This document shows positions 1-64,000 of a stretch of DNA of 64,000 nt, piece by piece (position 1 is the first letter of the stretch; the number at the start of each line of letters is the position of its first letter). The position numbers and the translations under genes were made by a program. The DNA comes from Lentibacillus halodurans. GTDB lineage: Bacteria > Bacillota > Bacilli > Bacillales > Amphibacillaceae. The notes beneath the pieces are model-generated. The model ran no database searches and had not been told where the DNA came from. It was given only the letters and a program-made list of their open reading frames with translations. The stretch covers positions 62,001 to 126,000 of the forward strand of contig NZ_FOJW01000005.1 in the NCBI RefSeq assembly GCF_900112045.1, given 5' to 3'.

Positions 1-1
1 A

Positions 2-1822
2 ACGCATCAGTTTTATTTTCTGGATAACTTTCAGGATCTTTTTGGGGTCAGCCGAAACACCGTCATTGAAGATATCAAAAAACTAAAGAAAGAGCTAGAG
101 ACCAATCAGCTTCGCCTGGTGTCGGAAAGAAAGAAAGGCTATAACATCCACGGTACTGAAACCGTTATCAGAAGTCTGTTGATTCAGTATTTAACAGAGG
201 TTGTTCCGAAAGATACCTGGTTCAGTTTCGTCAAGGATTTAGAAGAAAAGAACCACAAGAACGAAAATGAAGATTTTCGGAATGACATTATATTTAGTAC
301 AGCGGACTTATACCAAGTCAAAGCATTTCTAAATGATTATGAGAGACAGGTTGAGATTGAAATTACGGATGATGTGCGAAATGACCTTATCTTATGGTTT
401 TATCTTTTTATCCAGCGGGTTAAACAAGGAAAATATGTTGAAGTTGATCCTGCGGAAAAAGAAGTCATTCACACAACAGATGAATTTCAAGGTGCCAAGG
501 AATTGTGTCGCCGTTTATCAAATTATTTTCATTCAACGATCTCACTCGATGAAATATATTACTTCACGAAATATTTACTGAGCGCAAAAGTGAACTATAG
601 CCTGAATTTACAACTGGAAAATCAAGAGATGAAAAAACTCACATCGGTTGTGGAAAAGATGGTATATGATTTCCAGACGTATGCAGCTGTTGCCTTTCCA
701 GATCAACAGCGGATGATCCATAATCTCCTATTGCACCTGAAGCCAACATATTACCGGATAAAGTATGGCCTCCATATTGAAAATGTTCTGAAAGATTCGG
801 TGAAAAACAATTATCCGGAGATTTTTCATTTAACAAAAAAAGTGATTCACCATGTTGAAGATTTAATGGGGCAGAAGGTAGATGATAATGAAATCGCTTT
901 TATTACGATGCATTTTGGCGGATGGTTAAGAAAAGAAGGCGTCGTTCTGGAGCAAAGGCATAAAAAACTATTAATCGTATGTACAAATGGTTTAGGAACA
1001 TCGCGTCTGCTGGAAAGCCAATTGGAAGGATTGTTTTCGGATGTAGATATTACCGGTGTTACCTCATTGCGAGAATATGAGGAAATAGAAGATTTAGCTG
1101 CATCCGCCGATTTTATCGTATCAACGATCGTTCTCCCTGACAGAGGTGTCCCCGTCTTTGTCGTAGATCCCGTACTGAATAATGAAGATAAAGAACAATT
1201 ACTGAAGAAGGTAAACAGCTTGTTTGATAATGGTTCATACCAAAATATGATATCGATTGATACGGTTATGGATATGATCAGGCGTTATGCAGCCATACAG
1301 GATGAAGCGACATTGCAGCATGAGTTAAAGACTTACTTCCAATCGCCAATTTCAATGGACAGCGAAAATCAAAAGCCAGATTTACCTGAACTTTTGCCGA
1401 AAAACAGAATGAAGGTGAAAAAGCGGGTGGAAACCTGGAAAGAAGCTATTTCCGAAGCGGCTTACCCACTATTAAATCAGGGACTTATTACAAGTGATTA
1501 TGTTAAAAAGATGATTCAAATGGTTGAAGCCACAGGGCCGTACATTGTTATTTCCGATCAAGTTGCACTGCCACATGCAAATCCCAAAGATGGGGTTATC
1601 AGAACTGGGATGAGTATGCTGCTTTTGGAAAATGACGTTAATTTGCGAGGAAAGTCTGTCCGATTGTTTATTGTTTTGGCGTCAATTGATAATGAACAGC
1701 ATTTAAAAGCATTGTCTCAACTGACACAGCTGTTTTCCAAAAAATCAGCAAAAGAGAAAATCATGCAATCAGGTGATCAAACTGAACTGATTGAATTGAT
1801 TCAAACACATTTCAAAGCGTAG
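2..1822 (+). CDS. PRD-domain transcriptional regulator with PTS IIB-like and IIA domains (5'-truncated)
   Basis: The gene enters from the left edge: the frame is open from base 2 and encodes the second half of a winged helix-turn-helix (VSRNTVIEDIKKLKKEL). Two PRD domains follow, then a IIB-like domain with a cysteine loop (VCTNGLGTSRLL, near visible residue 325), then a fructose/mannitol-type IIA domain with the phospho-histidine motif LPHANPKDGV near residue 523. This is the MtlR/LicR/UlaR-type layout, in which PTS phosphorylation of the PRDs tunes a DNA-binding activator. It sits 28 bp before the PTS genes it most likely controls. The inducer is unknown and the true start lies outside the window. 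The GTG at 119 is internal. Confidence 0.9.
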   Translation, partial: THQFYFLDNFQDLFGVSRNTVIEDIKKLKKELETNQLRLVSERKKGYNIHGTETVIRSLLIQYLTEVVPKDTWFSFVKDLEEKNHKNENEDFRNDIIFSTADLYQVKAFLNDYERQVEIEITDDVRNDLILWFYLFIQRVKQGKYVEVDPAEKEVIHTTDEFQGAKELCRRLSNYFHSTISLDEIYYFTKYLLSAKVNYSLNLQLENQEMKKLTSVVEKMVYDFQTYAAVAFPDQQRMIHNLLLHLKPTYYRIKYGLHIENVLKDSVKNNYPEIFHLTKKVIHHVEDLMGQKVDDNEIAFITMHFGGWLRKEGVVLEQRHKKLLIVCTNGLGTSRLLESQLEGLFSDVDITGVTSLREYEEIEDLAASADFIVSTIVLPDRGVPVFVVDPVLNNEDKEQLLKKVNSLFDNGSYQNMISIDTVMDMIRRYAAIQDEATLQHELKTYFQSPISMDSENQKPDLPELLPKNRMKVKKRVETWKEAISEAAYPLLNQGLITSDYVKKMIQMVEATGPYIVISDQVALPHANPKDGVIRTGMSMLLLENDVNLRGKSVRLFIVLASIDNEQHLKALSQLTQLFSKKSAKEKIMQSGDQTELIELIQTHFKA

Positions 1823-1850
1823 GGTGAAAAGGCAGGTGTGTGAGGATTCT

Positions 1851-2291
1851 ATGAAGTTTTTGGATAGAAATATGATAAAAATCGGGGCTGAGGCACAAAC
1901 AGCCGAGGATGCTATCGAAGAAGCTGGCAAAGTTCTTTTTCAGGAAGGAGCTATTGAAGCAACATATGTTGACGCGATGATTGATGCTTATAAAGAGAAT
2001 GGTCCATATTTTGTATTAGCTCCCTATATTGCCATCCCGCATGCAAGACCTGAAGATGGCGTGAAGGAGGCTTCTGTCTCACTTGTACAGCTAAAGCATC
2101 CGGTTAAATTCGGTCATCAAACAAATGACCCGGTACAGCTAGTTTTTGGTTTAGGTGCAGCATCAAGCGATGAGCATTTAACCTTACTGAAAAAGTTAAC
2201 AGGCCTTTTGAATGATAAGAATAATGTGGAAGCTTTAATAAACATTGATAATTTGGCAGATATACAAAAAATTATTGAAATGGAGCGATGA
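1851..2291 (+). CDS. PTS sugar transporter subunit IIA, ascorbate/mannitol type (UlaC-like)
   Basis: A 146-residue soluble phosphocarrier that takes phosphate from HPr on a histidine and passes it to IIB. The active-site motif IPHARPEDGV lies around residue 62. The start is placed at ATG 1851 because GTGAGG lies just upstream. The in-frame GTG at 1824 would abut the previous stop with no ribosome binding site. The next gene is IIB, 3 bp downstream, and the permease is UlaA-like, so this is the IIA of a three-protein ascorbate-type PTS. The same fold forms the C-terminus of the preceding regulator. Family assignment is firm; substrate is open. Confidence 0.9.
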   Translation: MKFLDRNMIKIGAEAQTAEDAIEEAGKVLFQEGAIEATYVDAMIDAYKENGPYFVLAPYIAIPHARPEDGVKEASVSLVQLKHPVKFGHQTNDPVQLVFGLGAASSDEHLTLLKKLTGLLNDKNNVEALINIDNLADIQKIIEMER

Positions 2292-2294
2292 GCT

Positions 2295-2567
2295 ATGATG
2301 AAAGTTTTGACAGTTTGCGGTTTGGGACAAGGAACAAGTCTGATTTTGAAAATGAATGTGGAACAAGCGCTTAATGACAAAGGTATTCAGGCAGATGTAG
2401 AACATACAGATGTTTCAGCAGCTTCAAGTATGCAGGCAGATTATATCATTACAAGCAATGAACTGGCAGAAAGCTTAGTCGCGCATGATGCAAAAGTGGT
2501 TATTGTGAATAACTATTTTGATATGGATGAGATTAATCAGGCGATTGACGGCCATATGGAAACTTGA
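2295..2567 (+). CDS. PTS sugar transporter subunit IIB, ascorbate/lactose type (UlaB-like)
   Basis: A 90-residue protein with the IIB phosphocysteine loop at its N-terminus (VLTVCGLGQGTSL; Cys near residue 8), matching the normal length of UlaB-type IIB proteins. It relays phosphate from the IIA to the sugar carried by the UlaA-like permease. GGAG lies about 10 bases before the ATG, and a second in-frame ATG at 2298 is an equally good start. The gene lies between IIA and IIC in one operon. Confidence 0.9.
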   Translation: MMKVLTVCGLGQGTSLILKMNVEQALNDKGIQADVEHTDVSAASSMQADYIITSNELAESLVAHDAKVVIVNNYFDMDEINQAIDGHMET

Positions 2568-2604
2568 TCATTAAATGCCAATTAAAAAATAGGGGGAATT
2601 AAAA

Positions 2605-3912
2605 ATGGATGCGATCATGGAAGTCGTTATGTGGCTTGCCACTAACGTATTTGGTCCGGCCATCTTAATTGGTTCCATTGTACTGATTGGTCTCCTGGTG
2701 CAAAAGAAAAGTGCCAGTCAGACGATCAGCGGAACGTTTAAAGCTATTATTGGTTTTCTGATTATTACCGCTGGTTCCGATATCATTTCGGCTGCATTGA
2801 CTGTATTTGAACCATTATGGGCCGAAGTTTTCAACTTGGAATCTGAATCATTCAGCGAATATATGGGGCAAGAAGCATTTACCGGCGAGTATGGCAGTGC
2901 AGTTGCACTGGCCATGACAATTGGCTTCATTCTTAATGTGCTAATTGCCAGATTTACGAGATTCAAGTATATCTATTTAACCGGTCATATGATGTTCTGG
3001 ACAACAACCATATTCGCAGGCGTTATTGTTCAGACGGCAGCCGATGTGTCATTTTGGCAACTAGTTATCTTCCTGGCTGTCATTATGGGGATATACTGGA
3101 CAATCCAGCCGGCCATAGTACAGCCATATATGCGTAAGATAACTGGCAATGACAATATCGCACTGGGTCATACCTCTGCTTCGGTTTCACTGCTTTCTGC
3201 CTGGGCAGGTAAATGGCTGGGCAATAAAGAAAACGATTCTGAAAAAATTAAGGTGCCAAACGGCTTGGAATTTCTGCGTGATTCAAACGTCATCACAGCA
3301 TTGACAATGGGTCTCCTGTTTATGACGGGGGCGATTGTCGTGTCCTTCAGGGATACGCCTGGTGCACAGGAACTTATTGCCTCAGCTGGAGATCAGAACT
3401 TCATTGTGTATGCCCTGATTCAATCATTCACCTTTACAGCAGGTATTGCTGTTGTACTAACAGGTGTGCGCATGTTCATTGGTGAAATGGTTCCTGCTTT
3501 TAAAGGGATTGCAACGAAAATTGTACCGGGAGCCAAACCAGCTTTGGACTCGCCTATCGTGTTTCCGTATGCACCTAACGCAGTCATTTTAGGCTTTTTG
3601 GGAGCCTTCATTGGTGGGTTAATCTGGTTAGTTGTTTTAGGTAATGCAGTTGGTTATGTATTTGTGCCGACAATGATTGTGTTGTTTTTCCATGGTGCGA
3701 CAGCAGGTGTGTTTGGTAATGCAACAGGTGGTGCACGAGGTGCTGTTATCGGTGGCTTCATCACAGCAACCGTTGTCGCTTGGGGTCAATATATCATGGT
3801 CAGAATGCTGCTTCCTGATACGATCCCTGATACAGCTATGTGGGCTGCGGACTCGGATATGTTTATTCTAGGTCCGATTATTCGTTTCTTGTCACAGCTC
3901 TTGTTTGGCTGA
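2605..3912 (+). CDS. ulaA: PTS ascorbate-type permease IIC (UlaA/SgaT family)
   Basis: A 435-residue, strongly hydrophobic protein with about ten to twelve membrane segments, the full length of UlaA/SgaT permeases. Family features include the N-terminal segment ending LVQKKSASQTISGTFKAIIG and the loop around residues 170-200 (QPYMRKITGNDNIALGHT). It would carry and phosphorylate a sugar acid or lactone at the membrane. AGGGGG precedes the ATG. L-ascorbate is the best-known UlaA substrate, but no UlaG, UlaD, UlaE or UlaF homolog is next to it. The downstream hydrolases and aldolase point to a different compound, so the symbol marks the family rather than proven ascorbate use. Confidence 0.87.
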   Translation: MDAIMEVVMWLATNVFGPAILIGSIVLIGLLVQKKSASQTISGTFKAIIGFLIITAGSDIISAALTVFEPLWAEVFNLESESFSEYMGQEAFTGEYGSAVALAMTIGFILNVLIARFTRFKYIYLTGHMMFWTTTIFAGVIVQTAADVSFWQLVIFLAVIMGIYWTIQPAIVQPYMRKITGNDNIALGHTSASVSLLSAWAGKWLGNKENDSEKIKVPNGLEFLRDSNVITALTMGLLFMTGAIVVSFRDTPGAQELIASAGDQNFIVYALIQSFTFTAGIAVVLTGVRMFIGEMVPAFKGIATKIVPGAKPALDSPIVFPYAPNAVILGFLGAFIGGLIWLVVLGNAVGYVFVPTMIVLFFHGATAGVFGNATGGARGAVIGGFITATVVAWGQYIMVRMLLPDTIPDTAMWAADSDMFILGPIIRFLSQLLFG

Positions 3913-3925
3913 GTGCGTCCATGTT

Positions 3926-3957
3926 AAAGGGGAAGGGTTTCCGGCTTTTCTCCTTTT
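3926..3957 (+). terminator. hairpin with T-rich 3' arm between PTS and hydrolase genes
   Basis: A 12-bp stem with G-T pairs (AAAGGGGAAGGG against a CTTTTCTCCTTT-type arm) with a 7-nt loop lies in the 77-bp gap after the permease. It may be a partial terminator or mRNA-stability element that lowers expression of the enzymes relative to the PTS genes. Confidence 0.4.
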
Positions 3958-3989
3958 CCATTTAACTGTAATGAAAAGGAGTGACAGTC

Positions 3990-4982
3990 ATGCGTTTTAT
4001 CCGAACGTTTCATGGTGATATAAGCCCGGATGAGCTGGGACTCACATATTCGCATGAACATATTGTGTGTAGACCGCCATATTGGGAGGAACAGCAGGCA
4101 AATGACCTGCTTTTGGATGATAAAGAGAAATCAAAGCGGGATGTGCTGGATTTTAAAAATCTGGGCGGACAAGCCATTGTTGATGCAACCGCCATTGATT
4201 ATGGCCGTGATGTACAAGCAGTTAAGGAAATTGCCGAGGAAACAGGGGTTACGTTTATCGGTACAGCTGGATTTAATAAAAGCTTTTTATGGGATGCTGC
4301 GATTCCTGACAGACTGAAACAAGTTACCGGGGATTATCAAACGTACTATGAATGGATCAGTGAAAAATCAGTTAACGAGTTGGCAGATTTTGTCGTTAAG
4401 GAAGTTGAAGAGGGCTTGGAAGGTACAGGCATCCCGGGTGGACAGGTGAAATTTGGCACCGGTTATAACCGTATAACTTCATTGGAAGAAAAGACATTGC
4501 GTGCAGTAGCAAGAGCACATCATGAAACGAAGGCGCCCATTCATTCACATACCGAGGCTGGCACAATGGGGCTGGAACAAATGGAACTTCTGAAAAGTGA
4601 AGGCATAACCCTGGAATATATGAGTTTCGGTCACATGGATCGCAATCCAGATCCTTTCTATCATGAAAAAATAGCAAAAACAGGGGCATTCCTTTCATTT
4701 GACGGCATTTCCAAAATAAAATATGCCCCAGAAAGCACTCGTATTCATTGTATTTTGGAACTCGTCAGGAAAGGTTATGAAGACCAGATATTGGTGAGTG
4801 GTGATACAGCCAGAAAAAGCTACTACAAACATTATGATTACGGTCTCGGCCTGGAAAACATTCTTGTAAAATGGGTACCGCGTTTTATTGAAGAGGCTGA
4901 TCAAAAAGGGTTTAACGGAGAAAAATTGGTTGACAAGTTTTTTGTGCAGAACCCGGCACGTTGCTTTACGTTTAAAAAATAA
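3990..4982 (+). CDS. phosphotriesterase-family hydrolase, probable sugar-phosphate lactonase
   Basis: A 330-residue TIM-barrel amidohydrolase of the phosphotriesterase-like group (COG1735). Metal ligands are visible: the HxH pair in TYSHEHIVC (about residue 23), the bridging Lys in GGQVKFGTGY, two later histidines (IHSHTEAGT, FGHMDRNPD) and the Asp in VSGDTARK. Characterised relatives from Listeria, Bacillus and Mycoplasma hydrolyse phosphorylated aldonolactones. Next to an ascorbate-type PTS this suggests opening of an imported, phosphorylated lactone. The start is ATG 3990, behind AAAAGGAGTGA; the GTG at 3981 lies inside that ribosome binding site. Exact substrate unknown. Confidence 0.85.
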   Translation: MRFIRTFHGDISPDELGLTYSHEHIVCRPPYWEEQQANDLLLDDKEKSKRDVLDFKNLGGQAIVDATAIDYGRDVQAVKEIAEETGVTFIGTAGFNKSFLWDAAIPDRLKQVTGDYQTYYEWISEKSVNELADFVVKEVEEGLEGTGIPGGQVKFGTGYNRITSLEEKTLRAVARAHHETKAPIHSHTEAGTMGLEQMELLKSEGITLEYMSFGHMDRNPDPFYHEKIAKTGAFLSFDGISKIKYAPESTRIHCILELVRKGYEDQILVSGDTARKSYYKHYDYGLGLENILVKWVPRFIEEADQKGFNGEKLVDKFFVQNPARCFTFKK

Positions 4983-5004
4983 TGGTACGGGCGGTGGCAC
5001 TAGT

Positions 5005-5733
5005 ATGCAATTTCAAAACGAAAATTCATTTGATATAAAAGAAAAAATCGATCATTCCAAAATAGCTATTTTACCGATTGGTGCAGTGGAAGCGCATGGT
5101 CCGCATTTGCCCCTTGGAACGGATAATCTGCTGGCGGAGCGATTATCCGAGAAACTGGCAGAACGCGTCAATGGCTTTGTGCTTCCGACTCTTCCTTATG
5201 GACAGGTATGGAGCCTGAGAAACTTTCCCGGAAGTATTCATATCCGCAATGATTCATTGATACGTTTCCTGGTTGATATAGGTAAGAGTTTGTATCACCA
5301 GGGATTTACAACATTTGCAATGGTCAATGGTCATTTGGGAAATGGTACGGCTTTAAAGGAGTCAGCACGTGCGTTATATGAAACGTGTCCTGATATGCGG
5401 GTACTATATTTTTTCTACCCCGGTATGAATAAGGCAGCGGCGGAAGTTCGGGAAACACAATCATCACATAATACCTACTTTCATGCGTGTGAAATTGAAA
5501 CATCTTATATGCTTTATTTAGCCCCCGAATATGTGGATATGGATAAAGCTATAACAGATATCCCGGATATCCCGGCTGATGCTGATGTGACACCAACGCC
5601 GTGGGAGGAATTTACAGCATCAGCTGTTCTGGGTGATGCCAAGTTGGCTACAGAAGAGAAAGGGAAATATATTGTCAATATTGCATTGGAAAATATGGTG
5701 CATTTTTTTAACAGTAACAGTGAACAGGAGTGA
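5005..5733 (+). CDS. creatininase-family amidohydrolase
   Basis: A 242-residue protein with the creatininase/ArfB/MftE signature: ILPIGAVEAHGPHLPLGTD near residue 20 gives Glu/His/Asp metal ligands, and MVNGHLGNG near residue 107 and HACEIETS near 160 supply the rest. Members open cyclic amides or cleave formamide and peptide C-N bonds using two metals. The start is ATG 5005; the longer open frame back to 4888 only overlaps the lactonase. The ribosome site (GGGCGGTGG) is weak, so the gene may depend on coupling to the lactonase 22 bp upstream. The role is inferred to be a second hydrolysis step on the imported compound. Confidence 0.85.
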   Translation: MQFQNENSFDIKEKIDHSKIAILPIGAVEAHGPHLPLGTDNLLAERLSEKLAERVNGFVLPTLPYGQVWSLRNFPGSIHIRNDSLIRFLVDIGKSLYHQGFTTFAMVNGHLGNGTALKESARALYETCPDMRVLYFFYPGMNKAAAEVRETQSSHNTYFHACEIETSYMLYLAPEYVDMDKAITDIPDIPADADVTPTPWEEFTASAVLGDAKLATEEKGKYIVNIALENMVHFFNSNSEQE

Positions 5734-5742
5734 GGTTAGGGG

Positions 5743-6462
5743 ATGAAGGAAAAATGGCATGATAAGTTTTTATTTAATTTTCTCGCACATGATGCAGACA
5801 ACGCCGCAGCTATTTTGGAGGCAGGTTCAGGATATGTCGTTCCAGGCATTGTATCCGATCATTTCACGTCTGTCGACGATGCAGTTGATAAAGTAAACGA
5901 GCTTAAAAAAGTTTCAAATGTCGTAAGCATCGGTCTTGGGGGCGGCGGTAATGCAGACAACTGGAGGAAAGTATTGCGTATTGCGGTAGCTTCTGAACCT
6001 GGTCATCTGAACCAGCCATTCGAGACGGCCTCTTATTCACAGGGTTATCTGGATAGGGGGAATCTTGATAAACAGGTGGTAAATGCACTTGTAAAGCCAA
6101 CAGGTGAAGTAGGGAAAATCCAGTTGGCGAATGCCGGAAGTACGATGGATGTTGAAGCATTTATGGACATTGCTGCCAGTTTAGGCATCGAAAGTATTAA
6201 AATGATGCCAGTCCATGGAACTGAGCATGTAGAAGAACTTGTCTATTTAACCAGAATAGCACAGGCAAAGGGGATTCGTGGGGTCGAGCCAGCCGGTGGA
6301 ATTAACGTTACTAATATTGGCGAGATCATGGCGGGTGTAAAAGATATCGATATTGAATTTTTTATGCCGCATATTTTTGGTTCGGCCGTTGATCATGAAA
6401 CAGGCAAAACGATTCCAGAAAAAGTAAGGGCAATTTTTAAAACAGTGGAGGGTTTATTATGA
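5743..6462 (+). CDS. KDGP-type aldolase (DgaF/DagF family)
   Basis: A 239-residue TIM-barrel protein matching the KDGP_aldolase family: the N-terminal block FLFNFLAHDADNA, the glycine run SIGLGGGGNADNW, VKPTGEVGKIQ near residue 122, and the phosphate-binding end EPAGGINVTN near 182. The known member DgaF splits 2-keto-3-deoxy-6-phosphogluconate to pyruvate and glyceraldehyde 3-phosphate in D-glucosaminate breakdown. Its usual partner, the DgaE ammonia-lyase, is absent here, so the keto-deoxy intermediate must arise in another way. It starts 9 bp after the creatininase gene and overlaps the SIS gene by 4 bp (ATGA), indicating tight translational coupling. Confidence 0.85.
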   Translation: MKEKWHDKFLFNFLAHDADNAAAILEAGSGYVVPGIVSDHFTSVDDAVDKVNELKKVSNVVSIGLGGGGNADNWRKVLRIAVASEPGHLNQPFETASYSQGYLDRGNLDKQVVNALVKPTGEVGKIQLANAGSTMDVEAFMDIAASLGIESIKMMPVHGTEHVEELVYLTRIAQAKGIRGVEPAGGINVTNIGEIMAGVKDIDIEFFMPHIFGSAVDHETGKTIPEKVRAIFKTVEGLL

Positions 6463-7187
6463 TTCATGATTATTTTAGCCATATAACCGATTTATTGGGC
6501 GTCGTTGAAAAAGAAGAACATAATGTGATGAAGCAGGCAGCAGAAAAAGTATCAGATGCTATTCAAAACGATGGTGTCATTCATTTGTTCGGCTGCGGCC
6601 ATTCACATATTTTAACGGAAGAAGTTTATTATCGGGCAGGCGGCCTAGTTCCTATACATCCTATTTTACATGAACCGTTAATGCTCCATGAAGGAGCTGT
6701 CCGTTCGTCCTCACTGGAACGAAAAAATGATTATGCATCGGATTTTATGGAAAAACAGGATATTCGAGAAGAAGATGTCATGTTTGTCATATCGACATCG
6801 GGAAGAAATCCAGTTCCTGTTGATTCTGCTATAATGGCCAAACAGAACGGTGCATACGTCATAGGTATCACATCGATTGAATATTCATCCAGTCAACCAT
6901 CGCGACATACAAGCGGTGAACATTTATATGATGCAGTTGACCTGGTTATCAATAATCATGCACCAGTTGGGGACGCACTTTTATCACATAATAAAGTTGA
7001 TGTAAATTTTGCTCCAAGCTCAACGGTTATTGGTGCGGCCATTTTAAATGCCATTTTGGCTGAATCAATCAAACAAATGGCAGATGTCGGGTATGATCCA
7101 CCAGTTTTCCTCAGTGGTAATATTGAAGGAGCGGATGAACATAATCAGAAATTGATCGAAACATATCAGGAACGGGTTAAGCTGTAG
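6459..7187 (+). CDS. SIS-domain protein, sugar isomerase-like (UPF0309 family)
   Basis: A 242-residue SIS-fold protein. The phosphosugar-binding segments are VIHLFGCGHSHIL (about residues 40-52) and MFVISTSGRNPVPVDSA (about 108-124). This matches the UPF0309 group, related to aldose/ketose isomerases and GlmS-type isomerase domains, whose reaction is not generally known. It overlaps the aldolase stop by 4 bp and is the last gene of the operon, so it probably isomerises or deaminates the phosphorylated intermediate before the aldolase step. That role is inference from gene order. Confidence 0.82.
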   Translation: MIHDYFSHITDLLGVVEKEEHNVMKQAAEKVSDAIQNDGVIHLFGCGHSHILTEEVYYRAGGLVPIHPILHEPLMLHEGAVRSSSLERKNDYASDFMEKQDIREEDVMFVISTSGRNPVPVDSAIMAKQNGAYVIGITSIEYSSSQPSRHTSGEHLYDAVDLVINNHAPVGDALLSHNKVDVNFAPSSTVIGAAILNAILAESIKQMADVGYDPPVFLSGNIEGADEHNQKLIETYQERVKL

Positions 7188-7607
7188 TAAAAAGTGATGA
7201 CCAAATCACTTCATGAAATAGAGCGCACCAGTAAAAATATGGTCTAGTTACATTTAGGTCCGTAGACGATGATGGAGAATATGTTAGTTTAACAATGAAA
7301 TGATGCAGACCAGCAGGGATGGGTCTTTGTTGCTTTCAGATGGTTACATCAAGCGGATGAATCGTACGGATTTTTTGTACGCGGGACAGCTATCAATGCA
7401 GGTAGTGTCATCAAACATGCAAATCATCCCCCTGAACCTGAAGATATTGCAAAAACGTTATGTTGATTTTTGGCTCCTCTAAAAACGCCACTTTAAAACT
7501 ATGACGATAGTACTCCAGGAATCTTTCAGTCTGATAATGAAACCGTTTACATTTATAGAGATTAGGTATATAATAATAGACAAACGGATATAAAGAGGAA
7601 ATGAGTA
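7188..7607 (+). other. 420-bp gap with a possible decayed coding fragment
   Basis: No intact gene is visible. Two short stretches read like real protein in different frames: roughly 7247-7303 (VTFRSVDDDGEYVSLTMK, then stop) and 7317-7463 (GWVFVAFRWLHQADESYG, then about 28 more codons, then stop). The frame change and early stops suggest the remnant of a lost gene, family not recognised. The 60-codon open frame at 7300-7482 overlaps this in another frame and is not convincing. AT-rich sequence at 7560-7600 probably contains the promoter of the next gene. Confidence 0.35.
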
Positions 7608-8351
7608 ATGGGCAAATTGGATGGGAAAGTTGCTGTCATTACTGGTGGCTCACGTGGACAGGGTGCTTCACACGTCCGCAATTTTGTAGAGGAAGGTGCG
7701 AGAGTTGTGTTCTCCGATATTCTTATAGAAGAAGGAGAGGGCTTGGCAAATGAACTTGGTGAAAATGTAAAATTCGTTAAACACGATGTCACGAATGCAG
7801 ATGAATGGAAACAGGTAACTGATGAAACAGAAAAAACTTTTGGCCCCGTGAATATACTTGTAAACAATGCCGGCATCGTTGTAACAAAAAATTTTGAGGA
7901 TCTTTCTGAAGAAATGTATCGCAAAGTAGTTGACATCAACCAGGTCGGTGTATTTCTCGGAATAAAAACAGCCCTTTCGTCTATGAGAAAGACAGGAAAT
8001 GGTTCAATTATCAATGTATCTTCCATTAATGGACTTCGGGGTTCGGCGGGTAATGCAGCCTATGATTCTTCCAAGTTTGCAGTTCGCGGGATAACCAAAA
8101 GTGCCGCAATGGAATTTGCCGAATATGGAATCCGTGTCAACTCGGTTCATCCGGGAATTATCCAGACACCGATGATTGAAAAGGAAGGTTCAGAAGAGCT
8201 CGTTGAGGAAATGAAGAAAACGATTCCAATAAAAAGAACTGCACACCCCGAAGAAGTCTCTAAACTGATCGTATACTTACCATCAGACGATTCCAGTTAT
8301 TCAACAGGTTCCGAATTTATTGCAGATGGCGGTATAACAGCGTCGAATTAA
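7608..8351 (+). CDS. SDR-family NAD(P)-dependent oxidoreductase
   Basis: A classical 247-residue short-chain dehydrogenase. The cofactor motif TGGSRGQG is at residues 13-20, NNAGI near 88, the catalytic Ser in NVSSINGL near 140, and YDSSK near 153 (Tyr-x-x-x-Lys). The C-terminal block ADGGITASN is typical of hydroxysteroid, glucose or 3-oxoacyl reductase-like SDRs. An Asp (FSDIL, about residue 37) after the second strand favours NAD. It stands alone between two PTS operons with its own terminator. The substrate cannot be told from sequence; a polyol or sugar is plausible from the setting. Confidence 0.88.
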   Translation: MGKLDGKVAVITGGSRGQGASHVRNFVEEGARVVFSDILIEEGEGLANELGENVKFVKHDVTNADEWKQVTDETEKTFGPVNILVNNAGIVVTKNFEDLSEEMYRKVVDINQVGVFLGIKTALSSMRKTGNGSIINVSSINGLRGSAGNAAYDSSKFAVRGITKSAAMEFAEYGIRVNSVHPGIIQTPMIEKEGSEELVEEMKKTIPIKRTAHPEEVSKLIVYLPSDDSSYSTGSEFIADGGITASN

Positions 8352-8383
8352 ATACATTCGCATAATGTTAAAAATGTATATTG

Positions 8384-8415
8384 AAAACCATCCTTACTTC
8401 GAGGGTGGTTTTTTG
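8384..8415 (+). terminator. rho-independent terminator after the SDR gene
   Basis: AAAACCATCC pairs with GGGTGGTTTT around a short loop and runs into a T tract, 33 bp after the SDR stop codon. Confidence 0.85.
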
Positions 8416-8536
8416 TTGTCTGTAACACATTGATACAGTTCAGTAAATACCAAATACCTTAAATGGAATGATATGTCAATATGCTGGAATGATATTTGTA
8501 AATCACAATGTTGCACATTAAATGTTCAATCACTTG

Positions 8537-8556
8537 TGCTGAAAACGTATTCAGCA
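8537..8556 (+). promoter_or_regulatory. inverted repeat containing a cre-like site
   Basis: TGCTGAA and TTCAGCA flank AACGTA. The core TGAAAACGTATTCA matches the CcpA consensus TGWAANCGNTNWCA at all but one fixed position. It lies about 50 bp before the regulator of the galactitol-type PTS operon and probably mediates catabolite repression of that operon. Confidence 0.65.
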
Positions 8557-8604
8557 AGTTCTTATATGGTGATAAAATAAAAATACGGAAGGAGGGAAAA
8601 CAAG

Positions 8605-10662
8605 GTGCCGCTAAGTGAACGGGATAATAAGATTCTTGATGAATTGATTCGCAACCCTGGCATCACAAGTATGCTGTTGGAACAAAAACACAGCTTAACA
8701 CGCAGGCAGCTTGGTTACAGCATTAACAAAATTAATGACTGGCTGATGAGTAAAAACCTTCCGAGTATTGAAAGAACAAGAAAAGGACATTTTATGATCG
8801 ATCAGGCCGTTTTTACAAAGCTTGGTGCTGAAGACGAAACCGCTCCAATGGAAACTGCGGTTCTGACAAGCGACCAGCGAATGCGGTTTATGATCATTAT
8901 GCTATTGAGCAGTGAAGATGAACTGTCGCTTCATCATTTCACAAGTGAACTGGATGTAAGCAAGAATACGGCTTTGAAAGATTTAAAAGAAGCCCAGAAA
9001 TTTCTGGATGATTATACGTTGAGCATCCGGTATTCGCGGAAATACGGCTATTTACTGGAAGGCAGGGAATTCCAGATTCGCAAACTGCTCATGACGATCA
9101 CCTATCAGATCATGTTTATGCATGATGGGGAAAAAAGATTGAAGGAGTTAGCGTCAATCGATGACCGTGAAGTGGCTGAATACCATGACCGTATCGAAAA
9201 TGTCGAGAACAAGCTGAATCTGAAATTTACGGATGAGAAGCTTGAAACCATGCCTTATGTCCTGATATTGATTCTCAGAAGGATTGAAAAAGGCCATGCC
9301 ATTAATCTTTTTTCAATTGAATATGAAGAGCTTTCACATACGAAGGAATATCAGGCGACAGAAGAAATATTCTGCAATGCGGAAGCAATCCCAATGGAAG
9401 AGCGGTTATTCATTACACTTCATTTGCTGACGACAAATGTTTATTCGACCGAGTTCCAGGCGGAAGAGGATGTCATTCCCAATCTGATGCCTGCCATCGA
9501 TAATATGCTGCGACTGTTTGAAAAAAGTGCCTGTATTTATTTGCAGGATCGTAATCAGCTCTTGGATAAATTACTGCAGCACGTTAAACCAGCGTATTAC
9601 CGTATTAAATATCAGCTGTCGGATACGATTTCGCCCCAGGATTTGTTAAGTCATGAATTTAAGGAATTGCATCATTTGGTTAAACGTTCAATAAAGCCGC
9701 TTGCAGATTTGATTGGAAGCCGTATTCCTGACAATGAAATCACTTATATTACCATGCTGATTGGCGGCTGGATGAAACGGCATGGCGAAAGTATTGAGAA
9801 GAAGATAAAAGCGATTGTTGTCTGTCCACAGGGCGTATCGGTGTCCAGACTGATGTTTAACGAATTAAGCGAATTGTTTCCTGAGATTGTCTTTCTTGAT
9901 TCACTGTCTGTTCGCGAATTCCTAAAATACGAACTGAATTACGACATCGTATTCGCACCGACTTTTTTGGAAACGGATAAAAAATTGTTTATAGCCAAAG
10001 CATTTCTTGGATATGAAGAAAGACAGCGTCTCAGAAAACAAGTCATGCTGGAGCTGCATGGGTATTTACCTCATGACTTGAATGTCGAAGAGCTGATGGC
10101 GATTATTCGCAGCCATGCTTCAATTGAAAATGAAAGCGGATTAGCAGAAGACTTGCAATGGTATGTGAATCGGGATGATGATTTATCCATTCACCAGACG
10201 CCTGACAGGAAAACCGTCAATTTAGATCAGCTGATTACACCCGGGACGATTAGTTTGCAAAATAATGCTGATTCATGGGAAGAAGCAGTCCGGGTGAGTG
10301 CACAGCCGCTGATTGAAAGCAGTGTTATCACACCAGCTTATGTGGAGGCAATGCTTTACTATTCACGAGAAGATCCGTATATCGTTATTGGCCCGAATAT
10401 GGCGATCCCGCATGCTTCCCCGGAGGATGGGGTCAATGAGATTGGGATGAGCCTATTGAGATTAAGGAAGGGTGTTAAGTTTTCAACAGACTACAACATT
10501 CATCTGATTATCGTTATTGCTGCGGCAGATAAGCACCAGCATTTACATGCACTAATGCAATTAATGAAACTTGCCGGTTCGGAAAAGGATCGGAATCGTA
10601 TGATATATGCCACCTCTGCTGAAGAGATTCATGACATCATACAATCATATTCGACTGATTAA
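8605..10662 (+). CDS. PRD-domain transcriptional regulator with PTS IIB-like and IIA domains
   Basis: A 685-residue BglG/MtlR-type regulator: N-terminal tandem helix-turn-helix segments (to about residue 155; LTRRQLGYSINKI, LDVSKNTALKDLKE), two PRDs (about 195-405), a IIB-like domain (VVCPQGVSVSRL near 412) and a C-terminal IIA domain with IPHASPEDGV near 602. The GTG start at 8605 is chosen because GGAAGGAGGG lies 7 bases upstream. It heads the galactitol-type PTS operon and should activate it when its PRDs are in the correct phosphorylation state. A cre-like site upstream suggests CcpA control. Its layout matches the truncated regulator at the left edge, so the two operons may share ancestry. 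Confidence 0.92.
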   Translation: MPLSERDNKILDELIRNPGITSMLLEQKHSLTRRQLGYSINKINDWLMSKNLPSIERTRKGHFMIDQAVFTKLGAEDETAPMETAVLTSDQRMRFMIIMLLSSEDELSLHHFTSELDVSKNTALKDLKEAQKFLDDYTLSIRYSRKYGYLLEGREFQIRKLLMTITYQIMFMHDGEKRLKELASIDDREVAEYHDRIENVENKLNLKFTDEKLETMPYVLILILRRIEKGHAINLFSIEYEELSHTKEYQATEEIFCNAEAIPMEERLFITLHLLTTNVYSTEFQAEEDVIPNLMPAIDNMLRLFEKSACIYLQDRNQLLDKLLQHVKPAYYRIKYQLSDTISPQDLLSHEFKELHHLVKRSIKPLADLIGSRIPDNEITYITMLIGGWMKRHGESIEKKIKAIVVCPQGVSVSRLMFNELSELFPEIVFLDSLSVREFLKYELNYDIVFAPTFLETDKKLFIAKAFLGYEERQRLRKQVMLELHGYLPHDLNVEELMAIIRSHASIENESGLAEDLQWYVNRDDDLSIHQTPDRKTVNLDQLITPGTISLQNNADSWEEAVRVSAQPLIESSVITPAYVEAMLYYSREDPYIVIGPNMAIPHASPEDGVNEIGMSLLRLRKGVKFSTDYNIHLIIVIAAADKHQHLHALMQLMKLAGSEKDRNRMIYATSAEEIHDIIQSYSTD

Positions 10663-10702
10663 CCAGGTGGCATTTTACAGCTTAGATAAAGGGGTGCCGG
10701 GA

Positions 10703-11188
10703 ATGAGTGAATTATACTTTGACGAATCTGTCATTCTATTAAACGTAGAAGGTGACTCAAAAGAAGAGATTTTAACCCAAATGGGCCAAAATCTGGCAGA
10801 CAAAAACCTTGTGAAGGAAAGCTTCATCCATGCAATTATTACTAGAGAAAGTGAATTTGCAACCGGCCTGCCAACGGGAGATGTTTCGGTTGCCATCCCG
10901 CATACAGATGTGGAACATGTCATTCAGAAAACAATAAGTGTAGGTGTTTTAAAAAATACGGTTCATTTCGGCGTGATGGGAGATGAGAATGAGACGACTC
11001 CAGTAAAAATTGTATTTCTGCTGGCGATGGATGAAACCCATTCACAACTGTCACTGCTGCAGAAGCTAATGCAAGTTTTTCAGGATCAGCATACATTACA
11101 TCGTTTGACGAATGCTGCTGATGAAACAGAAATCAGACATGTGATGGAAGATAAATTGGACATGGCAGCACTTAAAGGAGGTGAGTAA
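10703..11188 (+). CDS. PTS sugar transporter subunit IIA, galactitol type (GatA-like)
   Basis: A 161-residue IIA protein with phospho-histidine motif VAIPHTDVEHV near residue 66 and the overall pattern of GatA/fructose-type IIA domains. ATG 10703 is selected because AAAGGGG lies 8 bases before it; the open frame further upstream overlaps the regulator gene and has no ribosome site. It is followed by IIB, whose start lies just past its stop. It delivers phosphate to the GatB-like protein. Confidence 0.9.
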   Translation: MSELYFDESVILLNVEGDSKEEILTQMGQNLADKNLVKESFIHAIITRESEFATGLPTGDVSVAIPHTDVEHVIQKTISVGVLKNTVHFGVMGDENETTPVKIVFLLAMDETHSQLSLLQKLMQVFQDQHTLHRLTNAADETEIRHVMEDKLDMAALKGGE

Positions 11189-11189
11189 C

Positions 11190-11474
11190 ATGAAAAAGAA
11201 ACAAGTATTGGTAGCGTGCGGCGCAGGTATTGCAACGTCAACTGTCGTAAATGGTGCGATTGAGGATATGGCAAAAGAACATGGTCTTGATGTTGATTTA
11301 AAACAAATCAAAATATCTGAAGTGGGCAGTTACGAAGACACTGCTGACTTATTGGTTACGACAGCAATGACTAAGAAAGAGTTTCCATTCCCGGTCATCA
11401 ATGCGCGCTCATTCCTGACAGGTATCGGGACAGAAGAAACCAAAAAGCAAATCTTAGAAGAACTTCAAAAGTAA
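11190..11474 (+). CDS. PTS sugar transporter subunit IIB, galactitol type (GatB-like)
   Basis: A 94-residue IIB with the P-loop-like cysteine motif VLVACGAGIATSTVV (Cys near residue 9), standard for GatB. The start is ATG 11190 behind GGAGGTGAG, a ribosome site lying in the last codons of the IIA gene. It passes phosphate to a hexitol or pentitol as it is transported by the GatC-like permease. Confidence 0.92.
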   Translation: MKKKQVLVACGAGIATSTVVNGAIEDMAKEHGLDVDLKQIKISEVGSYEDTADLLVTTAMTKKEFPFPVINARSFLTGIGTEETKKQILEELQK

Positions 11475-11602
11475 AAACGATGAATTTCTAAAGGATGAAA
11501 GAGAGTGGAAAACTTCGGCAATCCCATGAGTAGAGGCGGATGCCGGGTTTTCCAAACAGGATAAATCAGATTTCGGTTGGAATGAAGAAGGGGGAAGAAA
11601 AA

Positions 11603-12862
11603 ATGGAAGGTTTTGTTGATGCAATTCAAGCCTTTTTGGATTTAGGAGCAACCGTCATTTTACCAGTTGTTATATTTTTGCTGGGCTTATTATTTGGTCA
11701 AAAACCGGGTAAAGCATTCCGTTCCGGTTTAACAATTGGGGTAGCATTCGTCGGTATTTTTCTTGTTGTCGACTTGCTTGTCAATAATTTGGGTCCTGCA
11801 GCACAAGGAATGGTCGATCGATTAGGCGTCGAATTGAATGTCATTGATGTCGGCTGGCCGGCAACATCATCCATTGCCTGGGCATCTGCCGTAGCTGCAT
11901 TCATTATTCCGCTTGGATTGGTTGTAAACGTTGCCATGCTCCTGACAAAAACCACGAAAACAATGAATGTGGATATTTGGAACTTCTGGCACTACACATT
12001 TATGGCAGCGGTTATTTATACGATTTCAGGAAGTATCGTTCAGGGATTAATTGCTGCGGTCATTTTCCAAATCATCACACTGAAAATCGCCGACTGGACA
12101 GCGCCGATGGTTAATGACTTCTATGAGCTGCCGGGTGTTTCGATTGCAACTGGAAGTACTGTTTCCTACGCACCAGGTATTTGGTTAGTAAAATTACTTC
12201 AAAAAATACCTGGGTTAAAAAATTTGAATGCTGATCCGGAAACGATCCAAAAACGTTTTGGCGTATTTGGCGAATCAATCTTTATCGGCTTATTTTTAGG
12301 TGCTGCTATCGGTGCACTGGCAGGCTATAGTGTTGGAGATATTATCGATATCGGGATGTCAATGGCTGCCGTTATGGTGTTAATGCCACGCATGGTTAAA
12401 ATCCTGATGGAAGGATTAATGCCTGTTTCCGAGTCTGCTCGTGAGTGGCTTAACAAGCACTTTGGCGACAAAGAGATTCATATCGGACTTGACGCAGCTG
12501 TTTTGCTTGGTCATCCATCCGTTATTGCAACAGCCTTGATTCTCGTCCCCATTACCGTTTTATTGGCGGTTATTTTGCCGGGCAATGCATTATTGCCATT
12601 CGGTGATTTGGCAACGATTCCGTTTGTTGTTGCCTTCATTGTAGGTGCGGCAAGAGGTAATATTGTCCATTCAGTCATTGTGGGTACGATCATGATTGCT
12701 TTATCCCTTTACATGGCAACCGATATTGCAACAGTGTTTACGCAAATGGCTGAAAATGCTGAATTTGATATGCCAGAAGGATCAGCAATGATTTCAAGTA
12801 TTGACCAGGGTGGCAACTTGATTAACTGGATCATATGGAGGTTCTTTGAATTGTTTAACTAA
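11603..12862 (+). CDS. gatC: PTS galactitol-type permease IIC (GatC-like)
   Basis: A 419-residue polytopic protein (about ten hydrophobic segments) beginning MEGFVDAIQAFLDLGATVILP, as in GatC permeases; it includes the family block VNDFYELPGVSIATGSTVSYAPGIWL. ATG 11603 follows AAGGGGGAAG; the longer frame from 11540 lacks a ribosome site. GatC-family permeases carry galactitol but also pentitols such as D-arabitol, ribitol or xylitol in lactobacilli and enterococci. The operon lacks tagatose-6-phosphate kinase and tagatose-bisphosphate aldolase, so galactitol itself is not certain. Confidence 0.88.
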   Translation: MEGFVDAIQAFLDLGATVILPVVIFLLGLLFGQKPGKAFRSGLTIGVAFVGIFLVVDLLVNNLGPAAQGMVDRLGVELNVIDVGWPATSSIAWASAVAAFIIPLGLVVNVAMLLTKTTKTMNVDIWNFWHYTFMAAVIYTISGSIVQGLIAAVIFQIITLKIADWTAPMVNDFYELPGVSIATGSTVSYAPGIWLVKLLQKIPGLKNLNADPETIQKRFGVFGESIFIGLFLGAAIGALAGYSVGDIIDIGMSMAAVMVLMPRMVKILMEGLMPVSESAREWLNKHFGDKEIHIGLDAAVLLGHPSVIATALILVPITVLLAVILPGNALLPFGDLATIPFVVAFIVGAARGNIVHSVIVGTIMIALSLYMATDIATVFTQMAENAEFDMPEGSAMISSIDQGGNLINWIIWRFFELFN

Positions 12863-12922
12863 TCGTCCTCTCATTTAAGTAAACATGAACTGCTAGCTAG
12901 AATATGGTAGGAGGCGTTATCG

Positions 12923-13954
12923 ATGAAGGCTTTAGTTAAAACTGATCTGGGATTTGGTCATTTGGCGATTCAGGAAAAAGAAGTATGGCAGCCTGGCAAA
13001 GATCAAGTGAAGATAGAAGTAAAATATGCAGGGATTTGCGGTTCCGATATTCACACGTATGAGGGGCATTACAAAGTTGCTGCACCGGTAACCTTAGGAC
13101 ATGAATTTGCCGGTGAAGTGGTTGAAGTCGGTGAAGGTGTCACTGACTTCAAACCAGGTGATCGTGTAACATCCGAAACAACATTTTACATTTGTGGAAA
13201 ATGTAAATATTGCCAGTCCGGAGACTATAATCTCTGTAATCATCGGAAAGGGCTGGGGACACAGCAGGACGGCGGTTTTGCCAAATATTTAATTGCTCGT
13301 CATAATAGCTTGCATCATCTCCCGGAAAATGTCAGTTATAAGGAAGCAGCGATGACTGAGCCGCTGGCATGTACGCACCATGCTGTTTCCAAAACAACTA
13401 TCAATGATGGGGATGTTGCCGTTGTTATTGGGCCGGGACCGATTGGACTATTCACAGCACAAGTGGCAAAAAGCCGTGGCGCTGAAGTTATTGTCACCGG
13501 TTTATCAAATGATAAAGTGCGTCTGGATAAAGCAGAAGAACTGGGTCTTGATCATGTCGTCAATATTCAGGAACAGGATGTCAAAGAACTGGTTCATCGT
13601 TTGACAGAAGGATATGGCGCAGATCTTGTATTTGAATGCTCAGGTGCTGTTCCTGCGGCAAAACAAGGCCTTGATCTATTACGCAAAAAAGGACAATATG
13701 CCCAAGTTGGTATTTTCCCGGAGTCAGATATCCAATTTGATATGGAAAAAGTGATCCAAAAAGAAATCCGGGTAGTCGGCAGCAGAAGTCAAAAGCCGGC
13801 TGACTGGGAGCCATCATTGAAACTGATGAACAATGGATCTGTCAACGCAAAAGATATGGTGACACATGAATTTGATATTACCCAATGGGATGAAGCGTAC
13901 AGCGCCATCAAAGACGGTGAAGCGATCAAGGTATTATTGACGCCTGTTGACTAA
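12923..13954 (+). CDS. zinc-dependent polyol (phosphate) dehydrogenase, sorbitol dehydrogenase-like
   Basis: A 343-residue medium-chain dehydrogenase. Catalytic zinc ligands are Cys in GICGSDIHTYEGHY (about residue 38) and His/Glu in GHEFAGEV (about 61-62); the four structural-zinc cysteines are in ICGKCKYCQSGDYNLC (about 91-106). The Rossmann glycines are VVIGPGPIGLF near 168. The family oxidises a secondary alcohol of a polyol or polyol phosphate with NAD(P). It has a good ribosome site (TAGGAGG) 61 bp after the permease. A second dehydrogenase lies at the end of the same operon, suggesting two polyols or two oxidation positions. Confidence 0.88.
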   Translation: MKALVKTDLGFGHLAIQEKEVWQPGKDQVKIEVKYAGICGSDIHTYEGHYKVAAPVTLGHEFAGEVVEVGEGVTDFKPGDRVTSETTFYICGKCKYCQSGDYNLCNHRKGLGTQQDGGFAKYLIARHNSLHHLPENVSYKEAAMTEPLACTHHAVSKTTINDGDVAVVIGPGPIGLFTAQVAKSRGAEVIVTGLSNDKVRLDKAEELGLDHVVNIQEQDVKELVHRLTEGYGADLVFECSGAVPAAKQGLDLLRKKGQYAQVGIFPESDIQFDMEKVIQKEIRVVGSRSQKPADWEPSLKLMNNGSVNAKDMVTHEFDITQWDEAYSAIKDGEAIKVLLTPVD

Positions 13955-13973
13955 ACCACAGGAAGTGAGCTGA

Positions 13974-14651
13974 TTGCAAGTGAAAAAGCACGATTTGATT
14001 CATATCATTGACTATACACTGTTGAAACCAACTGTAAGCAAGACAGATATAAAGGGTTTTTGCCAGGAAACGATCGAATATGGATTTAAAACAGTTTTCG
14101 TCAATCCGTATTATGTATCATATGCTTATGAGCTGTTATCGCCCCACAATATTAAAGTTGGCGTGCCGATTGGATTCTCACTGGGTGGTGCCACGACTCA
14201 AACAAAGGTGACGGAAACAAAAGAGGCGATGAAGAATGGTGCCGAAGAAATTGATATGCTGATTAATCTGGGCGCCTTGAAGTCACATGAATTCGATGTT
14301 GTCAAATATGATATAGCTGAAGTAGTTAAAGCATCTGAAGGACTGACAACAAAGGTTATTATTGAAAATGGTTTGCTGACAGACGAGGAAAAAGTTACGG
14401 CTGCCAAGCTGATTGTAGAATCGGGTGCGGATTTTGTCAAGACAGCCACGGGATTTAACGGCGGCGGCGCGACCGTTGAAGATGTGAAACGCTTGCGCTC
14501 GGCTGTAGGCGATGATTTTGGTGTTAAAGCAGCCGGCGGTATCCGCACGTATGAAGATGCTGAGGCTATTGTCGAAGCAGGCGCAGACCGGATTGGTGCC
14601 AGTGATGCAGTGGCGATTGTTTCCGGCGGTACATCAAATGCTGCCTATTAA
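13974..14651 (+). CDS. deoC: deoxyribose-phosphate aldolase (DeoC family)
   Basis: A 225-residue class I aldolase. The Schiff-base lysine lies in ADFVKTATGF (about residue 156), the proton-relay lysine in FGVKAAGGIRT (about 184), and the N-terminal Asp in IIDYTLLKPTV. The TTG at 13974 follows GGAAGTGAG and is the likely start; GTG 13980 is an alternative. DeoC normally splits 2-deoxyribose 5-phosphate to acetaldehyde and glyceraldehyde 3-phosphate. No nucleoside phosphorylase or deoxyribokinase is nearby. In a polyol PTS operon it may cleave a deoxy-ketose or deoxy-aldose phosphate produced by the two dehydrogenases. That last point is inference. Confidence 0.88.
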   Translation: MQVKKHDLIHIIDYTLLKPTVSKTDIKGFCQETIEYGFKTVFVNPYYVSYAYELLSPHNIKVGVPIGFSLGGATTQTKVTETKEAMKNGAEEIDMLINLGALKSHEFDVVKYDIAEVVKASEGLTTKVIIENGLLTDEEKVTAAKLIVESGADFVKTATGFNGGGATVEDVKRLRSAVGDDFGVKAAGGIRTYEDAEAIVEAGADRIGASDAVAIVSGGTSNAAY

Positions 14652-14734
14652 ATAGTGTTTATAATACAGGGACGATTGGGTATTATGATAGCTCAATCGC
14701 TCCCATCACTTTCATGATAGAAAAGAGGGTTAAC

Positions 14735-14890
14735 ATGGTTGATGCAATGCTGGAGTTTATGCTGGGACCCTTACGAGGAATAAGTGATTTTTATCTCGAC
14801 TATCAACTCTATTTTAATACCATCATTGTAGGATTTGCTTTATATAAAATCTTGTTCAGTCAAAAGAAGACGCAGGAATCAGCAAACTAA
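14735..14890 (+). CDS. 51-residue small membrane protein
   Basis: A short open frame from ATG 14735 with AAAAGAGGG five bases upstream, ending 24 bp before the next dehydrogenase start. It reads as an amphipathic N-terminus (MVDAMLEFMLGPLRGISDFY), one hydrophobic segment of about 17 residues (FNTIIVGFALYKILF) and a polar Lys/Gln-rich tail. Placement inside the operon with a good ribosome site and no frame damage supports a real gene. I do not recognise the family. An accessory role to the permease or a dehydrogenase is a guess. Confidence 0.6.
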   Translation: MVDAMLEFMLGPLRGISDFYLDYQLYFNTIIVGFALYKILFSQKKTQESAN

Positions 14891-14914
14891 CCAGAATCTG
14901 AAAGGGTGATAGAG

Positions 14915-15967
14915 ATGAGATCCCTTAATCTTTATGATAAACAGGATATACGATTTGAAGAATCAGCTGAACCTGTGATCGAACATGCAGATGACGTGTT
15001 GATTAAGGTAAAAGCTGTCGGGATTTGCGGTTCTGACATTTCACGCTACAAAAAATTGGGACCATATGTAAAAGGGATGACATTCGGACACGAGTTTTCA
15101 GGTGAAGTGGCAGCGGTTGGCAATGGTGTAGAAAGCGTTAAAGCAGGTACCCGTGTTGCCGGTTGTCCGACATTTTGCTGCGGTGAATGTGAAAGCTGTC
15201 AAAAAGGCGAACTATCCCGTTGTGAAAACCTGCATGTTACGGGCGCATGGCTTCCAGGTGCCTATGCGGAGTATGTAAAACTGCCTGCTAAAAATATTAT
15301 CCCGCTTCCGGATAATGTCGATTACGACACCGCTGCACTTGTCGAACCTTCTGCGGTAGTGGCACATGGCTTTTACCGCACGAGCATCCAGCCTGGTGCT
15401 GAGGTGGCCATTATGGGATGCGGCAGTATTGGCTTGCTTGCTGTGCAATGGGCCAAAATCTTTGGTGCCAAAACGGTGTATGCGATTGATATTGACGACA
15501 CTAAATTGGAAGTCGCCAAGCAAGTTGGAGCAGATGTGCTGATTAATTCATTAGAAAAACCGGCACATGAACAAATTAAGCTGCATACCAACGGCAAGGG
15601 TGTCGATTTAGCTGTTGAATCAGCGGGATCCCCCGTTACATCTGCGCAAGTATTTGCACTGCCGAAAAAAGGCGGCGAAGTCGTCTTCATGGGCATTCCA
15701 TATGCAGACATTCAAATGGAGCGTTTCTATTTTGAACGAATTGTCCGCAATGAACTGCGTGTGCTTGGATCCTGGAACGCCATTTCCTCACCATTCCCTG
15801 GAAAAGAATGGAGTTCTACCGTCCACTATATGAGCACAGGCCAAATCAATGTGAATCCAATGATCTCCCATCGACTGAATTTGCAGGAGGGGCCGGAAAC
15901 GTTTGATCATTTAATTAATGGGAAGGGCTCCTATGTGAAAGTTTTGTTTTATCCTGAAGTAGGATAG
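14915..15967 (+). CDS. gatD: zinc-dependent dehydrogenase, galactitol-1-phosphate 5-dehydrogenase-like (GatD family)
   Basis: A 350-residue medium-chain dehydrogenase: zinc ligands in GICGSDISRYKKLG and FGHEFSGEV, four structural cysteines in CCGECESCQKGELSRC (about residues 89-104), and nucleotide-binding MGCGSIGLLAVQ near 170. The C-terminal run LGSWNAISSPFPGKEW is typical of GatD-like proteins, which oxidise galactitol 1-phosphate to tagatose 6-phosphate. ATG 14915 is preferred to GTG 14906, which lies inside the ribosome site AAAGGGTGAT. It is the last gene of the operon and is followed by a terminator. The exact polyol phosphate is not known. Confidence 0.83.
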   Translation: MRSLNLYDKQDIRFEESAEPVIEHADDVLIKVKAVGICGSDISRYKKLGPYVKGMTFGHEFSGEVAAVGNGVESVKAGTRVAGCPTFCCGECESCQKGELSRCENLHVTGAWLPGAYAEYVKLPAKNIIPLPDNVDYDTAALVEPSAVVAHGFYRTSIQPGAEVAIMGCGSIGLLAVQWAKIFGAKTVYAIDIDDTKLEVAKQVGADVLINSLEKPAHEQIKLHTNGKGVDLAVESAGSPVTSAQVFALPKKGGEVVFMGIPYADIQMERFYFERIVRNELRVLGSWNAISSPFPGKEWSSTVHYMSTGQINVNPMISHRLNLQEGPETFDHLINGKGSYVKVLFYPEVG

Positions 15968-15981
15968 GGAAAAATAAAGTG

Positions 15982-16008
15982 AGCGCCCTAAGAGGGCGCT
16001 TTTTTTGT
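15982..16008 (+). terminator. rho-independent terminator of the galactitol-type operon
   Basis: AGCGCCCT pairs with AGGGCGCT across a 3-4 nt loop and is followed by a run of seven T. Confidence 0.92.
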
Positions 16009-16020
16009 TTTAAAGGACTG

Positions 16021-16083
16021 TTGACGCAGGCTGAAACTCGCTTTATGATAGGTTACAAAGGTAAGTTTAAATAACAAATGTAA
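16021..16083 (+). promoter_or_regulatory. sigma-A promoter with 31-bp SorC-type operator (site 1)
   Basis: TTGACG at 16021 and TATGAT at 16044 are 17 bp apart. Three bases later, the 31-bp operator spans 16053-16083: left half TTACAAAGGTAAG, 7-bp middle, right half AACAAATGTAA. The same layout recurs at four other promoters in the window. A repressor bound here would block transcription start, so the SorC gene just downstream is probably autoregulated. Confidence 0.82.
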
Positions 16084-16118
16084 CCTTACCGTAGCAAACT
16101 AAGGAAAAGAGCGATCGT

Positions 16119-17066
16119 ATGTTAAGCTGGGAAGAACGTCGGTTAATGGTGAAAGTGGCCAAACTATATTATTTTGAAGGGTGGACACAGGCGCAAATTG
16201 CTGAGAAAAATAATGTGTCACGCCCTGTGATCTCAAAACTACTGAACAATGCAAAAAAAGAAGGATTAGTTGAGATTTACATTAAAGATGAAACAGTGCA
16301 TACAGTTGATCTTGAGCAAAAACTCGAGAAGATGTATGAGCTTGACGGTGTGATGGTTGTCTCAACTGCCGGTTATGAACCGGTAATGGCAAAACGGCAG
16401 TTGGGTAAAACAGCTGCGGCGTATGTAAGTAAAAATATACAGGATGTAAGTAACTTGGGCATTTCCTGGGGAACGACGCTGTTATCGCTGATTGAGGAAT
16501 ATCCGTATGAACGCAGGGATAATATTCATATTGTTCCGATCGTCGGGGGAATGGGGACGAAGGATGTACATCTTCATTCCAATCAGCTTGCCTTTCATCT
16601 GGCACAAAAGATGAATACATCCTGTTCATATCTTTACGCCCCTGCAATGGTAGAGACGGATGATCTGAAGGAACGACTTGTAAACTCCAAAGATATTTCA
16701 CATGTTCTGGAAAAAGGCCGTAATGTCGATATAGCGCTTGTTAGTGTCGGGAATCCATATAAAAGCTCAACAATGGAGAAAATTGGCTATTTACAGGAGA
16801 GTGATCTCACATCACTAAGTAAAGCAGGTGCGGTTGGCGATATCAGTTCACGTTTCTTTGACGCAGCCGGTGAGGAGATCGACCACCCATTAAACAATCA
16901 GGTTATTGGTCTTAATCTGGAGGAAATAAAAAACATCCCGCAAGTTGTAGGAATTGTGGAAGGTTCCTATAAACTTGATAGTATAGAAGCAGCGCTACGG
17001 GGTGGTTATCTGGATGTACTGATTATTGACGATCAAACTGCCCAAGCGTTAGTTCAGGAATACTAA
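16119..17066 (+). CDS. SorC-family sugar-binding transcriptional regulator (copy 1)
   Basis: A 315-residue SorC/DeoR-type regulator. The helix-turn-helix covers about residues 20-45 (WTQAQIAEKNNVSRPVISKL); the sugar-phosphate-binding domain follows, with GISWGTTLLSL near 115 and IVPIVGGMG near 139. Members such as EryD, SorC, DeoR of B. subtilis and CggR sense phosphorylated sugars. The gene is monocistronic, with its own promoter carrying an operator and a strong terminator 2 bp after the stop codon. It resembles the second regulator at 20058. I infer that it represses the five-operator regulon until a phosphorylated intermediate binds. Confidence 0.9.
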   Translation: MLSWEERRLMVKVAKLYYFEGWTQAQIAEKNNVSRPVISKLLNNAKKEGLVEIYIKDETVHTVDLEQKLEKMYELDGVMVVSTAGYEPVMAKRQLGKTAAAYVSKNIQDVSNLGISWGTTLLSLIEEYPYERRDNIHIVPIVGGMGTKDVHLHSNQLAFHLAQKMNTSCSYLYAPAMVETDDLKERLVNSKDISHVLEKGRNVDIALVSVGNPYKSSTMEKIGYLQESDLTSLSKAGAVGDISSRFFDAAGEEIDHPLNNQVIGLNLEEIKNIPQVVGIVEGSYKLDSIEAALRGGYLDVLIIDDQTAQALVQEY

Positions 17067-17067
17067 C

Positions 17068-17107
17068 AAGAGGTGATCATCCGGATTTTGGATGATCACC
17101 TCTTTTC
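17068..17107. terminator. strong bidirectional terminator
   Basis: A perfect 15-bp stem (AAGAGGTGATCATCC against its complement) with a 7-nt loop. It has T-rich sequence on one side and A-rich on the other, between convergent genes, so it can serve both. Confidence 0.9.
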
Positions 17108-17132
17108 TGCATCAATTGTTGATAATGGACGA

Positions 17133-18176
17133 TCACACTTGAGAGGGTTTTACAACACATTTCAGTCCTTCCTTGGCAAGAGCTGTTTGAAATGCTTTGT
17201 CTGTCTTCTCCAGTGGGAATGTGTGCGTGATAAAGGCTGAAAAATCGAGCAATCCATTGTCAATCCACTTAACGGCTTCCATATGGAGCTGACGCGGTGC
17301 ACCGTGTGTTCCGACGAGTTTCAATTGCTTATAAATAATATGGTTCGTATTGATTGGATTTTCTGTCACCGGTTTGATCCCTGCAAAATAAAGGACCTTT
17401 CCGGTTGTTTTTGCAATTTCAAGTGATTCCCGCTGTACTAGGGCAGAAGGTGCTGTGACAATGACTGTATCGGCTCCTAGGCCGTTTGTTTCGTCGCTGA
17501 TTCTTTCTGCAGTATCCGTTAGAGATGGATCAATCACCACATCGGCACCGCATTCCTTTGCTTTATGCTGTCGTGCTGCGGATCGCTGGACGGCAATCAC
17601 ATTGGCAGCCCCCATTCTTTTTAATGCGGCAATATACATACACCCGATAGCACCTGCCCCATAGACAACAGCCGTTTCCCCCGGCTTGGCATCCACTTCC
17701 TCAAGTCCGCTCAGCACACATGAAAATGGTTCTGATAAACTGGCAAGCTCGTAGGATGTTGTATCGGCGATTTTTTGGATAGATCCATTTTGCACAAATT
17801 GTTTTGGCAGGACAACATATTCGGCAAAGCCGCCATCAACCTGATATCCCATTGAATGTCCTTTTACGCAATGGTGTCCCATGTTTTGCTGGCAATAAAT
17901 GCATTCACCGCATGGGATATGGGCTCCAAGGGTTACCCGATCGCCAGGTTTGAACCGGTTCACATGATCACCTGTGTCAACTACTTCACCGGCAATTTCA
18001 TGACCGATCACACGCGGATAATGAATACGATCGTCACCATGGTTATAAATCCGGAGATCTGATCCGCATACACCGATTGCGTGAACCTTTAGTAATATTT
18101 CGTCCAGATTAATGGCCGGATAGGAACGTTCCTGTAATTCCAGTTGCTGTTTTCCTGTAAGAACAGCTGCATGCAT
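17133..18176 (-). CDS. zinc-dependent polyol dehydrogenase, sorbitol/L-iditol dehydrogenase-like
   Basis: A 347-residue medium-chain dehydrogenase with catalytic zinc residues in GVCGSDLRIYNHGD (Cys near 37) and IGHEIAGEV, structural cysteines in CGECIYCQQNMGHHC (about 92-106), and nucleotide-binding VVYGAGAIGCM near 170. It is the second gene of a two-gene operon, 19 bp after the GlpD-like gene and under the same operator. It probably oxidises a free or phosphorylated polyol, or a deoxy-polyol, made or imported by the neighbouring system. It is clearly a different paralog from the dehydrogenases at 12923 and 14915. Confidence 0.87.
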   Translation of the reverse strand: MHAAVLTGKQQLELQERSYPAINLDEILLKVHAIGVCGSDLRIYNHGDDRIHYPRVIGHEIAGEVVDTGDHVNRFKPGDRVTLGAHIPCGECIYCQQNMGHHCVKGHSMGYQVDGGFAEYVVLPKQFVQNGSIQKIADTTSYELASLSEPFSCVLSGLEEVDAKPGETAVVYGAGAIGCMYIAALKRMGAANVIAVQRSAARQHKAKECGADVVIDPSLTDTAERISDETNGLGADTVIVTAPSALVQRESLEIAKTTGKVLYFAGIKPVTENPINTNHIIYKQLKLVGTHGAPRQLHMEAVKWIDNGLLDFSAFITHTFPLEKTDKAFQTALAKEGLKCVVKPSQV

Positions 18177-18195
18177 AAATTTCCCCCCTTAAAGT

Positions 18196-19851
18196 CTATT
18201 CACCTTCAGCAAATGTTAATGCTTTTTCTGTAAGATATTGGATATGTGCGGTTTGTTTTTTCGTCGTTTGCTCATCCCATTGAAGGGCTGCTTTCATTTC
18301 GTTGGTTGCCGTATTCATTGTCCGTTTCACTTTATCAAGATCGAATAGCAGATAACTTGTTCGGCGATCATAAAAATCAGCAAGCGTTGCAGCCATTTCA
18401 TGCTCAACCGTATATCGTATCTCAGCAGCAATATTGCGTAGTTCATCGTCGTCAAACCGGTCATCATAATCCATGATCTGTTTTAAAAGTTCTTCGGTAT
18501 TTGTACCATATCGCAAAACAAATTCATTGATGACATTTTTAGTTAATTGTAAGTGACTGTATTGCTCATGCAACTGGTTGACAAGTGCTGCCAGATCTTG
18601 TTCTGAAGCGAAATGACCGCCAGATAGTTTAACGTGATCAGTATTTGAGGAAGTTGGTTTCTGATTATCCCGCTTTTCAATATACTGGAGCACGCGTTCC
18701 GCCATTTTCCGGTAGCCGGTCAATTTTCCCCCTGCAATGGTTATGAGCCCGCTGTCCGATTCAAAAATTTCATCATGACGTGAAAGTTCGGACGGGGCAT
18801 CGTCATCTTTTCCGATAAGTGGCCGGATACCTGCCCAGCTGGATGTGACATCATCAATGCTTAAATCAAGTGACGGAAAGATATCATGCAGACAGCCAAG
18901 CAAATAGTTGACTTCAGATTTATGAACATGAATATCGTCCATATTTTCGTTGTAAATCGTTTCCGTTGATCCGACATATGTTTTGTCATCTTTAGGAATG
19001 ACCGCAATCATACGCCCTTTGTGCTGGAAGTAAATAGATGATGCAACAGGTAATGATTGATAGCTAAAGACAATATGAATTCCTTTGGCATGTACCATAT
19101 ATTTTCCGTTGATCGGGCGGTCTTTCTGCCGGACTTTATCCACCCACGGCCCAGCCGCATTGACAATATGCGCGGCCTTGATGGTAAATGTTCGTTCGTC
19201 AACATGATCTCTTGCCACGACACCTTTCACCTGGTTATGCTCATCCTGAAGAAAATCGGTCATTTCGGCATAATTGAGGATAGAAGCTCCTTTTTCGGCG
19301 GCTGTTTTGGCTGCTTCCAGTGTCAACCGGCTGTCATCTGTACGATATTCTACATATATGCCGCTCCCCTTAATGGTTTTCGGATTAAATAATGGCTCAT
19401 GCTTCAAGGTTTTTCGTTTACTATAGATTTTATGGCGTTCTTCTTTTCGCACGCCGGCAAGGCGGTCATATAAGGTAAGCCCGGCTTTTAATGTGGCTAA
19501 GTTGTATGATTCTTTTTTGATAATCGGAAAGTTCATGTTAATTGGATACACGAGATGGCGTGCATTATTATAAACAATCGCCCGTTCGCGACCTGTTTCT
19601 TTTACAACCGGGAAATCAAATTTTTGCAGATACTTCAGTCCCCCATGAATTAATTTTCCGGAGCGGCTGCTTGTTCCGGATGCAAAATCCTTTCGTTCAA
19701 TCAGTGCAATCTTCAGACCCCGAGTGGCGGCATCCAATGCAATTCCGTTTCCGGTGATGCCTCCCCCAATAACCAATACATCAAAATAGTCATTTTCCAG
19801 TTCGTTTACGATAGAGGCACGATTTAAAGAAGAAAATATTCTGCTGCCCAT
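18196..19851 (-). CDS. FAD-dependent glycerol-3-phosphate dehydrogenase family protein (GlpD-like)
   Basis: A 551-residue flavoprotein of the usual GlpD length. The FAD-binding dinucleotide motif is DVLVIGGGITGNGIALDAA (about residues 24-42), followed by the GlpD signature ASGTSSRSGKLIHGGLKYL; a second block (AGPWVDKVR) and WAGIRPLIG also match. GlpD proteins pass electrons from glycerol 3-phosphate to menaquinone. The Brucella enzyme EryB, which oxidises erythritol phosphate, is a homolog and is likewise encoded with a SorC-family regulator. No glycerol facilitator or kinase is beside it, and its operator is shared with a polyol PTS. A polyol-phosphate substrate other than glycerol 3-phosphate is therefore plausible. 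Confidence 0.87.
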   Translation of the reverse strand: MGSRIFSSLNRASIVNELENDYFDVLVIGGGITGNGIALDAATRGLKIALIERKDFASGTSSRSGKLIHGGLKYLQKFDFPVVKETGRERAIVYNNARHLVYPINMNFPIIKKESYNLATLKAGLTLYDRLAGVRKEERHKIYSKRKTLKHEPLFNPKTIKGSGIYVEYRTDDSRLTLEAAKTAAEKGASILNYAEMTDFLQDEHNQVKGVVARDHVDERTFTIKAAHIVNAAGPWVDKVRQKDRPINGKYMVHAKGIHIVFSYQSLPVASSIYFQHKGRMIAVIPKDDKTYVGSTETIYNENMDDIHVHKSEVNYLLGCLHDIFPSLDLSIDDVTSSWAGIRPLIGKDDDAPSELSRHDEIFESDSGLITIAGGKLTGYRKMAERVLQYIEKRDNQKPTSSNTDHVKLSGGHFASEQDLAALVNQLHEQYSHLQLTKNVINEFVLRYGTNTEELLKQIMDYDDRFDDDELRNIAAEIRYTVEHEMAATLADFYDRRTSYLLFDLDKVKRTMNTATNEMKAALQWDEQTTKKQTAHIQYLTEKALTFAEGE

Positions 19852-19879
19852 ACTTCATCCTCCATTTGAGTGTTTATGT

Positions 19880-19952
19880 TTACAAAAGTAACATAATAAA
19901 TCATTTGTAAAACTTGTAATTTTAGTATATTCCTTTTAAAATATTAAGTCAA
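19880..19952 (-). promoter_or_regulatory. sigma-A promoter with 31-bp operator (site 2)
   Basis: On the minus strand TTGACT (19947-19952) and TATACT (19924-19929) are 17 bp apart. The operator at 19880-19910 follows downstream: plus-strand halves TTACAAAAGTAAC and ATCATTTGTAA, 31 bp overall. It controls the GlpD-like gene and the zinc dehydrogenase. Confidence 0.82.
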
Positions 19953-20057
19953 TAAAGGGCTTACAATTATTAGTTTAATAGTGTAATCGCTTTCTCTGTT
20001 GATTTTATGGTGATAATATAGTGTATGTTCTTTGACAGAAGTTAGGGGGATTAAACA

Positions 20058-21026
20058 TTGACAATAACCATGAAAGATCGAAATCTGATGGAGAAGGTTT
20101 CCAAACTCTATTATCTTGAGGGATGGACGCAAACCCAGATTTGTAAAAAAGTAGGCTTGTCAAGGCCGATCATATCAAAGTTACTGAAGCAGGCGAAAGA
20201 GAAAAATATCGTTGAAATCTATATTAAAGATGAATCCGTCCATACAGTAGAACTGGAGCGTCTTCTGGAAAAACAGTATAACCTTCAGGAAGCTGTAGTT
20301 GTTTCCGGAGCAAATAAAGGAACGGAAATGGTACGGCGAAATATGGGGCGGGCAGCATCGGGTTATTTGTCAAAAAGATTGAGCCAGATTCAAACATTGG
20401 GAATCTCATGGGGCAAATCTATCTACACATTAGTCGAGGAATTTCAGAGTATTGAATATCCGCACATTCATTTGGTGCCATTAGTTGGCGGTATGGGCCA
20501 GGAATTTGTGGAATATCATTCAAATCAATTATCTTTTCAGCTTGCGCAACAGCTGAATGCCAGTTCTTCTTACCTGTATGCACCTGCAATAGCTGATAAT
20601 GCTGATTTGAAACAAAAAATTGTTCAATCCAAGGATGTGGCGTCCGTACTGGAAGAAGGCAAACAAGTTGATCTTGCAATTGTGGGTGTTGGTGGTATGA
20701 CCCGACAGACAACAGCAATTGAAATGGGCTACCTGCGTGATAAGGATATTGATTCGTTAAAAGAAGCCGGAGCTGAAGGGGATCTTAATTCATCATTTTT
20801 TGATGTCAACGGTCGGGAGGTTAACCATCCGATCAATGATCGAATCATTGGTACCAGTCTTGACGAAATTAAAGAAATCCCAGAGGTAATGGCAATTGCT
20901 GAAGGGAAGCATAAAGTGAACAGTCTGCATATCGCATTGAAGACGGGAATTGTTAACGTGCTGGTTACGGATGATCAAACGGCAGAGGGTTTATTAAGAA
21001 ATTGTTCGAGATATGAACAAATTTAA
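20058..21026 (+). CDS. SorC-family sugar-binding transcriptional regulator (copy 2)
   Basis: A 322-residue paralog of the regulator at 16119. It has near-identical N-terminal wording (KVSKLYYLEGWTQTQICKKVG), the same sugar-binding block GISWGKSIYTLVEE and HLVPLVGGMGQ, and the same C-terminal pattern ending in a DDQTAEGLL-like motif. The TTG at 20058 is favoured because AGGGGGA lies 7 bases upstream; ATG 20070 would be 19 bases away. Unlike copy 1, no 31-bp operator lies before it, so it may be constitutive. It sits between the divergent GlpD-like operon and the glucitol-type PTS operon. Whether the two regulators share operators or sense different ligands is unknown. Confidence 0.9.
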   Translation: MTITMKDRNLMEKVSKLYYLEGWTQTQICKKVGLSRPIISKLLKQAKEKNIVEIYIKDESVHTVELERLLEKQYNLQEAVVVSGANKGTEMVRRNMGRAASGYLSKRLSQIQTLGISWGKSIYTLVEEFQSIEYPHIHLVPLVGGMGQEFVEYHSNQLSFQLAQQLNASSSYLYAPAIADNADLKQKIVQSKDVASVLEEGKQVDLAIVGVGGMTRQTTAIEMGYLRDKDIDSLKEAGAEGDLNSSFFDVNGREVNHPINDRIIGTSLDEIKEIPEVMAIAEGKHKVNSLHIALKTGIVNVLVTDDQTAEGLLRNCSRYEQI

Positions 21027-21044
21027 AAAAGTAAATAAATTATA

Positions 21045-21108
21045 TTGACAATCTATTGGAAGCGTTTTATTATGAATTTACAAAAATAATGAATAATAAC
21101 ATTTGTAA
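21045..21108 (+). promoter_or_regulatory. sigma-A promoter with cre-like site and 31-bp operator (site 3)
   Basis: TTGACA (21045) and TATTAT (21068) are 17 bp apart. The operator spans 21078-21108 with halves TTACAAAAATAAT and AACATTTGTAA. A cre-like sequence, TTGGAAGCGTTTTAT (21056-21070), lies between the -35 and -10 boxes and fits WTGNAANCGNWNNCW at all but one fixed position. The glucitol-type PTS operon is thus probably under both specific repression and CcpA repression. Confidence 0.82.
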
Positions 21109-21123
21109 AGGGAGGGACAAAGA

Positions 21124-21522
21124 ATGTGGGGGACATTTATATTCATATTTACTTCGATATGGGCACTTCAGTTTTTATTGACGCATTTTCAGGTGAAACA
21201 CTATCAATCTGAAATTAAGAAGCTCAGCAACAGGGACAACGGCTTTTTAGGAACTGGTTACTATAAAAAACGTTTCGGTACAGGAGCAATTATTGTGCTT
21301 GTATGTGATGAACATTCTCGTATTACAGATGCCAAGATTATGAAGGGGATTACCGTTTTTGCCAGATTCAGAAATATGAAACAACTGGTTGGCATGAAAC
21401 TGGAAGAAAGCAAATTTGTGGATTTCCTGCCGAAAAAAGAACACCTCGCTCTCACTGGTGCGATTGATATGATAAAGAAAGAAATGAATAAACGAAAGGG
21501 GAATGAAGCATGGATTTCTTGA
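21124..21522 (+). CDS. gutM: GutM-like glucitol operon activator protein
   Basis: A 132-residue protein starting with one hydrophobic segment (MWGTFIFIFTSIWALQFLL), then a soluble GutM-type domain (NGFLGTGYYKKRFGTGAIIVLV). GutM is encoded with glucitol/sorbitol PTS genes in many bacteria and is described as an activator of the E. coli gut operon. A membrane-anchored accessory role to the PTS seems equally possible. The ribosome site is GGGAGGG, and its stop codon overlaps the srlA start by 13 bp. Confidence 0.85.
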   Translation: MWGTFIFIFTSIWALQFLLTHFQVKHYQSEIKKLSNRDNGFLGTGYYKKRFGTGAIIVLVCDEHSRITDAKIMKGITVFARFRNMKQLVGMKLEESKFVDFLPKKEHLALTGAIDMIKKEMNKRKGNEAWIS

Positions 21523-22049
21523 TTAAACTGGCAGAAGGTTTTATCGGCATGTTTCAAGAAGGCGGAGATACATTTATGGGCCTGGTAACCGATATTATTC
21601 CTTTGCTGATTGCTTTGATCACTGCTGTAAACGCTTTAATTAAATTCGTTGGTGAAGAAAGGGTTTTCAGCTTTGCCCAAAAATGTACAAAATATTTTTT
21701 CTTAAGATATACGATTTTCCCATTTTTGGCCGTTTTCTTTTTGACAAATCCGATGTGTTATACGTTCGGCCGTTTCTTGCCTGAAAGTAAAAAACCAGCA
21801 TTTTACGATTCGACCGTATCATTTGTTCATCCGGTTACAGGACTTTTTCCGCACGCGAACCCGGCTGAATTATTCGTCTATACAGGTGTAGCAGCAGGAA
21901 TTACGGAGCTTGGATTGTCTACTGGGCCATTGGCATTGCGCTTCCTGCTTGTAGGTATTGTGGTTATGCTGTTAAGGGGCGTTGTGACAGAATTTATTAC
22001 AGCGCGAATGATTAAAAATAAACAGCAGGCTGAAGATATTGCGGCATAA
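21510..22049 (+). CDS. srlA: PTS glucitol/sorbitol-type permease subunit IIC (SrlA)
   Basis: A 179-residue membrane protein matching SrlA/GutA in size and in the block FFLTNPMCYTFGRFLPE (about residues 72-88), followed by FVHPVTGLFPHANPAELF. It is the smaller of the two membrane subunits of the glucitol-type permease. It is translationally coupled to gutM and lies 26 bp before srlE. The known substrate of the family is D-glucitol; related systems in Firmicutes take other polyols, so the cargo here is inferred from the associated enzymes. Confidence 0.92.
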   Translation: MDFLIKLAEGFIGMFQEGGDTFMGLVTDIIPLLIALITAVNALIKFVGEERVFSFAQKCTKYFFLRYTIFPFLAVFFLTNPMCYTFGRFLPESKKPAFYDSTVSFVHPVTGLFPHANPAELFVYTGVAAGITELGLSTGPLALRFLLVGIVVMLLRGVVTEFITARMIKNKQQAEDIAA

Positions 22050-22075
22050 GACTAAGCTGGTAAGGAGGATTTTAC

Positions 22076-23131
22076 ATGAGTGACTATCGTGCAGTAAAGG
22101 TAACAAAGGGTTCCTCAGGTTGGGGAGGACCGCTTATAATTCATCCAAATGACGAAAAAAAATATATTGTTTCAGTAACCGGCGGCGGCATTCATCCGGT
22201 TGCACAGGAAATAGCAGACAAGAGTGGCGGTATTGCGATTGACGGATTTGAGAAATCAGTTGAAAAAGAAAAAATGGCCTGCGCTGTCATTAATTGCGGT
22301 GGTACGGCCAGGAGTGGTGTCTATCCGAAAATGGGCATACTGACGGTAAATGTATTCAGCAATTCGCCATCAGGCCCCCTTGCGAAATTTATCAAGGAAA
22401 CGAATTTTGTATCAGGTGTTGCAGCAGAAAACGTTGAACAAGCCGACAGTTCTTCAGAGGAAAGTCATCCGGAAGTAAAGTCTAATGAACAGGAAAATCA
22501 TACGTCATTACTGGATAAAGATGTTGCCAAACAGAAAAAAGAACAGGCAAAAGAGTCGGTAGCTGCACAGGAAGCAGGAAATGGCAGGAAAAAGAATCCG
22601 GTTAACCGAGTCATTGAAGTGCTTGGTGATAAGGTTGGGAATGTGGTCAGCACCTTTTTCCAGGCTGGCAGGGATACCATTGAAACCGTTATCAAGAACA
22701 TTTTGCCGTTTATGGCGTTTGTCAGTGTATTAATGGGCATTATCAATTATACGGGAATCGGTGATTGGATTGCGAACACAGTAACACCATTGGCGACATC
22801 CCTGATTGGGATGCTGATTCTGTCTTTAATTTGTTCAATACCGGTTATTTCACCATTGCTTGCGCCGGGAGCTGTTATCGCTCAAGTTGTTGGTGTATTG
22901 ATCGGGGTTGAAGTCGGAAAAGGAAATATCCCGCCACAAATGACATTGCCGGCATTATTTGCTATTAACCCGCAAGTAGGGACAGATTTTGTTCCGGTTG
23001 GGCTGACACTTGGGGAAGCAAAACCGGAAACAATTGAAGTAGGTGTTCCGGCTGTTCTTTTCTCAAGGTTAGTGACAGGTCCTGCAGCAGTTGTCATTGC
23101 TTACTTCGCGAGTTTTGGTCTTTATAGTTAA
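22076..23131 (+). CDS. srlE: PTS glucitol/sorbitol-type subunit IIBC (SrlE)
   Basis: A 351-residue fusion. The N-terminal IIB domain (about 1-125) begins [16 protein letters not shown] and carries the probable phosphocysteine in [14 protein letters not shown] charged Glu/Lys-rich linker (about 125-180) joins it to a membrane IIC segment (about 205-351; [39 protein letters not shown]). This is the standard SrlE layout; the linker is longer than in E. coli. Together with SrlA and SrlB it phosphorylates a polyol during entry. The gene ends the operon and a hairpin follows. Confidence 0.92.
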
Positions 23132-23138
23132 TATTGCG

Positions 23139-23166
23139 ATGCCCTCTTTTGCAAGAGAGGGTATCA
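23139..23166 (+). terminator. hairpin after srlE
   Basis: GATGCCCTCTT pairs with AAGAGAGGGTATC-type sequence across a 4-6 nt loop. It is T-rich only after some spacing, so it is a weak terminator or a transcript-stabilising hairpin before the srlB promoter. Confidence 0.55.
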
Positions 23167-23168
23167 AA

Positions 23169-23211
23169 TTGCAAATCTTTTTACTTATGTTACAATAAAG
23201 AACAAATGTAA
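23169..23211 (+). promoter_or_regulatory. probable promoter overlapping 31-bp operator (site 4)
   Basis: The operator at 23181-23211 has left half TTACTTATGTTAC and right half AACAAATGTAA. A possible promoter, TTGCAA at 23169 and TACAAT at 23191 (16-bp gap), overlaps it. srlB and the SAF-domain gene therefore seem to have their own regulated promoter, separate from gutM-srlA-srlE. Confidence 0.7.
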
Positions 23212-23239
23212 AAAATAAATCGCAATGGAGGAAAACAAC

Positions 23240-23611
23240 ATGACAAATACCTATTATAACGTTAATGTCGTCGAGATTGGTTCTGACGCTTCGTTAATGC
23301 TCGAAGAAAAGATGGTTATCTTGTTTAATAATACCGTCCCTGAAGATCTGAGGAGCATTGCCTTTGTACATGATGGCGGTGAATTGACTGATGAAATAAA
23401 AGCAGGCGATCAGTTGGTCATTGATGGGGACACTTTTGACATTTTATTTGTTGGAGATAAAGTGAATGAAACAATGAGAGATCTGGGCCACGCTACGTTC
23501 CATTTTAACGGGGAAACCATTTCTGATTTGCCTGGCACGGTATGTCTTGAAGACAAGTCAATTCCGCAGATCAGTGAAAACTCAACCATTTCATTTAACA
23601 GACCAAGATAA
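23240..23611 (+). CDS. srlB: PTS glucitol/sorbitol-type subunit IIA (SrlB)
   Basis: A 123-residue IIA protein, the same length as E. coli SrlB. The likely phospho-histidine lies in SIAFVHDGGELTDEI (about residue 44), and VGDKVNETMRDLGHATFHFNG around residue 78 is the family core. The start is ATG 23240 with TGGAGG 8-10 bases upstream; the longer frame from 23225 begins inside that ribosome site. It completes the glucitol-type PTS but sits behind its own operator, in a pair with the SAF-domain oxidoreductase 22 bp downstream. Confidence 0.92.
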   Translation: MTNTYYNVNVVEIGSDASLMLEEKMVILFNNTVPEDLRSIAFVHDGGELTDEIKAGDQLVIDGDTFDILFVGDKVNETMRDLGHATFHFNGETISDLPGTVCLEDKSIPQISENSTISFNRPR

Positions 23612-23633
23612 AAACAATAAGGAGTGAGTCATC

Positions 23634-24920
23634 ATGTTAGGAATTAACAGAAAACTAGCGAACCTGGAGGATAAAGGATCATATATTAAGGTCGGGCTTG
23701 TCGGTGCGGGGCAAATGGGAAGAGGAATGATTTCCCAGATTGAAAGCATGAAAGGCATGCGTGTTGTAATCACAGCTGATCTGGCGATTAATAATGTGGA
23801 CAATGCTTATAAAAATGCCGGGATAAACGAATCAGATATCAACGTTACGGATGATTTGAAAGCGGCTCGTGAAGCGGTCTTGCAGGATCAGGTAGTAGCC
23901 ACCAAAGACAGCAAACTGGTGACAGCATTGCCGGAAGTGGATGTTGTTGTGGATGCGACGGGAGTTCCGGATATTGGTGCTCAAATTGCCTGGGACAGTA
24001 TTCTGAACAACAAACATATTGTCATGCTCAATGTGGAGGCCGATGTTACGGTTGGGCCGCTATTGAAAAAAATGGCTGATTCCAGTGGTGTTGTTTACAC
24101 AGGTTCTGCCGGTGATGAGCCAGGTGCGATTATGGAATTATATGATTTTGCCGATGCCATGGGTTTTGAAGTTGTTGCATTAGGTAAAGGGAAAAATAAT
24201 CCATTGAATCTTGAATCAAATCCGGATGTTACTGCTGAAGAAGCAAAGGCGAAAGGATCCAGTCCAAAAATGCTTGCATCATTCCAGGACGGAACGAAAA
24301 CAATGGTTGAAATGAACGCTGTAGCCAATGCAACCGGATTTGCGCCAGACCAGCCAGGCATGCACGGTTTTGAGGGCAAAGTGGCGGATCTCCCTGGTAT
24401 TTTCATAGAAAAAGAAAAAGGCGGAAAGCTGAATCACCGAAAAGTGGTCGATTTTGTCAACGGGGTAGCGCCGGGTGTATTCGCGATCATTGCGTCGGAT
24501 AAAGATGAAGTAAATGCAGAAATGAAGTATTTGAAAATGGGTGATGGACCTAATTATGTACTGTATCGGCCATACCACCTGACAAGTCTGGAAACACCGC
24601 TGTCGATTGCAAAAGCGTACTTTGACGAAGAACCGACAATTGCGCCTCATTATGGCTTGCGGGGTGAAACGGTGGCTATTGCGAAAAAAGACTTGTATGA
24701 GGGGGATTATTTGGACGGAATCGGTGGCTATTCGGTTTATGGCAAGTTACTGAAAGCTGATGAAGCAAAGGCAGATAAAGCTTTGCCGATCGGACTGGTT
24801 GATCGCAATATCAAATTAACCAAAGCAGTCAAGCAAGGTGACGTTATCACCTATGACGCTGTCGAACAAACAAAAGAATCGACTATCTGGAAATTAAGGG
24901 CATTGCAGGATAAGAGTTAA
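23634..24920 (+). CDS. homoserine dehydrogenase-like oxidoreductase with C-terminal SAF domain (COG4091, DRL-like)
   Basis: A 428-residue NAD(P)-dependent oxidoreductase. The Rossmann motif VGLVGAGQMGRGM is at about residues 20-32 and the substrate-domain block GSAGDEPGAIMELYDF near 155. A C-terminal SAF-type segment (about 345-420) reads PIGLVDRNIKLTKAVKQGDV. This layout is COG4091, the family that includes the Brucella DXR-like enzyme DRL, which interconverts 1-deoxy-xylulose 5-phosphate and 2-C-methyl-erythritol 4-phosphate. The family is broad, so that reaction is inference here. Pairing with srlB suggests it acts on the PTS product. It has a TAAGGAGTGAG ribosome site and ends about 170 bp before a terminator. 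Confidence 0.85.
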   Translation: MLGINRKLANLEDKGSYIKVGLVGAGQMGRGMISQIESMKGMRVVITADLAINNVDNAYKNAGINESDINVTDDLKAAREAVLQDQVVATKDSKLVTALPEVDVVVDATGVPDIGAQIAWDSILNNKHIVMLNVEADVTVGPLLKKMADSSGVVYTGSAGDEPGAIMELYDFADAMGFEVVALGKGKNNPLNLESNPDVTAEEAKAKGSSPKMLASFQDGTKTMVEMNAVANATGFAPDQPGMHGFEGKVADLPGIFIEKEKGGKLNHRKVVDFVNGVAPGVFAIIASDKDEVNAEMKYLKMGDGPNYVLYRPYHLTSLETPLSIAKAYFDEEPTIAPHYGLRGETVAIAKKDLYEGDYLDGIGGYSVYGKLLKADEAKADKALPIGLVDRNIKLTKAVKQGDVITYDAVEQTKESTIWKLRALQDKS

Positions 24921-24927
24921 AGTGGAA

Positions 24928-25055
24928 TCGACCGGCTAGCCATGTACGGAATAGACTGCACTGAAGGAGATAAAGGAACCAAGACGACCGTTGGAAGTCG
25001 ATGTTGACTTATCGTATAGGTGAGGAAGTTTTGCTAGTCGCTGGATATGGTTTTA
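24928..25055 (+). other. possible structured RNA in the 303-bp gap after the SAF-domain gene
   Basis: No gene is visible in this stretch. CGGCTAGC near 24934 can pair with GCTAGTCG near 25036 (8 bp, one G-T pair), enclosing about 95 nt that contain a local hairpin AAGTC/GACTT. This could be a folded untranslated RNA or the decayed end of an element; it matches no riboswitch I recognise. The rest of the gap holds a terminator and the next promoter. Confidence 0.25.
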
Positions 25056-25089
25056 AAAGAGAGTGAAATTTAACAAGGTAATTTATAGA

Positions 25090-25117
25090 AGTCTCTGGTT
25101 AATATCAGGGGCTTTTT
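25090..25117 (+). terminator. rho-independent terminator between the SAF-domain gene and the dehydrogenase complex
   Basis: AGTCTCTG pairs with CAGGGGCT (two G-T pairs) over an 8-nt loop, followed by TTTTTCT. It separates the srlB transcript from the E1-E3 operon. Confidence 0.75.
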
Positions 25118-25146
25118 CTAAAGCTTGATTAATAGATTGATTTAAC

Positions 25147-25208
25147 TTGACCCGATCAAGAAAACGGTTTACAATAATTACAAACGTAACAATTAAGAAC
25201 AAATGTAA
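25147..25208 (+). promoter_or_regulatory. sigma-A promoter with 31-bp operator (site 5)
   Basis: TTGACC (25147) and TACAAT (25170) are 17 bp apart; two bases later the operator (25178-25208) has halves TTACAAACGTAAC and AACAAATGTAA. Its right half is identical to sites 1 and 4. This places the whole dehydrogenase complex in the same regulon as the polyol PTS. Confidence 0.85.
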
Positions 25209-25223
25209 AAAGGAGTGATCATA

Positions 25224-26213
25224 ATGGAATTGACAAAAGATGTGAAGCTCGTGCCTGATGTCAGTCAGGAAAAATTAGTAGATTTATATAAACAAATGTG
25301 GACGATACGGTTTTTTGATGAAAAAGTCGATGAATTTTTTGCGAAAGGGATGATCCACGGTACAACCCATTTGGCAGTCGGGCAGGAGGCAAGTGCTGCC
25401 GGGGCATGTGCGCTGCTTAACATAGAAGACAAGATAACCAGTACACACCGCGGGCACGGTCATTGCATTGCCAAAGGTGCAACCGCTGACAAAATGATGG
25501 CGGAATTATTCGGCAGAACAACCGGTTACTGCAAAGGAAAAGGTGGTTCGATGCATATTGCTGACATTGACATCGGTAACTTGGGTGCAAACGGCATCGT
25601 TGCAGGCGGTATCCCGCTTGCTGTCGGATCGGCATTGACGGCACATATGAAAAAACAAAGCTATGTGACAGTCTGCTTTTTCGGGGATGGTGCTACAAAC
25701 GAAGGAAGTTTCCATGAGGCGGTCAATCTGGCATCCATATGGAAGCTGCCGGTTATTTTTGTTTGTGAAAATAATCAATATGGTATGTCCGGATCCGTGA
25801 AAGAAATGGTGAATGTTGAACATATCGCTGAACGTGCAGATGCATACGGTATCCCCGGTGAAGTGGCGGACGGAAACGATATTGTGGATATGATGAACAA
25901 AACACACGATGCGATTGAACGTGCACGCAGCGGTGAAGGCCCGACACTGATTGAAGCAAAAACGTATCGCTGGAAAGGCCATTCAAAAAGTGACGCGAAG
26001 AAATACCGCACACGTGAAGAGGAGCAGGAATGGAAGGCAAAGGACCCGATCAAACGGTTCAAAAATGTGCTTGTAGAGGCTGGTATTTTAACGGAAGAAA
26101 AGGCTGAGGAAATCCGAAAAGATGCCAAACAGGAAATTGAAAATGCGGTTGAATTTGCAGAAAACAGCCCAATGCCGACCGAAGACGACTTGCTGACAGA
26201 TGTTTATGCATAG
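25224..26213 (+). CDS. thiamine diphosphate-dependent dehydrogenase E1 alpha (acetoin dehydrogenase AcoA-like)
   Basis: A 329-residue E1 alpha subunit. The thiamine diphosphate motif starts at GDGATNEGSFHEA (about residue 154) and ends at CENNQYGMS about 30 residues later. STHRGHGHCIAKG near 77 and HIADIDIGNLGANGIVAGG near 112 are typical of acetoin and acyloin dehydrogenases rather than pyruvate dehydrogenase. ATG 25224 follows AAAAAGGAGTGAT. Acetoin dehydrogenase cleaves an alpha-hydroxyketone, passing an acetyl unit to lipoyl-E2 and releasing an aldehyde. Its setting beside a polyol PTS suggests a phosphorylated acyloin as substrate (inference). Confidence 0.88.
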   Translation: MELTKDVKLVPDVSQEKLVDLYKQMWTIRFFDEKVDEFFAKGMIHGTTHLAVGQEASAAGACALLNIEDKITSTHRGHGHCIAKGATADKMMAELFGRTTGYCKGKGGSMHIADIDIGNLGANGIVAGGIPLAVGSALTAHMKKQSYVTVCFFGDGATNEGSFHEAVNLASIWKLPVIFVCENNQYGMSGSVKEMVNVEHIAERADAYGIPGEVADGNDIVDMMNKTHDAIERARSGEGPTLIEAKTYRWKGHSKSDAKKYRTREEEQEWKAKDPIKRFKNVLVEAGILTEEKAEEIRKDAKQEIENAVEFAENSPMPTEDDLLTDVYA

Positions 26214-26225
26214 GAGGGAACCACG

Positions 26226-27209
26226 TTGAGAGAGATAACTTATATGGAAGCAGTGCGTGAAGCGATGAGTCAGGAAATGCGCAAAAATGAAGACGTCTTT
26301 ATTTTGGGAGAAGACATTGGCGTATATGGTGGTGCTTTTGGTGTTACACGAGGCATGATCGAGGAATTCGGCCCGGAGCGTGTCCGCAATACACCCATCA
26401 GTGAATCCGGAATTGCCGGGGCATCGGTTGGTTCAGCACTGACGGGAATGCGCCCAATAGTTGAACTGCAATTTTCCGATTTCATTACGATTGCGATGGA
26501 CCAAATGGCTAATCAGGCGGCCAAAATCCGTTACATGTACGGCGGTAAGGGCAAGGTGCCGATGGTATTGCGTACGCCGAGCGGATCAGGTACAGGGGCT
26601 GCTGCACAGCATTCACAAAGCCTGGAAGCATGGGTGACGCACGTGCCGGGGCTGAAGGTGGTCCAGCCATCGACAGGCTATGATGCAAAAGGATTATTGA
26701 AAGCAGCGATCGATGATGATAATCCGGTAATTTTTTACGAACATAAAACCTTGTACAAAACGAAATCCGATGTACCGGAAGAGCCATACAGCATTCCACT
26801 AGGCAAAGCTGATGTGAAACGCGAAGGAACAGATGTCACGATTGTCGCAACAGCTGTCATGGTACAGCGTGCACTCGATGCGGCGGCGGAACTGGAAAAT
26901 GAGGGCATCAGTGCTGAAGTAATTGATCCGCGCACACTGGTACCGCTTGATGAGGAAACAATCGTAAACTCCGTTGCCAAAACCGGACGTGCAGTTGTTG
27001 TTCACGAGGCAGTAAAACGCGGCGGATACGGCAGTGAAATTGCAAGCATGATTGCGGAAAGTGATGCGTTTGATTTTCTCGATGCGCCCATCAAACGCTT
27101 AGGCGGTGCGCCTTCTCCGGTACCATACAATCCGGAACTAGAAAAAGCTCACGTACCGCAAGTGCCGGTGATCATTCAAGCCGCAAAAGAAACGTTAATC
27201 AAGGCATAA
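26226..27209 (+). CDS. thiamine diphosphate-dependent dehydrogenase E1 beta (AcoB-like)
   Basis: A 327-residue E1 beta subunit with the classic blocks [19 protein letters not shown] (about residues 24-42), [21 protein letters not shown] near 58, and [15 protein letters not shown] near 235. It forms the alpha2-beta2 E1 with the preceding gene, 12 bp upstream. The TTG at 26226 is preceded by TAGGAGGGAA, which makes it the most likely start. Confidence 0.9.
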
Positions 27210-27224
27210 GGGGGTTGGTTCATA

Positions 27225-28610
27225 ATGGCTAAGGAAGTATTTATGCCGAAGCTCAGCAGTACGATGGAAGTCGGTACACTCCTGCAATGGTTCAAAGCGG
27301 AAGGCGATCCGGTTGAAGTTGGGGAACCGTTATTCGAAATTATGACGGATAAAATTAATATTGAAGTGGAGTCGTATGAAGAAGGTGTATTGTTAAAGCG
27401 TTATTATGATGTTGATGAAGAAATCCCGGTAAATGCTGTGATCGGCTATGTCGGCGAAGAAAATGAAGAAGTGCCTGAGGAGCCACCTGCCGCTGATGGA
27501 GAGGCTGACGACGGTGCGATCTCGCAGGCTGAAGGTGGGCGCAAGTATACACCGTCGGATGTGCCGACAGCAGTGGCCCCCGGTACAGACGGAACGCCGG
27601 CTGCTGCAGTTTCAGGGGCAGAAAAAGCGCCGGCTGATGCTGACGGCAAAGTACGCGCAACACCTGCGGCTAGACGCGTCGCCCGTGAACAAAACGTCGA
27701 ATTGGGATCTGTTAAAGGATCCGGGCCAAAAGGACGTGTTCACGAGCAAGACGTGAAAGACGCACTTGACAGTACGAAAGCCACCCCGCTTGCCGGAAAA
27801 ATTGCCGGGGATCAGGACGTTGATTTGTCACAAGTTGAAGGATCGGGCCCTCATGGAAAAGTGCGCAAAGCAGATGTGATGCAGCATACCGCTGCATCGG
27901 CACAGGTACAGTTGTCTGAAGATACTGAGCGCATCAAGCTAAAAGGCTTGCGCAAAGCAGTAGCGGACAAAATGGTTCAGAGCACCAGCACGATTCCGCA
28001 TGTCACGCTCACAAGCGAAGTTGATATGACGCATGTAATCGACGTCCGGAAGTCCTTGCTGCCGATTATTGAAAAACAAACCGGCTACAGACTGTCCTAT
28101 ACCGAAATTTTAATGAAAGCAACGTCCCAGGTTCTGGAAGCACATCCGCGTGTCAACGCATCACTGATCGATCACGAAATTGTCCTCAATAAATCGGTGA
28201 ATATCGGATTGGCTGTAGACGTGGAAGATGGATTGATTGTGCCATCTGTTAAGGAAGTGAACCATAAAGGTTTGGCAGAATTGACTGAAGTCAGCAAAAC
28301 AGTGGGCAAAAAAGCACGAGACAATCAATTGACGCCAGCTGAAATGACCGGGAGCACGTTCTCGATCAGCAACTTGGGCATGTATGCAGTTGATGGATTC
28401 ACGCCGATCATCAATCCGCCGGAAACAGCGATTCTAGGTGTCGGACGTATTGTCGAAAAACCAGTCGTTGTCGATGGCGAGGTTGAAGTGCGGCCAATGA
28501 TGGTACTCAGTCTGTCATTCGACCACCGGGCAATAGATGGAGCACCAGCTGCAGCATTCCTGACTGATTTGAAAGAGCGGCTGGAAAATCCATACGGCCT
28601 GTTGATATAA
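27225..28610 (+). CDS. dihydrolipoamide acyltransferase E2 with two peripheral-subunit-binding domains
   Basis: A 461-residue E2. One N-terminal lipoyl domain carries the lipoyl lysine in MTDKINIEV (about residue 43). A Glu/Ala/Pro-rich linker leads to a first binding domain (TPAARRVAREQNVELGSVKG, about 145-178). A second, similar segment (TPLAGKIAGDQDVDLSQVEG, about 186-217) lacks the paired arginines of the first. The catalytic domain ends with SFDHRAIDGAPAAAF (about 430-444), including the HxxxDG motif. The acyl group is transferred to CoA. The duplicated binding domain is unusual and may alter E1/E3 loading. It lies 15 bp after E1 beta. Confidence 0.9.
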   Translation: MAKEVFMPKLSSTMEVGTLLQWFKAEGDPVEVGEPLFEIMTDKINIEVESYEEGVLLKRYYDVDEEIPVNAVIGYVGEENEEVPEEPPAADGEADDGAISQAEGGRKYTPSDVPTAVAPGTDGTPAAAVSGAEKAPADADGKVRATPAARRVAREQNVELGSVKGSGPKGRVHEQDVKDALDSTKATPLAGKIAGDQDVDLSQVEGSGPHGKVRKADVMQHTAASAQVQLSEDTERIKLKGLRKAVADKMVQSTSTIPHVTLTSEVDMTHVIDVRKSLLPIIEKQTGYRLSYTEILMKATSQVLEAHPRVNASLIDHEIVLNKSVNIGLAVDVEDGLIVPSVKEVNHKGLAELTEVSKTVGKKARDNQLTPAEMTGSTFSISNLGMYAVDGFTPIINPPETAILGVGRIVEKPVVVDGEVEVRPMMVLSLSFDHRAIDGAPAAAFLTDLKERLENPYGLLI

Positions 28611-28619
28611 GGGGTGAAC

Positions 28620-30017
28620 ATGATGAAAACGTATAATCTCGCAATTATCGGCGCAGGCCCAGGCGGTTATGTCGCAGCCATCCGGGCAGCAAAAGAAGGC
28701 TTGAGTGTCGCCCTTGTGACTGGAGGAGACCTCGGTGGGACTTGCCTCAACAGGGGCTGTATCCCATCCAAAACAATGCTGAAACATGCTGAAGTAATTG
28801 AGCATATTAAAGACGCAAAGACATATGGCATTACCGTAAACGATTTTTCCTTTTCCATCAAGGATATGGTTGACCGGAAACATAAAGTTGTCAACACATT
28901 GAAGAATGGCATCAAAAGCCTGATGAAACAAAACAAGGTTGATGTCTATCAAGGCTATGGGCATATAGCAGAAGATAAAACCGTGACGATCGAAAATGGT
29001 GGCAGTTTGGACGGTTTGGAGACAATTCAAGCTGACAATGTGATACTGGCAAACGGGTCCAAACCGTTTGTACCGGAGCTGCCGGGTATTGAAGATGTTG
29101 ATTATTATACGAGTGATACGATTTTTAATATCGATGACGTGCCAGAGCATCTCGTCATTATGGGCGGTGGTGTCATCGGACTTGAGATTGCCTGTATTTT
29201 CAACAGTTTGAATACGAAAGTCGAAATTGTCGAAATGGCTGACCGGATTTTGCCTGGCGAGGATCCGGATGCGTCGGATTTTTTACGGCGTGAGCTTGGT
29301 AAAAAAGGCATTGGAATTCATACAAATGCTAAAATTACTGGTATCCGCAAAGACGATCAGCAAAAAGCCGTCGAGTTTGAGGCCGGGGATGGCAGCAAGA
29401 GCATGATTGAAACGGATAGTGTGCTCGTTGCCGTCGGGCGGACACCTAATTTGACCGGCATTGAAAACTTAGGAGTCCATTTTGACGGCAGATTCGTAAA
29501 AGTCGATCAGAGATTCGAGACATCCATTGCCGGTATCTATGCGGTTGGTGATTTGATTGGTGGATATCAGCTGGCACATGCGGCAAGTGATGAAGGAATT
29601 CGGGCGGTTAACCATATTTTAGGTGAAGCTAATCCTCAGGCGGAATCCATTATTCCACGCTGTGTCTATACTTTCCCGGAAATAGCCAGCGTTGGCATTA
29701 CAGAAGTCCAGGCAAAAGAAAAAGGCTACAACGTCAAAACGAAAAAAGTGGACATCGCGGCCAATGGAAAAGCCATTGCAGCAGGAGAAACAAGCGGTTT
29801 TATGAAATTGATTGCTGATGACAAATACGGCGAAGTGCTCGGTGTCGTCATGGTCGGCTCCCATGTCACCGAAATGATCAGCCAGGCAACATCCTACATG
29901 CATCTTGAAGGAACAGTTGACGAGATTGACAGTATGGTATTCCCTCACCCAACCGTTTCCGAATCACTGGGTGAAGCGGGGAGTGCGTGGCTTGAGAAAG
30001 GGATACATTATAGTTGA
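28620..30017 (+). CDS. lpdA: dihydrolipoyl dehydrogenase (E3)
   Basis: A 465-residue flavoprotein disulfide reductase: FAD motif IIGAGPGGYVAAIRA at the N-terminus, redox cysteines in GGTCLNRGCIPSK (about residues 39-51), NAD motif VIMGGGVIGLEIA near 178, a second FAD block YAVGDLIGGYQLAHAA near 305, and catalytic His-Glu in VFPHPTVSESLGE at the C-terminus. It has no attached lipoyl domain. It reoxidises the lipoyl group of the E2 with NAD. ATG 28620, or the adjacent ATG 28623, follows AAGGGG. Last gene of the operon. Confidence 0.93.
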   Translation: MMKTYNLAIIGAGPGGYVAAIRAAKEGLSVALVTGGDLGGTCLNRGCIPSKTMLKHAEVIEHIKDAKTYGITVNDFSFSIKDMVDRKHKVVNTLKNGIKSLMKQNKVDVYQGYGHIAEDKTVTIENGGSLDGLETIQADNVILANGSKPFVPELPGIEDVDYYTSDTIFNIDDVPEHLVIMGGGVIGLEIACIFNSLNTKVEIVEMADRILPGEDPDASDFLRRELGKKGIGIHTNAKITGIRKDDQQKAVEFEAGDGSKSMIETDSVLVAVGRTPNLTGIENLGVHFDGRFVKVDQRFETSIAGIYAVGDLIGGYQLAHAASDEGIRAVNHILGEANPQAESIIPRCVYTFPEIASVGITEVQAKEKGYNVKTKKVDIAANGKAIAAGETSGFMKLIADDKYGEVLGVVMVGSHVTEMISQATSYMHLEGTVDEIDSMVFPHPTVSESLGEAGSAWLEKGIHYS

Positions 30018-30029
30018 TATATTTGATGA

Positions 30030-30103
30030 GGGGCATTTTCGACTGAGGCCGAAAATCTTCCCTTTTTAAAGAGGCCATCGCAGTGCTGTGGTGGTCTTTT
30101 CTT
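30030..30103 (+). terminator. two consecutive terminator hairpins after the dehydrogenase complex
   Basis: Hairpin 1 (30030-30067) pairs CATTTTCG with CGAAAAT plus flanking G-rich/C-rich arms and ends in TTTTT. Hairpin 2 (30070-30103) is a 14-bp stem with several G-T pairs, followed by CTTTTCTT. Hairpin 1 resembles the palindromes at 39530 and 63313. Confidence 0.75.
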
Positions 30104-30692
30104 GTTTGGAAGTACGGGGCTGTTTTAGATATTCGAGAGGATTACCGGTTGGTGGAATAATAAACATAGCTCGTGCAGCTGCGCTCAAAACTCGTGCAGG
30201 TAGGTCCCAAACTTGTACGAGAATCCATCCACACGTGCGAAATACTCACAACTAATAGCGGTATTTTTAAAGGATCAGTTTAACGATCTCGATCTCTTCT
30301 ATTTTACGTTTCTCAAAATCATATCGTTTGCAGCTTTTCCTTCATAAGAACGACCGGCGTTCTTACGTCGTTAATATTATAAAATCCTACAAATTAATTT
30401 ATTACGTAATGTATTTAGTCAAAAGTCACGATTCCTAAAATAGCTCTTTAGACACAAGGAATCATCTTTTGAAAAATAGAAAGTATTAAGACAAGTCTAC
30501 ACTCTATACGTCTAAATATCGTCCCAGGAGGTGAATCAGAACTAAATATATTCAGTTATAGACGATAGGCGTGTATGGTGAAGAGATATTCTTTTGATTC
30601 TGATCCACCCTAGCAATTTGCAGAGGCAATTTATTATGAAAAATTGCGCCACGACCAATAATTCCATGAATAACTTTAAGGAGGGCTTAAAT
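30104..30692 (+). other. 590-bp gene-free gap before the carboxypeptidase
   Basis: It contains part of a 21-bp-period repeat (30167-30247), a hairpin AAGAACG/CGTTCTT around 30345, and an orphan ribosome-site-like AGGAGGTGA at 30527 followed by an immediate stop. Two in-frame ATG codons (30636, 30666) precede the carboxypeptidase. No gene was recognised, and nothing points to a structured RNA family I know. Confidence 0.5.
30167..30247. repeat. short tract of 21-bp-period degenerate repeats
   Basis: About four units begin with a core like AACTCGTGCAG or AACTTGTACGAG, spaced 20-21 bp (cores near 30168, 30189, 30210, 30231). The core is a near-palindrome, CTCGTGCGAG. The same family forms a longer tract at 39640-39822. 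Confidence 0.65.
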
Positions 30693-32363
30693 ATTCAAAA
30701 GGGAAAACTCTTAGCAATTCTTACTACTATTGTCATGTTTACGGCGTTGTTTTTTGGTACAGAGCAGGTAAATGTAGTTTCGTCAGGATCAGCTAGTTCA
30801 GGCTTCACGCCGTATTTTGGCCAAAGTTATGAACAGCCTGAACAAGTCAAGGAACTTTATCCTGCGCCTGATGTTGAATTTGATACGCCAGGATTTATAG
30901 CGGGAAAAGAGAATTTCACGACGCAAAGTGAAATGATGTTATTTTTGCAAGACCTAGAACAATCCAGTGATTTTATGACTATGGAAACTGCAGGACAATC
31001 ACTTGAAGGACGCGATCTGCCGTTGCTCATTTTTTCAACAAGCAATGATGTCGATTCTTCTGATTTTAAAAGTAAAACAACAATTATGCTGGAAGGTCAG
31101 ATCCACGGTAACGAGCCGGCTGGCGGTGAATCTATGCTGGTAATAGCTAGTAGACTGGCAAAAGGTGACTTAGGGGAGGAAGTACTTAGTGATATTAATG
31201 TTATGATGATTCCCCGAATAAACCCGGATGGTTCTTACTATTTTCAGCGCGGGACAGCTAACGACTTAGATGCAAACCGTGATCATATTAAGCTTGAACT
31301 TCCAGAGGTCCGTACGCTTCATGAAGTGTTTAATCGATTTGAACCAGAAGTGGTTATCAGTGCGCATGAGTATGGAGCTTCGCCGAGGTTCCCAGACATA
31401 GGTGAAGAGGGAGCATTACCTTACCATGACATTCTGTTGGCTCCGGGATTTAACCTGAATATCCCAAAGCAAATTCGTAACAAGTCGTCAAATTGGTTTG
31501 TCAAACAGGCGCACAAAGATCTTAATAAAGAAGGGTTTTCTTCTGGTCCCTATTACCTAGTTGATCGATCAGTAGAGACAACAACAATTACTGAAGGGGG
31601 TTTGGAGTCACGTTTAGACACCAATGCCTATGGTCTTCAGCCAAGTTTTACTATTTTGGTGGAAAGTCGTGGAATTGGAATAGGACGTGAAAATTTCGAA
31701 CGGCGTGTTGCTGCTACTGTGGCTGCACATACGAGTTTGCTGAAGTCGAGTGCTCAACGTGCAAATGCTATCAAAAGAATTGTAGACAATACAAAAGATA
31801 AGATTGTGCGTGATGGCAGCAAGATTGGAAGCAACGATAAAATTGTACTAGATAGTGAGAGGCAAGAACTGCCTGGTCCACAGCAATTGAAGGTAGTAGA
31901 TATTGCTGATGGTGAAATAGAGCAAATACCAGTAAACTATTACAGCTCAAAAGAAGCGGTGCCTACAATGAAGCGAATTCGCCCAACGGCTTATATAATG
32001 CCGCCAGAATATCATGATATCGCAGAAAAACTGAAAGCACAGGGTGTAGAAGTTAAAAGGCTCAAAGAAACAAAAGAATTAACCGTTGAAAGTTATAAAG
32101 TTACTGATAAAGAGGTGGAAGATCAACCTTATCAAGGTCATCAGATAAATCATGTTACTACCGATATAGAGGAAAAAACACAGCAATTCCCGAGAGGAAG
32201 CTATGTATTCAGTTCCGCTCAACCATCTGCTAACCTGATTGCTGTTGCACTCGAACCGGAATTTGTGGATAGTTACGTGACGTTTAACTATCTGCCTGTC
32301 GATGTTGGAGATACTATTCCAATTTACCGGTACATGAAAGAAGAGAAACTGGTAGAAAACTAG
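30693..32363 (+). CDS. secreted or membrane-anchored M14-family zinc carboxypeptidase
   Basis: A metallocarboxypeptidase of about 556 residues. After a short basic start, a hydrophobic segment (LLAILTTIVMFTALFFG) acts as signal peptide or anchor. Zinc and substrate residues: His/Glu in QIHGNEPAGGE (about residue 140), NPDGS, DANRDH (about 193), third zinc His in VISAHEYG (about 225), catalytic Glu in ILVESRGIG (about 322). The C-terminal 200 residues form an extra beta-rich region. A perfect AAGGAGGG lies 7 bases before an in-frame ATT (30693), suggesting a rare ATT start. Upstream ATG codons at 30636 and 30666 have poor ribosome sites. It stands alone. Confidence 0.85.
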   Translation: MQKGKLLAILTTIVMFTALFFGTEQVNVVSSGSASSGFTPYFGQSYEQPEQVKELYPAPDVEFDTPGFIAGKENFTTQSEMMLFLQDLEQSSDFMTMETAGQSLEGRDLPLLIFSTSNDVDSSDFKSKTTIMLEGQIHGNEPAGGESMLVIASRLAKGDLGEEVLSDINVMMIPRINPDGSYYFQRGTANDLDANRDHIKLELPEVRTLHEVFNRFEPEVVISAHEYGASPRFPDIGEEGALPYHDILLAPGFNLNIPKQIRNKSSNWFVKQAHKDLNKEGFSSGPYYLVDRSVETTTITEGGLESRLDTNAYGLQPSFTILVESRGIGIGRENFERRVAATVAAHTSLLKSSAQRANAIKRIVDNTKDKIVRDGSKIGSNDKIVLDSERQELPGPQQLKVVDIADGEIEQIPVNYYSSKEAVPTMKRIRPTAYIMPPEYHDIAEKLKAQGVEVKRLKETKELTVESYKVTDKEVEDQPYQGHQINHVTTDIEEKTQQFPRGSYVFSSAQPSANLIAVALEPEFVDSYVTFNYLPVDVGDTIPIYRYMKEEKLVEN

Positions 32364-32403
32364 AGACAGATTCGAATCAGGAGATAATTGTTTTATATGA
32401 TAT

Positions 32404-32431
32404 CCCCGGAAATTTCTAAGTAGTTTCGGGG
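32404..32431 (+). terminator. hairpin after the carboxypeptidase
   Basis: CCCCG plus AAA pairs with TTTCGGGG with a one-base bulge. There is no strong T tract, so this may be a weak terminator. Confidence 0.45.
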
Positions 32432-32458
32432 AATTCAAGTTTATCCTCGCTTTTTTAT

Positions 32459-32705
32459 GGTGTAGCATCTCCGGGTAACCACGGTCAGGCAGTTGCTTAT
32501 ATTGCCGAAAAACTTAATTAAAAATGCATTGCTATTTGTGTTGGAGCGGATGAAACGGCTCATTGAATCATCTGCTGCTTCCAGCATCGCAGCAGTCATG
32601 ACCAACAAGGCCAGCTTGCATGGAAAAAACGTGTGTTGTGTGATCTTAGGCGGTAATATTGCACTGGATAAGCTGGGTGAGATAATTGGGGTAGAACGGG
32701 TATGA
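32459..32705 (+). pseudogene. relic of a threonine/serine dehydratase
   Basis: Two fragments of a PLP-dependent dehydratase survive. The first (32459-32521) reads GVASPGNHGQAVAYIAEKLN, then a stop; this is the PLP phosphate-binding ASxGNHxQGVA region of the family. The second, in another frame up to 32705, includes a serine/alanine-rich helix and the C-terminal GGNIALDKLGEII of the catalytic core. The middle of the gene, over 200 residues, is missing. The 70-codon open frame here is therefore a leftover rather than a gene. Confidence 0.7.
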
Positions 32706-32742
32706 GCCTATGTCCTACCTACAAAAGAGGGAGTTGAAATTT

Positions 32743-33624
32743 ATGCGGTTAGCAACTATTAAGCATGAAGGAAAAGAACAGGCAGCAGTTGTCATGAAGA
32801 ATGGTATTTTTCCAATTCAGGATTTGAATGATGCCTACCTCAAACAATGGCCGACTGATGTGATGACATTGCTGGAATCGGGTCAGCTGGAAAAACTCGA
32901 TCAATGGCTGGAGGATCTCGGAGAATCGGGTAAAGCAAAAATTAATGTCTCTCCGCTTAAAGATGTTAATTATGCCATGCTCTATCGCCATCCACGGAAA
33001 ATTTGGGGGATTGGGCTTAATTATGTGGAACATGCCTCAGACTTAAGTGAAACGGCCCCGAATACTGAACCGGCCAGTTTTATGAAGCCGGATACGACGA
33101 TTATTGGACCAAAAGATACCATTCAAATACCGCTTCAATCCAAACGGACGACAGCTGAAGCGGAACTCGGGATCATTATCGGCAAAACCTGTAAGGACGT
33201 CCCCCTGAAAAATGCACCAGATGTCATTGCTGGTTATACAACAGTCATTGACATGACAGCTGAAGACATTTTACAAAAGAATCCGCGTTATTTAACGCGG
33301 TCGAAAAGCTTTAATACATTTTTCAGTTTCGGACCGCATCTTGTCACGCCCGACGAGGTTGGAGATGTCCACAACTTGGAAGTTTCTACGATGATCAATG
33401 GCAATCTGCATCGCAAAAATGTCGTCTCGAACATGACATTTAAACCTTGGGATCTTGTGTCGTTCCATTCCCAGGTGATGACACTTTTGCCAGGCGACAT
33501 TATATCAACTGGGACACCGGGTGCAGCCGTCATCCGTGATGGCGATATTGTTTCCTGCCAGGTTGATGGATTTGAACCACTCGAAAATCCTGTAGAGGAC
33601 TTGAAACTGGGACAAAGGGTCTGA
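32743..33624 (+). CDS. fumarylacetoacetate hydrolase (FAH) family protein
   Basis: A 293-residue protein. The FAH catalytic domain starts near residue 85 (IWGIGLNYVEHA), with the metal-binding acidic pair in AEAELGIIIG (about 140) and the following Asp in VIDMTAEDI (about 172). The end block STGTPGAA is typical. The first 75 residues form the usual N-terminal cap. ATG 32743 follows GAGGGAG at the right distance; the frame upstream overlaps the dehydratase relic. Members cleave C-C bonds of beta-diketo or 2-keto-3-deoxy acids, or decarboxylate. The substrate here is unknown and the gene has no obvious partners. Confidence 0.88.
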   Translation: MRLATIKHEGKEQAAVVMKNGIFPIQDLNDAYLKQWPTDVMTLLESGQLEKLDQWLEDLGESGKAKINVSPLKDVNYAMLYRHPRKIWGIGLNYVEHASDLSETAPNTEPASFMKPDTTIIGPKDTIQIPLQSKRTTAEAELGIIIGKTCKDVPLKNAPDVIAGYTTVIDMTAEDILQKNPRYLTRSKSFNTFFSFGPHLVTPDEVGDVHNLEVSTMINGNLHRKNVVSNMTFKPWDLVSFHSQVMTLLPGDIISTGTPGAAVIRDGDIVSCQVDGFEPLENPVEDLKLGQRV

Positions 33625-33635
33625 TCCTTTGTCCC
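33609..33635 (+). terminator. perfect hairpin overlapping the FAH stop codon
   Basis: GGGACAAAGG pairs perfectly with CCTTTGTCCC; the TGA stop lies in the 7-nt loop. There is no T tract, so it may protect the transcript end rather than terminate. Confidence 0.55.
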
Positions 33636-33819
33636 AAATACTCGCTTTTCTTGCAAAAAAGTCTGCTATTCTGTAATTAATTTAATACCCTCATAAATTC
33701 ATCAACGCGACCTCAAGTAAGATTGACATTCTACAAAAGGATGTGATCAAATCATGGAAAAAAGCCACACCTAAACCCCCCGTACCTTGATTAGGATGGC
33801 CTTTGGAAGGAGGTGATCA

Positions 33820-34075
33820 CAGAATTTTTTGAACCATTTGTCCTTTCTTTGCTCCAGATCTCTATCAGAAATTGAATTGGCTTAAACACTCCGTCACTGG
33901 AACAGGAATTTCATCGTGTTTTCCCGGTACCAAAAGGCAAAAAGTATACGATAAACTGATGAAGGTGCACTTAAAAAACGGGGAAGAACGCTGGACACTC
34001 ATACACATTATTATCTTCATGAAAATGGTAAATTAAAGGAAAGGGAATAATAATGCGCAATTATTTCTCGTTTAC
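33820..34075 (+). pseudogene. relic of an Rpn-family (YhgA-like) recombination-promoting nuclease
   Basis: Within a 590-bp stretch without an intact gene, broken frames read FFEPFVL, APDLYQKLNWLK, PSLEQEFHRVFPVPKGKKY and DKLMKVHLKNGEERWTLIH. This order matches the N-terminal nuclease core of Rpn/transposase_31-type proteins (usual pattern: VDKLVKVxLKDGxExWxLIHIE). Several frameshifts and stops break it, and nothing follows. Short AT-rich sequence surrounds it. Confidence 0.5.
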
Positions 34076-34170
34076 CCAGTTATAAGGAATGGGGAGTTGA
34101 CACTAGATTGTAGCGTAAGAGTAGTATGTCTTATCACTTATGCAGCAACAGTTACTCCCCAAAAATATCC

Positions 34171-34206
34171 TAGACCGCACATCTTTTCACGTTGATATAC
34201 GGTCTT
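34171..34206 (-). terminator. possible terminator for the PTS gene on the minus strand
   Basis: AGACCG and CGGTCT flank a long loop just after the minus-strand PTS gene, with T-rich sequence beyond on that strand. The stem is short, so confidence is modest. Confidence 0.4.
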
Positions 34207-34217
34207 TTCAAGCCCTA

Positions 34218-35621
34218 TTATTCCTCAACCTGCTTTCTAAACGCCTGATAAACATGACTAACTTCAGGCCCGATAACAATCTGTACGTGTTCATGATCAA
34301 CTTTTACAATACCATGTGCTCCAGTTTGTTTGATCTTTTCTTCGTCTACCTTTGAGGCATCCTTGACGACCAAGCGCAGGCGGGTCATGCAATTTTCATA
34401 GTCTACCAAATTTTCTTTGCCACCGACATTCTGCAAGATTTTCTTCGCCATGTATTCGTATTTACCGTGGCTTAGTTCGAGGTCTTTTTCATGTTCTTCT
34501 CTTTCTTCACTGAATGCTGTATCATCTTCTCTGCCTACCACTTTAATGTTTTTCTTTACAATGATGGTGTAGAAAGTAAAGTAGTAGAGTACCCCGAATG
34601 CCAGACCTACTGGGATGATCATCCATCCGCTATCGGCAATTCCGAGGTTCAATGTGTAATCAATCGCACTTCCGCCCCAGGAAAACCCATGCCGGACATT
34701 TAGTAAATACAGTGTAGCCCCGGCTAGTCCTGTATAGACGGAATGGATAAAGTACAGCAATGGTGACGTGAATAGGAATGTGAATTCAATCGGTTCAGTC
34801 AAACCGGCAACGACAGACGTTAAACTTCCTGAACTCATCAAGGCTTTTGTTTCTTCTTTTTTCTTCTTGTACGCAGCCCTGGTTATGGCCAGCGCAATAG
34901 CCGGAATACCAAATATCATGACTACAAAGAACCCGCCTAAAAAGTAACCGGCAGTTGGGTCACCATTCAGGAACCGGGTGATTTCACCTGTTACCACTTC
35001 ACCGCCAGCAGTTTCATAGCTTCCGAGACCAAAATAAATATACGTGTTCAGTACGTGGTGCAGTCCGAACGGCAGCAGGAAACGGTTCAAAAAACCGAAA
35101 ATAAATATACCTGCAGCACCTAATCCGACCAGACCCTGCGCAAGTGAATCGATAGCTGATTGTGCATATGGCCATAATAACACCGAAATGCCTGTAACAG
35201 GTATCATGGTTACGATAATCATAGTGATCGGAAATTTCTCACCGCCAAAAAAAGAAAAGATATTCGGCAGCCTTGTGTCCTTAAAGCGGTTATAGATAAA
35301 GGCGGCGATTAATCCCGATAACACACCACCGAACACACTCATATCCAGGTCAGGGTTTATAGTGGCCAATCCTTCGTTCAAAATGGCGATTGCCAGAAAT
35401 CCGGTTAATGCAGGGATACCCCTATCTTTGGTTTTAGCAAGCCCCATTGCAATACCAATCGAAATCAGAATATCCATATTATTGAAAATGGCCCCGGCTC
35501 CCTGTACTAGTGGCCAGTCAAGCAGGTCTTCAGCACTAATGCGGAACAGAATACCTGCAGCGGGAAGTGCTACGATCGGGATGAGCATTGATTTCCCCAG
35601 ATTTTGCATGAAACGTCTCAT
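34218..35621 (-). CDS. PTS glucose/N-acetylglucosamine-family transporter subunit IICB (NagP-like)
   Basis: A 467-residue fusion. Membrane IIC (about 1-370) has the family blocks GKSMLIPIVALPAAGILF, LLPFGLHHVLNTYIYFG and GLTEPIEFTFLF. A IIB domain (about 385-467) carries the phosphocysteine in YENCMTRLRL (about Cys411). There is no IIA domain, so it must borrow one (Crr/PtsG type). The sequence is closer to NagP/NagE than to GlvC/MalP permeases. It is the last of three co-oriented genes; its start is 3 bp after the deacetylase stop. Likely cargo is an amino-sugar disaccharide or glucoside. Confidence 0.88.
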   Translation of the reverse strand: MRRFMQNLGKSMLIPIVALPAAGILFRISAEDLLDWPLVQGAGAIFNNMDILISIGIAMGLAKTKDRGIPALTGFLAIAILNEGLATINPDLDMSVFGGVLSGLIAAFIYNRFKDTRLPNIFSFFGGEKFPITMIIVTMIPVTGISVLLWPYAQSAIDSLAQGLVGLGAAGIFIFGFLNRFLLPFGLHHVLNTYIYFGLGSYETAGGEVVTGEITRFLNGDPTAGYFLGGFFVVMIFGIPAIALAITRAAYKKKKEETKALMSSGSLTSVVAGLTEPIEFTFLFTSPLLYFIHSVYTGLAGATLYLLNVRHGFSWGGSAIDYTLNLGIADSGWMIIPVGLAFGVLYYFTFYTIIVKKNIKVVGREDDTAFSEEREEHEKDLELSHGKYEYMAKKILQNVGGKENLVDYENCMTRLRLVVKDASKVDEEKIKQTGAHGIVKVDHEHVQIVIGPEVSHVYQAFRKQVEE

Positions 35622-35624
35622 TGA

Positions 35625-36371
35625 TTATTCACCTCTCCATAAATCGTTGTACGTTATTAACTTAAAATGTTCCTTATCCCCCAATTTAACTTTTGTTTCC
35701 GGATGCGTAATGGCCGCTAACTCTTCCAGGCGCGGCATGGCATATGTTGAATTCTCCATGGTAAATTTGTCCAAGTATGCCGGATGACACATGATTTCAA
35801 CCGTCTCAGCATGTTTATAATGATTTAAAATCGTTTGTGTATCCGCTAGCATAATTTCCGGATTATATTCGAACACGTCAGTTGTCAATAGCTTTGCCTT
35901 GGCAGCTTCCTGATCGAAATTATTTCTCACCGGCAGATTATATTCCCTCGCCAGCCGGATGAAAACAGGAAGCATTGGTTCCAGGTTATTAATGTGATGA
36001 TGACTGTCCAAATGGGTAGGGACAAGCCCGGAATCGAGAAAAGCCTCAATTTGGGCTTTCCATTCCTGATATAACTCATTCTGATCAATATGAAATTTCT
36101 CCCGATAATGGTGCAGCTTTTTAAAATTCCCATCTGCATCGACCAATGTCTGGTGATTATTCAGTAACGGTCTGCCGCACGTTAAGGTGAGATGAACCCC
36201 GATTCCCAAACTTCTGTGTTGTTTGCCGAGTTCATAAGCATGGTTCGCGCCAGGCATGTTGGTCATGCATGTCGTTGACGTGAGCACCCCTTGTGTATGT
36301 GCATCAATAATTCCATAGTTGATTGCCCTTGAATAGCCGAAGTCATCGGCATTTATGATGAGTTTTAACAT
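35625..36371 (-). CDS. chbG: ChbG/YdjC-family carbohydrate deacetylase
   Basis: A 248-residue YdjC-family protein. The N-terminal metal site is INADDFGYSRAINYG (Asp-Asp), with GVHLTLTCGRP near 60, HLDSHHHINN near 122 and the late motif EIMCHPAYLD near 195. The known member ChbG removes one N-acetyl group from chitobiose 6-phosphate so that the phospho-glycosidase can act. It lies between the GH4 enzyme and the PTS transporter, which fits that order of events. The co-transcribed GH4 looks alpha-specific, so the disaccharide may not be chitobiose. Confidence 0.87.
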   Translation of the reverse strand: MLKLIINADDFGYSRAINYGIIDAHTQGVLTSTTCMTNMPGANHAYELGKQHRSLGIGVHLTLTCGRPLLNNHQTLVDADGNFKKLHHYREKFHIDQNELYQEWKAQIEAFLDSGLVPTHLDSHHHINNLEPMLPVFIRLAREYNLPVRNNFDQEAAKAKLLTTDVFEYNPEIMLADTQTILNHYKHAETVEIMCHPAYLDKFTMENSTYAMPRLEELAAITHPETKVKLGDKEHFKLITYNDLWRGE

Positions 36372-36488
36372 GATCGCTCCCTCTCTCCGAAAATTAATTT
36401 AGTTTCGTGTCCGTACCACGACAGTAGTCAAACCGGCCTTTTTGAAAAATTCAGTCTGTTTTCGGTCGGATTGATTTCTGTTAAAAAA

Positions 36489-37814
36489 TTAATTCAGCTC
36501 GGGCCAGTAATCTTTATTCGTATCAATTAGATCGTCAAGTATTCCTTTTGCTTTTGGCGCATGAACAATCGTTCTGTTTAGAGTCAGGGCCTGAAGTAAT
36601 TTGTTATAACTGTTTTCGTAATACGCTTCGACGACCAGTTTTTCGTATGCATGCTGACTTTCAATTAAGCCTTTATAAAAAGTCGGGATTTCGCCAACTG
36701 AAAAGGCTTTTGGACCGTGGCTGGTCAAAAGGGCCGGAACCTCGACTAACGCATCATCTGGCAGGTTGGAAATAATCCCATTGTTCTCAACCATGACAAC
36801 GAACGTTTCCTTCCAATTAAATACGAGTGACGCGGCGGCCCGAATCATATATACGCCATGAATGTCAGCCTCGATGTTTATATCATGTGTTGTCTGCTGT
36901 GAAATAATATGGTCACACAGTTCGTGCACACGTTTCTCTCTTCCATTTATAACTTGTCTTGCTCTTGTATTATCCGGGGATTCCTTTTTAGCCAAATCGT
37001 CCGGATACAGGTAGTATTGCAGATACGTGTTCGGCAGAAATTCCGGGAAATCGACCAGCATTTGTCTGGCTTTTCTGAACGTTTGTATCCATGACTCATC
37101 ATGAGCAATTTCCTTATCTGTCGGAAGAAAGTCACCATTAATAATTTTATTTTTAATATCATCAGTCAGGTCATGGCCTTGTTTATCAAGAATTTTGCTA
37201 AACCAGCCAAAATGGTTTAATCCGAAGTATTCCGGTACAAGTTCCCATACATCTTTTTCGAGCAAATCGGCATAACTTTTCATAATCGCAATCGGCATGT
37301 CACAAATGTTCAAAATTCGCTTGTCTTCGGGAAATTCTCTTTTTAATGCCAGACCGACAATGGCTGCGGGATTTGTATAATTCAGGATCCAGGCATCTCT
37401 GGAATATTGCCGGATGTCATGGACCAGTTCAATCATGTCTTTAATTGAGCGCAGACCGTATGCCATCCCACCGGCACCGCAAGTTTCCTGACCAATAACA
37501 CCATGTTGGATTGGTATTTGCTCATCAAGTTCACGCATAGCAAGCCCACCGGTTCTGATCTGGACAAATGCTGCATCCATGTCGCTGAATGCAGTTGCTT
37601 TATCTGTTGTATAGCTGAAAGATTCCAGTTCGGGATAATGTTCTTTTAATAAAACTTTTGCCGCTTTCGCTATTATCTCCTGGCGTGTCGCATTAATATC
37701 GTAAAATGTGATTTTTTTGAGCGGGAAATGTTCTTTTTCCTCAATCAGGCTCATGATCATTCCAAGTGTATATGTGCTCCCGCCGCCAACGATAACCAGA
37801 TTTTTTCTTTGCAT
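36489..37814 (-). CDS. GH4 family 6-phospho-alpha-glucosidase (GlvA/MalA-like)
   Basis: A 441-residue NAD- and metal-dependent glycosidase. The N-terminal nucleotide motif is VGGGSTYTLGM, the metal-ligand Cys lies in NICDMPIAI (about residue 171) and the His in FGLNHFGWF (about 200); GQETCGAGGMAYGLRSI is near 112. CDMP and QETCG mark the alpha-specific phospho-glucosidase branch (GlvA/MalA), whereas ChbF/LicH beta enzymes have CNxP and QETNG. LPNTYLQYYLYPDD and the final NKDYWPELN also match GlvA. It cleaves a phosphorylated disaccharide delivered by the PTS. It is the first gene of the operon, divergent from the GntR regulator. Confidence 0.85.
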   Translation of the reverse strand: MQRKNLVIVGGGSTYTLGMIMSLIEEKEHFPLKKITFYDINATRQEIIAKAAKVLLKEHYPELESFSYTTDKATAFSDMDAAFVQIRTGGLAMRELDEQIPIQHGVIGQETCGAGGMAYGLRSIKDMIELVHDIRQYSRDAWILNYTNPAAIVGLALKREFPEDKRILNICDMPIAIMKSYADLLEKDVWELVPEYFGLNHFGWFSKILDKQGHDLTDDIKNKIINGDFLPTDKEIAHDESWIQTFRKARQMLVDFPEFLPNTYLQYYLYPDDLAKKESPDNTRARQVINGREKRVHELCDHIISQQTTHDINIEADIHGVYMIRAAASLVFNWKETFVVMVENNGIISNLPDDALVEVPALLTSHGPKAFSVGEIPTFYKGLIESQHAYEKLVVEAYYENSYNKLLQALTLNRTIVHAPKAKGILDDLIDTNKDYWPELN

Positions 37815-37876
37815 AGGATGAAACCCCTTTCATGTTGTTGTTAATATGATTTTAACTCAATTTTATAGCGATATCA

Positions 37877-37908
37877 ATACCAATTTAATACAAATATTAA
37901 ATTGGTAT
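37877..37908. promoter_or_regulatory. GntR operator in the divergent promoter region
   Basis: A perfect inverted repeat, ATACCAATTTAAT and ATTAAATTGGTAT, with a 6-bp spacer. It lies between the GH4 operon (minus) and the GntR gene (plus), where a repressor could control both directions. Confidence 0.72.
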
Positions 37909-37966
37909 GAAAAGTGATCGGAGCATGGTACACTTAATACAGTAAATAGAAAGGTTGATCGAGGAA

Positions 37967-38689
37967 ATGTGGAATGATTCTATGCCGCTATACAAACAAA
38001 TTGCGAACAACATTAAAGATGATATTGCAAATGCAAAATTAACGCATGGAGATGCCATTCCTTCTGAGACAAAATTGGCCAAAACTTATGGAGTCAGCAG
38101 AGTAACGATAAGAGAGGCTATCAAACAGCTTGTTGAGGAAGACATCCTGTATCGTGTTCAAGGAAGTGGTACGTACATCAGTCATGAAAAAATAGAGCAT
38201 GATATACTGAAATTGCAGGGGTTTACCGAGGAAATGAGCATTCTGGATAATAATCCGTCCAACGAGATATTGGAATTTCAGCTCATGGCACCACCTGAAG
38301 AGGCCAGGGAGCAATTGAAAATAGGAGCAAACGAAAAAGTTTATTACGTCAAACGGTTGCGGCTAGCGAATTCTGAACCACTTATTTTGGAAGCATCCTA
38401 TTTACCTGTTGATCTCTTTCCGGACCTATCTATTGATGTGATGAAGCGATCAAAATACGAATATGTCAGCAGCAAAGGCTATAACATTGACAGGCGCCAT
38501 GGTGAGCTTATACCAATGATGCCCAATGAAGAAATGATGAAACACTTGCATATTGCTGAAAGTGATCCATTATTATTCATGCAGGCATTCTCCACGTTCA
38601 AGGATGGAACGGTTTTTGAGTACTCGAAAGTATATTTCCACCCGCATAAGTACTCATTTAAAGTTGTGTCATCAAGGAATGGGGAGTAG
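37967..38689 (+). CDS. GntR-family (HutC/YvoA type) transcriptional regulator
   Basis: A 240-residue regulator: winged helix-turn-helix (about 5-70; PLYKQIANNIKDDI, ETKLAKTYGVSRVTIREAI) and a C-terminal UTRA ligand domain (YVKRLRLANSEPLILEASYL, about 125-144) as in YvoA/NagR and TreR. The start is uncertain: ATG 37967 is used, with GAGG close by; TTG 37955 and ATG 37982 are alternatives. It is transcribed away from the GH4-deacetylase-PTS operon with a palindrome between, so it most likely represses that operon and senses a phosphorylated amino sugar or glucoside. Confidence 0.9.
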   Translation: MWNDSMPLYKQIANNIKDDIANAKLTHGDAIPSETKLAKTYGVSRVTIREAIKQLVEEDILYRVQGSGTYISHEKIEHDILKLQGFTEEMSILDNNPSNEILEFQLMAPPEEAREQLKIGANEKVYYVKRLRLANSEPLILEASYLPVDLFPDLSIDVMKRSKYEYVSSKGYNIDRRHGELIPMMPNEEMMKHLHIAESDPLLFMQAFSTFKDGTVFEYSKVYFHPHKYSFKVVSSRNGE

Positions 38690-38749
38690 CGGGGTGCCTA
38701 TTTTCCGGAAAGATAAGAAATTATAAATGAGATGGAATGGGGAAAACAC

Positions 38750-39529
38750 ATGACACAAAAACTCATCTTCTTTGATATAGACGGTACACTGCTTGATGAC
38801 GAGAAGCAGCTGCCGGATTCGACAAGAAAGGCGATTGCAGAATTACAGCAAGCCGGTCACTATGTGGCAATTGCGACAGGAAGGGCACCATTCGCGTTTA
38901 AACCGTTACTCGAAGAATTAAATATCGGTACGTATGTCAGTATCAATGGGCAGTATGTCGTGCACAACAACGAAGCGATTTATAAAAATCCGCTGAATCC
39001 GGCTGCTCTCGCCAGGCTGGAAAAATACGCTTTAGAGCGGAATCATCCGCTCGTTTATCTCAATCATGAGGACTGGTATACCAATACAAGGCATCATCCA
39101 CATGTTAAGACAGCCATTGAATCGCTGAAGCTTGATCAGGACGTCACGTATAATCCTGAATTTTATAAGGATGGGGAGGTTTATCAGACACTGTTGTTTT
39201 GCACGGGTGAAGGTGAAGTAGAATACGATCAGGCTTTTCACGAGCTTGACTTTGTCCGTTGGCATGATTTTTCCGTTGATGTTATGCCGTCCGGCGGTTC
39301 CAAAGCAGCAGGTATTGGGCAGCTGATTCGGCAGTTACAGATTCCTGCGCATGATGTTTATGCATTCGGTGACGGGCTGAATGATATTGAAATGCTCAAG
39401 TCCGTCCAAACCAGTGTTGCGATGGGAAACGCATCTGATATCGTCAAGGAAGCAGCGAGTGCTGTGACGAAAGATGTGAATGAGGATGGTATCCGACATG
39501 GGTTGAAGATGGTTGGATTGTTGGGGTGA
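38750..39529 (+). CDS. HAD-superfamily Cof-type sugar phosphatase
   Basis: A 259-residue Cof-subfamily phosphatase. Motif I is FFDIDGTLLDDE at the N-terminus, motif II ATGRAPF near 42, motif III Lys in GGSKAAGIGQL near 184, motif IV FGDGLNDIEML near 205. The cap domain (about 85-180) decides the substrate, generally a sugar phosphate. ATG 38750 follows GGGGAAAAC. It is 60 bp after the GntR gene, probably co-transcribed, and ends at a strong terminator. Confidence 0.88.
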   Translation: MTQKLIFFDIDGTLLDDEKQLPDSTRKAIAELQQAGHYVAIATGRAPFAFKPLLEELNIGTYVSINGQYVVHNNEAIYKNPLNPAALARLEKYALERNHPLVYLNHEDWYTNTRHHPHVKTAIESLKLDQDVTYNPEFYKDGEVYQTLLFCTGEGEVEYDQAFHELDFVRWHDFSVDVMPSGGSKAAGIGQLIRQLQIPAHDVYAFGDGLNDIEMLKSVQTSVAMGNASDIVKEAASAVTKDVNEDGIRHGLKMVGLLG

Positions 39530-39565
39530 GGGTGGTTTTCGGCCAATGCCGAAAATCATCCTTTT
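39530..39565 (+). terminator. rho-independent terminator after the HAD gene
   Basis: A 14-bp stem with G-T pairs, GGGTGGTTTTCGGC against GCCGAAAATCATCC, with loop CAAT and a CTTTTG tail. It begins at the stop codon. Confidence 0.82.
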
Positions 39566-39639
39566 GATTGTTCTATTGAGTTGATGTTTGGCCCTTGCCA
39601 AAAATCCTCCATAGTAAAATCATTTGAAATGTGCGAGGG

Positions 39640-39822
39640 AGGGCGTTTCTAACTTGTGGGTGAAGTTGCCTTAAACTCGTGCGAACACACCTCAAACGTG
39701 TACGAGCGTAACGTCAACTCGTGCAGGAGTGTCGTGAACTTGTGCAAGCGCAGCTCTAACTCGGGCGGGAGCAAGTAAAACTTGTGCGAGCGGAGCACCA
39801 ACTCGAGCGGGAGAAACACGAA
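39640..39822. repeat. tandem 21-bp-period intergenic repeat, eight or more units
   Basis: The units each begin AACTCGTGCGAG or close variants (AACTTGTGCAAG, AACGTGTACGAG, AACTCGAGCGGG). The last seven recur at exactly 21 bp from about 39674 to 39820; earlier units are 23-24 bp. The leading 10 bp form a near-palindrome while the remaining 11 bp vary. No convincing gene overlaps: a 68-codon minus-strand frame merely echoes the repeat as a 7-residue periodicity. Confidence 0.75.
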
Positions 39823-39837
39823 ATCAATAGAGCAGAT

Positions 39838-39897
39838 AAAAGAGGAATGATTCAACAGGCAGCACCATTTAGATGGTTATTGGATCATTCCTCTTTA
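39838..39897 (-). terminator. terminator downstream of the GH43 gene
   Basis: AAAGAGGAATGAT and ATCATTCCTCTTT pair around a long loop just after the minus-strand GH43 gene, and T-rich sequence follows on that strand. Confidence 0.65.
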
Positions 39898-39905
39898 ATT
39901 TGCAT

Positions 39906-41522
39906 TTACCTGTCAGTATTCTCTCGATAAGTAAAGTAATCAAAATCAGCATGTAAATTTTTACCGGAAGTATCCTGACATTGCATGCCCACGAATGCCC
40001 CGGTAAAAAACCCGCCGCCATCGATGTAATCGTCAGATAGCTTAAACGAATATAAAGTTACCGGAACTTCAGCCCATTCCTGACCGTCAAGTGAATAAGC
40101 ATAATGATAAGTGTTTGTTTTAACGTTAACGCGCAAGTATACATACTCAACGTCATCCGGAATCGAAATTTTATCCTGGAGCGGCTGCTCAAATGAGAAA
40201 TGATCACATATGGTTAAGTCCAGGATTCTGCCTTTTTCCTCATCCCAAGTCACTTGGAAAGCTGTCCAGTTTTGCGTGTTATAATAATTGACTAATCCAG
40301 CAGCTTGCTGAAAGGATTCAGGGTTAAAGGAAACTTTTGTTTCAGCGGTAAAATTAAAATGCTGCCAGCGACGGGCGATATAAGCCTGCGTAAATTTTGA
40401 CGTCAGCGATTCACGGCCATAAAGCCGTAAATGACCAGGGTTGTCTTTTAACGATGCAATATTTTCACCTAATGGGATCCGCAGTGACTGGAAATGATGA
40501 TTCAATGTGCTGGAATTGAAATCGTCTTTTTCATCAAAATCCTTATCCCATTGGACTTCATGGATTTCTGGTCCTTCGATTTCGACAGAAGGGCTGTTTC
40601 CGCCAACAACATATGGCCAGTCACCTTTCCATTCCAATCGTTGTATGGCAGTTTCTCTTCCTAATGGACAATACCCTCTCGACTGGTCCAGCAATGGCTG
40701 ATCTTCTTTAGGCAACGGCCGTCCTGTCAAATGTACCAGGAACCACTCATTTGTATGTGTCTTAACGATGGAAGCGTGGCCTGCTTTTTGAAGTGGGATT
40801 CTTGGATGTGGCCATGATGTAATCAACGGGTTTTCAGGGTGAATTTCGTATGGTCCCCATAAATTGTCAGAACGTGCTATGGTCGCCTGATGTTCATACC
40901 TTGTTCCGCCCTCAGCAGTCAATAAATAATAATAGTGATTGAATTTGTATAAGTGTGGGGCTTCCGTCAACTTTATATCTGTCCCTTTAAAGATGACTTT
41001 CTCTTTATTGATCAGTTTTTTCTGTTCATGACTGTATTCCTGAAGCACAATACCATAAAAATCATGATGGCCGGCACGACTATCCCAAAGCATGTTAATC
41101 AAATACTTTCTCCCGTCGTCATCATGGAATAACGAAGGATCGAATCCGGAGCTGTTCAAGTAAACGGGATCAGACCAATCGCCGTCAATTGTGTCACTTG
41201 TTACAAGATAGTTATGACAATCTTTCCAGGCACCATCAACGACTTTGACATCCGTATAAATCAGCCAGAACATTCCGTCACTGTAGGAAAGAGCAGGTGC
41301 CCAGACGCCGCCGGAATCGGGATTTCCTTTCATGTTTAACTGGCTGACCCGGTTCAGTGGTCTTGAAATCAGCCGCCAGTTTTTTAAATCCTTAGAATGA
41401 TAGATACCAACCCCGGGGAACCATTCAAACGTAGAAACAGCAATATAATAGTCTTCCCCGGCACGGCAAATACTTGGGTCAGGATTAAACCCTGTCAAAA
41501 TTGGGTTTTGTATAGTTGCCAT
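39906..41522 (-). CDS. xynB: GH43 beta-xylosidase (XynB type)
   Basis: A 538-residue intracellular enzyme without a signal peptide. The five-bladed GH43 catalytic domain (about 1-320) shows the general base Asp in [10 protein letters not shown] (about residue 14), the modulator Asp in [12 protein letters not shown] (about 125) and the catalytic Glu in LTEAPHLYK (about 185). A C-terminal beta-sandwich (about 335-538) is typical of XynB-type xylosidases. It releases xylose from imported xylo-oligosaccharides, and alpha-arabinosidase side activity is common. It lies 34 bp after the xylR gene on the same strand. Confidence 0.92.
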
Positions 41523-41556
41523 ATGATCACCTCTTTTTAAAATTTAAATCATACTT

Positions 41557-42738
41557 TTAAGCAAAAGAATGACTATGGATTTTAAAGAAATATTCAATTG
41601 AAAAAGCAGCTACACCTAAAGCTGTCGAATGAGCAGACAACTCGGAAAAGCTGATTTGCAAATGATTTTGCTGAAACCAGAGTACATGTTTATTCACCCT
41701 TTTAAGTAATGGCTGTTCGATCCATTTTTTTGCATCTGCCATGCGGTTGCCTATGATGACCTGTTGCGGATTAAAAGAATTGATAATGTTAATGATGCCA
41801 ATTCCTAAATAATCTCCTATTGTTTCAAATAGCTTCATAGCTTCTTTATCTCCTTCTACCGCCAGGTTCACCATCTTTTCTAAAATGTTATCCTCATTAG
41901 CATACTCAATGCCAAAATGGCCGGAATTGTTCATTAAAGCTTGTTCAGATGCGTAAAGTTCCCAGCAGCCGTTATTGCCGCACCTGCACTTTGTTCCATT
42001 TGTTTCAATGGTCATATGCCCCATTTCGCCTGAAAAGCCGTTATTGCCCCGGTACAACTCTCCGTTCAATATAAGGCCGACACCAATCCCCACGCCTACA
42101 CTTACGTAGATAATATCGTCAGCACCAGCTCCAAATTTCTTTTCGCCATAAGCTCCGGCGTTTGCTTCGTTTTCAATGATGACAGGGCAGTCATATTTTT
42201 CTTCCATAATTGATTTTAAATCAACATTTTCCCAGCCAAGATTGGGGGCCAGTAAAACTTGTCCATTCTTATCGGTTGCGCCGGGGACGCCGATGCCAAT
42301 TCCGACAATGCCATATCTGTTTGAAGGGGCAGAGGAGGCAAGGAAATCAACTATTTCAAATAATTTTTGTTTGATTTCTTCAAACGTCAGCTCTTTAAAT
42401 ACCAGTGAGCTTTCTTTACAAACGTTTCCTTTAAGGTCGGTCAGAATACCGAGTATATAATTAACTCCGATATCAATACCGATTGAATAACCAGCAACCT
42501 CATTAAACAGAAGCATAACGGGTTTTCTTCCGCCACTTGACTTGCCGGGGCCTTTTTCATAAATCAAATCTTCGTCCAATAACTCATTGACCTGGGATGA
42601 TACTGTTCCCTTGTTTAATCCGGTTTTCTCTGCAATATCCGCTCTGGAAATGGGGGAATGATTCATAATCGTTTCCAGAACAAGGGATTTGTTGCCATTT
42701 TTAATAGTGTTTTGATTCCAAGTTTTGTTTTGTAGCAT
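41557..42738 (-). CDS. xylR: ROK-family xylose repressor (XylR)
   Basis: A 393-residue repressor: N-terminal winged helix-turn-helix (about 20-65; SPISRADIAEKTGLNKGTVSSQV) and a ROK sugar-binding domain with GIDIGVNYILGILTD near 88, GIGIGVPGATD near 145, and the zinc motif CRCGNNGCWE near 253. Xylose binding releases it from its operator. It lies upstream of the GH43 gene in one transcript and divergent from the oligosaccharide ABC transporter. The ACTTTGTTT...AAACAAAGT palindrome in that gap, repeated before xylF, is its probable operator. Confidence 0.93.
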   Translation of the reverse strand: MLQNKTWNQNTIKNGNKSLVLETIMNHSPISRADIAEKTGLNKGTVSSQVNELLDEDLIYEKGPGKSSGGRKPVMLLFNEVAGYSIGIDIGVNYILGILTDLKGNVCKESSLVFKELTFEEIKQKLFEIVDFLASSAPSNRYGIVGIGIGVPGATDKNGQVLLAPNLGWENVDLKSIMEEKYDCPVIIENEANAGAYGEKKFGAGADDIIYVSVGVGIGVGLILNGELYRGNNGFSGEMGHMTIETNGTKCRCGNNGCWELYASEQALMNNSGHFGIEYANEDNILEKMVNLAVEGDKEAMKLFETIGDYLGIGIINIINSFNPQQVIIGNRMADAKKWIEQPLLKRVNKHVLWFQQNHLQISFSELSAHSTALGVAAFSIEYFFKIHSHSFA

Positions 42739-42784
42739 ATTTGCTTCATCACTTTCTCTTTTTTAAGTATTATATCACGGAAAA

Positions 42785-42813
42785 CTTTGTTTATCCACTA
42801 GACAAACAAAGTT
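42785..42813. promoter_or_regulatory. XylR operator (xylO), copy 1
   Basis: ACTTTGTTT and AAACAAAGT are perfect complements, span 29 bp, and lie in the divergent gap between xylR and the solute-binding protein gene. An equal-length copy precedes xylF at 51371. Confidence 0.8.
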
Positions 42814-42881
42814 CGTTTTGTTAATATTTAAAATAAGCATTCGGATCGAATGTAAAAATGATAATCAGGGGGTAATTTAGT

Positions 42882-44180
42882 GTGAAAAAGAAAGCGATTA
42901 CAATTGTTTTGTTTGTGACGGTATTGGCTTTGTTCATGGCAGGCTGCAATGATTCCGACAGCAGTGCAGATTCTGAAAGTGATAAAACGATTAAGTTTAT
43001 GCACTTGTGGCCTGAAGGCAGTTCGGCGGAACATAATAGAATTGTAGACGAGATTATAGAAGAATACGAAAGTGAAAATGAAGGCGTTACCATTGATCTT
43101 GAAGTACTAAGCAATGAGCAGTATAAGGATAAAATTCAAGTGTTATCTACATCTGACGAATTACCTGATGTTGGCATGACATGGGCTGCAGGGTATATGG
43201 AGCCATTTGTGGAAGGTAACAAATTTGCTTCCCTGGATGATGTTGCAGAAAGTGATGAATTACAGGATGCCTTTGTATCCGGAACGACAGAAGCATTTTC
43301 GGTGGATGGGACAACATATGGGCTGCCGCTTGAATTAAATATAGCAACCGTATTCTATAATAAATCTATTTTTGATGAGCATGGTCTTGAGGCACCCGAA
43401 ACCTACGAAGAGTTTAAGAACGTTGTGCAAACATTGGACGAAAATGGTGTGCCACCAATCGCTTTAGGTAATGCTGATCGCTGGACCGGATCACTATGGT
43501 ATATGTATTTCGCTGACAGGATTGGCGGTTCAGATGTTTTGACCAGCGCCATCAACCGGGAAGGGACGTTTGAGGATCCAGCTTTGGTCCAGGCAGCGGA
43601 GGAAGTTCAGAATCTAGTAGATATGAATGCTTTTAATGATGGCTTTAACGGGCTTTCTGACCAGGAAGCTAAAAGTATGTTTATGAATGCACAAACAGCT
43701 ATGTATTTGATTGCGACGTGGGATTTGCCAAACTACACAACAAATGAGGAAGTACCGCAAGAATTCAGAGACTCAGTAGGATACTTTGATTTCCCGACTG
43801 TTGAAGGAAATGGTGATAAGGACAGCTATGTAGGCGGTCCGGGTGTAGGGTTATTTGTTTCTGAGAACTCAGACGTCAAAGAAGAAGCAAAAGATTTTGC
43901 ATCATTCTTTGCGCAGCAATGGGGTGAAAAATCCGTTTCAGAAGCGGGTGTTATCCCGGCTACTAAAGTAGATGCTGAATCCCTGGATCTGCCTCAAATG
44001 TATGTGGATGTATTGGATGATTTAAATAATGCAAGCAATATAACATTGTTTGCAGATGTGCAAATGAGTCCTGATACGGCAGAAGTTCATTTAAACCAGA
44101 TTCAGGCATTGTTTGGAGGGGAAGTGTCACCGGAGGATTTTGCAAAAGCACATGAAGAGGCCCTTTCGCAAGAAGAATAA
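42882..44180 (+). CDS. sugar ABC transporter substrate-binding lipoprotein (xylo-oligosaccharide type)
   Basis: A 432-residue extracellular binding protein. The signal peptide ends in lipobox FMAGC (Cys22), and an acidic Ser/Asp/Glu-rich linker follows, as often seen in halophiles. The family-1 solute-binding blocks YKDKIQVLSTSDELPDVG and WTGSLWYMYFADRIGG fit malto/xylo-oligosaccharide binders. The GTG start at 42882 follows AGGGGGTAA. With the two permeases downstream it forms an importer without its own ATPase, which probably uses a shared MsmX-type ATPase encoded elsewhere. The xylO palindrome upstream implies xylose induction. Confidence 0.9.
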   Translation: MKKKAITIVLFVTVLALFMAGCNDSDSSADSESDKTIKFMHLWPEGSSAEHNRIVDEIIEEYESENEGVTIDLEVLSNEQYKDKIQVLSTSDELPDVGMTWAAGYMEPFVEGNKFASLDDVAESDELQDAFVSGTTEAFSVDGTTYGLPLELNIATVFYNKSIFDEHGLEAPETYEEFKNVVQTLDENGVPPIALGNADRWTGSLWYMYFADRIGGSDVLTSAINREGTFEDPALVQAAEEVQNLVDMNAFNDGFNGLSDQEAKSMFMNAQTAMYLIATWDLPNYTTNEEVPQEFRDSVGYFDFPTVEGNGDKDSYVGGPGVGLFVSENSDVKEEAKDFASFFAQQWGEKSVSEAGVIPATKVDAESLDLPQMYVDVLDDLNNASNITLFADVQMSPDTAEVHLNQIQALFGGEVSPEDFAKAHEEALSQEE

Positions 44181-44218
44181 TTTAAATAGATTATCTTAAG
44201 AAACGTATACAATTACAG

Positions 44219-44250
44219 AAAAGGGCATTTGATGGCATGCCCTTTTCTCA
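44219..44250 (+). terminator. intra-operon hairpin between binding protein and permeases
   Basis: AAAAGGGCAT pairs perfectly with ATGCCCTTTT, followed by CTC. This position is typical for partial termination or 3'-end protection, keeping the binding protein more abundant than the permeases. Confidence 0.7.
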
Positions 44251-44351
44251 GTTAGACAGATGGGAAAGTATCATCATTTTCTGTCTGTAAAAATGCCACA
44301 AAGGCTTAACGATAAATCAAAGCTTTCTAAAAAGATTTGGGGTTGAATGCA

Positions 44352-45230
44352 ATGAATAAAGTAATGTCCAATAAATGGATCATAGCTATGTACGTTCTTC
44401 CTGCTTTATTGCTGATTGGTGTATTAATTTTTATTCCTTTAATCCTGACAGGTTATTATGGCCTGATGGATTGGGATGGTATAGGAGAAATGGAGTTTAT
44501 TGGGCTGGAAAACTACATCAATGCAGTACAGGATTTGAAATTTTGGGATAGTGCATTACATTCCTTTTTACTGGCATTATTCTCGACTCTAAGCTTGATT
44601 GTTTATCTTGGTATATCGATGATTCTAGCTTCCAAAATAAAGGGGGCAGATCTTTTAAGGAAAATCTATCTCATTCCGATGTTATTATCCTCCGTGGCAA
44701 TAGCTCAGCTGTGGATCAAAGTATTTAATCCTGCTAACGGAATGCTGAACCGAATTTTAATGTCAATTGGATTTGAAAATCCGCCTGCGTGGCTGGCGGA
44801 TACGGATATCGTATTATATGCGATTTTTATCCCCATTTTATGGCAATATGCAGGTTTTTATATTTTAATCTATTATGCTGCGCTGAAAAATATTCCCGAA
44901 ACAATTATTGAAGCGGCACGAATAGATGGCGCATCTCCTTTGCAGATCGCATATAGAATTAAGCTTCCGTTAATTAAGAGTGTCGTCAAGGTTACCATTG
45001 TGCTGGCTATTGTCGGGTCATTGAAATACTTTGATCTAATTTATGTCATGACAGGCGGCGGGCCAAATGGTGCTAGCGAGGTAATGGCCTCCTATATGTA
45101 TAAACTGGCTTTTAATACGAACGAATTCGGTTATGGAAGTGCCATTGGTTTTCTTCTGTTGATTATCACGCTGATTGTCACGGTCATTGTTCGGAAATTA
45201 ACAGCTGAAAAAGACGAGATACAATACTAG
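44352..45230 (+). CDS. carbohydrate ABC transporter permease (MalF/UgpA type)
   Basis: A 292-residue inner-membrane permease with six predicted segments. The ATPase-contact EAA loop is EAARIDGASPLQIAYRIKLPLI (about residues 191-212), and MTGGGPNGASE near 237 is typical of the MalF/UgpA group. ATG 44352 is preceded by GGGG at about 9 bases; the TTG at 44337 is a weaker choice. It pairs with the next gene. Confidence 0.9.
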   Translation: MNKVMSNKWIIAMYVLPALLLIGVLIFIPLILTGYYGLMDWDGIGEMEFIGLENYINAVQDLKFWDSALHSFLLALFSTLSLIVYLGISMILASKIKGADLLRKIYLIPMLLSSVAIAQLWIKVFNPANGMLNRILMSIGFENPPAWLADTDIVLYAIFIPILWQYAGFYILIYYAALKNIPETIIEAARIDGASPLQIAYRIKLPLIKSVVKVTIVLAIVGSLKYFDLIYVMTGGGPNGASEVMASYMYKLAFNTNEFGYGSAIGFLLLIITLIVTVIVRKLTAEKDEIQY

Positions 45231-45245
45231 AGAGGAGGTTGTGCC

Positions 45246-46067
45246 ATGAATCGAGTCGGATATGTTTTTCTATACATATGCTTAGGGATTGTAGCTGTAT
45301 TTCAAATTTTCCCGATCATCTGGCTGTTGCTCTTTTCATTAAAAAGCAATCGGGAAATTTTTGCAGGGTCGCCATTTGCTTTACCGACGGAGTGGCGATG
45401 GGAAAATTATCTAAAGGTATGGGAAGGTGGCATTGGTCTTTATTTCTGGAACAGTGTCTGGATAACAGCAGTGGCGATTATATTTACCGCCATTTTGGCG
45501 AGTATGGCAACTTTTGCGATTACAAGAATGCATTGGAAGCTGAATAAACTGGTACTTGGATTGTTCATGGTCGGTCTGATGATTCCGATCCATTCCGCTA
45601 TTATCCCGTTGTTCAGCATGTTTTTGAATGTGAACCTGATTGATAATCCATTGTCAATTGTCATCACGTATACGGCCTATAACCTGCCGATTACGATGAT
45701 GATTTTGCTTGGCTTTTACTATACATTGCCGCGTGAAATAGAAGAGGCAGCGATCATAGATGGCTGTTCCATTCACCGGATGTTTTTCCGGATTATTCTC
45801 CCAATGACTGCGCCTGTTTTGTCAACGATCGTCATTATCAACATGATTTATAACTGGAACGAGTTTGTATTTGTGAATACATTTATCAGTTCAGATGAAT
45901 TCAAAACATTGACGGTCGGCATCCAAAACTTTATCGGTCAGTATATGACGGATTGGGGTGCAATCGGGGCAACATTGATCATCAGCTTATTGCCCATTTT
46001 GGTAGCCTTTATCTTCTTTAGCAATAAAGTGGTGGAAGGGATCTCATCGAGTGCTGTTAAAGGTTGA
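45246..46067 (+). CDS. carbohydrate ABC transporter permease (MalG/UgpE type)
   Basis: A 273-residue permease with six predicted segments. The EAA loop is EEAAIIDGCSIHRMFFRIILPM (about 160-181), and the N-terminal PTEWRWENYLKVW is characteristic of MalG-type subunits. A strong AGAGGAGG ribosome site lies 15 bp after the MalF-type gene. It completes the xylo-oligosaccharide importer and is convergent with the DUF624 gene. Confidence 0.9.
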   Translation: MNRVGYVFLYICLGIVAVFQIFPIIWLLLFSLKSNREIFAGSPFALPTEWRWENYLKVWEGGIGLYFWNSVWITAVAIIFTAILASMATFAITRMHWKLNKLVLGLFMVGLMIPIHSAIIPLFSMFLNVNLIDNPLSIVITYTAYNLPITMMILLGFYYTLPREIEEAAIIDGCSIHRMFFRIILPMTAPVLSTIVIINMIYNWNEFVFVNTFISSDEFKTLTVGIQNFIGQYMTDWGAIGATLIISLLPILVAFIFFSNKVVEGISSSAVKG

Positions 46068-46094
46068 TTCGGCAGTGAAAATTCAAAGCTTTTA

Positions 46095-46715
46095 TTATAC
46101 GGATCCCTTTTTCCGTTCGATGCTGCGAAAGGCATGCATGCTTAGCCACATCGTGATAAATGCATATATACTGCCCCCGAATATAAATGCTAAAGCCGGG
46201 ATGGATTTCATCAACCAAAAGAGGGAAACGAGGCTGATTACAATGAGTAAACTATGAATTGGGCTAATAAGCATGATTAAAAATGTGTTTTTAATCACTT
46301 TGAATATCTTCAGGTCGTAGTGCACAAATACCGGGAATAAATAAAACAGTAATAAAGTAAATAAAAACATAAAAGCGAATAATGGGATATAAGTCCAGGT
46401 CAAATGTTCACTTATATCAATTTGAATATAATAAACATTGATACCGATTAATAGAGTGATAGAGATAATTGGGATTCCAAAAAGATTCGCTTTGAAAAAA
46501 TCAGTTTTAAAATAGTTCCAGTATGTTTTAAAAATGCGAATATCCGTTTTTCCTCGTATCCAATCACGTACAACGGCAAACATAGCAGCCGTTGAGGGAA
46601 AGAATCCAAGGATGACAAACCCGAAAAATGTAAAACAGATCCATAATAATTGGACATAAGCGAAACGGGTAATCCATTCCATTATTCGATAAAGTGTACT
46701 GGCGAACATATTCAT
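46095..46715 (-). CDS. YesL-like DUF624 membrane protein
   Basis: A 206-residue protein with five to six hydrophobic segments matching the YesL/DUF624 family. These proteins are regularly encoded beside oligosaccharide ABC transporters and plant polysaccharide enzymes in Bacilli; their function is unproven. The start is set at minus-strand ATG 46715, behind GGAGGGT; the longer frame to 46766 has no ribosome site. It is convergent with the permease genes and divergent from xylA. Confidence 0.82.
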   Translation of the reverse strand: MNMFASTLYRIMEWITRFAYVQLLWICFTFFGFVILGFFPSTAAMFAVVRDWIRGKTDIRIFKTYWNYFKTDFFKANLFGIPIISITLLIGINVYYIQIDISEHLTWTYIPLFAFMFLFTLLLFYLFPVFVHYDLKIFKVIKNTFLIMLISPIHSLLIVISLVSLFWLMKSIPALAFIFGGSIYAFITMWLSMHAFRSIERKKGSV

Positions 46716-46870
46716 TAAGATACCCTCCATCGGGGGATTCAGAAAACTCATTGGCGTCAGTTTCATACTATAACACGATTATACATCATCATGAAGTGTT
46801 TGACATGAAGGATTGTTATAGTGAGTGAATTCGTTTTAAATATCAAGAAAAATTTCAGGAGGAATGAACC

Positions 46871-48196
46871 ATGACCTATTTCAGCAACATCAGCAACATT
46901 AAATATGAGGGATCTAATTCCACAAATCCTTATGCATTTAAATTTTACAATCCAGAAGAAAAAGTAGGCGGCAAAACAATGGAGGATTATTTGAGATTCT
47001 CTGTTGCATACTGGCACACGTTTACTGAGGATTTATCTGATCCATTCGGTGCAGGAACCGCTGTCCGCCCATGGGACCATTATGATGGAATGGACCGGGC
47101 TAAAGCTCGGGTTGACGCGGCATTTGAGCTGTTCGAAAAATTGGATGTGCCGTATTTCTGTTTCCACGATGTCGACATTGCCCCGGAAGGCAGTCATTTG
47201 CGGGAATCCAATCAAAATATCGATACGATTGTCGCCATGATGAAGGATTATATGAAAGACAGCAAGACCAAGCTGCTGTGGAATACGGTAAATAACTTTA
47301 CCCATCCACGGTTTGTACACGGTGCGGGGTCATCCAATAATGCAGATGTCTTCGCTTATGCGGCGGCGAAAGTCAAAAAAGGGTTGGAAATCGGCAAGGA
47401 ACTGGGCGCTGAAAATTATGTGTTCTGGGGCGGTCGTGAAGGCTATGAGACGCTTCTGAACACCGACATGAAACGGGAATTGGACCACTTGAGCAAGTTT
47501 TACCATATGGCAGTTGCCTATGCGAAAGAAATCGGATTTGATGCGCAATTTTTGATTGAGCCGAAACCAAAAGAGCCGACAACACACCAATATGATTTTG
47601 ACGTTGCCAGCGGTTACGCCTTTTTACAGCGTTACGGGCTGCAGAATCATTTCAAATTCAATATTGAAGCAAACCATGCTACGTTGGCGGGGCACACTTT
47701 TGAGCATGAGCTCCGTTATGCCCGTGTTAATAATATTTTGGGCTCTGTCGATGCCAACCAGGGGCATCAGCTGCTGGGATGGGATACGGATGAGTTTCCG
47801 ACAGATTTGTATGCAACGACACTGGCGATGTATGAAATCATCAAAAACGGCGGTCTCGGCCGCGGCGGCTTGAATTTTGACGCGAAAGTCCGCCGGGGAT
47901 CCTTTGAACCGGAAGATTTGGTCCATGCGCATATTGCCGGAATGGACAGTTTTGCAGTCGGATTAAAAGTGGCACAGAAATTAATTGATGACCAAGTGCT
48001 CGATAATGTGATCGAGGAACGGTACAGCAGTTTTGACGAGGGAATCGGCAAAGAGATTGAAGATGGCACGACAGACTTTCATAAACTGGAAGAACACGCC
48101 TTGAACCTGGATGGTATTCAAAATCAATCCGGACGTCTTGAGTACATCAAAGCAACGATTAACCAATACTTGCTGAAAGCATATGCAGGAGCGTAA
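46871..48196 (+). CDS. xylA: xylose isomerase
   Basis: A 441-residue class II xylose isomerase. Metal and substrate blocks are [12 protein letters not shown] (about residues 99-110), [12 protein letters not shown] near 187, [18 protein letters not shown] near 228 and [17 protein letters not shown] near 265. It converts D-xylose to D-xylulose in the cytoplasm. AGGAGG precedes the ATG, and it is followed 5 bp later by xylB. No xylO-like palindrome lies directly upstream, which is unlike the other two xyl promoters. Confidence 0.97.
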
Positions 48197-48201
48197 TAAC
48201 T

Positions 48202-49701
48202 ATGACGTATGTGATTGGTGCTGATTTAGGGACAAGTGCAGTCAAATTGCTGCTTGTGGATCAAAATGGAGAAATCGCTCAGGAAGTTTCCAGATCTTAT
48301 CCATTAATCCAGCCACAAACCGGGTACAGTGAACAGGATCCGGAGGTGTGGGTGGAGCAGACGATAGCAGCCCTGAGGGAAATGCTCGATCAATTTGAGG
48401 GCGATCCTGGCGAGATTGAGGGCATCAGTTTTTCTGGCCAAATGCATGGACTGGTGCTGCTGGATGAACAGTATAACGTGCTTCGTCATGCCATTCTTTG
48501 GAATGACACCCGCACAACCCGGCAGTGTCAGGAGATTCACGATACGGTTGGCAAAGAACGTTTGCTGAGGATTACGAAAAATCCAGCGCTGGAGGGCTTC
48601 ACGCTGCCAAAAATACTTTGGGTGAAGGAGCATGAGCCTGATATTTTTGCGAAAGCGACGAAGTTTGTACTGCCGAAAGATTACGTGCGCTATAGGCTGA
48701 CAGGAAAACTTCATATGGAATATTCGGATGCTGCCGGGACGCTATTACTGGATGTTGGCCGGAATGAATGGAGCCATGAAATATGCAGCCTGCTAGACAT
48801 TGATGATGATTTTTGCCCACCATTGGTTACTTCCCATGATCAAGTGGGGACAGTCGATGCACGTGTGGCTGATGAGACGGGGTTATCGGAAGCAACGCGT
48901 GTGTTTGCTGGTGGAGCGGATAATGCATGCGGCGCCATCGGATCCGGCATTCTGGAAGAGGGAAAGACGCTTTGCAGTATCGGTACATCTGGTGTGGTGT
49001 TATCGTATGAGGGCCTGAGTGATAAGGATTTTCACGGTAAAGTGCATTATTTCAATCATGGAGCACCGGAAGCTTATTATACCATGGGGGTTACGCTTGC
49101 AGCAGGCTATAGTCTCAGCTGGTTTAAAGATGTATTTGCCAAGAATGAATCTTTTGATGATTTGGCAGCTGAAGTTGGTTCTGTTCCGATAGGGTCCAAT
49201 GGCTTATTGTTTACACCATATGTAGCAGGCGAAAGAACGCCTCACGCAGATGCATCCATACGCGCCAGTTTTATCGGTATGGATAGCTCGCACGCAAGAC
49301 GGAATTTTGTTCGGGCCGTCATGGAAGGCATTACGTTTTCGCTGAATGAATCGATCGATATTTTTCGAAAAAGTGGCAAGACCATTGACACGGTTGTATC
49401 AACCGGCGGTGGAGCGAAAAATGATGACTGGCTGCAGATGCAGGCTGATATCTTTGATGCTAAAATCGTGAAACTCTCAAGTGAACAAGGAGCTGGTATG
49501 GGAGCGGCAATGCTGGCTGCTTATGGCTGCGGATGGTTTGATTCATTACAGGATTGTGCGAACGCATATCTGAAGGAAGATAAGTCATTTATACCAAATA
49601 GAGACAGTGTGGATAAATATAAAAAATTGTTTGGTTTATATCAGGACGTTTATGGTCAGACAAAAGAATTGAATGAGAGATTAGCAGTATACCGCAACTA
49701 G
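48202..49701 (+). CDS. xylB: xylulokinase
   Basis: A 499-residue FGGY-family kinase. The N-terminal phosphate loop is GADLGTSAVKLLLVD, xylulose contact MHGLVLLD near 76, DAAGTLLLDV near 177, and the ATP-binding VVSTGGGAKNDDWLQM near 400. It phosphorylates D-xylulose to feed the pentose phosphate pathway. It forms an operon with xylA and ends at a terminator. Confidence 0.96.
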   Translation: MTYVIGADLGTSAVKLLLVDQNGEIAQEVSRSYPLIQPQTGYSEQDPEVWVEQTIAALREMLDQFEGDPGEIEGISFSGQMHGLVLLDEQYNVLRHAILWNDTRTTRQCQEIHDTVGKERLLRITKNPALEGFTLPKILWVKEHEPDIFAKATKFVLPKDYVRYRLTGKLHMEYSDAAGTLLLDVGRNEWSHEICSLLDIDDDFCPPLVTSHDQVGTVDARVADETGLSEATRVFAGGADNACGAIGSGILEEGKTLCSIGTSGVVLSYEGLSDKDFHGKVHYFNHGAPEAYYTMGVTLAAGYSLSWFKDVFAKNESFDDLAAEVGSVPIGSNGLLFTPYVAGERTPHADASIRASFIGMDSSHARRNFVRAVMEGITFSLNESIDIFRKSGKTIDTVVSTGGGAKNDDWLQMQADIFDAKIVKLSSEQGAGMGAAMLAAYGCGWFDSLQDCANAYLKEDKSFIPNRDSVDKYKKLFGLYQDVYGQTKELNERLAVYRN

Positions 49702-49730
49702 ATTATGACAGGAAAAACGATTTCTTCATA

Positions 49731-49768
49731 ATAGGTTCAATTACGCCATGGGTTGAACCTATTTGTTT
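49731..49768 (+). terminator. rho-independent terminator after xylB
   Basis: ATAGGTTCAA pairs perfectly with TTGAACCTAT over a 12-nt loop, followed by TTGTTT. Confidence 0.82.
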
Positions 49769-49831
49769 ATCAGATATAATGTAAGCTCTTTCATATGGGG
49801 AGAGAGCTGGTTGGTTTGACGCATATGAAAG
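49753..49831 (+). promoter_or_regulatory. xylanase promoter with 10-bp inverted repeat in the leader
   Basis: TTGAAC (49753) and TATAAT (49775) are 16 bp apart. Just downstream, CTTTCATATG (49788) and CATATGAAAG (49822) are perfect complements separated by 24 bp. An overlapping smaller stem, AGCTCT/AGAGCT, is also possible. This could be an operator or an RNA switch controlling the xylanase gene. Confidence 0.55.
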
Positions 49832-49842
49832 GTCTCTCTTAA

Positions 49843-51318
<1,476 letters not shown>

Positions 51319-51336
51319 AAAAACTTTCTATCGTGC

Positions 51337-51399
51337 TTGACATTGCAAGAATCGTCATCCCAGTATAGTTACTTTGTTTATTTGCTGTACGAACAAAGT
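51337..51399 (+). promoter_or_regulatory. xylFGH promoter with XylR operator, copy 2
   Basis: TTGACA at 51337 and a -10-like CAGTAT/TATAGT around 51361-51369, then ACTTTGTT (51371) and AACAAAGT (51392), complementary and spanning 29 bp, the same span and arms as the copy before the oligosaccharide transporter. It implies XylR repression of the xylose importer. Confidence 0.75.
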
Positions 51400-51438
51400 C
51401 CAAGTTGAATGAAATTTGAATGAAAGGGGTAATTTTTA

Positions 51439-52524
51439 ATGAGTAAGGTATTTAAATCCGGCGTTTTGGCAGTCATATCAGCTTTCTTACTGCTTTTAGC
51501 TGCGGCATGCGGACAGGACGCCTCCAATGGTAATGATAACGATGATGCATCATCAGACAACGATATTACGATCGGACTTTCGGTAGCAGATTTAACGTTG
51601 GAAAGGTGGCAGCATGATCGTGATATTTTCGTGGATAAGGCAGAGGAACTGGGTGCGGAGGTGCTGGTTCAGTCAGCTGACGGGGAAGATGAAAAACAAT
51701 TGTCTCAAATTCAAAATATGCTCTCACAAGGTATTGATGTATTAGTGATCATTGCGAATAACTCTGATGCGTTAAGTCCTGTTGTTAATCAGGCAAAGGA
51801 AGAAAATATACCAGTTGTAGCATATGATCGATTGATAAACAATGCAGAAATTGATGCTTATGTGTCTTTTGATAATGAACGTGTTGGGGAGATGCAAGCT
51901 GAATATTTAGTTGAACAGGTACCAGCAGGTAAGTATTTTCTTTTGGGTGGTGCACCGACAGATAATAATGCACAAATGTTCAGGGATGGCCAGATGAATA
52001 TTTTAGCCCCATTGATTGAAAACGGTGACATCGAAGTGGTTGGAGACCAATGGGTAGAAGGATGGTCTGCCGAAACTGCTATGAGTATCGTGGAAAATGC
52101 ATTGACTGCAAATGAAAATGATATTGATGTGATTGTAGCAACAAATGATAGCACGGCTGGTGGTGCAGTGCAGGCACTAGCTGCACAAAACCTTGCAGGT
52201 GAAGTAGCTATATCCGGACAGGATGCCGATTTAGCAGCGGTTCAAAGAATTGCAGAAGGTAAACAGTCCATGACAGTATATAAGCCTATTCAGGACATCG
52301 CAGCCAAAAACGCTGAAGTAGCCGTGCAACTTGCTAATGGCGAGGATACCGAAGCAGAAGACACAGTTAATAATGGTACGGTGGATGTACCATTTATTAA
52401 ACTTGAACCAATCAAAGTAAGCCAGGATAACTTAGTCGATACCGTTATTGCGGATGGATTTCATTCTTTCGAGGATGTGTATGAAAATGTACCGGAAGAT
52501 GAACGACCGGAAAAACCGGAATAA
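51439..52524 (+). CDS. xylF: D-xylose ABC transporter substrate-binding lipoprotein
   Basis: A 361-residue periplasmic-binding-type lipoprotein. The signal peptide ends LLLLAAAC (Cys24), an Asn/Asp-rich linker follows, then a family-2 sugar-binding fold with ITIGLSVADLTLERWQHD, VVAYDRLINNAEIDAYVSFD and ATNDSTAGGAVQAL, all standard XylF blocks. It captures xylose for XylGH. AAAGGGG precedes the ATG. Confidence 0.95.
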   Translation: MSKVFKSGVLAVISAFLLLLAAACGQDASNGNDNDDASSDNDITIGLSVADLTLERWQHDRDIFVDKAEELGAEVLVQSADGEDEKQLSQIQNMLSQGIDVLVIIANNSDALSPVVNQAKEENIPVVAYDRLINNAEIDAYVSFDNERVGEMQAEYLVEQVPAGKYFLLGGAPTDNNAQMFRDGQMNILAPLIENGDIEVVGDQWVEGWSAETAMSIVENALTANENDIDVIVATNDSTAGGAVQALAAQNLAGEVAISGQDADLAAVQRIAEGKQSMTVYKPIQDIAAKNAEVAVQLANGEDTEAEDTVNNGTVDVPFIKLEPIKVSQDNLVDTVIADGFHSFEDVYENVPEDERPEKPE

Positions 52525-52612
52525 CTTATGAACATTGGCTGCCATCAGCCTTTGGGGAGGAGGGGGAACTCTCTTCTTTTCTTAGTGAGTTGATGAAAGA
52601 GGTGAATCTTGT

Positions 52613-54151
52613 ATGGGTGCGTATGCACTGCAAATGGAAGGTATCACAAAAGAATTTCCCGGGATGAAGGCATTGGATCATGTCACATTGTCCGTTGAAA
52701 AAGGGGAAATTCATGCCCTGTGTGGCGAGAATGGTGCCGGTAAGTCCACGCTTATGAAGATCTTAAGCGGTGTATATCCTGCTGGCAGTTTTGATGGAAG
52801 AATAATGATTGAAGGCAGGGAAGTGAGCTTTCGCAATATTAAGGCGTCACAGGAAGCCGGAATAGCCATTATCTATCAGGAACTGGCTTTGGTACCTGAA
52901 ATGACTATTGGAGAAAACATTTTCTTAAGCAGTGATTTAATGCGGGAAAAAGTACTGAATTGGAACAGGATTTATGCAGAAACAAAGAGATGGTTAGATT
53001 ACATTGGGCTAGATATAGATCCACAAAGAAAATTGGGGGATCTGACAGTTGGCAAACAACAATTAATCGAAATTGTTAAGGCACTTACAAAACATGCGGA
53101 GATTTTAATTTTGGATGAACCAACAGCAGCTCTTACAGAAAGTGAAGTAGAGGTATTAGCTGCGATTTTGAAGGATCTCCAAGCAAAAGGTGTTACCTGT
53201 ATTTATATCTCCCACAAGCTCGGCGAAGTGATGAGGCTGGCTGATTCGGTAACGATTTTAAGAGATGGTCAGACAGTCGATACATTTAATGTCGACGAAA
53301 TAACAGAGGATACGATTGTTACCAAAATGGTAGGCAGACCATTAACCGACTATTTTCCTTATGAAGAACACGAGATCGGAGAAGAAATATTACGTGTTCA
53401 AAACTATTCATTCTATCATAAATCAACTGACGAAAAGATTGCAGATAATGTTTCGTTCAAGCTGAGAAAAGGAGAAATTTTGGGTGTATCAGGTTTAATG
53501 GGGGCAGGCAGATCAGAGCTTTTTATAAGTCTCTTCGGTGGATATCCTGGCAAGTCATATGGATCAGTGACAATCGATGGACAATCAGCAAATATTCAAA
53601 AACCGTCTGATGCAATCAAGGCTGGATTAGCTTATGTATCTGAAGACCGTAAACGGTATGGTCTGGTATTGGGGATGGAAATTACCAAAAACGCGACGCT
53701 TGCCGCTTTACGAAATGTGATGCCCAAAGGGTTGATTGACGCCTCGTTAGAGTTAAAAAGCTCAGAGGAAATGACAAATAAGTTGAATGTCAAAACCCAT
53801 AGTTTGGAAGCGAAAGTTGACCAATTAAGTGGCGGAAATCAGCAAAAAGTCGTTTTGAGCAAGTGGCTGTTTACCAACCCAAAAGTCCTTATTTTGGACG
53901 AACCGACTAGAGGTATAGATGTCGGTGCAAAAAGTGAAATCTATAAAATTATCAATGAATTATCGCAGCAAGGGGTAGGGATTGTCATGATATCTTCTGA
54001 ACTGCCAGAAATTCTGGGGATGTCGGACCGCATCCTTGTGATGGCAGATGGTACCATTTCAGGAGAACTCTCAAGGGAAGAAGCAACGCAGGAAAGTGTC
54101 ATGAAATTGGCGACAACAAGGAGGGATAATCATGACCCAGTCATCAACTGA
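52613..54151 (+). CDS. xylG: D-xylose ABC transporter ATP-binding protein
   Basis: A 512-residue double ATPase. The first Walker A is CGENGAGKSTLMK (about residues 38-50), first signature LTVGKQQLIEI near 144, and second half signature LSGGNQQKVVLSKW near 405 with LILDEPTRGIDVG after it. The second half has the degenerate Walker A (SGLMGAGRSEL) typical of sugar transporters of the Rbs/Xyl class. It powers xylose uptake with XylH, whose gene overlaps its end by 20 bp. Confidence 0.95.
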   Translation: MGAYALQMEGITKEFPGMKALDHVTLSVEKGEIHALCGENGAGKSTLMKILSGVYPAGSFDGRIMIEGREVSFRNIKASQEAGIAIIYQELALVPEMTIGENIFLSSDLMREKVLNWNRIYAETKRWLDYIGLDIDPQRKLGDLTVGKQQLIEIVKALTKHAEILILDEPTAALTESEVEVLAAILKDLQAKGVTCIYISHKLGEVMRLADSVTILRDGQTVDTFNVDEITEDTIVTKMVGRPLTDYFPYEEHEIGEEILRVQNYSFYHKSTDEKIADNVSFKLRKGEILGVSGLMGAGRSELFISLFGGYPGKSYGSVTIDGQSANIQKPSDAIKAGLAYVSEDRKRYGLVLGMEITKNATLAALRNVMPKGLIDASLELKSSEEMTNKLNVKTHSLEAKVDQLSGGNQQKVVLSKWLFTNPKVLILDEPTRGIDVGAKSEIYKIINELSQQGVGIVMISSELPEILGMSDRILVMADGTISGELSREEATQESVMKLATTRRDNHDPVIN

Positions 54152-55304
54152 AAAACCGGCTGAAAAGAAATTAAGCTTTAAATTTAATGCGCAGTCCTAC
54201 GCCTTGATCATTGCATTAATGATGATCGTTTTAATCTTTGGTATTTTGACAGGTGGTGAATTTCTGTCATCACGAAATTTATCAAACCTGTTTGCACAGA
54301 TGACGGTCATAGCTGTCTTGGCAATTGGTATGACACTTGTGATTGTCGCCGGCCATATTGACCTTTCAGTTGGATCACTGGCCGGATTAACCGGCGGTAT
54401 TGCGGCTATTCTACAAGTTTGGTTTGGATGGGATACTGTCTGGGTCGTATTAGCTGCAATATCTGCAGGTGCCTTGCTTGGTTTATGGCAAGGGTGGTGG
54501 GTAGCTTATCGTGCTGTTCCTGCTTTTATCGTCACGCTGGGCGGCATGTTAATTTTTAGAGGTATATTGATTGGAATTAGTAATGGACAAACAGTAGCAC
54601 CGCTCAATGAAGGCTTCAAAATTATTTCGAATAGCTATTTACCATACAGCGTTGGTTACCTATTAGCACTTGTGGGGGTTGTTCTATTATTCTTTTCGGC
54701 TTGGAGAAATCAGCATAAACGACAGCAATTAGGTTTAATAATAGAAAAGCCGATTAAAATCTATGGAACATTAATCGTATATACTATATTAATCCTTCTG
54801 CTGACATATATGCTGAATCGTTACAATGGTATCCCTGTTCCTTTGCTTATCGTGATTTTCTTTGGCGGTCTATTCATTTTCATTTCAAATAAAACTTCCT
54901 TTGGCCGATACATCTATGCGATTGGCGGCAACGAAGAAGCTGCTGCCTTATCAGGAATCAATATTAAGCGAAATACATTATCTGTTTTCGTCCTGATGGG
55001 AGCGCTTGCTGGAGTAGCGGGTGTTATTTTAACGAGTAGGCTTAACGCAGCAAGTGTGAGTGCAGGTGAAATGTATGAACTCGACGCCATTGCCGCGTGT
55101 GTGATCGGCGGAACCAGTTTGATGGGTGGCCGGGGCAATATTGTAGGTGCAATTATTGGTGCACTTATAATGGCTAGTATTGATAACGGTATGAGTATGA
55201 TGAACATCGAGACGTTTTGGCAGTCGATTGTAAAAGGATTAATTTTAATTGTTGCCGTGTGGATTGATATCTCAAGCAAAAAACAGTCATCAGTTTCATC
55301 ATGA
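54132..55304 (+). CDS. xylH: D-xylose ABC transporter permease
   Basis: A 390-residue, highly hydrophobic permease. The ribose/xylose-type permease motif is VAGHIDLSVGSLAGLTGGIA (about 75-94); AYRAVPAFIVTLGGMLIFRG is near 132, and ELDAIAACVIGGTSLMGGRGN near 317. The length fits XylH, which is longer than RbsC. Its start lies within the end of xylG, indicating coupled translation. Confidence 0.95.
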   Translation: MTQSSTEKPAEKKLSFKFNAQSYALIIALMMIVLIFGILTGGEFLSSRNLSNLFAQMTVIAVLAIGMTLVIVAGHIDLSVGSLAGLTGGIAAILQVWFGWDTVWVVLAAISAGALLGLWQGWWVAYRAVPAFIVTLGGMLIFRGILIGISNGQTVAPLNEGFKIISNSYLPYSVGYLLALVGVVLLFFSAWRNQHKRQQLGLIIEKPIKIYGTLIVYTILILLLTYMLNRYNGIPVPLLIVIFFGGLFIFISNKTSFGRYIYAIGGNEEAAALSGINIKRNTLSVFVLMGALAGVAGVILTSRLNAASVSAGEMYELDAIAACVIGGTSLMGGRGNIVGAIIGALIMASIDNGMSMMNIETFWQSIVKGLILIVAVWIDISSKKQSSVSS

Positions 55305-55370
55305 AATGTTAGCCGAATTCAATGAGGACTGGAAGCATGGCGTAACGAATAACTAGAAGGGATGAGCGTA

Positions 55371-56363
55371 ATGGGGTTTGTGAAATGGGGAATTTTAAGT
55401 ACAGCTAATATTGCACAGACAGAACTAATTCCAGCCATTAAGCGGTCCAAAAATGCCCAAGTAACGGCGATTGCAAGTGCCAGTGGCAAAGCTTCAAAGG
55501 CTGCCAATACATTCAAAATCCCCAAGTCATTCAATCGTTATGAAGAACTTCTTGATGATCCGGAAATAGAGGTGGTGTATATACCGCTCCCGAATCACTT
55601 GCACAAGGAGTGGGTGATTAAAGCGGCGAAAAATGGTAAGCATATTCTCTGTGAAAAGCCCGCAGTATTAACATCTGATGATATGGCAGACATTAAGAGC
55701 GTATGTGAAGAAAACCGTGTCCTCTTTATGGAAGGATTTATGTACTATTTTCATCCACAGCATGACAGGGTGAAGGACATTATTGCCAGCGGTGAAATAG
55801 GTGACGTAAACTTTGTGAGATCCAGTTTTTCCTTTTTATTGACGAACACAGAAAATAATATTCGAATGGACTCAGAAAAGGGTGGCGGAAGCTTTTATGA
55901 TATTGGATGCTATAGTGTACACGCAATTCGACATATACTAAACAGCGAACCAGTTTCGGTTCATGTACATGCAAAGTGTGACGCAAACGATGGTGTTGAT
56001 ACAGATGCAGTCACTTATATGCAATTCCCTGATGGCATAATGACCGTATTTGATAACAGTTTTAGAATGGCATCACGAAATGAATATGAAGTTGTTGGGA
56101 CAAAAGGCCGTATTTTTTTACCACGTGCATACAGACCTGATTGGAACGGTGGGGACGGTTTAATAATCGTTGAAACAGATGGTATACGGCGCGAAGAAAC
56201 GATAAATGAGGATCAATATAAAGCTGAAGTCGAACACTTTTCGGATGTCATTCTGAATGGAACAAAGGTAGCGCACACAATGCAAAACAGTGCCAGCAAT
56301 CTTAAAGTCATTGAAGCATGCTTGAAATCAATTGATAAAGGTGAACAAGTATTTTTGAATTAG
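55371..56363 (+). CDS. Gfo/Idh/MocA-family oxidoreductase, possibly sugar dehydrogenase
   Basis: A 330-residue protein with an N-terminal nucleotide-binding fold (VKWGILSTANIAQTEL), the family signature CEKPAVLT near residue 95 (catalytic Lys) and a C-terminal beta-sheet domain including YDIGCYSVHAIRHIL near 182. Relatives include NADP-dependent D-xylose 1-dehydrogenases and dehydrogenases on other aldoses. ATG 55371 is preferred, with AGAAGGG 9 bases upstream; ATG 55362 directly abuts that site. It follows xylFGH by 67 bp, so a role in xylose or xylo-oligosaccharide handling is plausible. Confidence 0.87.
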   Translation: MGFVKWGILSTANIAQTELIPAIKRSKNAQVTAIASASGKASKAANTFKIPKSFNRYEELLDDPEIEVVYIPLPNHLHKEWVIKAAKNGKHILCEKPAVLTSDDMADIKSVCEENRVLFMEGFMYYFHPQHDRVKDIIASGEIGDVNFVRSSFSFLLTNTENNIRMDSEKGGGSFYDIGCYSVHAIRHILNSEPVSVHVHAKCDANDGVDTDAVTYMQFPDGIMTVFDNSFRMASRNEYEVVGTKGRIFLPRAYRPDWNGGDGLIIVETDGIRREETINEDQYKAEVEHFSDVILNGTKVAHTMQNSASNLKVIEACLKSIDKGEQVFLN

Positions 56364-56369
56364 GCTATC

Positions 56370-56570
56370 GAATCTGCTGCAGGCAGACGCTTACCACGGG
56401 CACACTTCAGCCTCCTCACGAGTATTCCGTGTTCTCTGTGGAGGTGGCCTTCAGCTGTTGCTTCGAGGAACAGGACGTTCTAGTGTCGGCGTTGCTCACA
56501 GGACGTGAACGTTTTAGCTGACGAGGGGGGAGGAGTCACCGCTTTCCTCTTTCGATTTTTGACTAAAACA
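56370..56570. repeat. GC-richer palindrome-rich intergenic element
   Basis: About 200 bp, clearly richer in G+C than its surroundings, with phrases such as CGCTTACCACGGGCACACTT and CAGCCTCCTCACG at the start and GAGGAGTCACCGCTTTCC at the end. These resemble the ends of a dispersed element common between Bacillaceae genes. No open frame is visible in it. Confidence 0.45.
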
Positions 56571-56603
56571 TTACTTCAACAACAGCTTTGGATTAACAGT
56601 TGG

Positions 56604-56637
56604 AAGCCCGGCTTATGATGTTTGCAGCCCGGGCTTT
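56604..56637. terminator. bidirectional terminator between the oxidoreductase and galM
   Basis: AAGCCCGG pairs with CCGGGCTT over a 17-nt loop; it lies between convergent genes and ends in TT/AA flanks on both strands. Confidence 0.7.
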
Positions 56638-56641
56638 CATA

Positions 56642-57673
56642 TTATTCTGCTCCAAACGTGAATGATGTTTGTTTGGAATACAATGTATTGGCTTTCAATA
56701 CGATGGATGGAAAATTTTCATGATGCAATGATGCAGGAGAACCCTGCGTTTCAAAGCATACACCCGCGTATTTTTGGGACAGTCCTTCCTTTAATGTCAA
56801 TCCCTTTTCGAGATTACTAGCTGTATACATGATCATTCCCGGCTGGTTCGTTTCAATTTCCATTACCCGTCCACTGGAACTTTCTTTTACAATAATATTT
56901 CCTTGATTCTGATCAAAAAGAAAATAATGATCATATCCATTCCCGGCGATGGTGTTTTGTTCTAAGCCGGATTCTATTCCAGTACTAAGTTCTTGTCCAT
57001 ATCGAAAATCAAATGGTGTATTACTGACGTCCAGTATATTACCAGTTGGGATCAGATTTTGATGAAGCTCAGCAAAATAGCTGCTGTTGATTTTCACGAG
57101 GTGCTGTTTGATCGTGTCTTTTAAATTACCGCTTAAGTTGAAATATGAATGATTGGTTAGTGTAAAAGCAGTCGTTTTGTCACTGATTGCCTCGTAGTTT
57201 ATCATCAGTTTATTGTCGTTATTCAGTGAATAGGTAACGGCTATATCAACATTGCCAGGAAAACCACCTTTATTATCCGGGCTTGTGTATGTCAGCTTAA
57301 CCCCAGCTTTGTCTGCCGCTTTAAAAGGATCGGCATTCCAAATGACGCTGTGGAGTCCACCAGATCCGCTATGTAAACAGTTTTCACCATCATTTGTATC
57401 CAGAAAATAAGTATTGCCATTCAGTTTGAACGATGCATCTTGAATTCGGCCAGCCACCCTGCCTATGATAGCTCCTAAAAAATGAGAATTTCTTTGATAA
57501 TCTTCTATGTTTTGATACCCTAGTACAACATTTTCTAATTTTCCCCATTTATCAGGGACGAGCATTTCCTTAATGATTCCGCCATAATTTAAAATGCTCA
57601 CCCTCATGCCATGATCATTGGTAATATGGAAGCATTTCCAACCGTTGTGAATCTGTTCTGTTTTTATATTCAC
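56642..57673 (-). CDS. galM: aldose 1-epimerase (mutarotase)
   Basis: A 343-residue galactose-mutarotase-like enzyme with LNYGGIIKEMLVPDK near residue 28, FLGAIIGRVAGRI near 65, catalytic His in LTNHSYFNLSG (about 175) and general base Glu in GVCFETQGSPAS (about 307). It speeds alpha/beta interconversion of aldoses such as xylose or glucose, supplying the anomer that XylA uses. It is convergent with the xylose region and has its own promoter on the minus strand. Confidence 0.92.
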   Translation of the reverse strand: MNIKTEQIHNGWKCFHITNDHGMRVSILNYGGIIKEMLVPDKWGKLENVVLGYQNIEDYQRNSHFLGAIIGRVAGRIQDASFKLNGNTYFLDTNDGENCLHSGSGGLHSVIWNADPFKAADKAGVKLTYTSPDNKGGFPGNVDIAVTYSLNNDNKLMINYEAISDKTTAFTLTNHSYFNLSGNLKDTIKQHLVKINSSYFAELHQNLIPTGNILDVSNTPFDFRYGQELSTGIESGLEQNTIAGNGYDHYFLFDQNQGNIIVKESSSGRVMEIETNQPGMIMYTASNLEKGLTLKEGLSQKYAGVCFETQGSPASLHHENFPSIVLKANTLYSKQTSFTFGAE

Positions 57674-58126
57674 GCTATCAGCTCCTGGAACGCATTCGAA
57701 TTAACTTTATTGTACCATACAGCCGAATCTATGTGGTTATCTGGCCTGGAATAAGAAACCTTTTATCTATCAATAAATGTTTTTAGCATGAGCTGAGAGC
57801 AGACCATTTCGCTTAAATACATCTATGGCAAAGTTCCTTTGGTCATAAGGTTACTTTAAGAGACATTTTATCTCTTATTTAACAAAATGGAACGTGTGCG
57901 CGACCATGAACTCGTATAGGTGCAACTGTAAAGCCACAACGATCATCGTGTGACCATAATTATGAAAGAGCTCATAATCTCATTTCTTTTCCATTATTAT
58001 TAATTTATGTCAACAACTCCGATGACAAATTAATATTAAGATTAAATTGATAATCGCGCTAGTGCGCTGTAGGCTGTAGATGGAAACAGGATTTATATCT
58101 TATCGAAACAGGGGGAGGAGAACTTC
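57674..58126. other. 453-bp gene-free gap before mtlA
   Basis: It is AT-rich. It holds the minus-strand galM promoter region, a small hairpin AAGAGA/TCTCTT near 57857, a single unit of the 21-bp repeat family (AACTCGTATAGG near 57909), and the palindrome GCGCTAGTGCGC near 58055, upstream of mtlA. An MtlR activator site should lie here, but I cannot define it. No gene was recognised. Confidence 0.5.
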
Positions 58127-59560
58127 ATGGCTGAAAAAGGCTTACGCACAAAGGTACAGCGCTTTGGCGGTTTTTTAGGCGGTATGATCATGCCGAATAT
58201 AGGCGCATTTATTGCTTGGGGAATTATTACCGCTTTATTTATGGCTGATGGCTGGCTGCCGAATGAGCAGCTGGCAACATTGATCGATCCGATGATTAAC
58301 TACCTTCTGCCGCTTTTAATTGGTTATACTGGCGGACAGCTCGTATATGATAAGCGAGGAGGTGTTGTTGGTGCAATTGCCACGATCGGTGTAATTGCAG
58401 GTGCTGATATACCGATGTTCCTTGGTGCCATGGTCATGGGGCCATTAGCCGGTTATCTTATGAAAAAAGTGGATAACCTATTCCAGGATAAGGTTCGTTC
58501 CGGGTTTGAGATGCTTTATAATAATTTTTCAGCAGGTATACTTGGTGCCATTATAGCCGGTATTGCTGTTACATTGATCGGACCAATTGTTGAAACCCTC
58601 AACAACATATTGGCAGCCGGCGTTGAAACAATCATTAATGCTGGATTGCTGCCACTCGCCAATATTATCATTGAGCCAGGGAAAATTTTATTCCTGAACA
58701 ATGCCATTAATCATGGTATTTTAAGCCCAATCGGTGTGGAACAATCAACAGAGGCCGGAAAATCCATTTTATTCTTATTGGAAGCAAACCCTGGACCAGG
58801 ATTAGGTGTCCTGCTGGCTTTTGCTATATTTGGCAAAGGGACGTCCAAAAGTTCTGCGCCGGGTGCAGCGATCATCCAGTTTTTGGGTGGTATTCACGAA
58901 ATTTACTTCCCGTACATTCTCATGAAGCCTGCACTGCTGTTGGCCGTGATTGGCGGTGGCGTAAGTGGTGTGTTCACCCTGTCAATCTTTAATGCAGGAC
59001 TGGTTGCACCAGCATCTCCGGGCAGTATTTTTGCTGTAGTCGCCATGACACCGCAGGGCAGCTATTTTGGTGTACTGGCCGGGGTCATCGCTGCGGCACT
59101 TGTTTCATTCCTGATTGCCGGACTTATTTTGAAAACAAGCAAGTCGGATGATAACGACCTGTCCGATGCTACTGACAAAATGGAAGCAATGAAAGGCAAG
59201 AAAAGCTCCGTATCAGATGCTTTGCAGCAGAATGAATCAGAGGAAGAGACTGTTGAAAACGGCGGAACTGTGAAATCTGCAGGAGATGTCAGCAAAATCA
59301 TTTTCGCTTGCGACGCCGGCATGGGTTCCAGTGCGATGGGTGCATCGCTTTTGAAAAATAAATTCAAAAAAGCGGAAATTGCTGTTGATGTCAGCAATAC
59401 AGCGATCAAGGAAATACCAGATGATGCGGATATTGTTATCACGCATAAAGATCTAACGGATCAGGCAAAAGAGAAACTTCCAAATGCTGAGCATATTTCG
59501 GTGGAGAACTTCCTGAATAGCCCGAAATATGATGAACTGACCGATCGTCTTAAACAATAA
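58127..59560 (+). CDS. mtlA: PTS mannitol transporter subunit IICB
   Basis: A 477-residue fusion. The mannitol IIC (about 1-345) has GGFLGGMIMPNIGAFIAWG, LFLNNAINHGILSPIG and the GGIHEIYFPYIL block. A charged linker leads to the IIB domain (about 388-477) with phosphocysteine in IIFACDAGMGSSAMG (about 394). The IIA is on a separate protein (mtlF), as in B. subtilis relatives with MtlA-CB. AGGGGGAGGAG precedes the ATG. It imports mannitol as mannitol 1-phosphate. Confidence 0.95.
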   Translation: MAEKGLRTKVQRFGGFLGGMIMPNIGAFIAWGIITALFMADGWLPNEQLATLIDPMINYLLPLLIGYTGGQLVYDKRGGVVGAIATIGVIAGADIPMFLGAMVMGPLAGYLMKKVDNLFQDKVRSGFEMLYNNFSAGILGAIIAGIAVTLIGPIVETLNNILAAGVETIINAGLLPLANIIIEPGKILFLNNAINHGILSPIGVEQSTEAGKSILFLLEANPGPGLGVLLAFAIFGKGTSKSSAPGAAIIQFLGGIHEIYFPYILMKPALLLAVIGGGVSGVFTLSIFNAGLVAPASPGSIFAVVAMTPQGSYFGVLAGVIAAALVSFLIAGLILKTSKSDDNDLSDATDKMEAMKGKKSSVSDALQQNESEEETVENGGTVKSAGDVSKIIFACDAGMGSSAMGASLLKNKFKKAEIAVDVSNTAIKEIPDDADIVITHKDLTDQAKEKLPNAEHISVENFLNSPKYDELTDRLKQ

Positions 59561-59593
59561 TATCCGTATGCTGCTGTAAAGGAGGTGAGCGGT

Positions 59594-61684
59594 TTGTATA
59601 TGTCCAGCCGTGAGCGTCAAGTGCTTGACTATTTATTGCATGCCCGGCAAGCGATCACGATCAAAACAATTGCTGAGAAACTTGATGTGAGTGAGCGAAC
59701 GATTCACAGGGACATGAATCATATTGAACCCATTTTGTTTGATTACAACTTAGAGCTGCAAAAGCAAACGGGTGTCGGTCTGCGCATTATAGGGGCGGAA
59801 TCCGATAAGGAGCAGCTTTCCTCGGCGATTGCTGGGTCATTTTCATCCGAACTGACACCTGAAGAACGGCAGACAATGATTTTGTCAACACTTCTTGAAG
59901 CGGATGAACCGATCAAACTGTTCACCCTTGCAGCCAATTTGGACGTGACCACCGCAACGGTTAGTCATGATTTGGATCAATTAGAGGATGATCTCACAAC
60001 ATATCAGCTCGAATTGATTAGAAAAAGAGGCTATGGTGTTCGGATTAAGGGAGACGAAAAAAATAAACGAGCGGCAATGCGTTATTTAATTGCCAAGCAT
60101 GTCAATCCATTTGAACTTGTATCATTTTTAAGGAATAATAAGGAGCCGCAAATCTCGCGCCAGACAGATGCGATTTCTGGCCGACTGTTAGGTTTAGTGA
60201 ACCCTGAAAAGTTAAGCATCATTGAACAAAAGGTGGCACAGGCCCAGGATGAGCTGCGCTATGAACTGGCCGACAGTGCTTATATCGGACTGGTCGTTCA
60301 TCTTGCTTTGGCGATCGAACGGCTGCAAAACGGGGATACAATTGAATTTGACAAGAACTATATGGAGCAAATCAATCAAACAATTGAGTACAACATCGCG
60401 AAAAGGCTAATACAGGATTTGGAAGAGGCCTTTGACATGATCATTCCGAATGACGAAATTGGCTATATTACAATGCATTTGATGGGTGCCAAAATTAGAG
60501 CTGATCAGCATTATCTTATAGAAGATTCCAGTCTTGATGTGGCATATCAGGCGAAAGCCATTATTCGGCATGTCAGCCGTAGCCTGGGCAAGGACTTGAC
60601 CCACAACATTCCGTTATTAAATGATCTTGTAGCCCACTTAAAGCCTTCCATTTACAGGCTTAAACAAGGGCTGACCATTAGCAATCCAATGCTCGATGAG
60701 ATCAGACAGGATTATTATAACCTGTTTGAGATTGTTCAAGATGCTGCAAATGCCGTTTTTCCGGCAATTGATTTCCCTGAAGATGAAATTGCTTATCTTG
60801 TGCTGCATTTTGCTTCTATTCTTTTACAAGATGAGAACCACCCGGGCATGCGAGCACTTGTTATTTGCTCGAGCGGTATCGGAACAGCCAAAATGCTTGC
60901 CACAAAACTAAAGCAACAGATTCCAGAGATTAAGCAAGTCGAAAACAAATCCATGTTTGATCTGGAACAAACCCAGGTAAATGATTATGATGTGGTTATC
61001 TCAACCATTCCCTTGAATAATGAGGAATATGATTATTTTCTCACGTCACCGATGCTGACAAAAGCCGAAGCTAATGACATTAAGCAGGCTGTACGCAGTA
61101 AGAAGACTGTGTTCGCTAAAACTGCCGAACAGCATGAGCCGGAACCAGATGCCGAACATTCCAGCTTCAGACAGCAGCTGGAAAAAACGCAAACCTATAC
61201 AGCTGCCATCCTCGATGTACTGAAGTCACTTGATGTCAGGCAATTGTCGGGGGGAGCATCATTGTCCGCTGTTATGCAAAAAGCGTGTGATCAACTGGCA
61301 ACAAGAGGTATTATCCGCGATCCGGAAAATGTAAAGCAAGCGTTGGTTGACAGACAAGCCAAAAGTGGGCTCGGCATTCCCGGGACCCATCTTGCACTTT
61401 ACCATACACGATCACATATTGTGGCGCAGCCCAGTTTCACTGTTTATTCGTTAGACCAGCCTTTGACGATAACAAGTATGGATGGCACGGATATGAGCAT
61501 GCGTACATTGCTGCTGATGCTTGCACCAAAAGATGCGGAACAGCATGTGCTAGAAACGCTCAGTTTTCTCAGCAGTTTGATGATTGAAGACAAAAGCATA
61601 CAGGTGCTTGAATCCGGTGATGCAGACCAGATTGACCAGTATCTGTCAAAACAATTTTATAAATGGCTGCATGGCAAAATGTAA
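59594..61684 (+). CDS. mtlR: mannitol operon transcriptional activator MtlR
   Basis: A 696-residue PRD regulator: N-terminal helix-turn-helix pair (TIKTIAEKLDVSERTIHRDM, then DVTTATVSHDLDQLEDDL), two PRDs (about 175-400; MIIPNDEIGYITMHLMG, LHFASILLQ), a IIB-like domain (VICSSGIGTAKML near 424) and a IIA-like domain with His in LALYHTRSH near 600. TTG 59594 gives M-Y-M-S-S-R-E, matching how B. subtilis MtlR begins, and lies 5 bases after GGAGGTGA. PTS phosphorylation of the PRDs and the IIB/IIA domains sets its activity on the mtl promoter. It sits between mtlA and mtlF. Confidence 0.93.
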   Translation: MYMSSRERQVLDYLLHARQAITIKTIAEKLDVSERTIHRDMNHIEPILFDYNLELQKQTGVGLRIIGAESDKEQLSSAIAGSFSSELTPEERQTMILSTLLEADEPIKLFTLAANLDVTTATVSHDLDQLEDDLTTYQLELIRKRGYGVRIKGDEKNKRAAMRYLIAKHVNPFELVSFLRNNKEPQISRQTDAISGRLLGLVNPEKLSIIEQKVAQAQDELRYELADSAYIGLVVHLALAIERLQNGDTIEFDKNYMEQINQTIEYNIAKRLIQDLEEAFDMIIPNDEIGYITMHLMGAKIRADQHYLIEDSSLDVAYQAKAIIRHVSRSLGKDLTHNIPLLNDLVAHLKPSIYRLKQGLTISNPMLDEIRQDYYNLFEIVQDAANAVFPAIDFPEDEIAYLVLHFASILLQDENHPGMRALVICSSGIGTAKMLATKLKQQIPEIKQVENKSMFDLEQTQVNDYDVVISTIPLNNEEYDYFLTSPMLTKAEANDIKQAVRSKKTVFAKTAEQHEPEPDAEHSSFRQQLEKTQTYTAAILDVLKSLDVRQLSGGASLSAVMQKACDQLATRGIIRDPENVKQALVDRQAKSGLGIPGTHLALYHTRSHIVAQPSFTVYSLDQPLTITSMDGTDMSMRTLLLMLAPKDAEQHVLETLSFLSSLMIEDKSIQVLESGDADQIDQYLSKQFYKWLHGKM

Positions 61685-61710
61685 TAAACAATAAGGAGTG
61701 CATCAAGACG

Positions 61711-62145
61711 ATGGCAAAAGAAGTTTTAACAAAAGCGAATATTCATTTGAATCAATCGTTAAACAGCAAGGAGGAAGCAATTCGCTATACGGGCGGAATC
61801 CTCGCTCAAAACGGCTACGTACAGGATGTTTATATCGATAAAATGCTGGAACGGGAGGATGTCACGTCTACATTTATGGGAAACTATGTTGCCATCCCGC
61901 ATGGAACAGAGGATGCGAAAACATCTGTACTGGAAACAGGGATTTCAGTTGTGACCGTACCAGAAGGCGTTGATTTTGACGGCAATACCGTTAAAGTACT
62001 GATTGGCATTGCGGGAAAAGGGGATGAGCATTTAGACGTGCTCTCAAAAATTGCGATTGTATGTGCTGAGGAAGAAAACATCCAAAAGATCGTCAATGCT
62101 TCATCAGAAGACGAGATCATCAATCTGTTTGAAGAGGTGAACTAA
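61711..62145 (+). CDS. mtlF: PTS mannitol transporter subunit IIA
   Basis: A 144-residue IIA with phospho-histidine in YVAIPHGTEDAK (about residue 65) and VPEGVDFDGNTVKVLIGIAGKG near 90, matching MtlF. ATG 61711 lies about 15 bases after AAGGAG; the frame back to 61663 only overlaps mtlR. It passes phosphate from HPr to MtlA. mtlD follows at once. Confidence 0.94.
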   Translation: MAKEVLTKANIHLNQSLNSKEEAIRYTGGILAQNGYVQDVYIDKMLEREDVTSTFMGNYVAIPHGTEDAKTSVLETGISVVTVPEGVDFDGNTVKVLIGIAGKGDEHLDVLSKIAIVCAEEENIQKIVNASSEDEIINLFEEVN

Positions 62146-62146
62146 C

Positions 62147-63286
62147 ATGCATGCTGTACATTTTGGTGCGGGCAATATTGGCCGGGGTTTCATCGGGGCC
62201 TTGTTATACCAGGCGGGTTATCACACAACGTTTGTCGATGTAAATGATAGCATTATTCGTGCCTTGAATTCGGAAGAGCAATATGATGTGGTGTTAGCCG
62301 CTGAAGAGAGTGAAACATTAACCGTCAAAAATGTGTCAGGCATCAACAGTATCAGCAATCCGGATGCCGTTATGCAAGCCATCGTCCAGGCTGATATCGT
62401 TACAACAGCAGTGGGTCCGAATATTTTACCAGTCATTTCAGAGCTGATTGCCAAAGGCTTACGTGAACGCTTGAAATCCAATAAACAGTCTCTTAATCTC
62501 ATCGCCTGTGAAAACATGGTTGGCAGCAGTACAACGTTGAAGGAGAATGTCTATAAGTATCTAGCTGACGATGAACAGGCTGCCTGTGCTGATATGTTTG
62601 GATTCCCTGATGCGGCAGTCGACCGGATTGTCCCGAACCAAACGGACGAGGACATACTGCAAGTGTCAGTTGAACCTTACTATGAATGGGTCGTCGAGCA
62701 GACAGCCATTAAAGGCGACAGGCCGCCAATCAGTGGGATAACGTATGTCAATGACTTAAAACCTTATATCGAGCGAAAACTGTTTACTGTTAACACAGGT
62801 CATGCTGCTGCAGCGTATGTTGGCCGTGATATGGGGTATACGGCCATTCATGAAGCTGTGCGGGATGACAACGTGCAGGCCATCATGCAAGGCGCACTGC
62901 AGGAATCCGGTGAAGTGTTGATCCAGACGTATGGCTTTGATCGGGAAGAACATCAGCAATACATCGACAAAATCATCGAGCGGTTTATGAATCCGTATAT
63001 TTCGGATGAGGTGACACGCGTCGGCCGGGGACCGATTCGCAAACTGGGACCGAATGACCGTCTGATTCGTCCGGCAACCCTTTACATGGATCTGACTGGC
63101 GAAGCACCCAAATATCTTGCCAAAACAATAGCTGCTGCACTGAACTATCACACGAACGGTGATGAAGAAGCAGTCAAACTGCAGGCAATGATTGCGGAAC
63201 AAGGCTATATTAGAACACTTCAAATTGTTGCGGATCTTGAAGCAGATGATCCGTTGATTGATATAATTATGCAGGAGTTGGAATAG
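62147..63286 (+). CDS. mtlD: mannitol-1-phosphate 5-dehydrogenase
   Basis: A 379-residue polyol dehydrogenase. The NAD-binding N-terminus is AVHFGAGNIGRGFIG, CENMVGSSTTLKENV is near 126, and the family catalytic block KLFTVNTGHAAAAYVGRDMG lies near 212-231. It oxidises mannitol 1-phosphate to fructose 6-phosphate. GAGGTGA lies 7 bases before the ATG, inside the end of mtlF. It is the last gene of the mannitol operon. Confidence 0.96.
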   Translation: MHAVHFGAGNIGRGFIGALLYQAGYHTTFVDVNDSIIRALNSEEQYDVVLAAEESETLTVKNVSGINSISNPDAVMQAIVQADIVTTAVGPNILPVISELIAKGLRERLKSNKQSLNLIACENMVGSSTTLKENVYKYLADDEQAACADMFGFPDAAVDRIVPNQTDEDILQVSVEPYYEWVVEQTAIKGDRPPISGITYVNDLKPYIERKLFTVNTGHAAAAYVGRDMGYTAIHEAVRDDNVQAIMQGALQESGEVLIQTYGFDREEHQQYIDKIIERFMNPYISDEVTRVGRGPIRKLGPNDRLIRPATLYMDLTGEAPKYLAKTIAAALNYHTNGDEEAVKLQAMIAEQGYIRTLQIVADLEADDPLIDIIMQELE

Positions 63287-63312
63287 TGCTTGGCTGATTT
63301 AATGAAAGGATT

Positions 63313-63342
63313 GGGGATTTTTGGCGGCAGCCGAAGATCTCC
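63313..63342 (+). terminator. palindrome after mtlD
   Basis: GGGGATTTTTGGC pairs along its whole 13 bp (with G-T pairs) with GCCGAAGATCTCC, loop GGCA. It lacks a strong T tract but resembles the terminators at 30030 and 39530. Confidence 0.55.
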
Positions 63343-63485
63343 ATTATAAGTGTTTTGAGAAAATGAAGTATTGGACGGCAACACGCTGTACGCTGTAGTT
63401 TCATGATGCTAAAATTAAAGACACGCCACCGCCAATATGCTATAGTTAGGACATCCTCTCAAAAATTAAATAAAGGATTTATGCG

Positions 63486-64000
63486 ATGAAACTTAGACAC
63501 CGTCCTAATCCCCTTCCATTGCAGGAGCTTGATGCTGCCATCCCGCGTCTGTCTCCGATGTTTCCGGGCTTCTCTAAATTGAAAAATGATGCTGCGATCC
63601 GCCAGCAAGGTTACACCGGAGAAATAAAGGGTGATATCATCTCGATAACCTCGCCAGCATGTACACCATTCTGCACGATGTTTACCTTCGTATTAACGGC
63701 AAAAAATTTCAAATTGATTCACTCATTATTGCAATCATTCCATTTCGATTGTTGATGCCAAAAAATATAAAGACACGATCACCTTTAACACAACCTCAAA
63801 CAGCTCACCCGCAGCAATGGCCAAATTGAATCTGGATTCGAATACCCGATCACCCAAGTCGAAATTCAAAATTCCACCTGCAAAGATGCTCGCCCAGCAT
63901 AATTTAGCATATATCCAGTTGACTGTTATGTCGCAATAGCTGACCCTTCAACGATCATCAAGGTGGAGGGCGATGAGCAGGAAATTGCCAAGATTGTCGC
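63486..64000 (+). pseudogene. frameshifted NERD-domain protein gene (runs off the window)
   Basis: From ATG 63486 the frame reads MKLRHRPNPLPLQELDAAIP and continues to about 63625 (GYTGEIKGD). The homology then shifts frame: MYTILHDVYLRINGKKFQID, next frame SIVDAKKYKDTITF, then GQIESGFEYPITQVEIQ. These are the ordered blocks of a NERD (nuclease-related) domain, whose usual pattern is YxVLHDVYL...QIDxLII...EVKNYxG. At least two frameshifts plus stops make it a pseudogene, and the 89-codon open frame is only its first part. Confidence 0.65.

Follow-up and report, generated by a model that had tools for sequence, protein, structure and literature searches.

A probable regulon for the catabolism of 2-C-methyl-erythritol or a closely related stereoisomer in Lentibacillus halodurans

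We analysed a 64,000-nucleotide window of the Lentibacillus halodurans genome (assembly GCF_900112045.1, contig NZ_FOJW01000005.1, positions 62,001-126,000 of the forward strand), and all coordinates given here are those of this window. The genes and features of the locus are as follows.

17133-18176, minus strand: Zn-dependent alcohol dehydrogenase (Zn-ADH), second gene of the divergent glpD-adh pair (ADH_N, ADH_zinc_N)
18196-19851, minus strand: GlpD-like FAD oxidoreductase (profile scan, identity to the genome's other GlpD)
19879-19911, no strand: operator, perfect 33-bp palindrome between glpD and the regulator (pattern search)
20058-21026, plus strand: SorC/DeoR-type sugar-binding transcriptional regulator (PF04198, 256 bits)
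21077-21109, no strand: operator, perfect 33-bp palindrome upstream of gutM (pattern search)
21124-21522, plus strand: gutM (PF06923, 95 bits; below the NCBIfam cut-off)
21510-22049, plus strand: srlA, glucitol-type PTS IIC (NF049923 and TIGR00821 above cut-off)
22076-23131, plus strand: srlE, glucitol-type PTS IIB/IIBC (NF049924 above cut-off, TIGR00825 below)
23180-23212, no strand: operator copy with four mismatches, upstream of srlB (pattern search)
23225-23611, plus strand: srlB, glucitol-type PTS IIA (PF03829, 121.7 bits; below both NCBIfam cut-offs)
23634-24920, plus strand: COG4091 oxidoreductase of the DRL/DXR-II family, proposed NAD+-dependent oxidoisomerase converting methylerythritol 4-phosphate (MEP) to 1-deoxy-xylulose 5-phosphate (DXP) (Pfam, alignment, tree, predicted fold)
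25090-25119, plus strand: terminator-like hairpin followed by a T run, after the DRL gene (sequence, predicted fold)
25177-25209, no strand: operator copy with three mismatches, upstream of E1 alpha (pattern search)
25224-26213, plus strand: E1 alpha of a thiamine-dependent dehydrogenase complex, proposed to cleave DXP (profiles, identities, tree)
26226-27209, plus strand: E1 beta (profile scan)
27225-28610, plus strand: E2 acyltransferase with a lipoyl domain, two E3-binding stretches and a catalytic domain (Pfam)
28614-30017, plus strand: E3 dihydrolipoyl dehydrogenase (Pfam)

The glucitol-family IIC, IIB, IIA and GutM all score above their Pfam cut-offs, and the list of open reading frames together with Pfam bears out the genes and gene order described in an earlier note on this DNA.

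The gene beside srlB encodes a member of the DRL/DXR-II family. Its DRL_cat domain scores 228.6 bits against a Pfam cut-off of 27, 174 of 424 aligned residues (41%) are identical to those of the Brucella DRL, and the predicted model (pLDDT 93.5) matches 3upl over the full-length fold (TM 0.96, rmsd 1.6 Å). Furthermore, the seven key residues E174, F178, K191, K193, T229, R320 and Y322 (PMC3847144) are all identical, as are six of eight further divergence sites in the alignment (35, 46, 47, 64, 118, 121, 250 and 351), the exceptions being 46 (K for Q) and 351 (R for V). Collectively, the Pfam match, the seven residues and the predicted fold confirm that the COG4091 oxidoreductase is DRL-like, as the earlier note had proposed. 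Five E1-linked Rhizobiales DRLs group with the Brucella DRL (SH-aLRT 100; identity up to 75%).

At Brucella column 55, 108 of 111 linked DRLs are acidic compared with 9 of 16 unlinked ones, and from this residue the linked DRLs mostly look NAD-type and the Brucella DRL looks NADP-type. The acidic residue is also seen in cluster-linked DRLs of genomes that seemingly need DRL for biosynthesis (e.g. G107 and G411), and thus is by itself no proof of a catabolic role. The idea that NAD-type DRLs occur only where biosynthesis needs none is contradicted by genomes G107, G320, G411, G451, G246 and others, which combine the acidic residue with GcpE and no DXR-I. As each of these five named genomes has a single DRL, located in such a cluster, that DRL presumably acts on MEP and DXP; the DRLs of G107 and its like fall in a subclade of the tree other than that of the window DRL. 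The unlinked NADP-type DRLs L120, L122, L131 and L073 come from genomes with GcpE and without DXR-I, which fits the biosynthetic expectation. Reading all unlinked NADP-type DRLs as biosynthetic fails for L127, L129 and L130, which have Met at residue 229 in genomes that contain DXR-I and whose enzymes may be DLO-type.

The most fitting description of the operator is a 33-bp palindrome, TTTACAAA-N17-TTTGTAAA. The shared element that the earlier note had placed before gutM, srlB and E1 alpha is indeed there, its length being better given as 33 than as 31 bp. Half-sites are perfect at 21077-21109, before gutM, and at 19879-19911, between the regulator and the divergent glpD-like gene, the latter copy being missing from the earlier note. 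No further perfect copy exists in the 3.67-Mb genome, and the genome search returned no one-mismatch copy. Weak matches are uninformative both in the window (11 with up to four mismatches, 10.95 expected) and genome-wide (104 with up to three, 98 for the reversed pattern); the weaker window copies, with three and four mismatches, count because the element recurs before the same genes in the loci of relatives. In 22 loci hand-picked from 74 homologous DRL loci, with p ≤ 0.05 against shuffles as the criterion, it was found upstream of gutM in 19/21, E1 alpha in 15/22, GlpD in 10/14, srlB in 10/21 and SorC in 9/35 cases, some of the last being the glpD site. The count upstream of DRL was 2/22, an imperfect control as this region is mostly srlB coding sequence. 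Between DRL and E1 alpha the operator alone is conserved in comparison with relatives; a riboswitch at this place was rejected, as there was no Rfam match and the fold resembles that of shuffles (z -0.33). The SorC-type regulator would act at the palindrome and switch the operons.

E1 alpha, E1 beta, E2 and E3 are all present with the expected Pfam domains. The earlier note likened E1 alpha to acetoin dehydrogenase, which holds for the four-subunit composition and is inexact for E1 alpha itself: it shares only 43-44% identity with two AcoA-like sequences from relatives, a name that rests on the sigma-54-type regulator adjoining one of the two, and 31-35% identical to the two other E1s of the host genome. 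In a quick tree it lies within a starred set of 29 rows with the AcoA-like pair outside, so that both identity and tree place it apart from the AcoA-like group. Five rhizobial DRL-linked E1 alphas join that group weakly (SH-aLRT 82, with a long-branch warning); a single clade of DRL-linked E1 alphas was rejected, as the quick tree splits them. Lys255 of E1 alpha is found in 72 of 74 DRL-linked sequences, as one of five positions passing a filter chosen afterwards and against a comparison set of nine sequences, two of which are basic there too. The substrate specificity of E1 is not readable from sequence.

We examined the conservation of the gene set in the 74 DRL loci, taking genes within 10 kb as linked. 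The earlier note had named a lack of consistent co-occurrence of the three parts as a refuting observation, and the loci did not bear it out: the PTS is present in 63, E1 in 51 and both in 46 of the 74, and the link of DRL with E1 extends beyond Firmicutes. Among 44 DRL genes sampled evenly from Bacillota, 25 have the PTS, 18 E1 and 12 FSA. The DRL-E1-E2 combination is found again in Bacilli, other Bacillota, Alphaproteobacteria (all eight plasmid loci examined) and single Chloroflexota and Actinomycetota loci, and the uptake modules differ between loci while DRL-E1-E2 remains together. In the reverse search, starting from E1, seven E1 alphas of the 41 family genomes reached 60% identity or more, five of them near a DRL. 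No E1 lies within 10 kb in 23 of the 74 loci, some of which stop at contig ends; in the Treponema, Alkalibacter and Domibacillus loci E1 is missing although there is space for it, and the Listeria and Ligilactobacillus loci examined contain PTS-DRL without E1. PTS-DRL stands beside FSA and transketolase in some relatives, and FSA makes 1-deoxyxylulose (PMC8791446).

The host genome is rated 99.95% complete. Profile searches of it found neither DXR-I nor GcpE, and no match to DXS over the cut-off, while HMG-CoA reductase, a mevalonate marker, is present. With the MEP markers absent and this enzyme present, the host DRL can hardly serve isoprenoid synthesis by the MEP route, and this role was rejected.

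Taken together, we consider it probable from these sequence comparisons that the genes of the cluster form a regulon for the breakdown of 2-C-methyl-erythritol, or of a closely related stereoisomer, via MEP and DXP. The glucitol-type PTS would import and phosphorylate 2-C-methyl-erythritol to methylerythritol 4-phosphate, which the NAD-type DRL would oxidise and rearrange to DXP, reversing the isoprenoid reaction; for this step the family and the active-site residues are established by sequence, and the cofactor and direction are those we propose. The E1-E2-E3 complex would then cut the C2-C3 bond of DXP, passing the acetyl group to CoA and releasing glyceraldehyde 3-phosphate, as its chemistry and its conserved pairing with DRL suggest. 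A paper of 1986 reportedly has, by its title, pyruvate and acetoin dehydrogenases forming 1-deoxyketoses. Our choice of 2-C-methyl-D-erythritol over its stereoisomers and other branched polyols as the compound taken up is an inference, as is the use of DXP by the complex. The MEP/DXP route put forward in the earlier note thus finds support in the DRL family, the co-occurrence and a host without MEP markers; its claim to leave no step over is wrong, since GlpD and Zn-ADH share the operator and are unexplained by the core route. With somewhat less assurance, we also favour a wider distribution of the pathway across Bacillota and Alphaproteobacteria, with single Chloroflexota and Actinomycetota loci, interchangeable uptake, and GlpD-ADH for further 2-methyltetrol stereoisomers.

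Other readings of the cluster account for part of these observations. We give practically no credence to the DRL being an isoprenoid biosynthesis enzyme with the remaining genes as bystanders: DXR-II family members are biosynthetic in other bacteria (PMC3847144), and GcpE occurs without DXR-I in 19 of the 66 DRL genomes tested, but 14 of the 66 have neither, and the marker profile of the host speaks against it. It is very improbable that the cluster takes up a common polyol such as sorbitol or erythritol and oxidises the phosphorylated form, for example through the Zn-ADH or the GlpD-like enzyme, and that the complex is an acetoin or pyruvate dehydrogenase that happens to lie beside it. The glucitol family of the PTS parts fits such a role, as does the Zn-ADH, which scores below every NCBIfam cut-off listed and weakly matches polyol dehydrogenase models in the profile scan; E1 beta passes the NCBIfam PDH E1 beta cut-off, and the best model for E1 alpha is PDH E1 alpha (389.9, just under the cut-off of 393.85). 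However, no sorbitol-6-phosphate dehydrogenase was recognised among the window reading frames listed and the cluster genes profile-scanned, E1 alpha is distant from both the AcoA-like pair and the genome's other E1s, and DRL-E1-E2 persists where the uptake genes have changed. A hydroxymethyl-branched substrate such as apiitol (2-C-hydroxymethyl-erythritol), which DRL would convert to a pentulose 5-phosphate, would suit the relatives with FSA and transketolase, as these fit a ketose phosphate. We regard it as exceedingly improbable, as a pentulose phosphate joins central metabolism without E1-E2-E3, which would yield glycolyl-CoA, whereas the complex is near DRL in most loci and the published activity of the family is that of DXR-II (PMC3847144).

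Rather unlikely, and of more weight, is the same core chemistry with another 2-methyltetrol stereoisomer (methylthreitol or the other enantiomer) as natural substrate. Cleavage would then give L-glyceraldehyde 3-phosphate, which the Zn-ADH could reduce to sn-glycerol 3-phosphate, in turn oxidised to DHAP by the GlpD-like enzyme; alternatively, GlpD and ADH could epimerise C3 of the phosphate. Consistent with this, glpD-adh sits behind the perfect operator copy at 19879-19911, the window GlpD is one of two paralogues in the genome (42% identity between them), and 17 of the 74 loci have a GlpD close to DRL, 13 of them together with ADH. Both also accompany DRL-E1-E2 on S. meliloti and A. tumefaciens plasmids, and hence occur in two phyla. 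However, the window and rhizobial GlpDs are merely 26-27% identical, stereochemistry cannot be read from sequence, and the majority of E1-linked loci lack GlpD inside the 10-kb limit, so that the core works without GlpD or finds it elsewhere. Under the preferred 2-C-methyl-erythritol route, the GlpD-like oxidase and Zn-ADH probably, if speculatively, handle another stereoisomer or its L-glyceraldehyde 3-phosphate product.

Methylerythritol is released by plants and is formed in aerosols by isoprene oxidation, and the pathway, if true, would provide a fate for it. A further prediction is a novel enzyme activity, DXP dehydrogenase dependent on CoA and NAD. Among the matches listed from the open-licence PMC literature, none described methylerythritol catabolism or a DXP-cleaving complex, which does not prove that no such paper exists. 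A catabolic role would explain active DXR-II in bacteria without the MEP pathway, such as Finegoldia magna, in which no other MEP genes and no MVA genes were found, and the MVA-only species Chloroflexus aurantiacus (PMC3847144). If the pathway holds, the presence of DRL should not be taken as proof of isoprenoid synthesis when MEP-pathway drug targets are assessed.

With the glucitol (srl/gut) PTS operon the cluster shares GutM, IIC, IIB and IIA of the glucitol family; it differs in having DRL beside IIA, a SorC-type regulator and no recognised sorbitol-6-phosphate dehydrogenase. Acetoin dehydrogenase AcoABCL has the same E1 alpha/beta, E2 and E3 composition and the chemistry wanted here, in which a methyl acyloin is cleaved to acetyl-CoA and an aldehyde, whereas the window cluster has a SorC-type regulator, no AcoR recognised within it, a tie to DRL and an E1 alpha just 43-44% identical to the AcoA-like pair. 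The Brucella-type erythritol pathway likewise oxidises a tetritol phosphate and employs a GlpD-like enzyme (EryB), but uses isomerases where the window cluster has DRL and an acyl-CoA-forming complex. Compared with the Brucella abortus DRL (3upl, 3upy), the window enzyme has NAD-type rather than NADP-type cofactor-site residues, and its gene lies within a polyol PTS and dehydrogenase cluster of a host that shows no MEP pathway, while the two share the full-length predicted fold, the seven named residues, 41% identity and the family tree.

The window oxidoreductase belongs to the DXR-II family (DRL_cat 228.6 bits) and is identical to Brucella DRL (PDB 3upl) at 174 of 424 residues, with a predicted fold that lies close to it (TM 0.96, 1.6 Å). 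All seven residues named in DXR-II by PMC3847144 (E174, F178, K191, K193, T229, R320 and Y322) are identical in the window protein when it is aligned to Brucella DRL. Its gene lies in a cluster ordered as a SorC-type regulator, gutM-srlA-srlE, srlB-DRL and E1 alpha-E1 beta-E2-E3, with glpD-like and Zn-alcohol dehydrogenase (ADH) genes on the opposite strand to the rest, in a 3.67 Mb genome rated 99.95% complete. Features of the window are as follows.

23634-24920, the DRL gene
27225-28610, the E2 gene, with two E3-binding-domain stretches
8605-17066, a second polyol-type cluster upstream (ORFs read by eye), with an apparent MtlR-type PTS regulator, PTS IIA, a galactitol-type IIC, a DeoC-like aldolase, two Zn-ADHs and a second SorC-type regulator (in relatives, tblastn matches it to the first)
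56467-56524, a Bacillaceae-1 sRNA match, barely above threshold (35.5 against a gathering score of 35)

The cluster shares a 33-bp palindrome with arms TTTACAAA/TTTGTAAA at 17-bp spacing. Perfect copies occur just twice in the whole genome, both in this cluster (5′ of glpD and 5′ of gutM), and imperfect copies lie 5′ of srlB and of E1 alpha. Across 22 related loci, hand-picked from 74, the palindrome recurs upstream of gutM (19/21), E1 alpha (15/22), GlpD (10/14) and srlB (10/21), compared with 2/22 for DRL; in the DRL-E1 alpha intergenic region, no conservation other than the palindrome was seen across relatives. Genome G068 shares its genus with the window genome; the compared genes have equal identities in its locus L147 and in Lentibacillus persicus L012, barring one gene cut at the L147 end.

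The combination of PTS, DRL and E1, for which the earlier note suggested looking in other genomes, does recur: both PTS and E1 lie near DRL in 46 of the 74 loci that a similarity search with the window DRL gave (neighbours within 10 kb, permissive 60 bits), with PTS near 63, E1 near 51, GlpD near 17 and none of PTS, E1 or FSA (fructose-6-phosphate aldolase) near six. A DRL_cat homologue was found in 39 of 398 evenly drawn Bacillota genomes, and the 44 Bacillota DRL genes, window included, have PTS in 25 cases, E1 in 18 (all with PTS), FSA accompanying or replacing E1 in 12 and none of these in 13. In 41 genomes of the family, seven E1 alphas share 60% identity or more with that of the window, five of them with DRL in the examined stretch; no DRL was found in the examined stretch beside the E1 alphas of L137 (contig end) and L140. 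In each of the eight alphaproteobacterial plasmid loci that were opened, the genes for E1 alpha, E1 beta and E2 come after DRL (L084, L085 and L091, selected from E1 matches; L086, L087 and L148-L150, from DRL matches). DRL matches were found in 111 plasmid records, about 100 of which lie outside this comparison. Uptake varies between an Srl-PTS with its own EI (L085, L148, L149, L150), an ABC transporter with PfkB kinase (L084, L086, L087) and MFS with FGGY kinase (L038, and Priestia L088, there beside Srl-PTS). DRL also adjoins E1 in a Chloroflexota MAG (Leptolinea, L072) and in Candidatus Hakubella (Actinomycetota, L065). This constant DRL-E1-E2 core with exchanged uptake looks like a catabolic pathway. 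Two protein pairs without a Pfam match (L086, 1243-2521 and 17232-18686), plus lipoyl synthase, flank the rhizobial DRL cluster.

A tree with known DRL was also proposed earlier. Among the 96 DRLs of a quick tree, the Brucella enzyme clusters (SH-aLRT 100) with five Rhizobiales plasmid DRLs, up to 75% identical, each directly 5′ of E1 genes. Where the second Rossmann strand ends, the window DRL carries Asp in the place of an Ala that in Brucella DRL precedes two Arg. Across 127 rows, this position is acidic in 108 of 111 linked DRLs (tied to uptake, E1, FSA or kinase genes) versus 9 of 16 unlinked ones (Fisher 1.3e-5, overstated since the rows are related). In Rossmann folds, an acidic residue here goes with NAD rather than NADP, which points to NAD use by the DRLs that carry it.

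The window genome has HMG-CoA reductase and no match to DXR-I or GcpE, nor any DXS over the cut-off (best 80 bits against 466). Of 66 DRL-bearing genomes (28 chosen by the author, 38 from the Bacillota sample), 33 have both GcpE and DXR-I, 19 GcpE alone, none DXR-I alone and 14 neither; these 14 have no DXS over the cut-off, and HMG-CoA reductase was present in 13/13 tested (G314 left out). DRL genes were counted in the 15 GcpE-only genomes from the Bacillota sample. Four (G185, G219, G296, G368) have two or three DRL-type genes, three (G096, G111, G267) a single unlinked NADP-type DRL, three (G149, G269, G271) one DRL adjoining FSA or PTS, and five (G107, G320, G411, G451, G246) a sole DRL in a PTS-DRL cluster with FSA, together with E1 genes in four and an E1 fragment at the contig edge in the fifth (L099). 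Because the cluster DRL presumably makes MEP (methylerythritol phosphate) in these five, linked DRLs would act on MEP and DXP (deoxyxylulose phosphate), barring a third reductoisomerase. The window genome cannot build isoprenoids by this route with such an enzyme, and degradation is therefore the natural reading.

As for the complex, 48 of the 58 E1 alphas in a quick tree are DRL-linked; the linked sequences do not form one clade, and linkage needs 4 changes versus 9.3 in shuffles. The window E1 alpha falls in a starred group of 29 rows, made up of 27 linked ones, L137 and L140; outside it, across a starred split, lie the window genome's two other E1s and L144. The five linked rhizobial E1s group with the AcoA-like pair L142 and L143 (SH-aLRT 82, long-branch warning). 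On a Clostridioides difficile plasmid (L089), a SorC-E1-E2-E3 set close to the window complex adjoins a PTS and a sigma-54-type regulator, with no DRL in the examined stretch. Five positions in E1 alpha and seven in E1 beta passed the filter. One of them is Lys255 of E1 alpha, which 72 of the 74 linked sequences carry; the nine other E1 alphas have S, K, R, E, Q, Q, T, S and M. It sits in the GHS-K-SD loop, which forms part of the active-site lining in human PDH E1, and may meet a phosphate, a post-hoc hint. According to PMC3424233, DXP was raised about 20-fold in cells by a mutant E. coli PDH E1, not by the wild type; its reference list holds a 1986 title about 1-deoxyketoses formed by pyruvate and acetoin dehydrogenases.

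FSA stands beside or in place of E1-E2-E3 in DRL clusters (L090, 12916-15575; L096-L116), along with transketolase in L090, L034 and L110, and suggests a second way of splitting the DRL product. As FSA forms 1-deoxyxylulose from hydroxyacetone and glycolaldehyde (PMC8791446), both it and the E1 complex fit DXP. PTS-DRL also occurs without E1 (Listeria, Ligilactobacillus, Treponema and others), so DRL may feed other routes. GlpD and ADH, though behind the operator, are left unexplained by the core route; they adjoin DRL-E1-E2 also in two rhizobial plasmids, where GlpD is just 26-27% identical to that of the window. As a guess, they could convert L-glyceraldehyde 3-phosphate to sn-glycerol 3-phosphate and on to DHAP or, equally a guess, serve a C3 epimerisation.

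Taken together, the core route from PTS uptake through MEP and DXP to cleavage is probably correct, and we hold the exact stereoisomer of the substrate with less confidence. The most economical reading is a new pathway built from known families.
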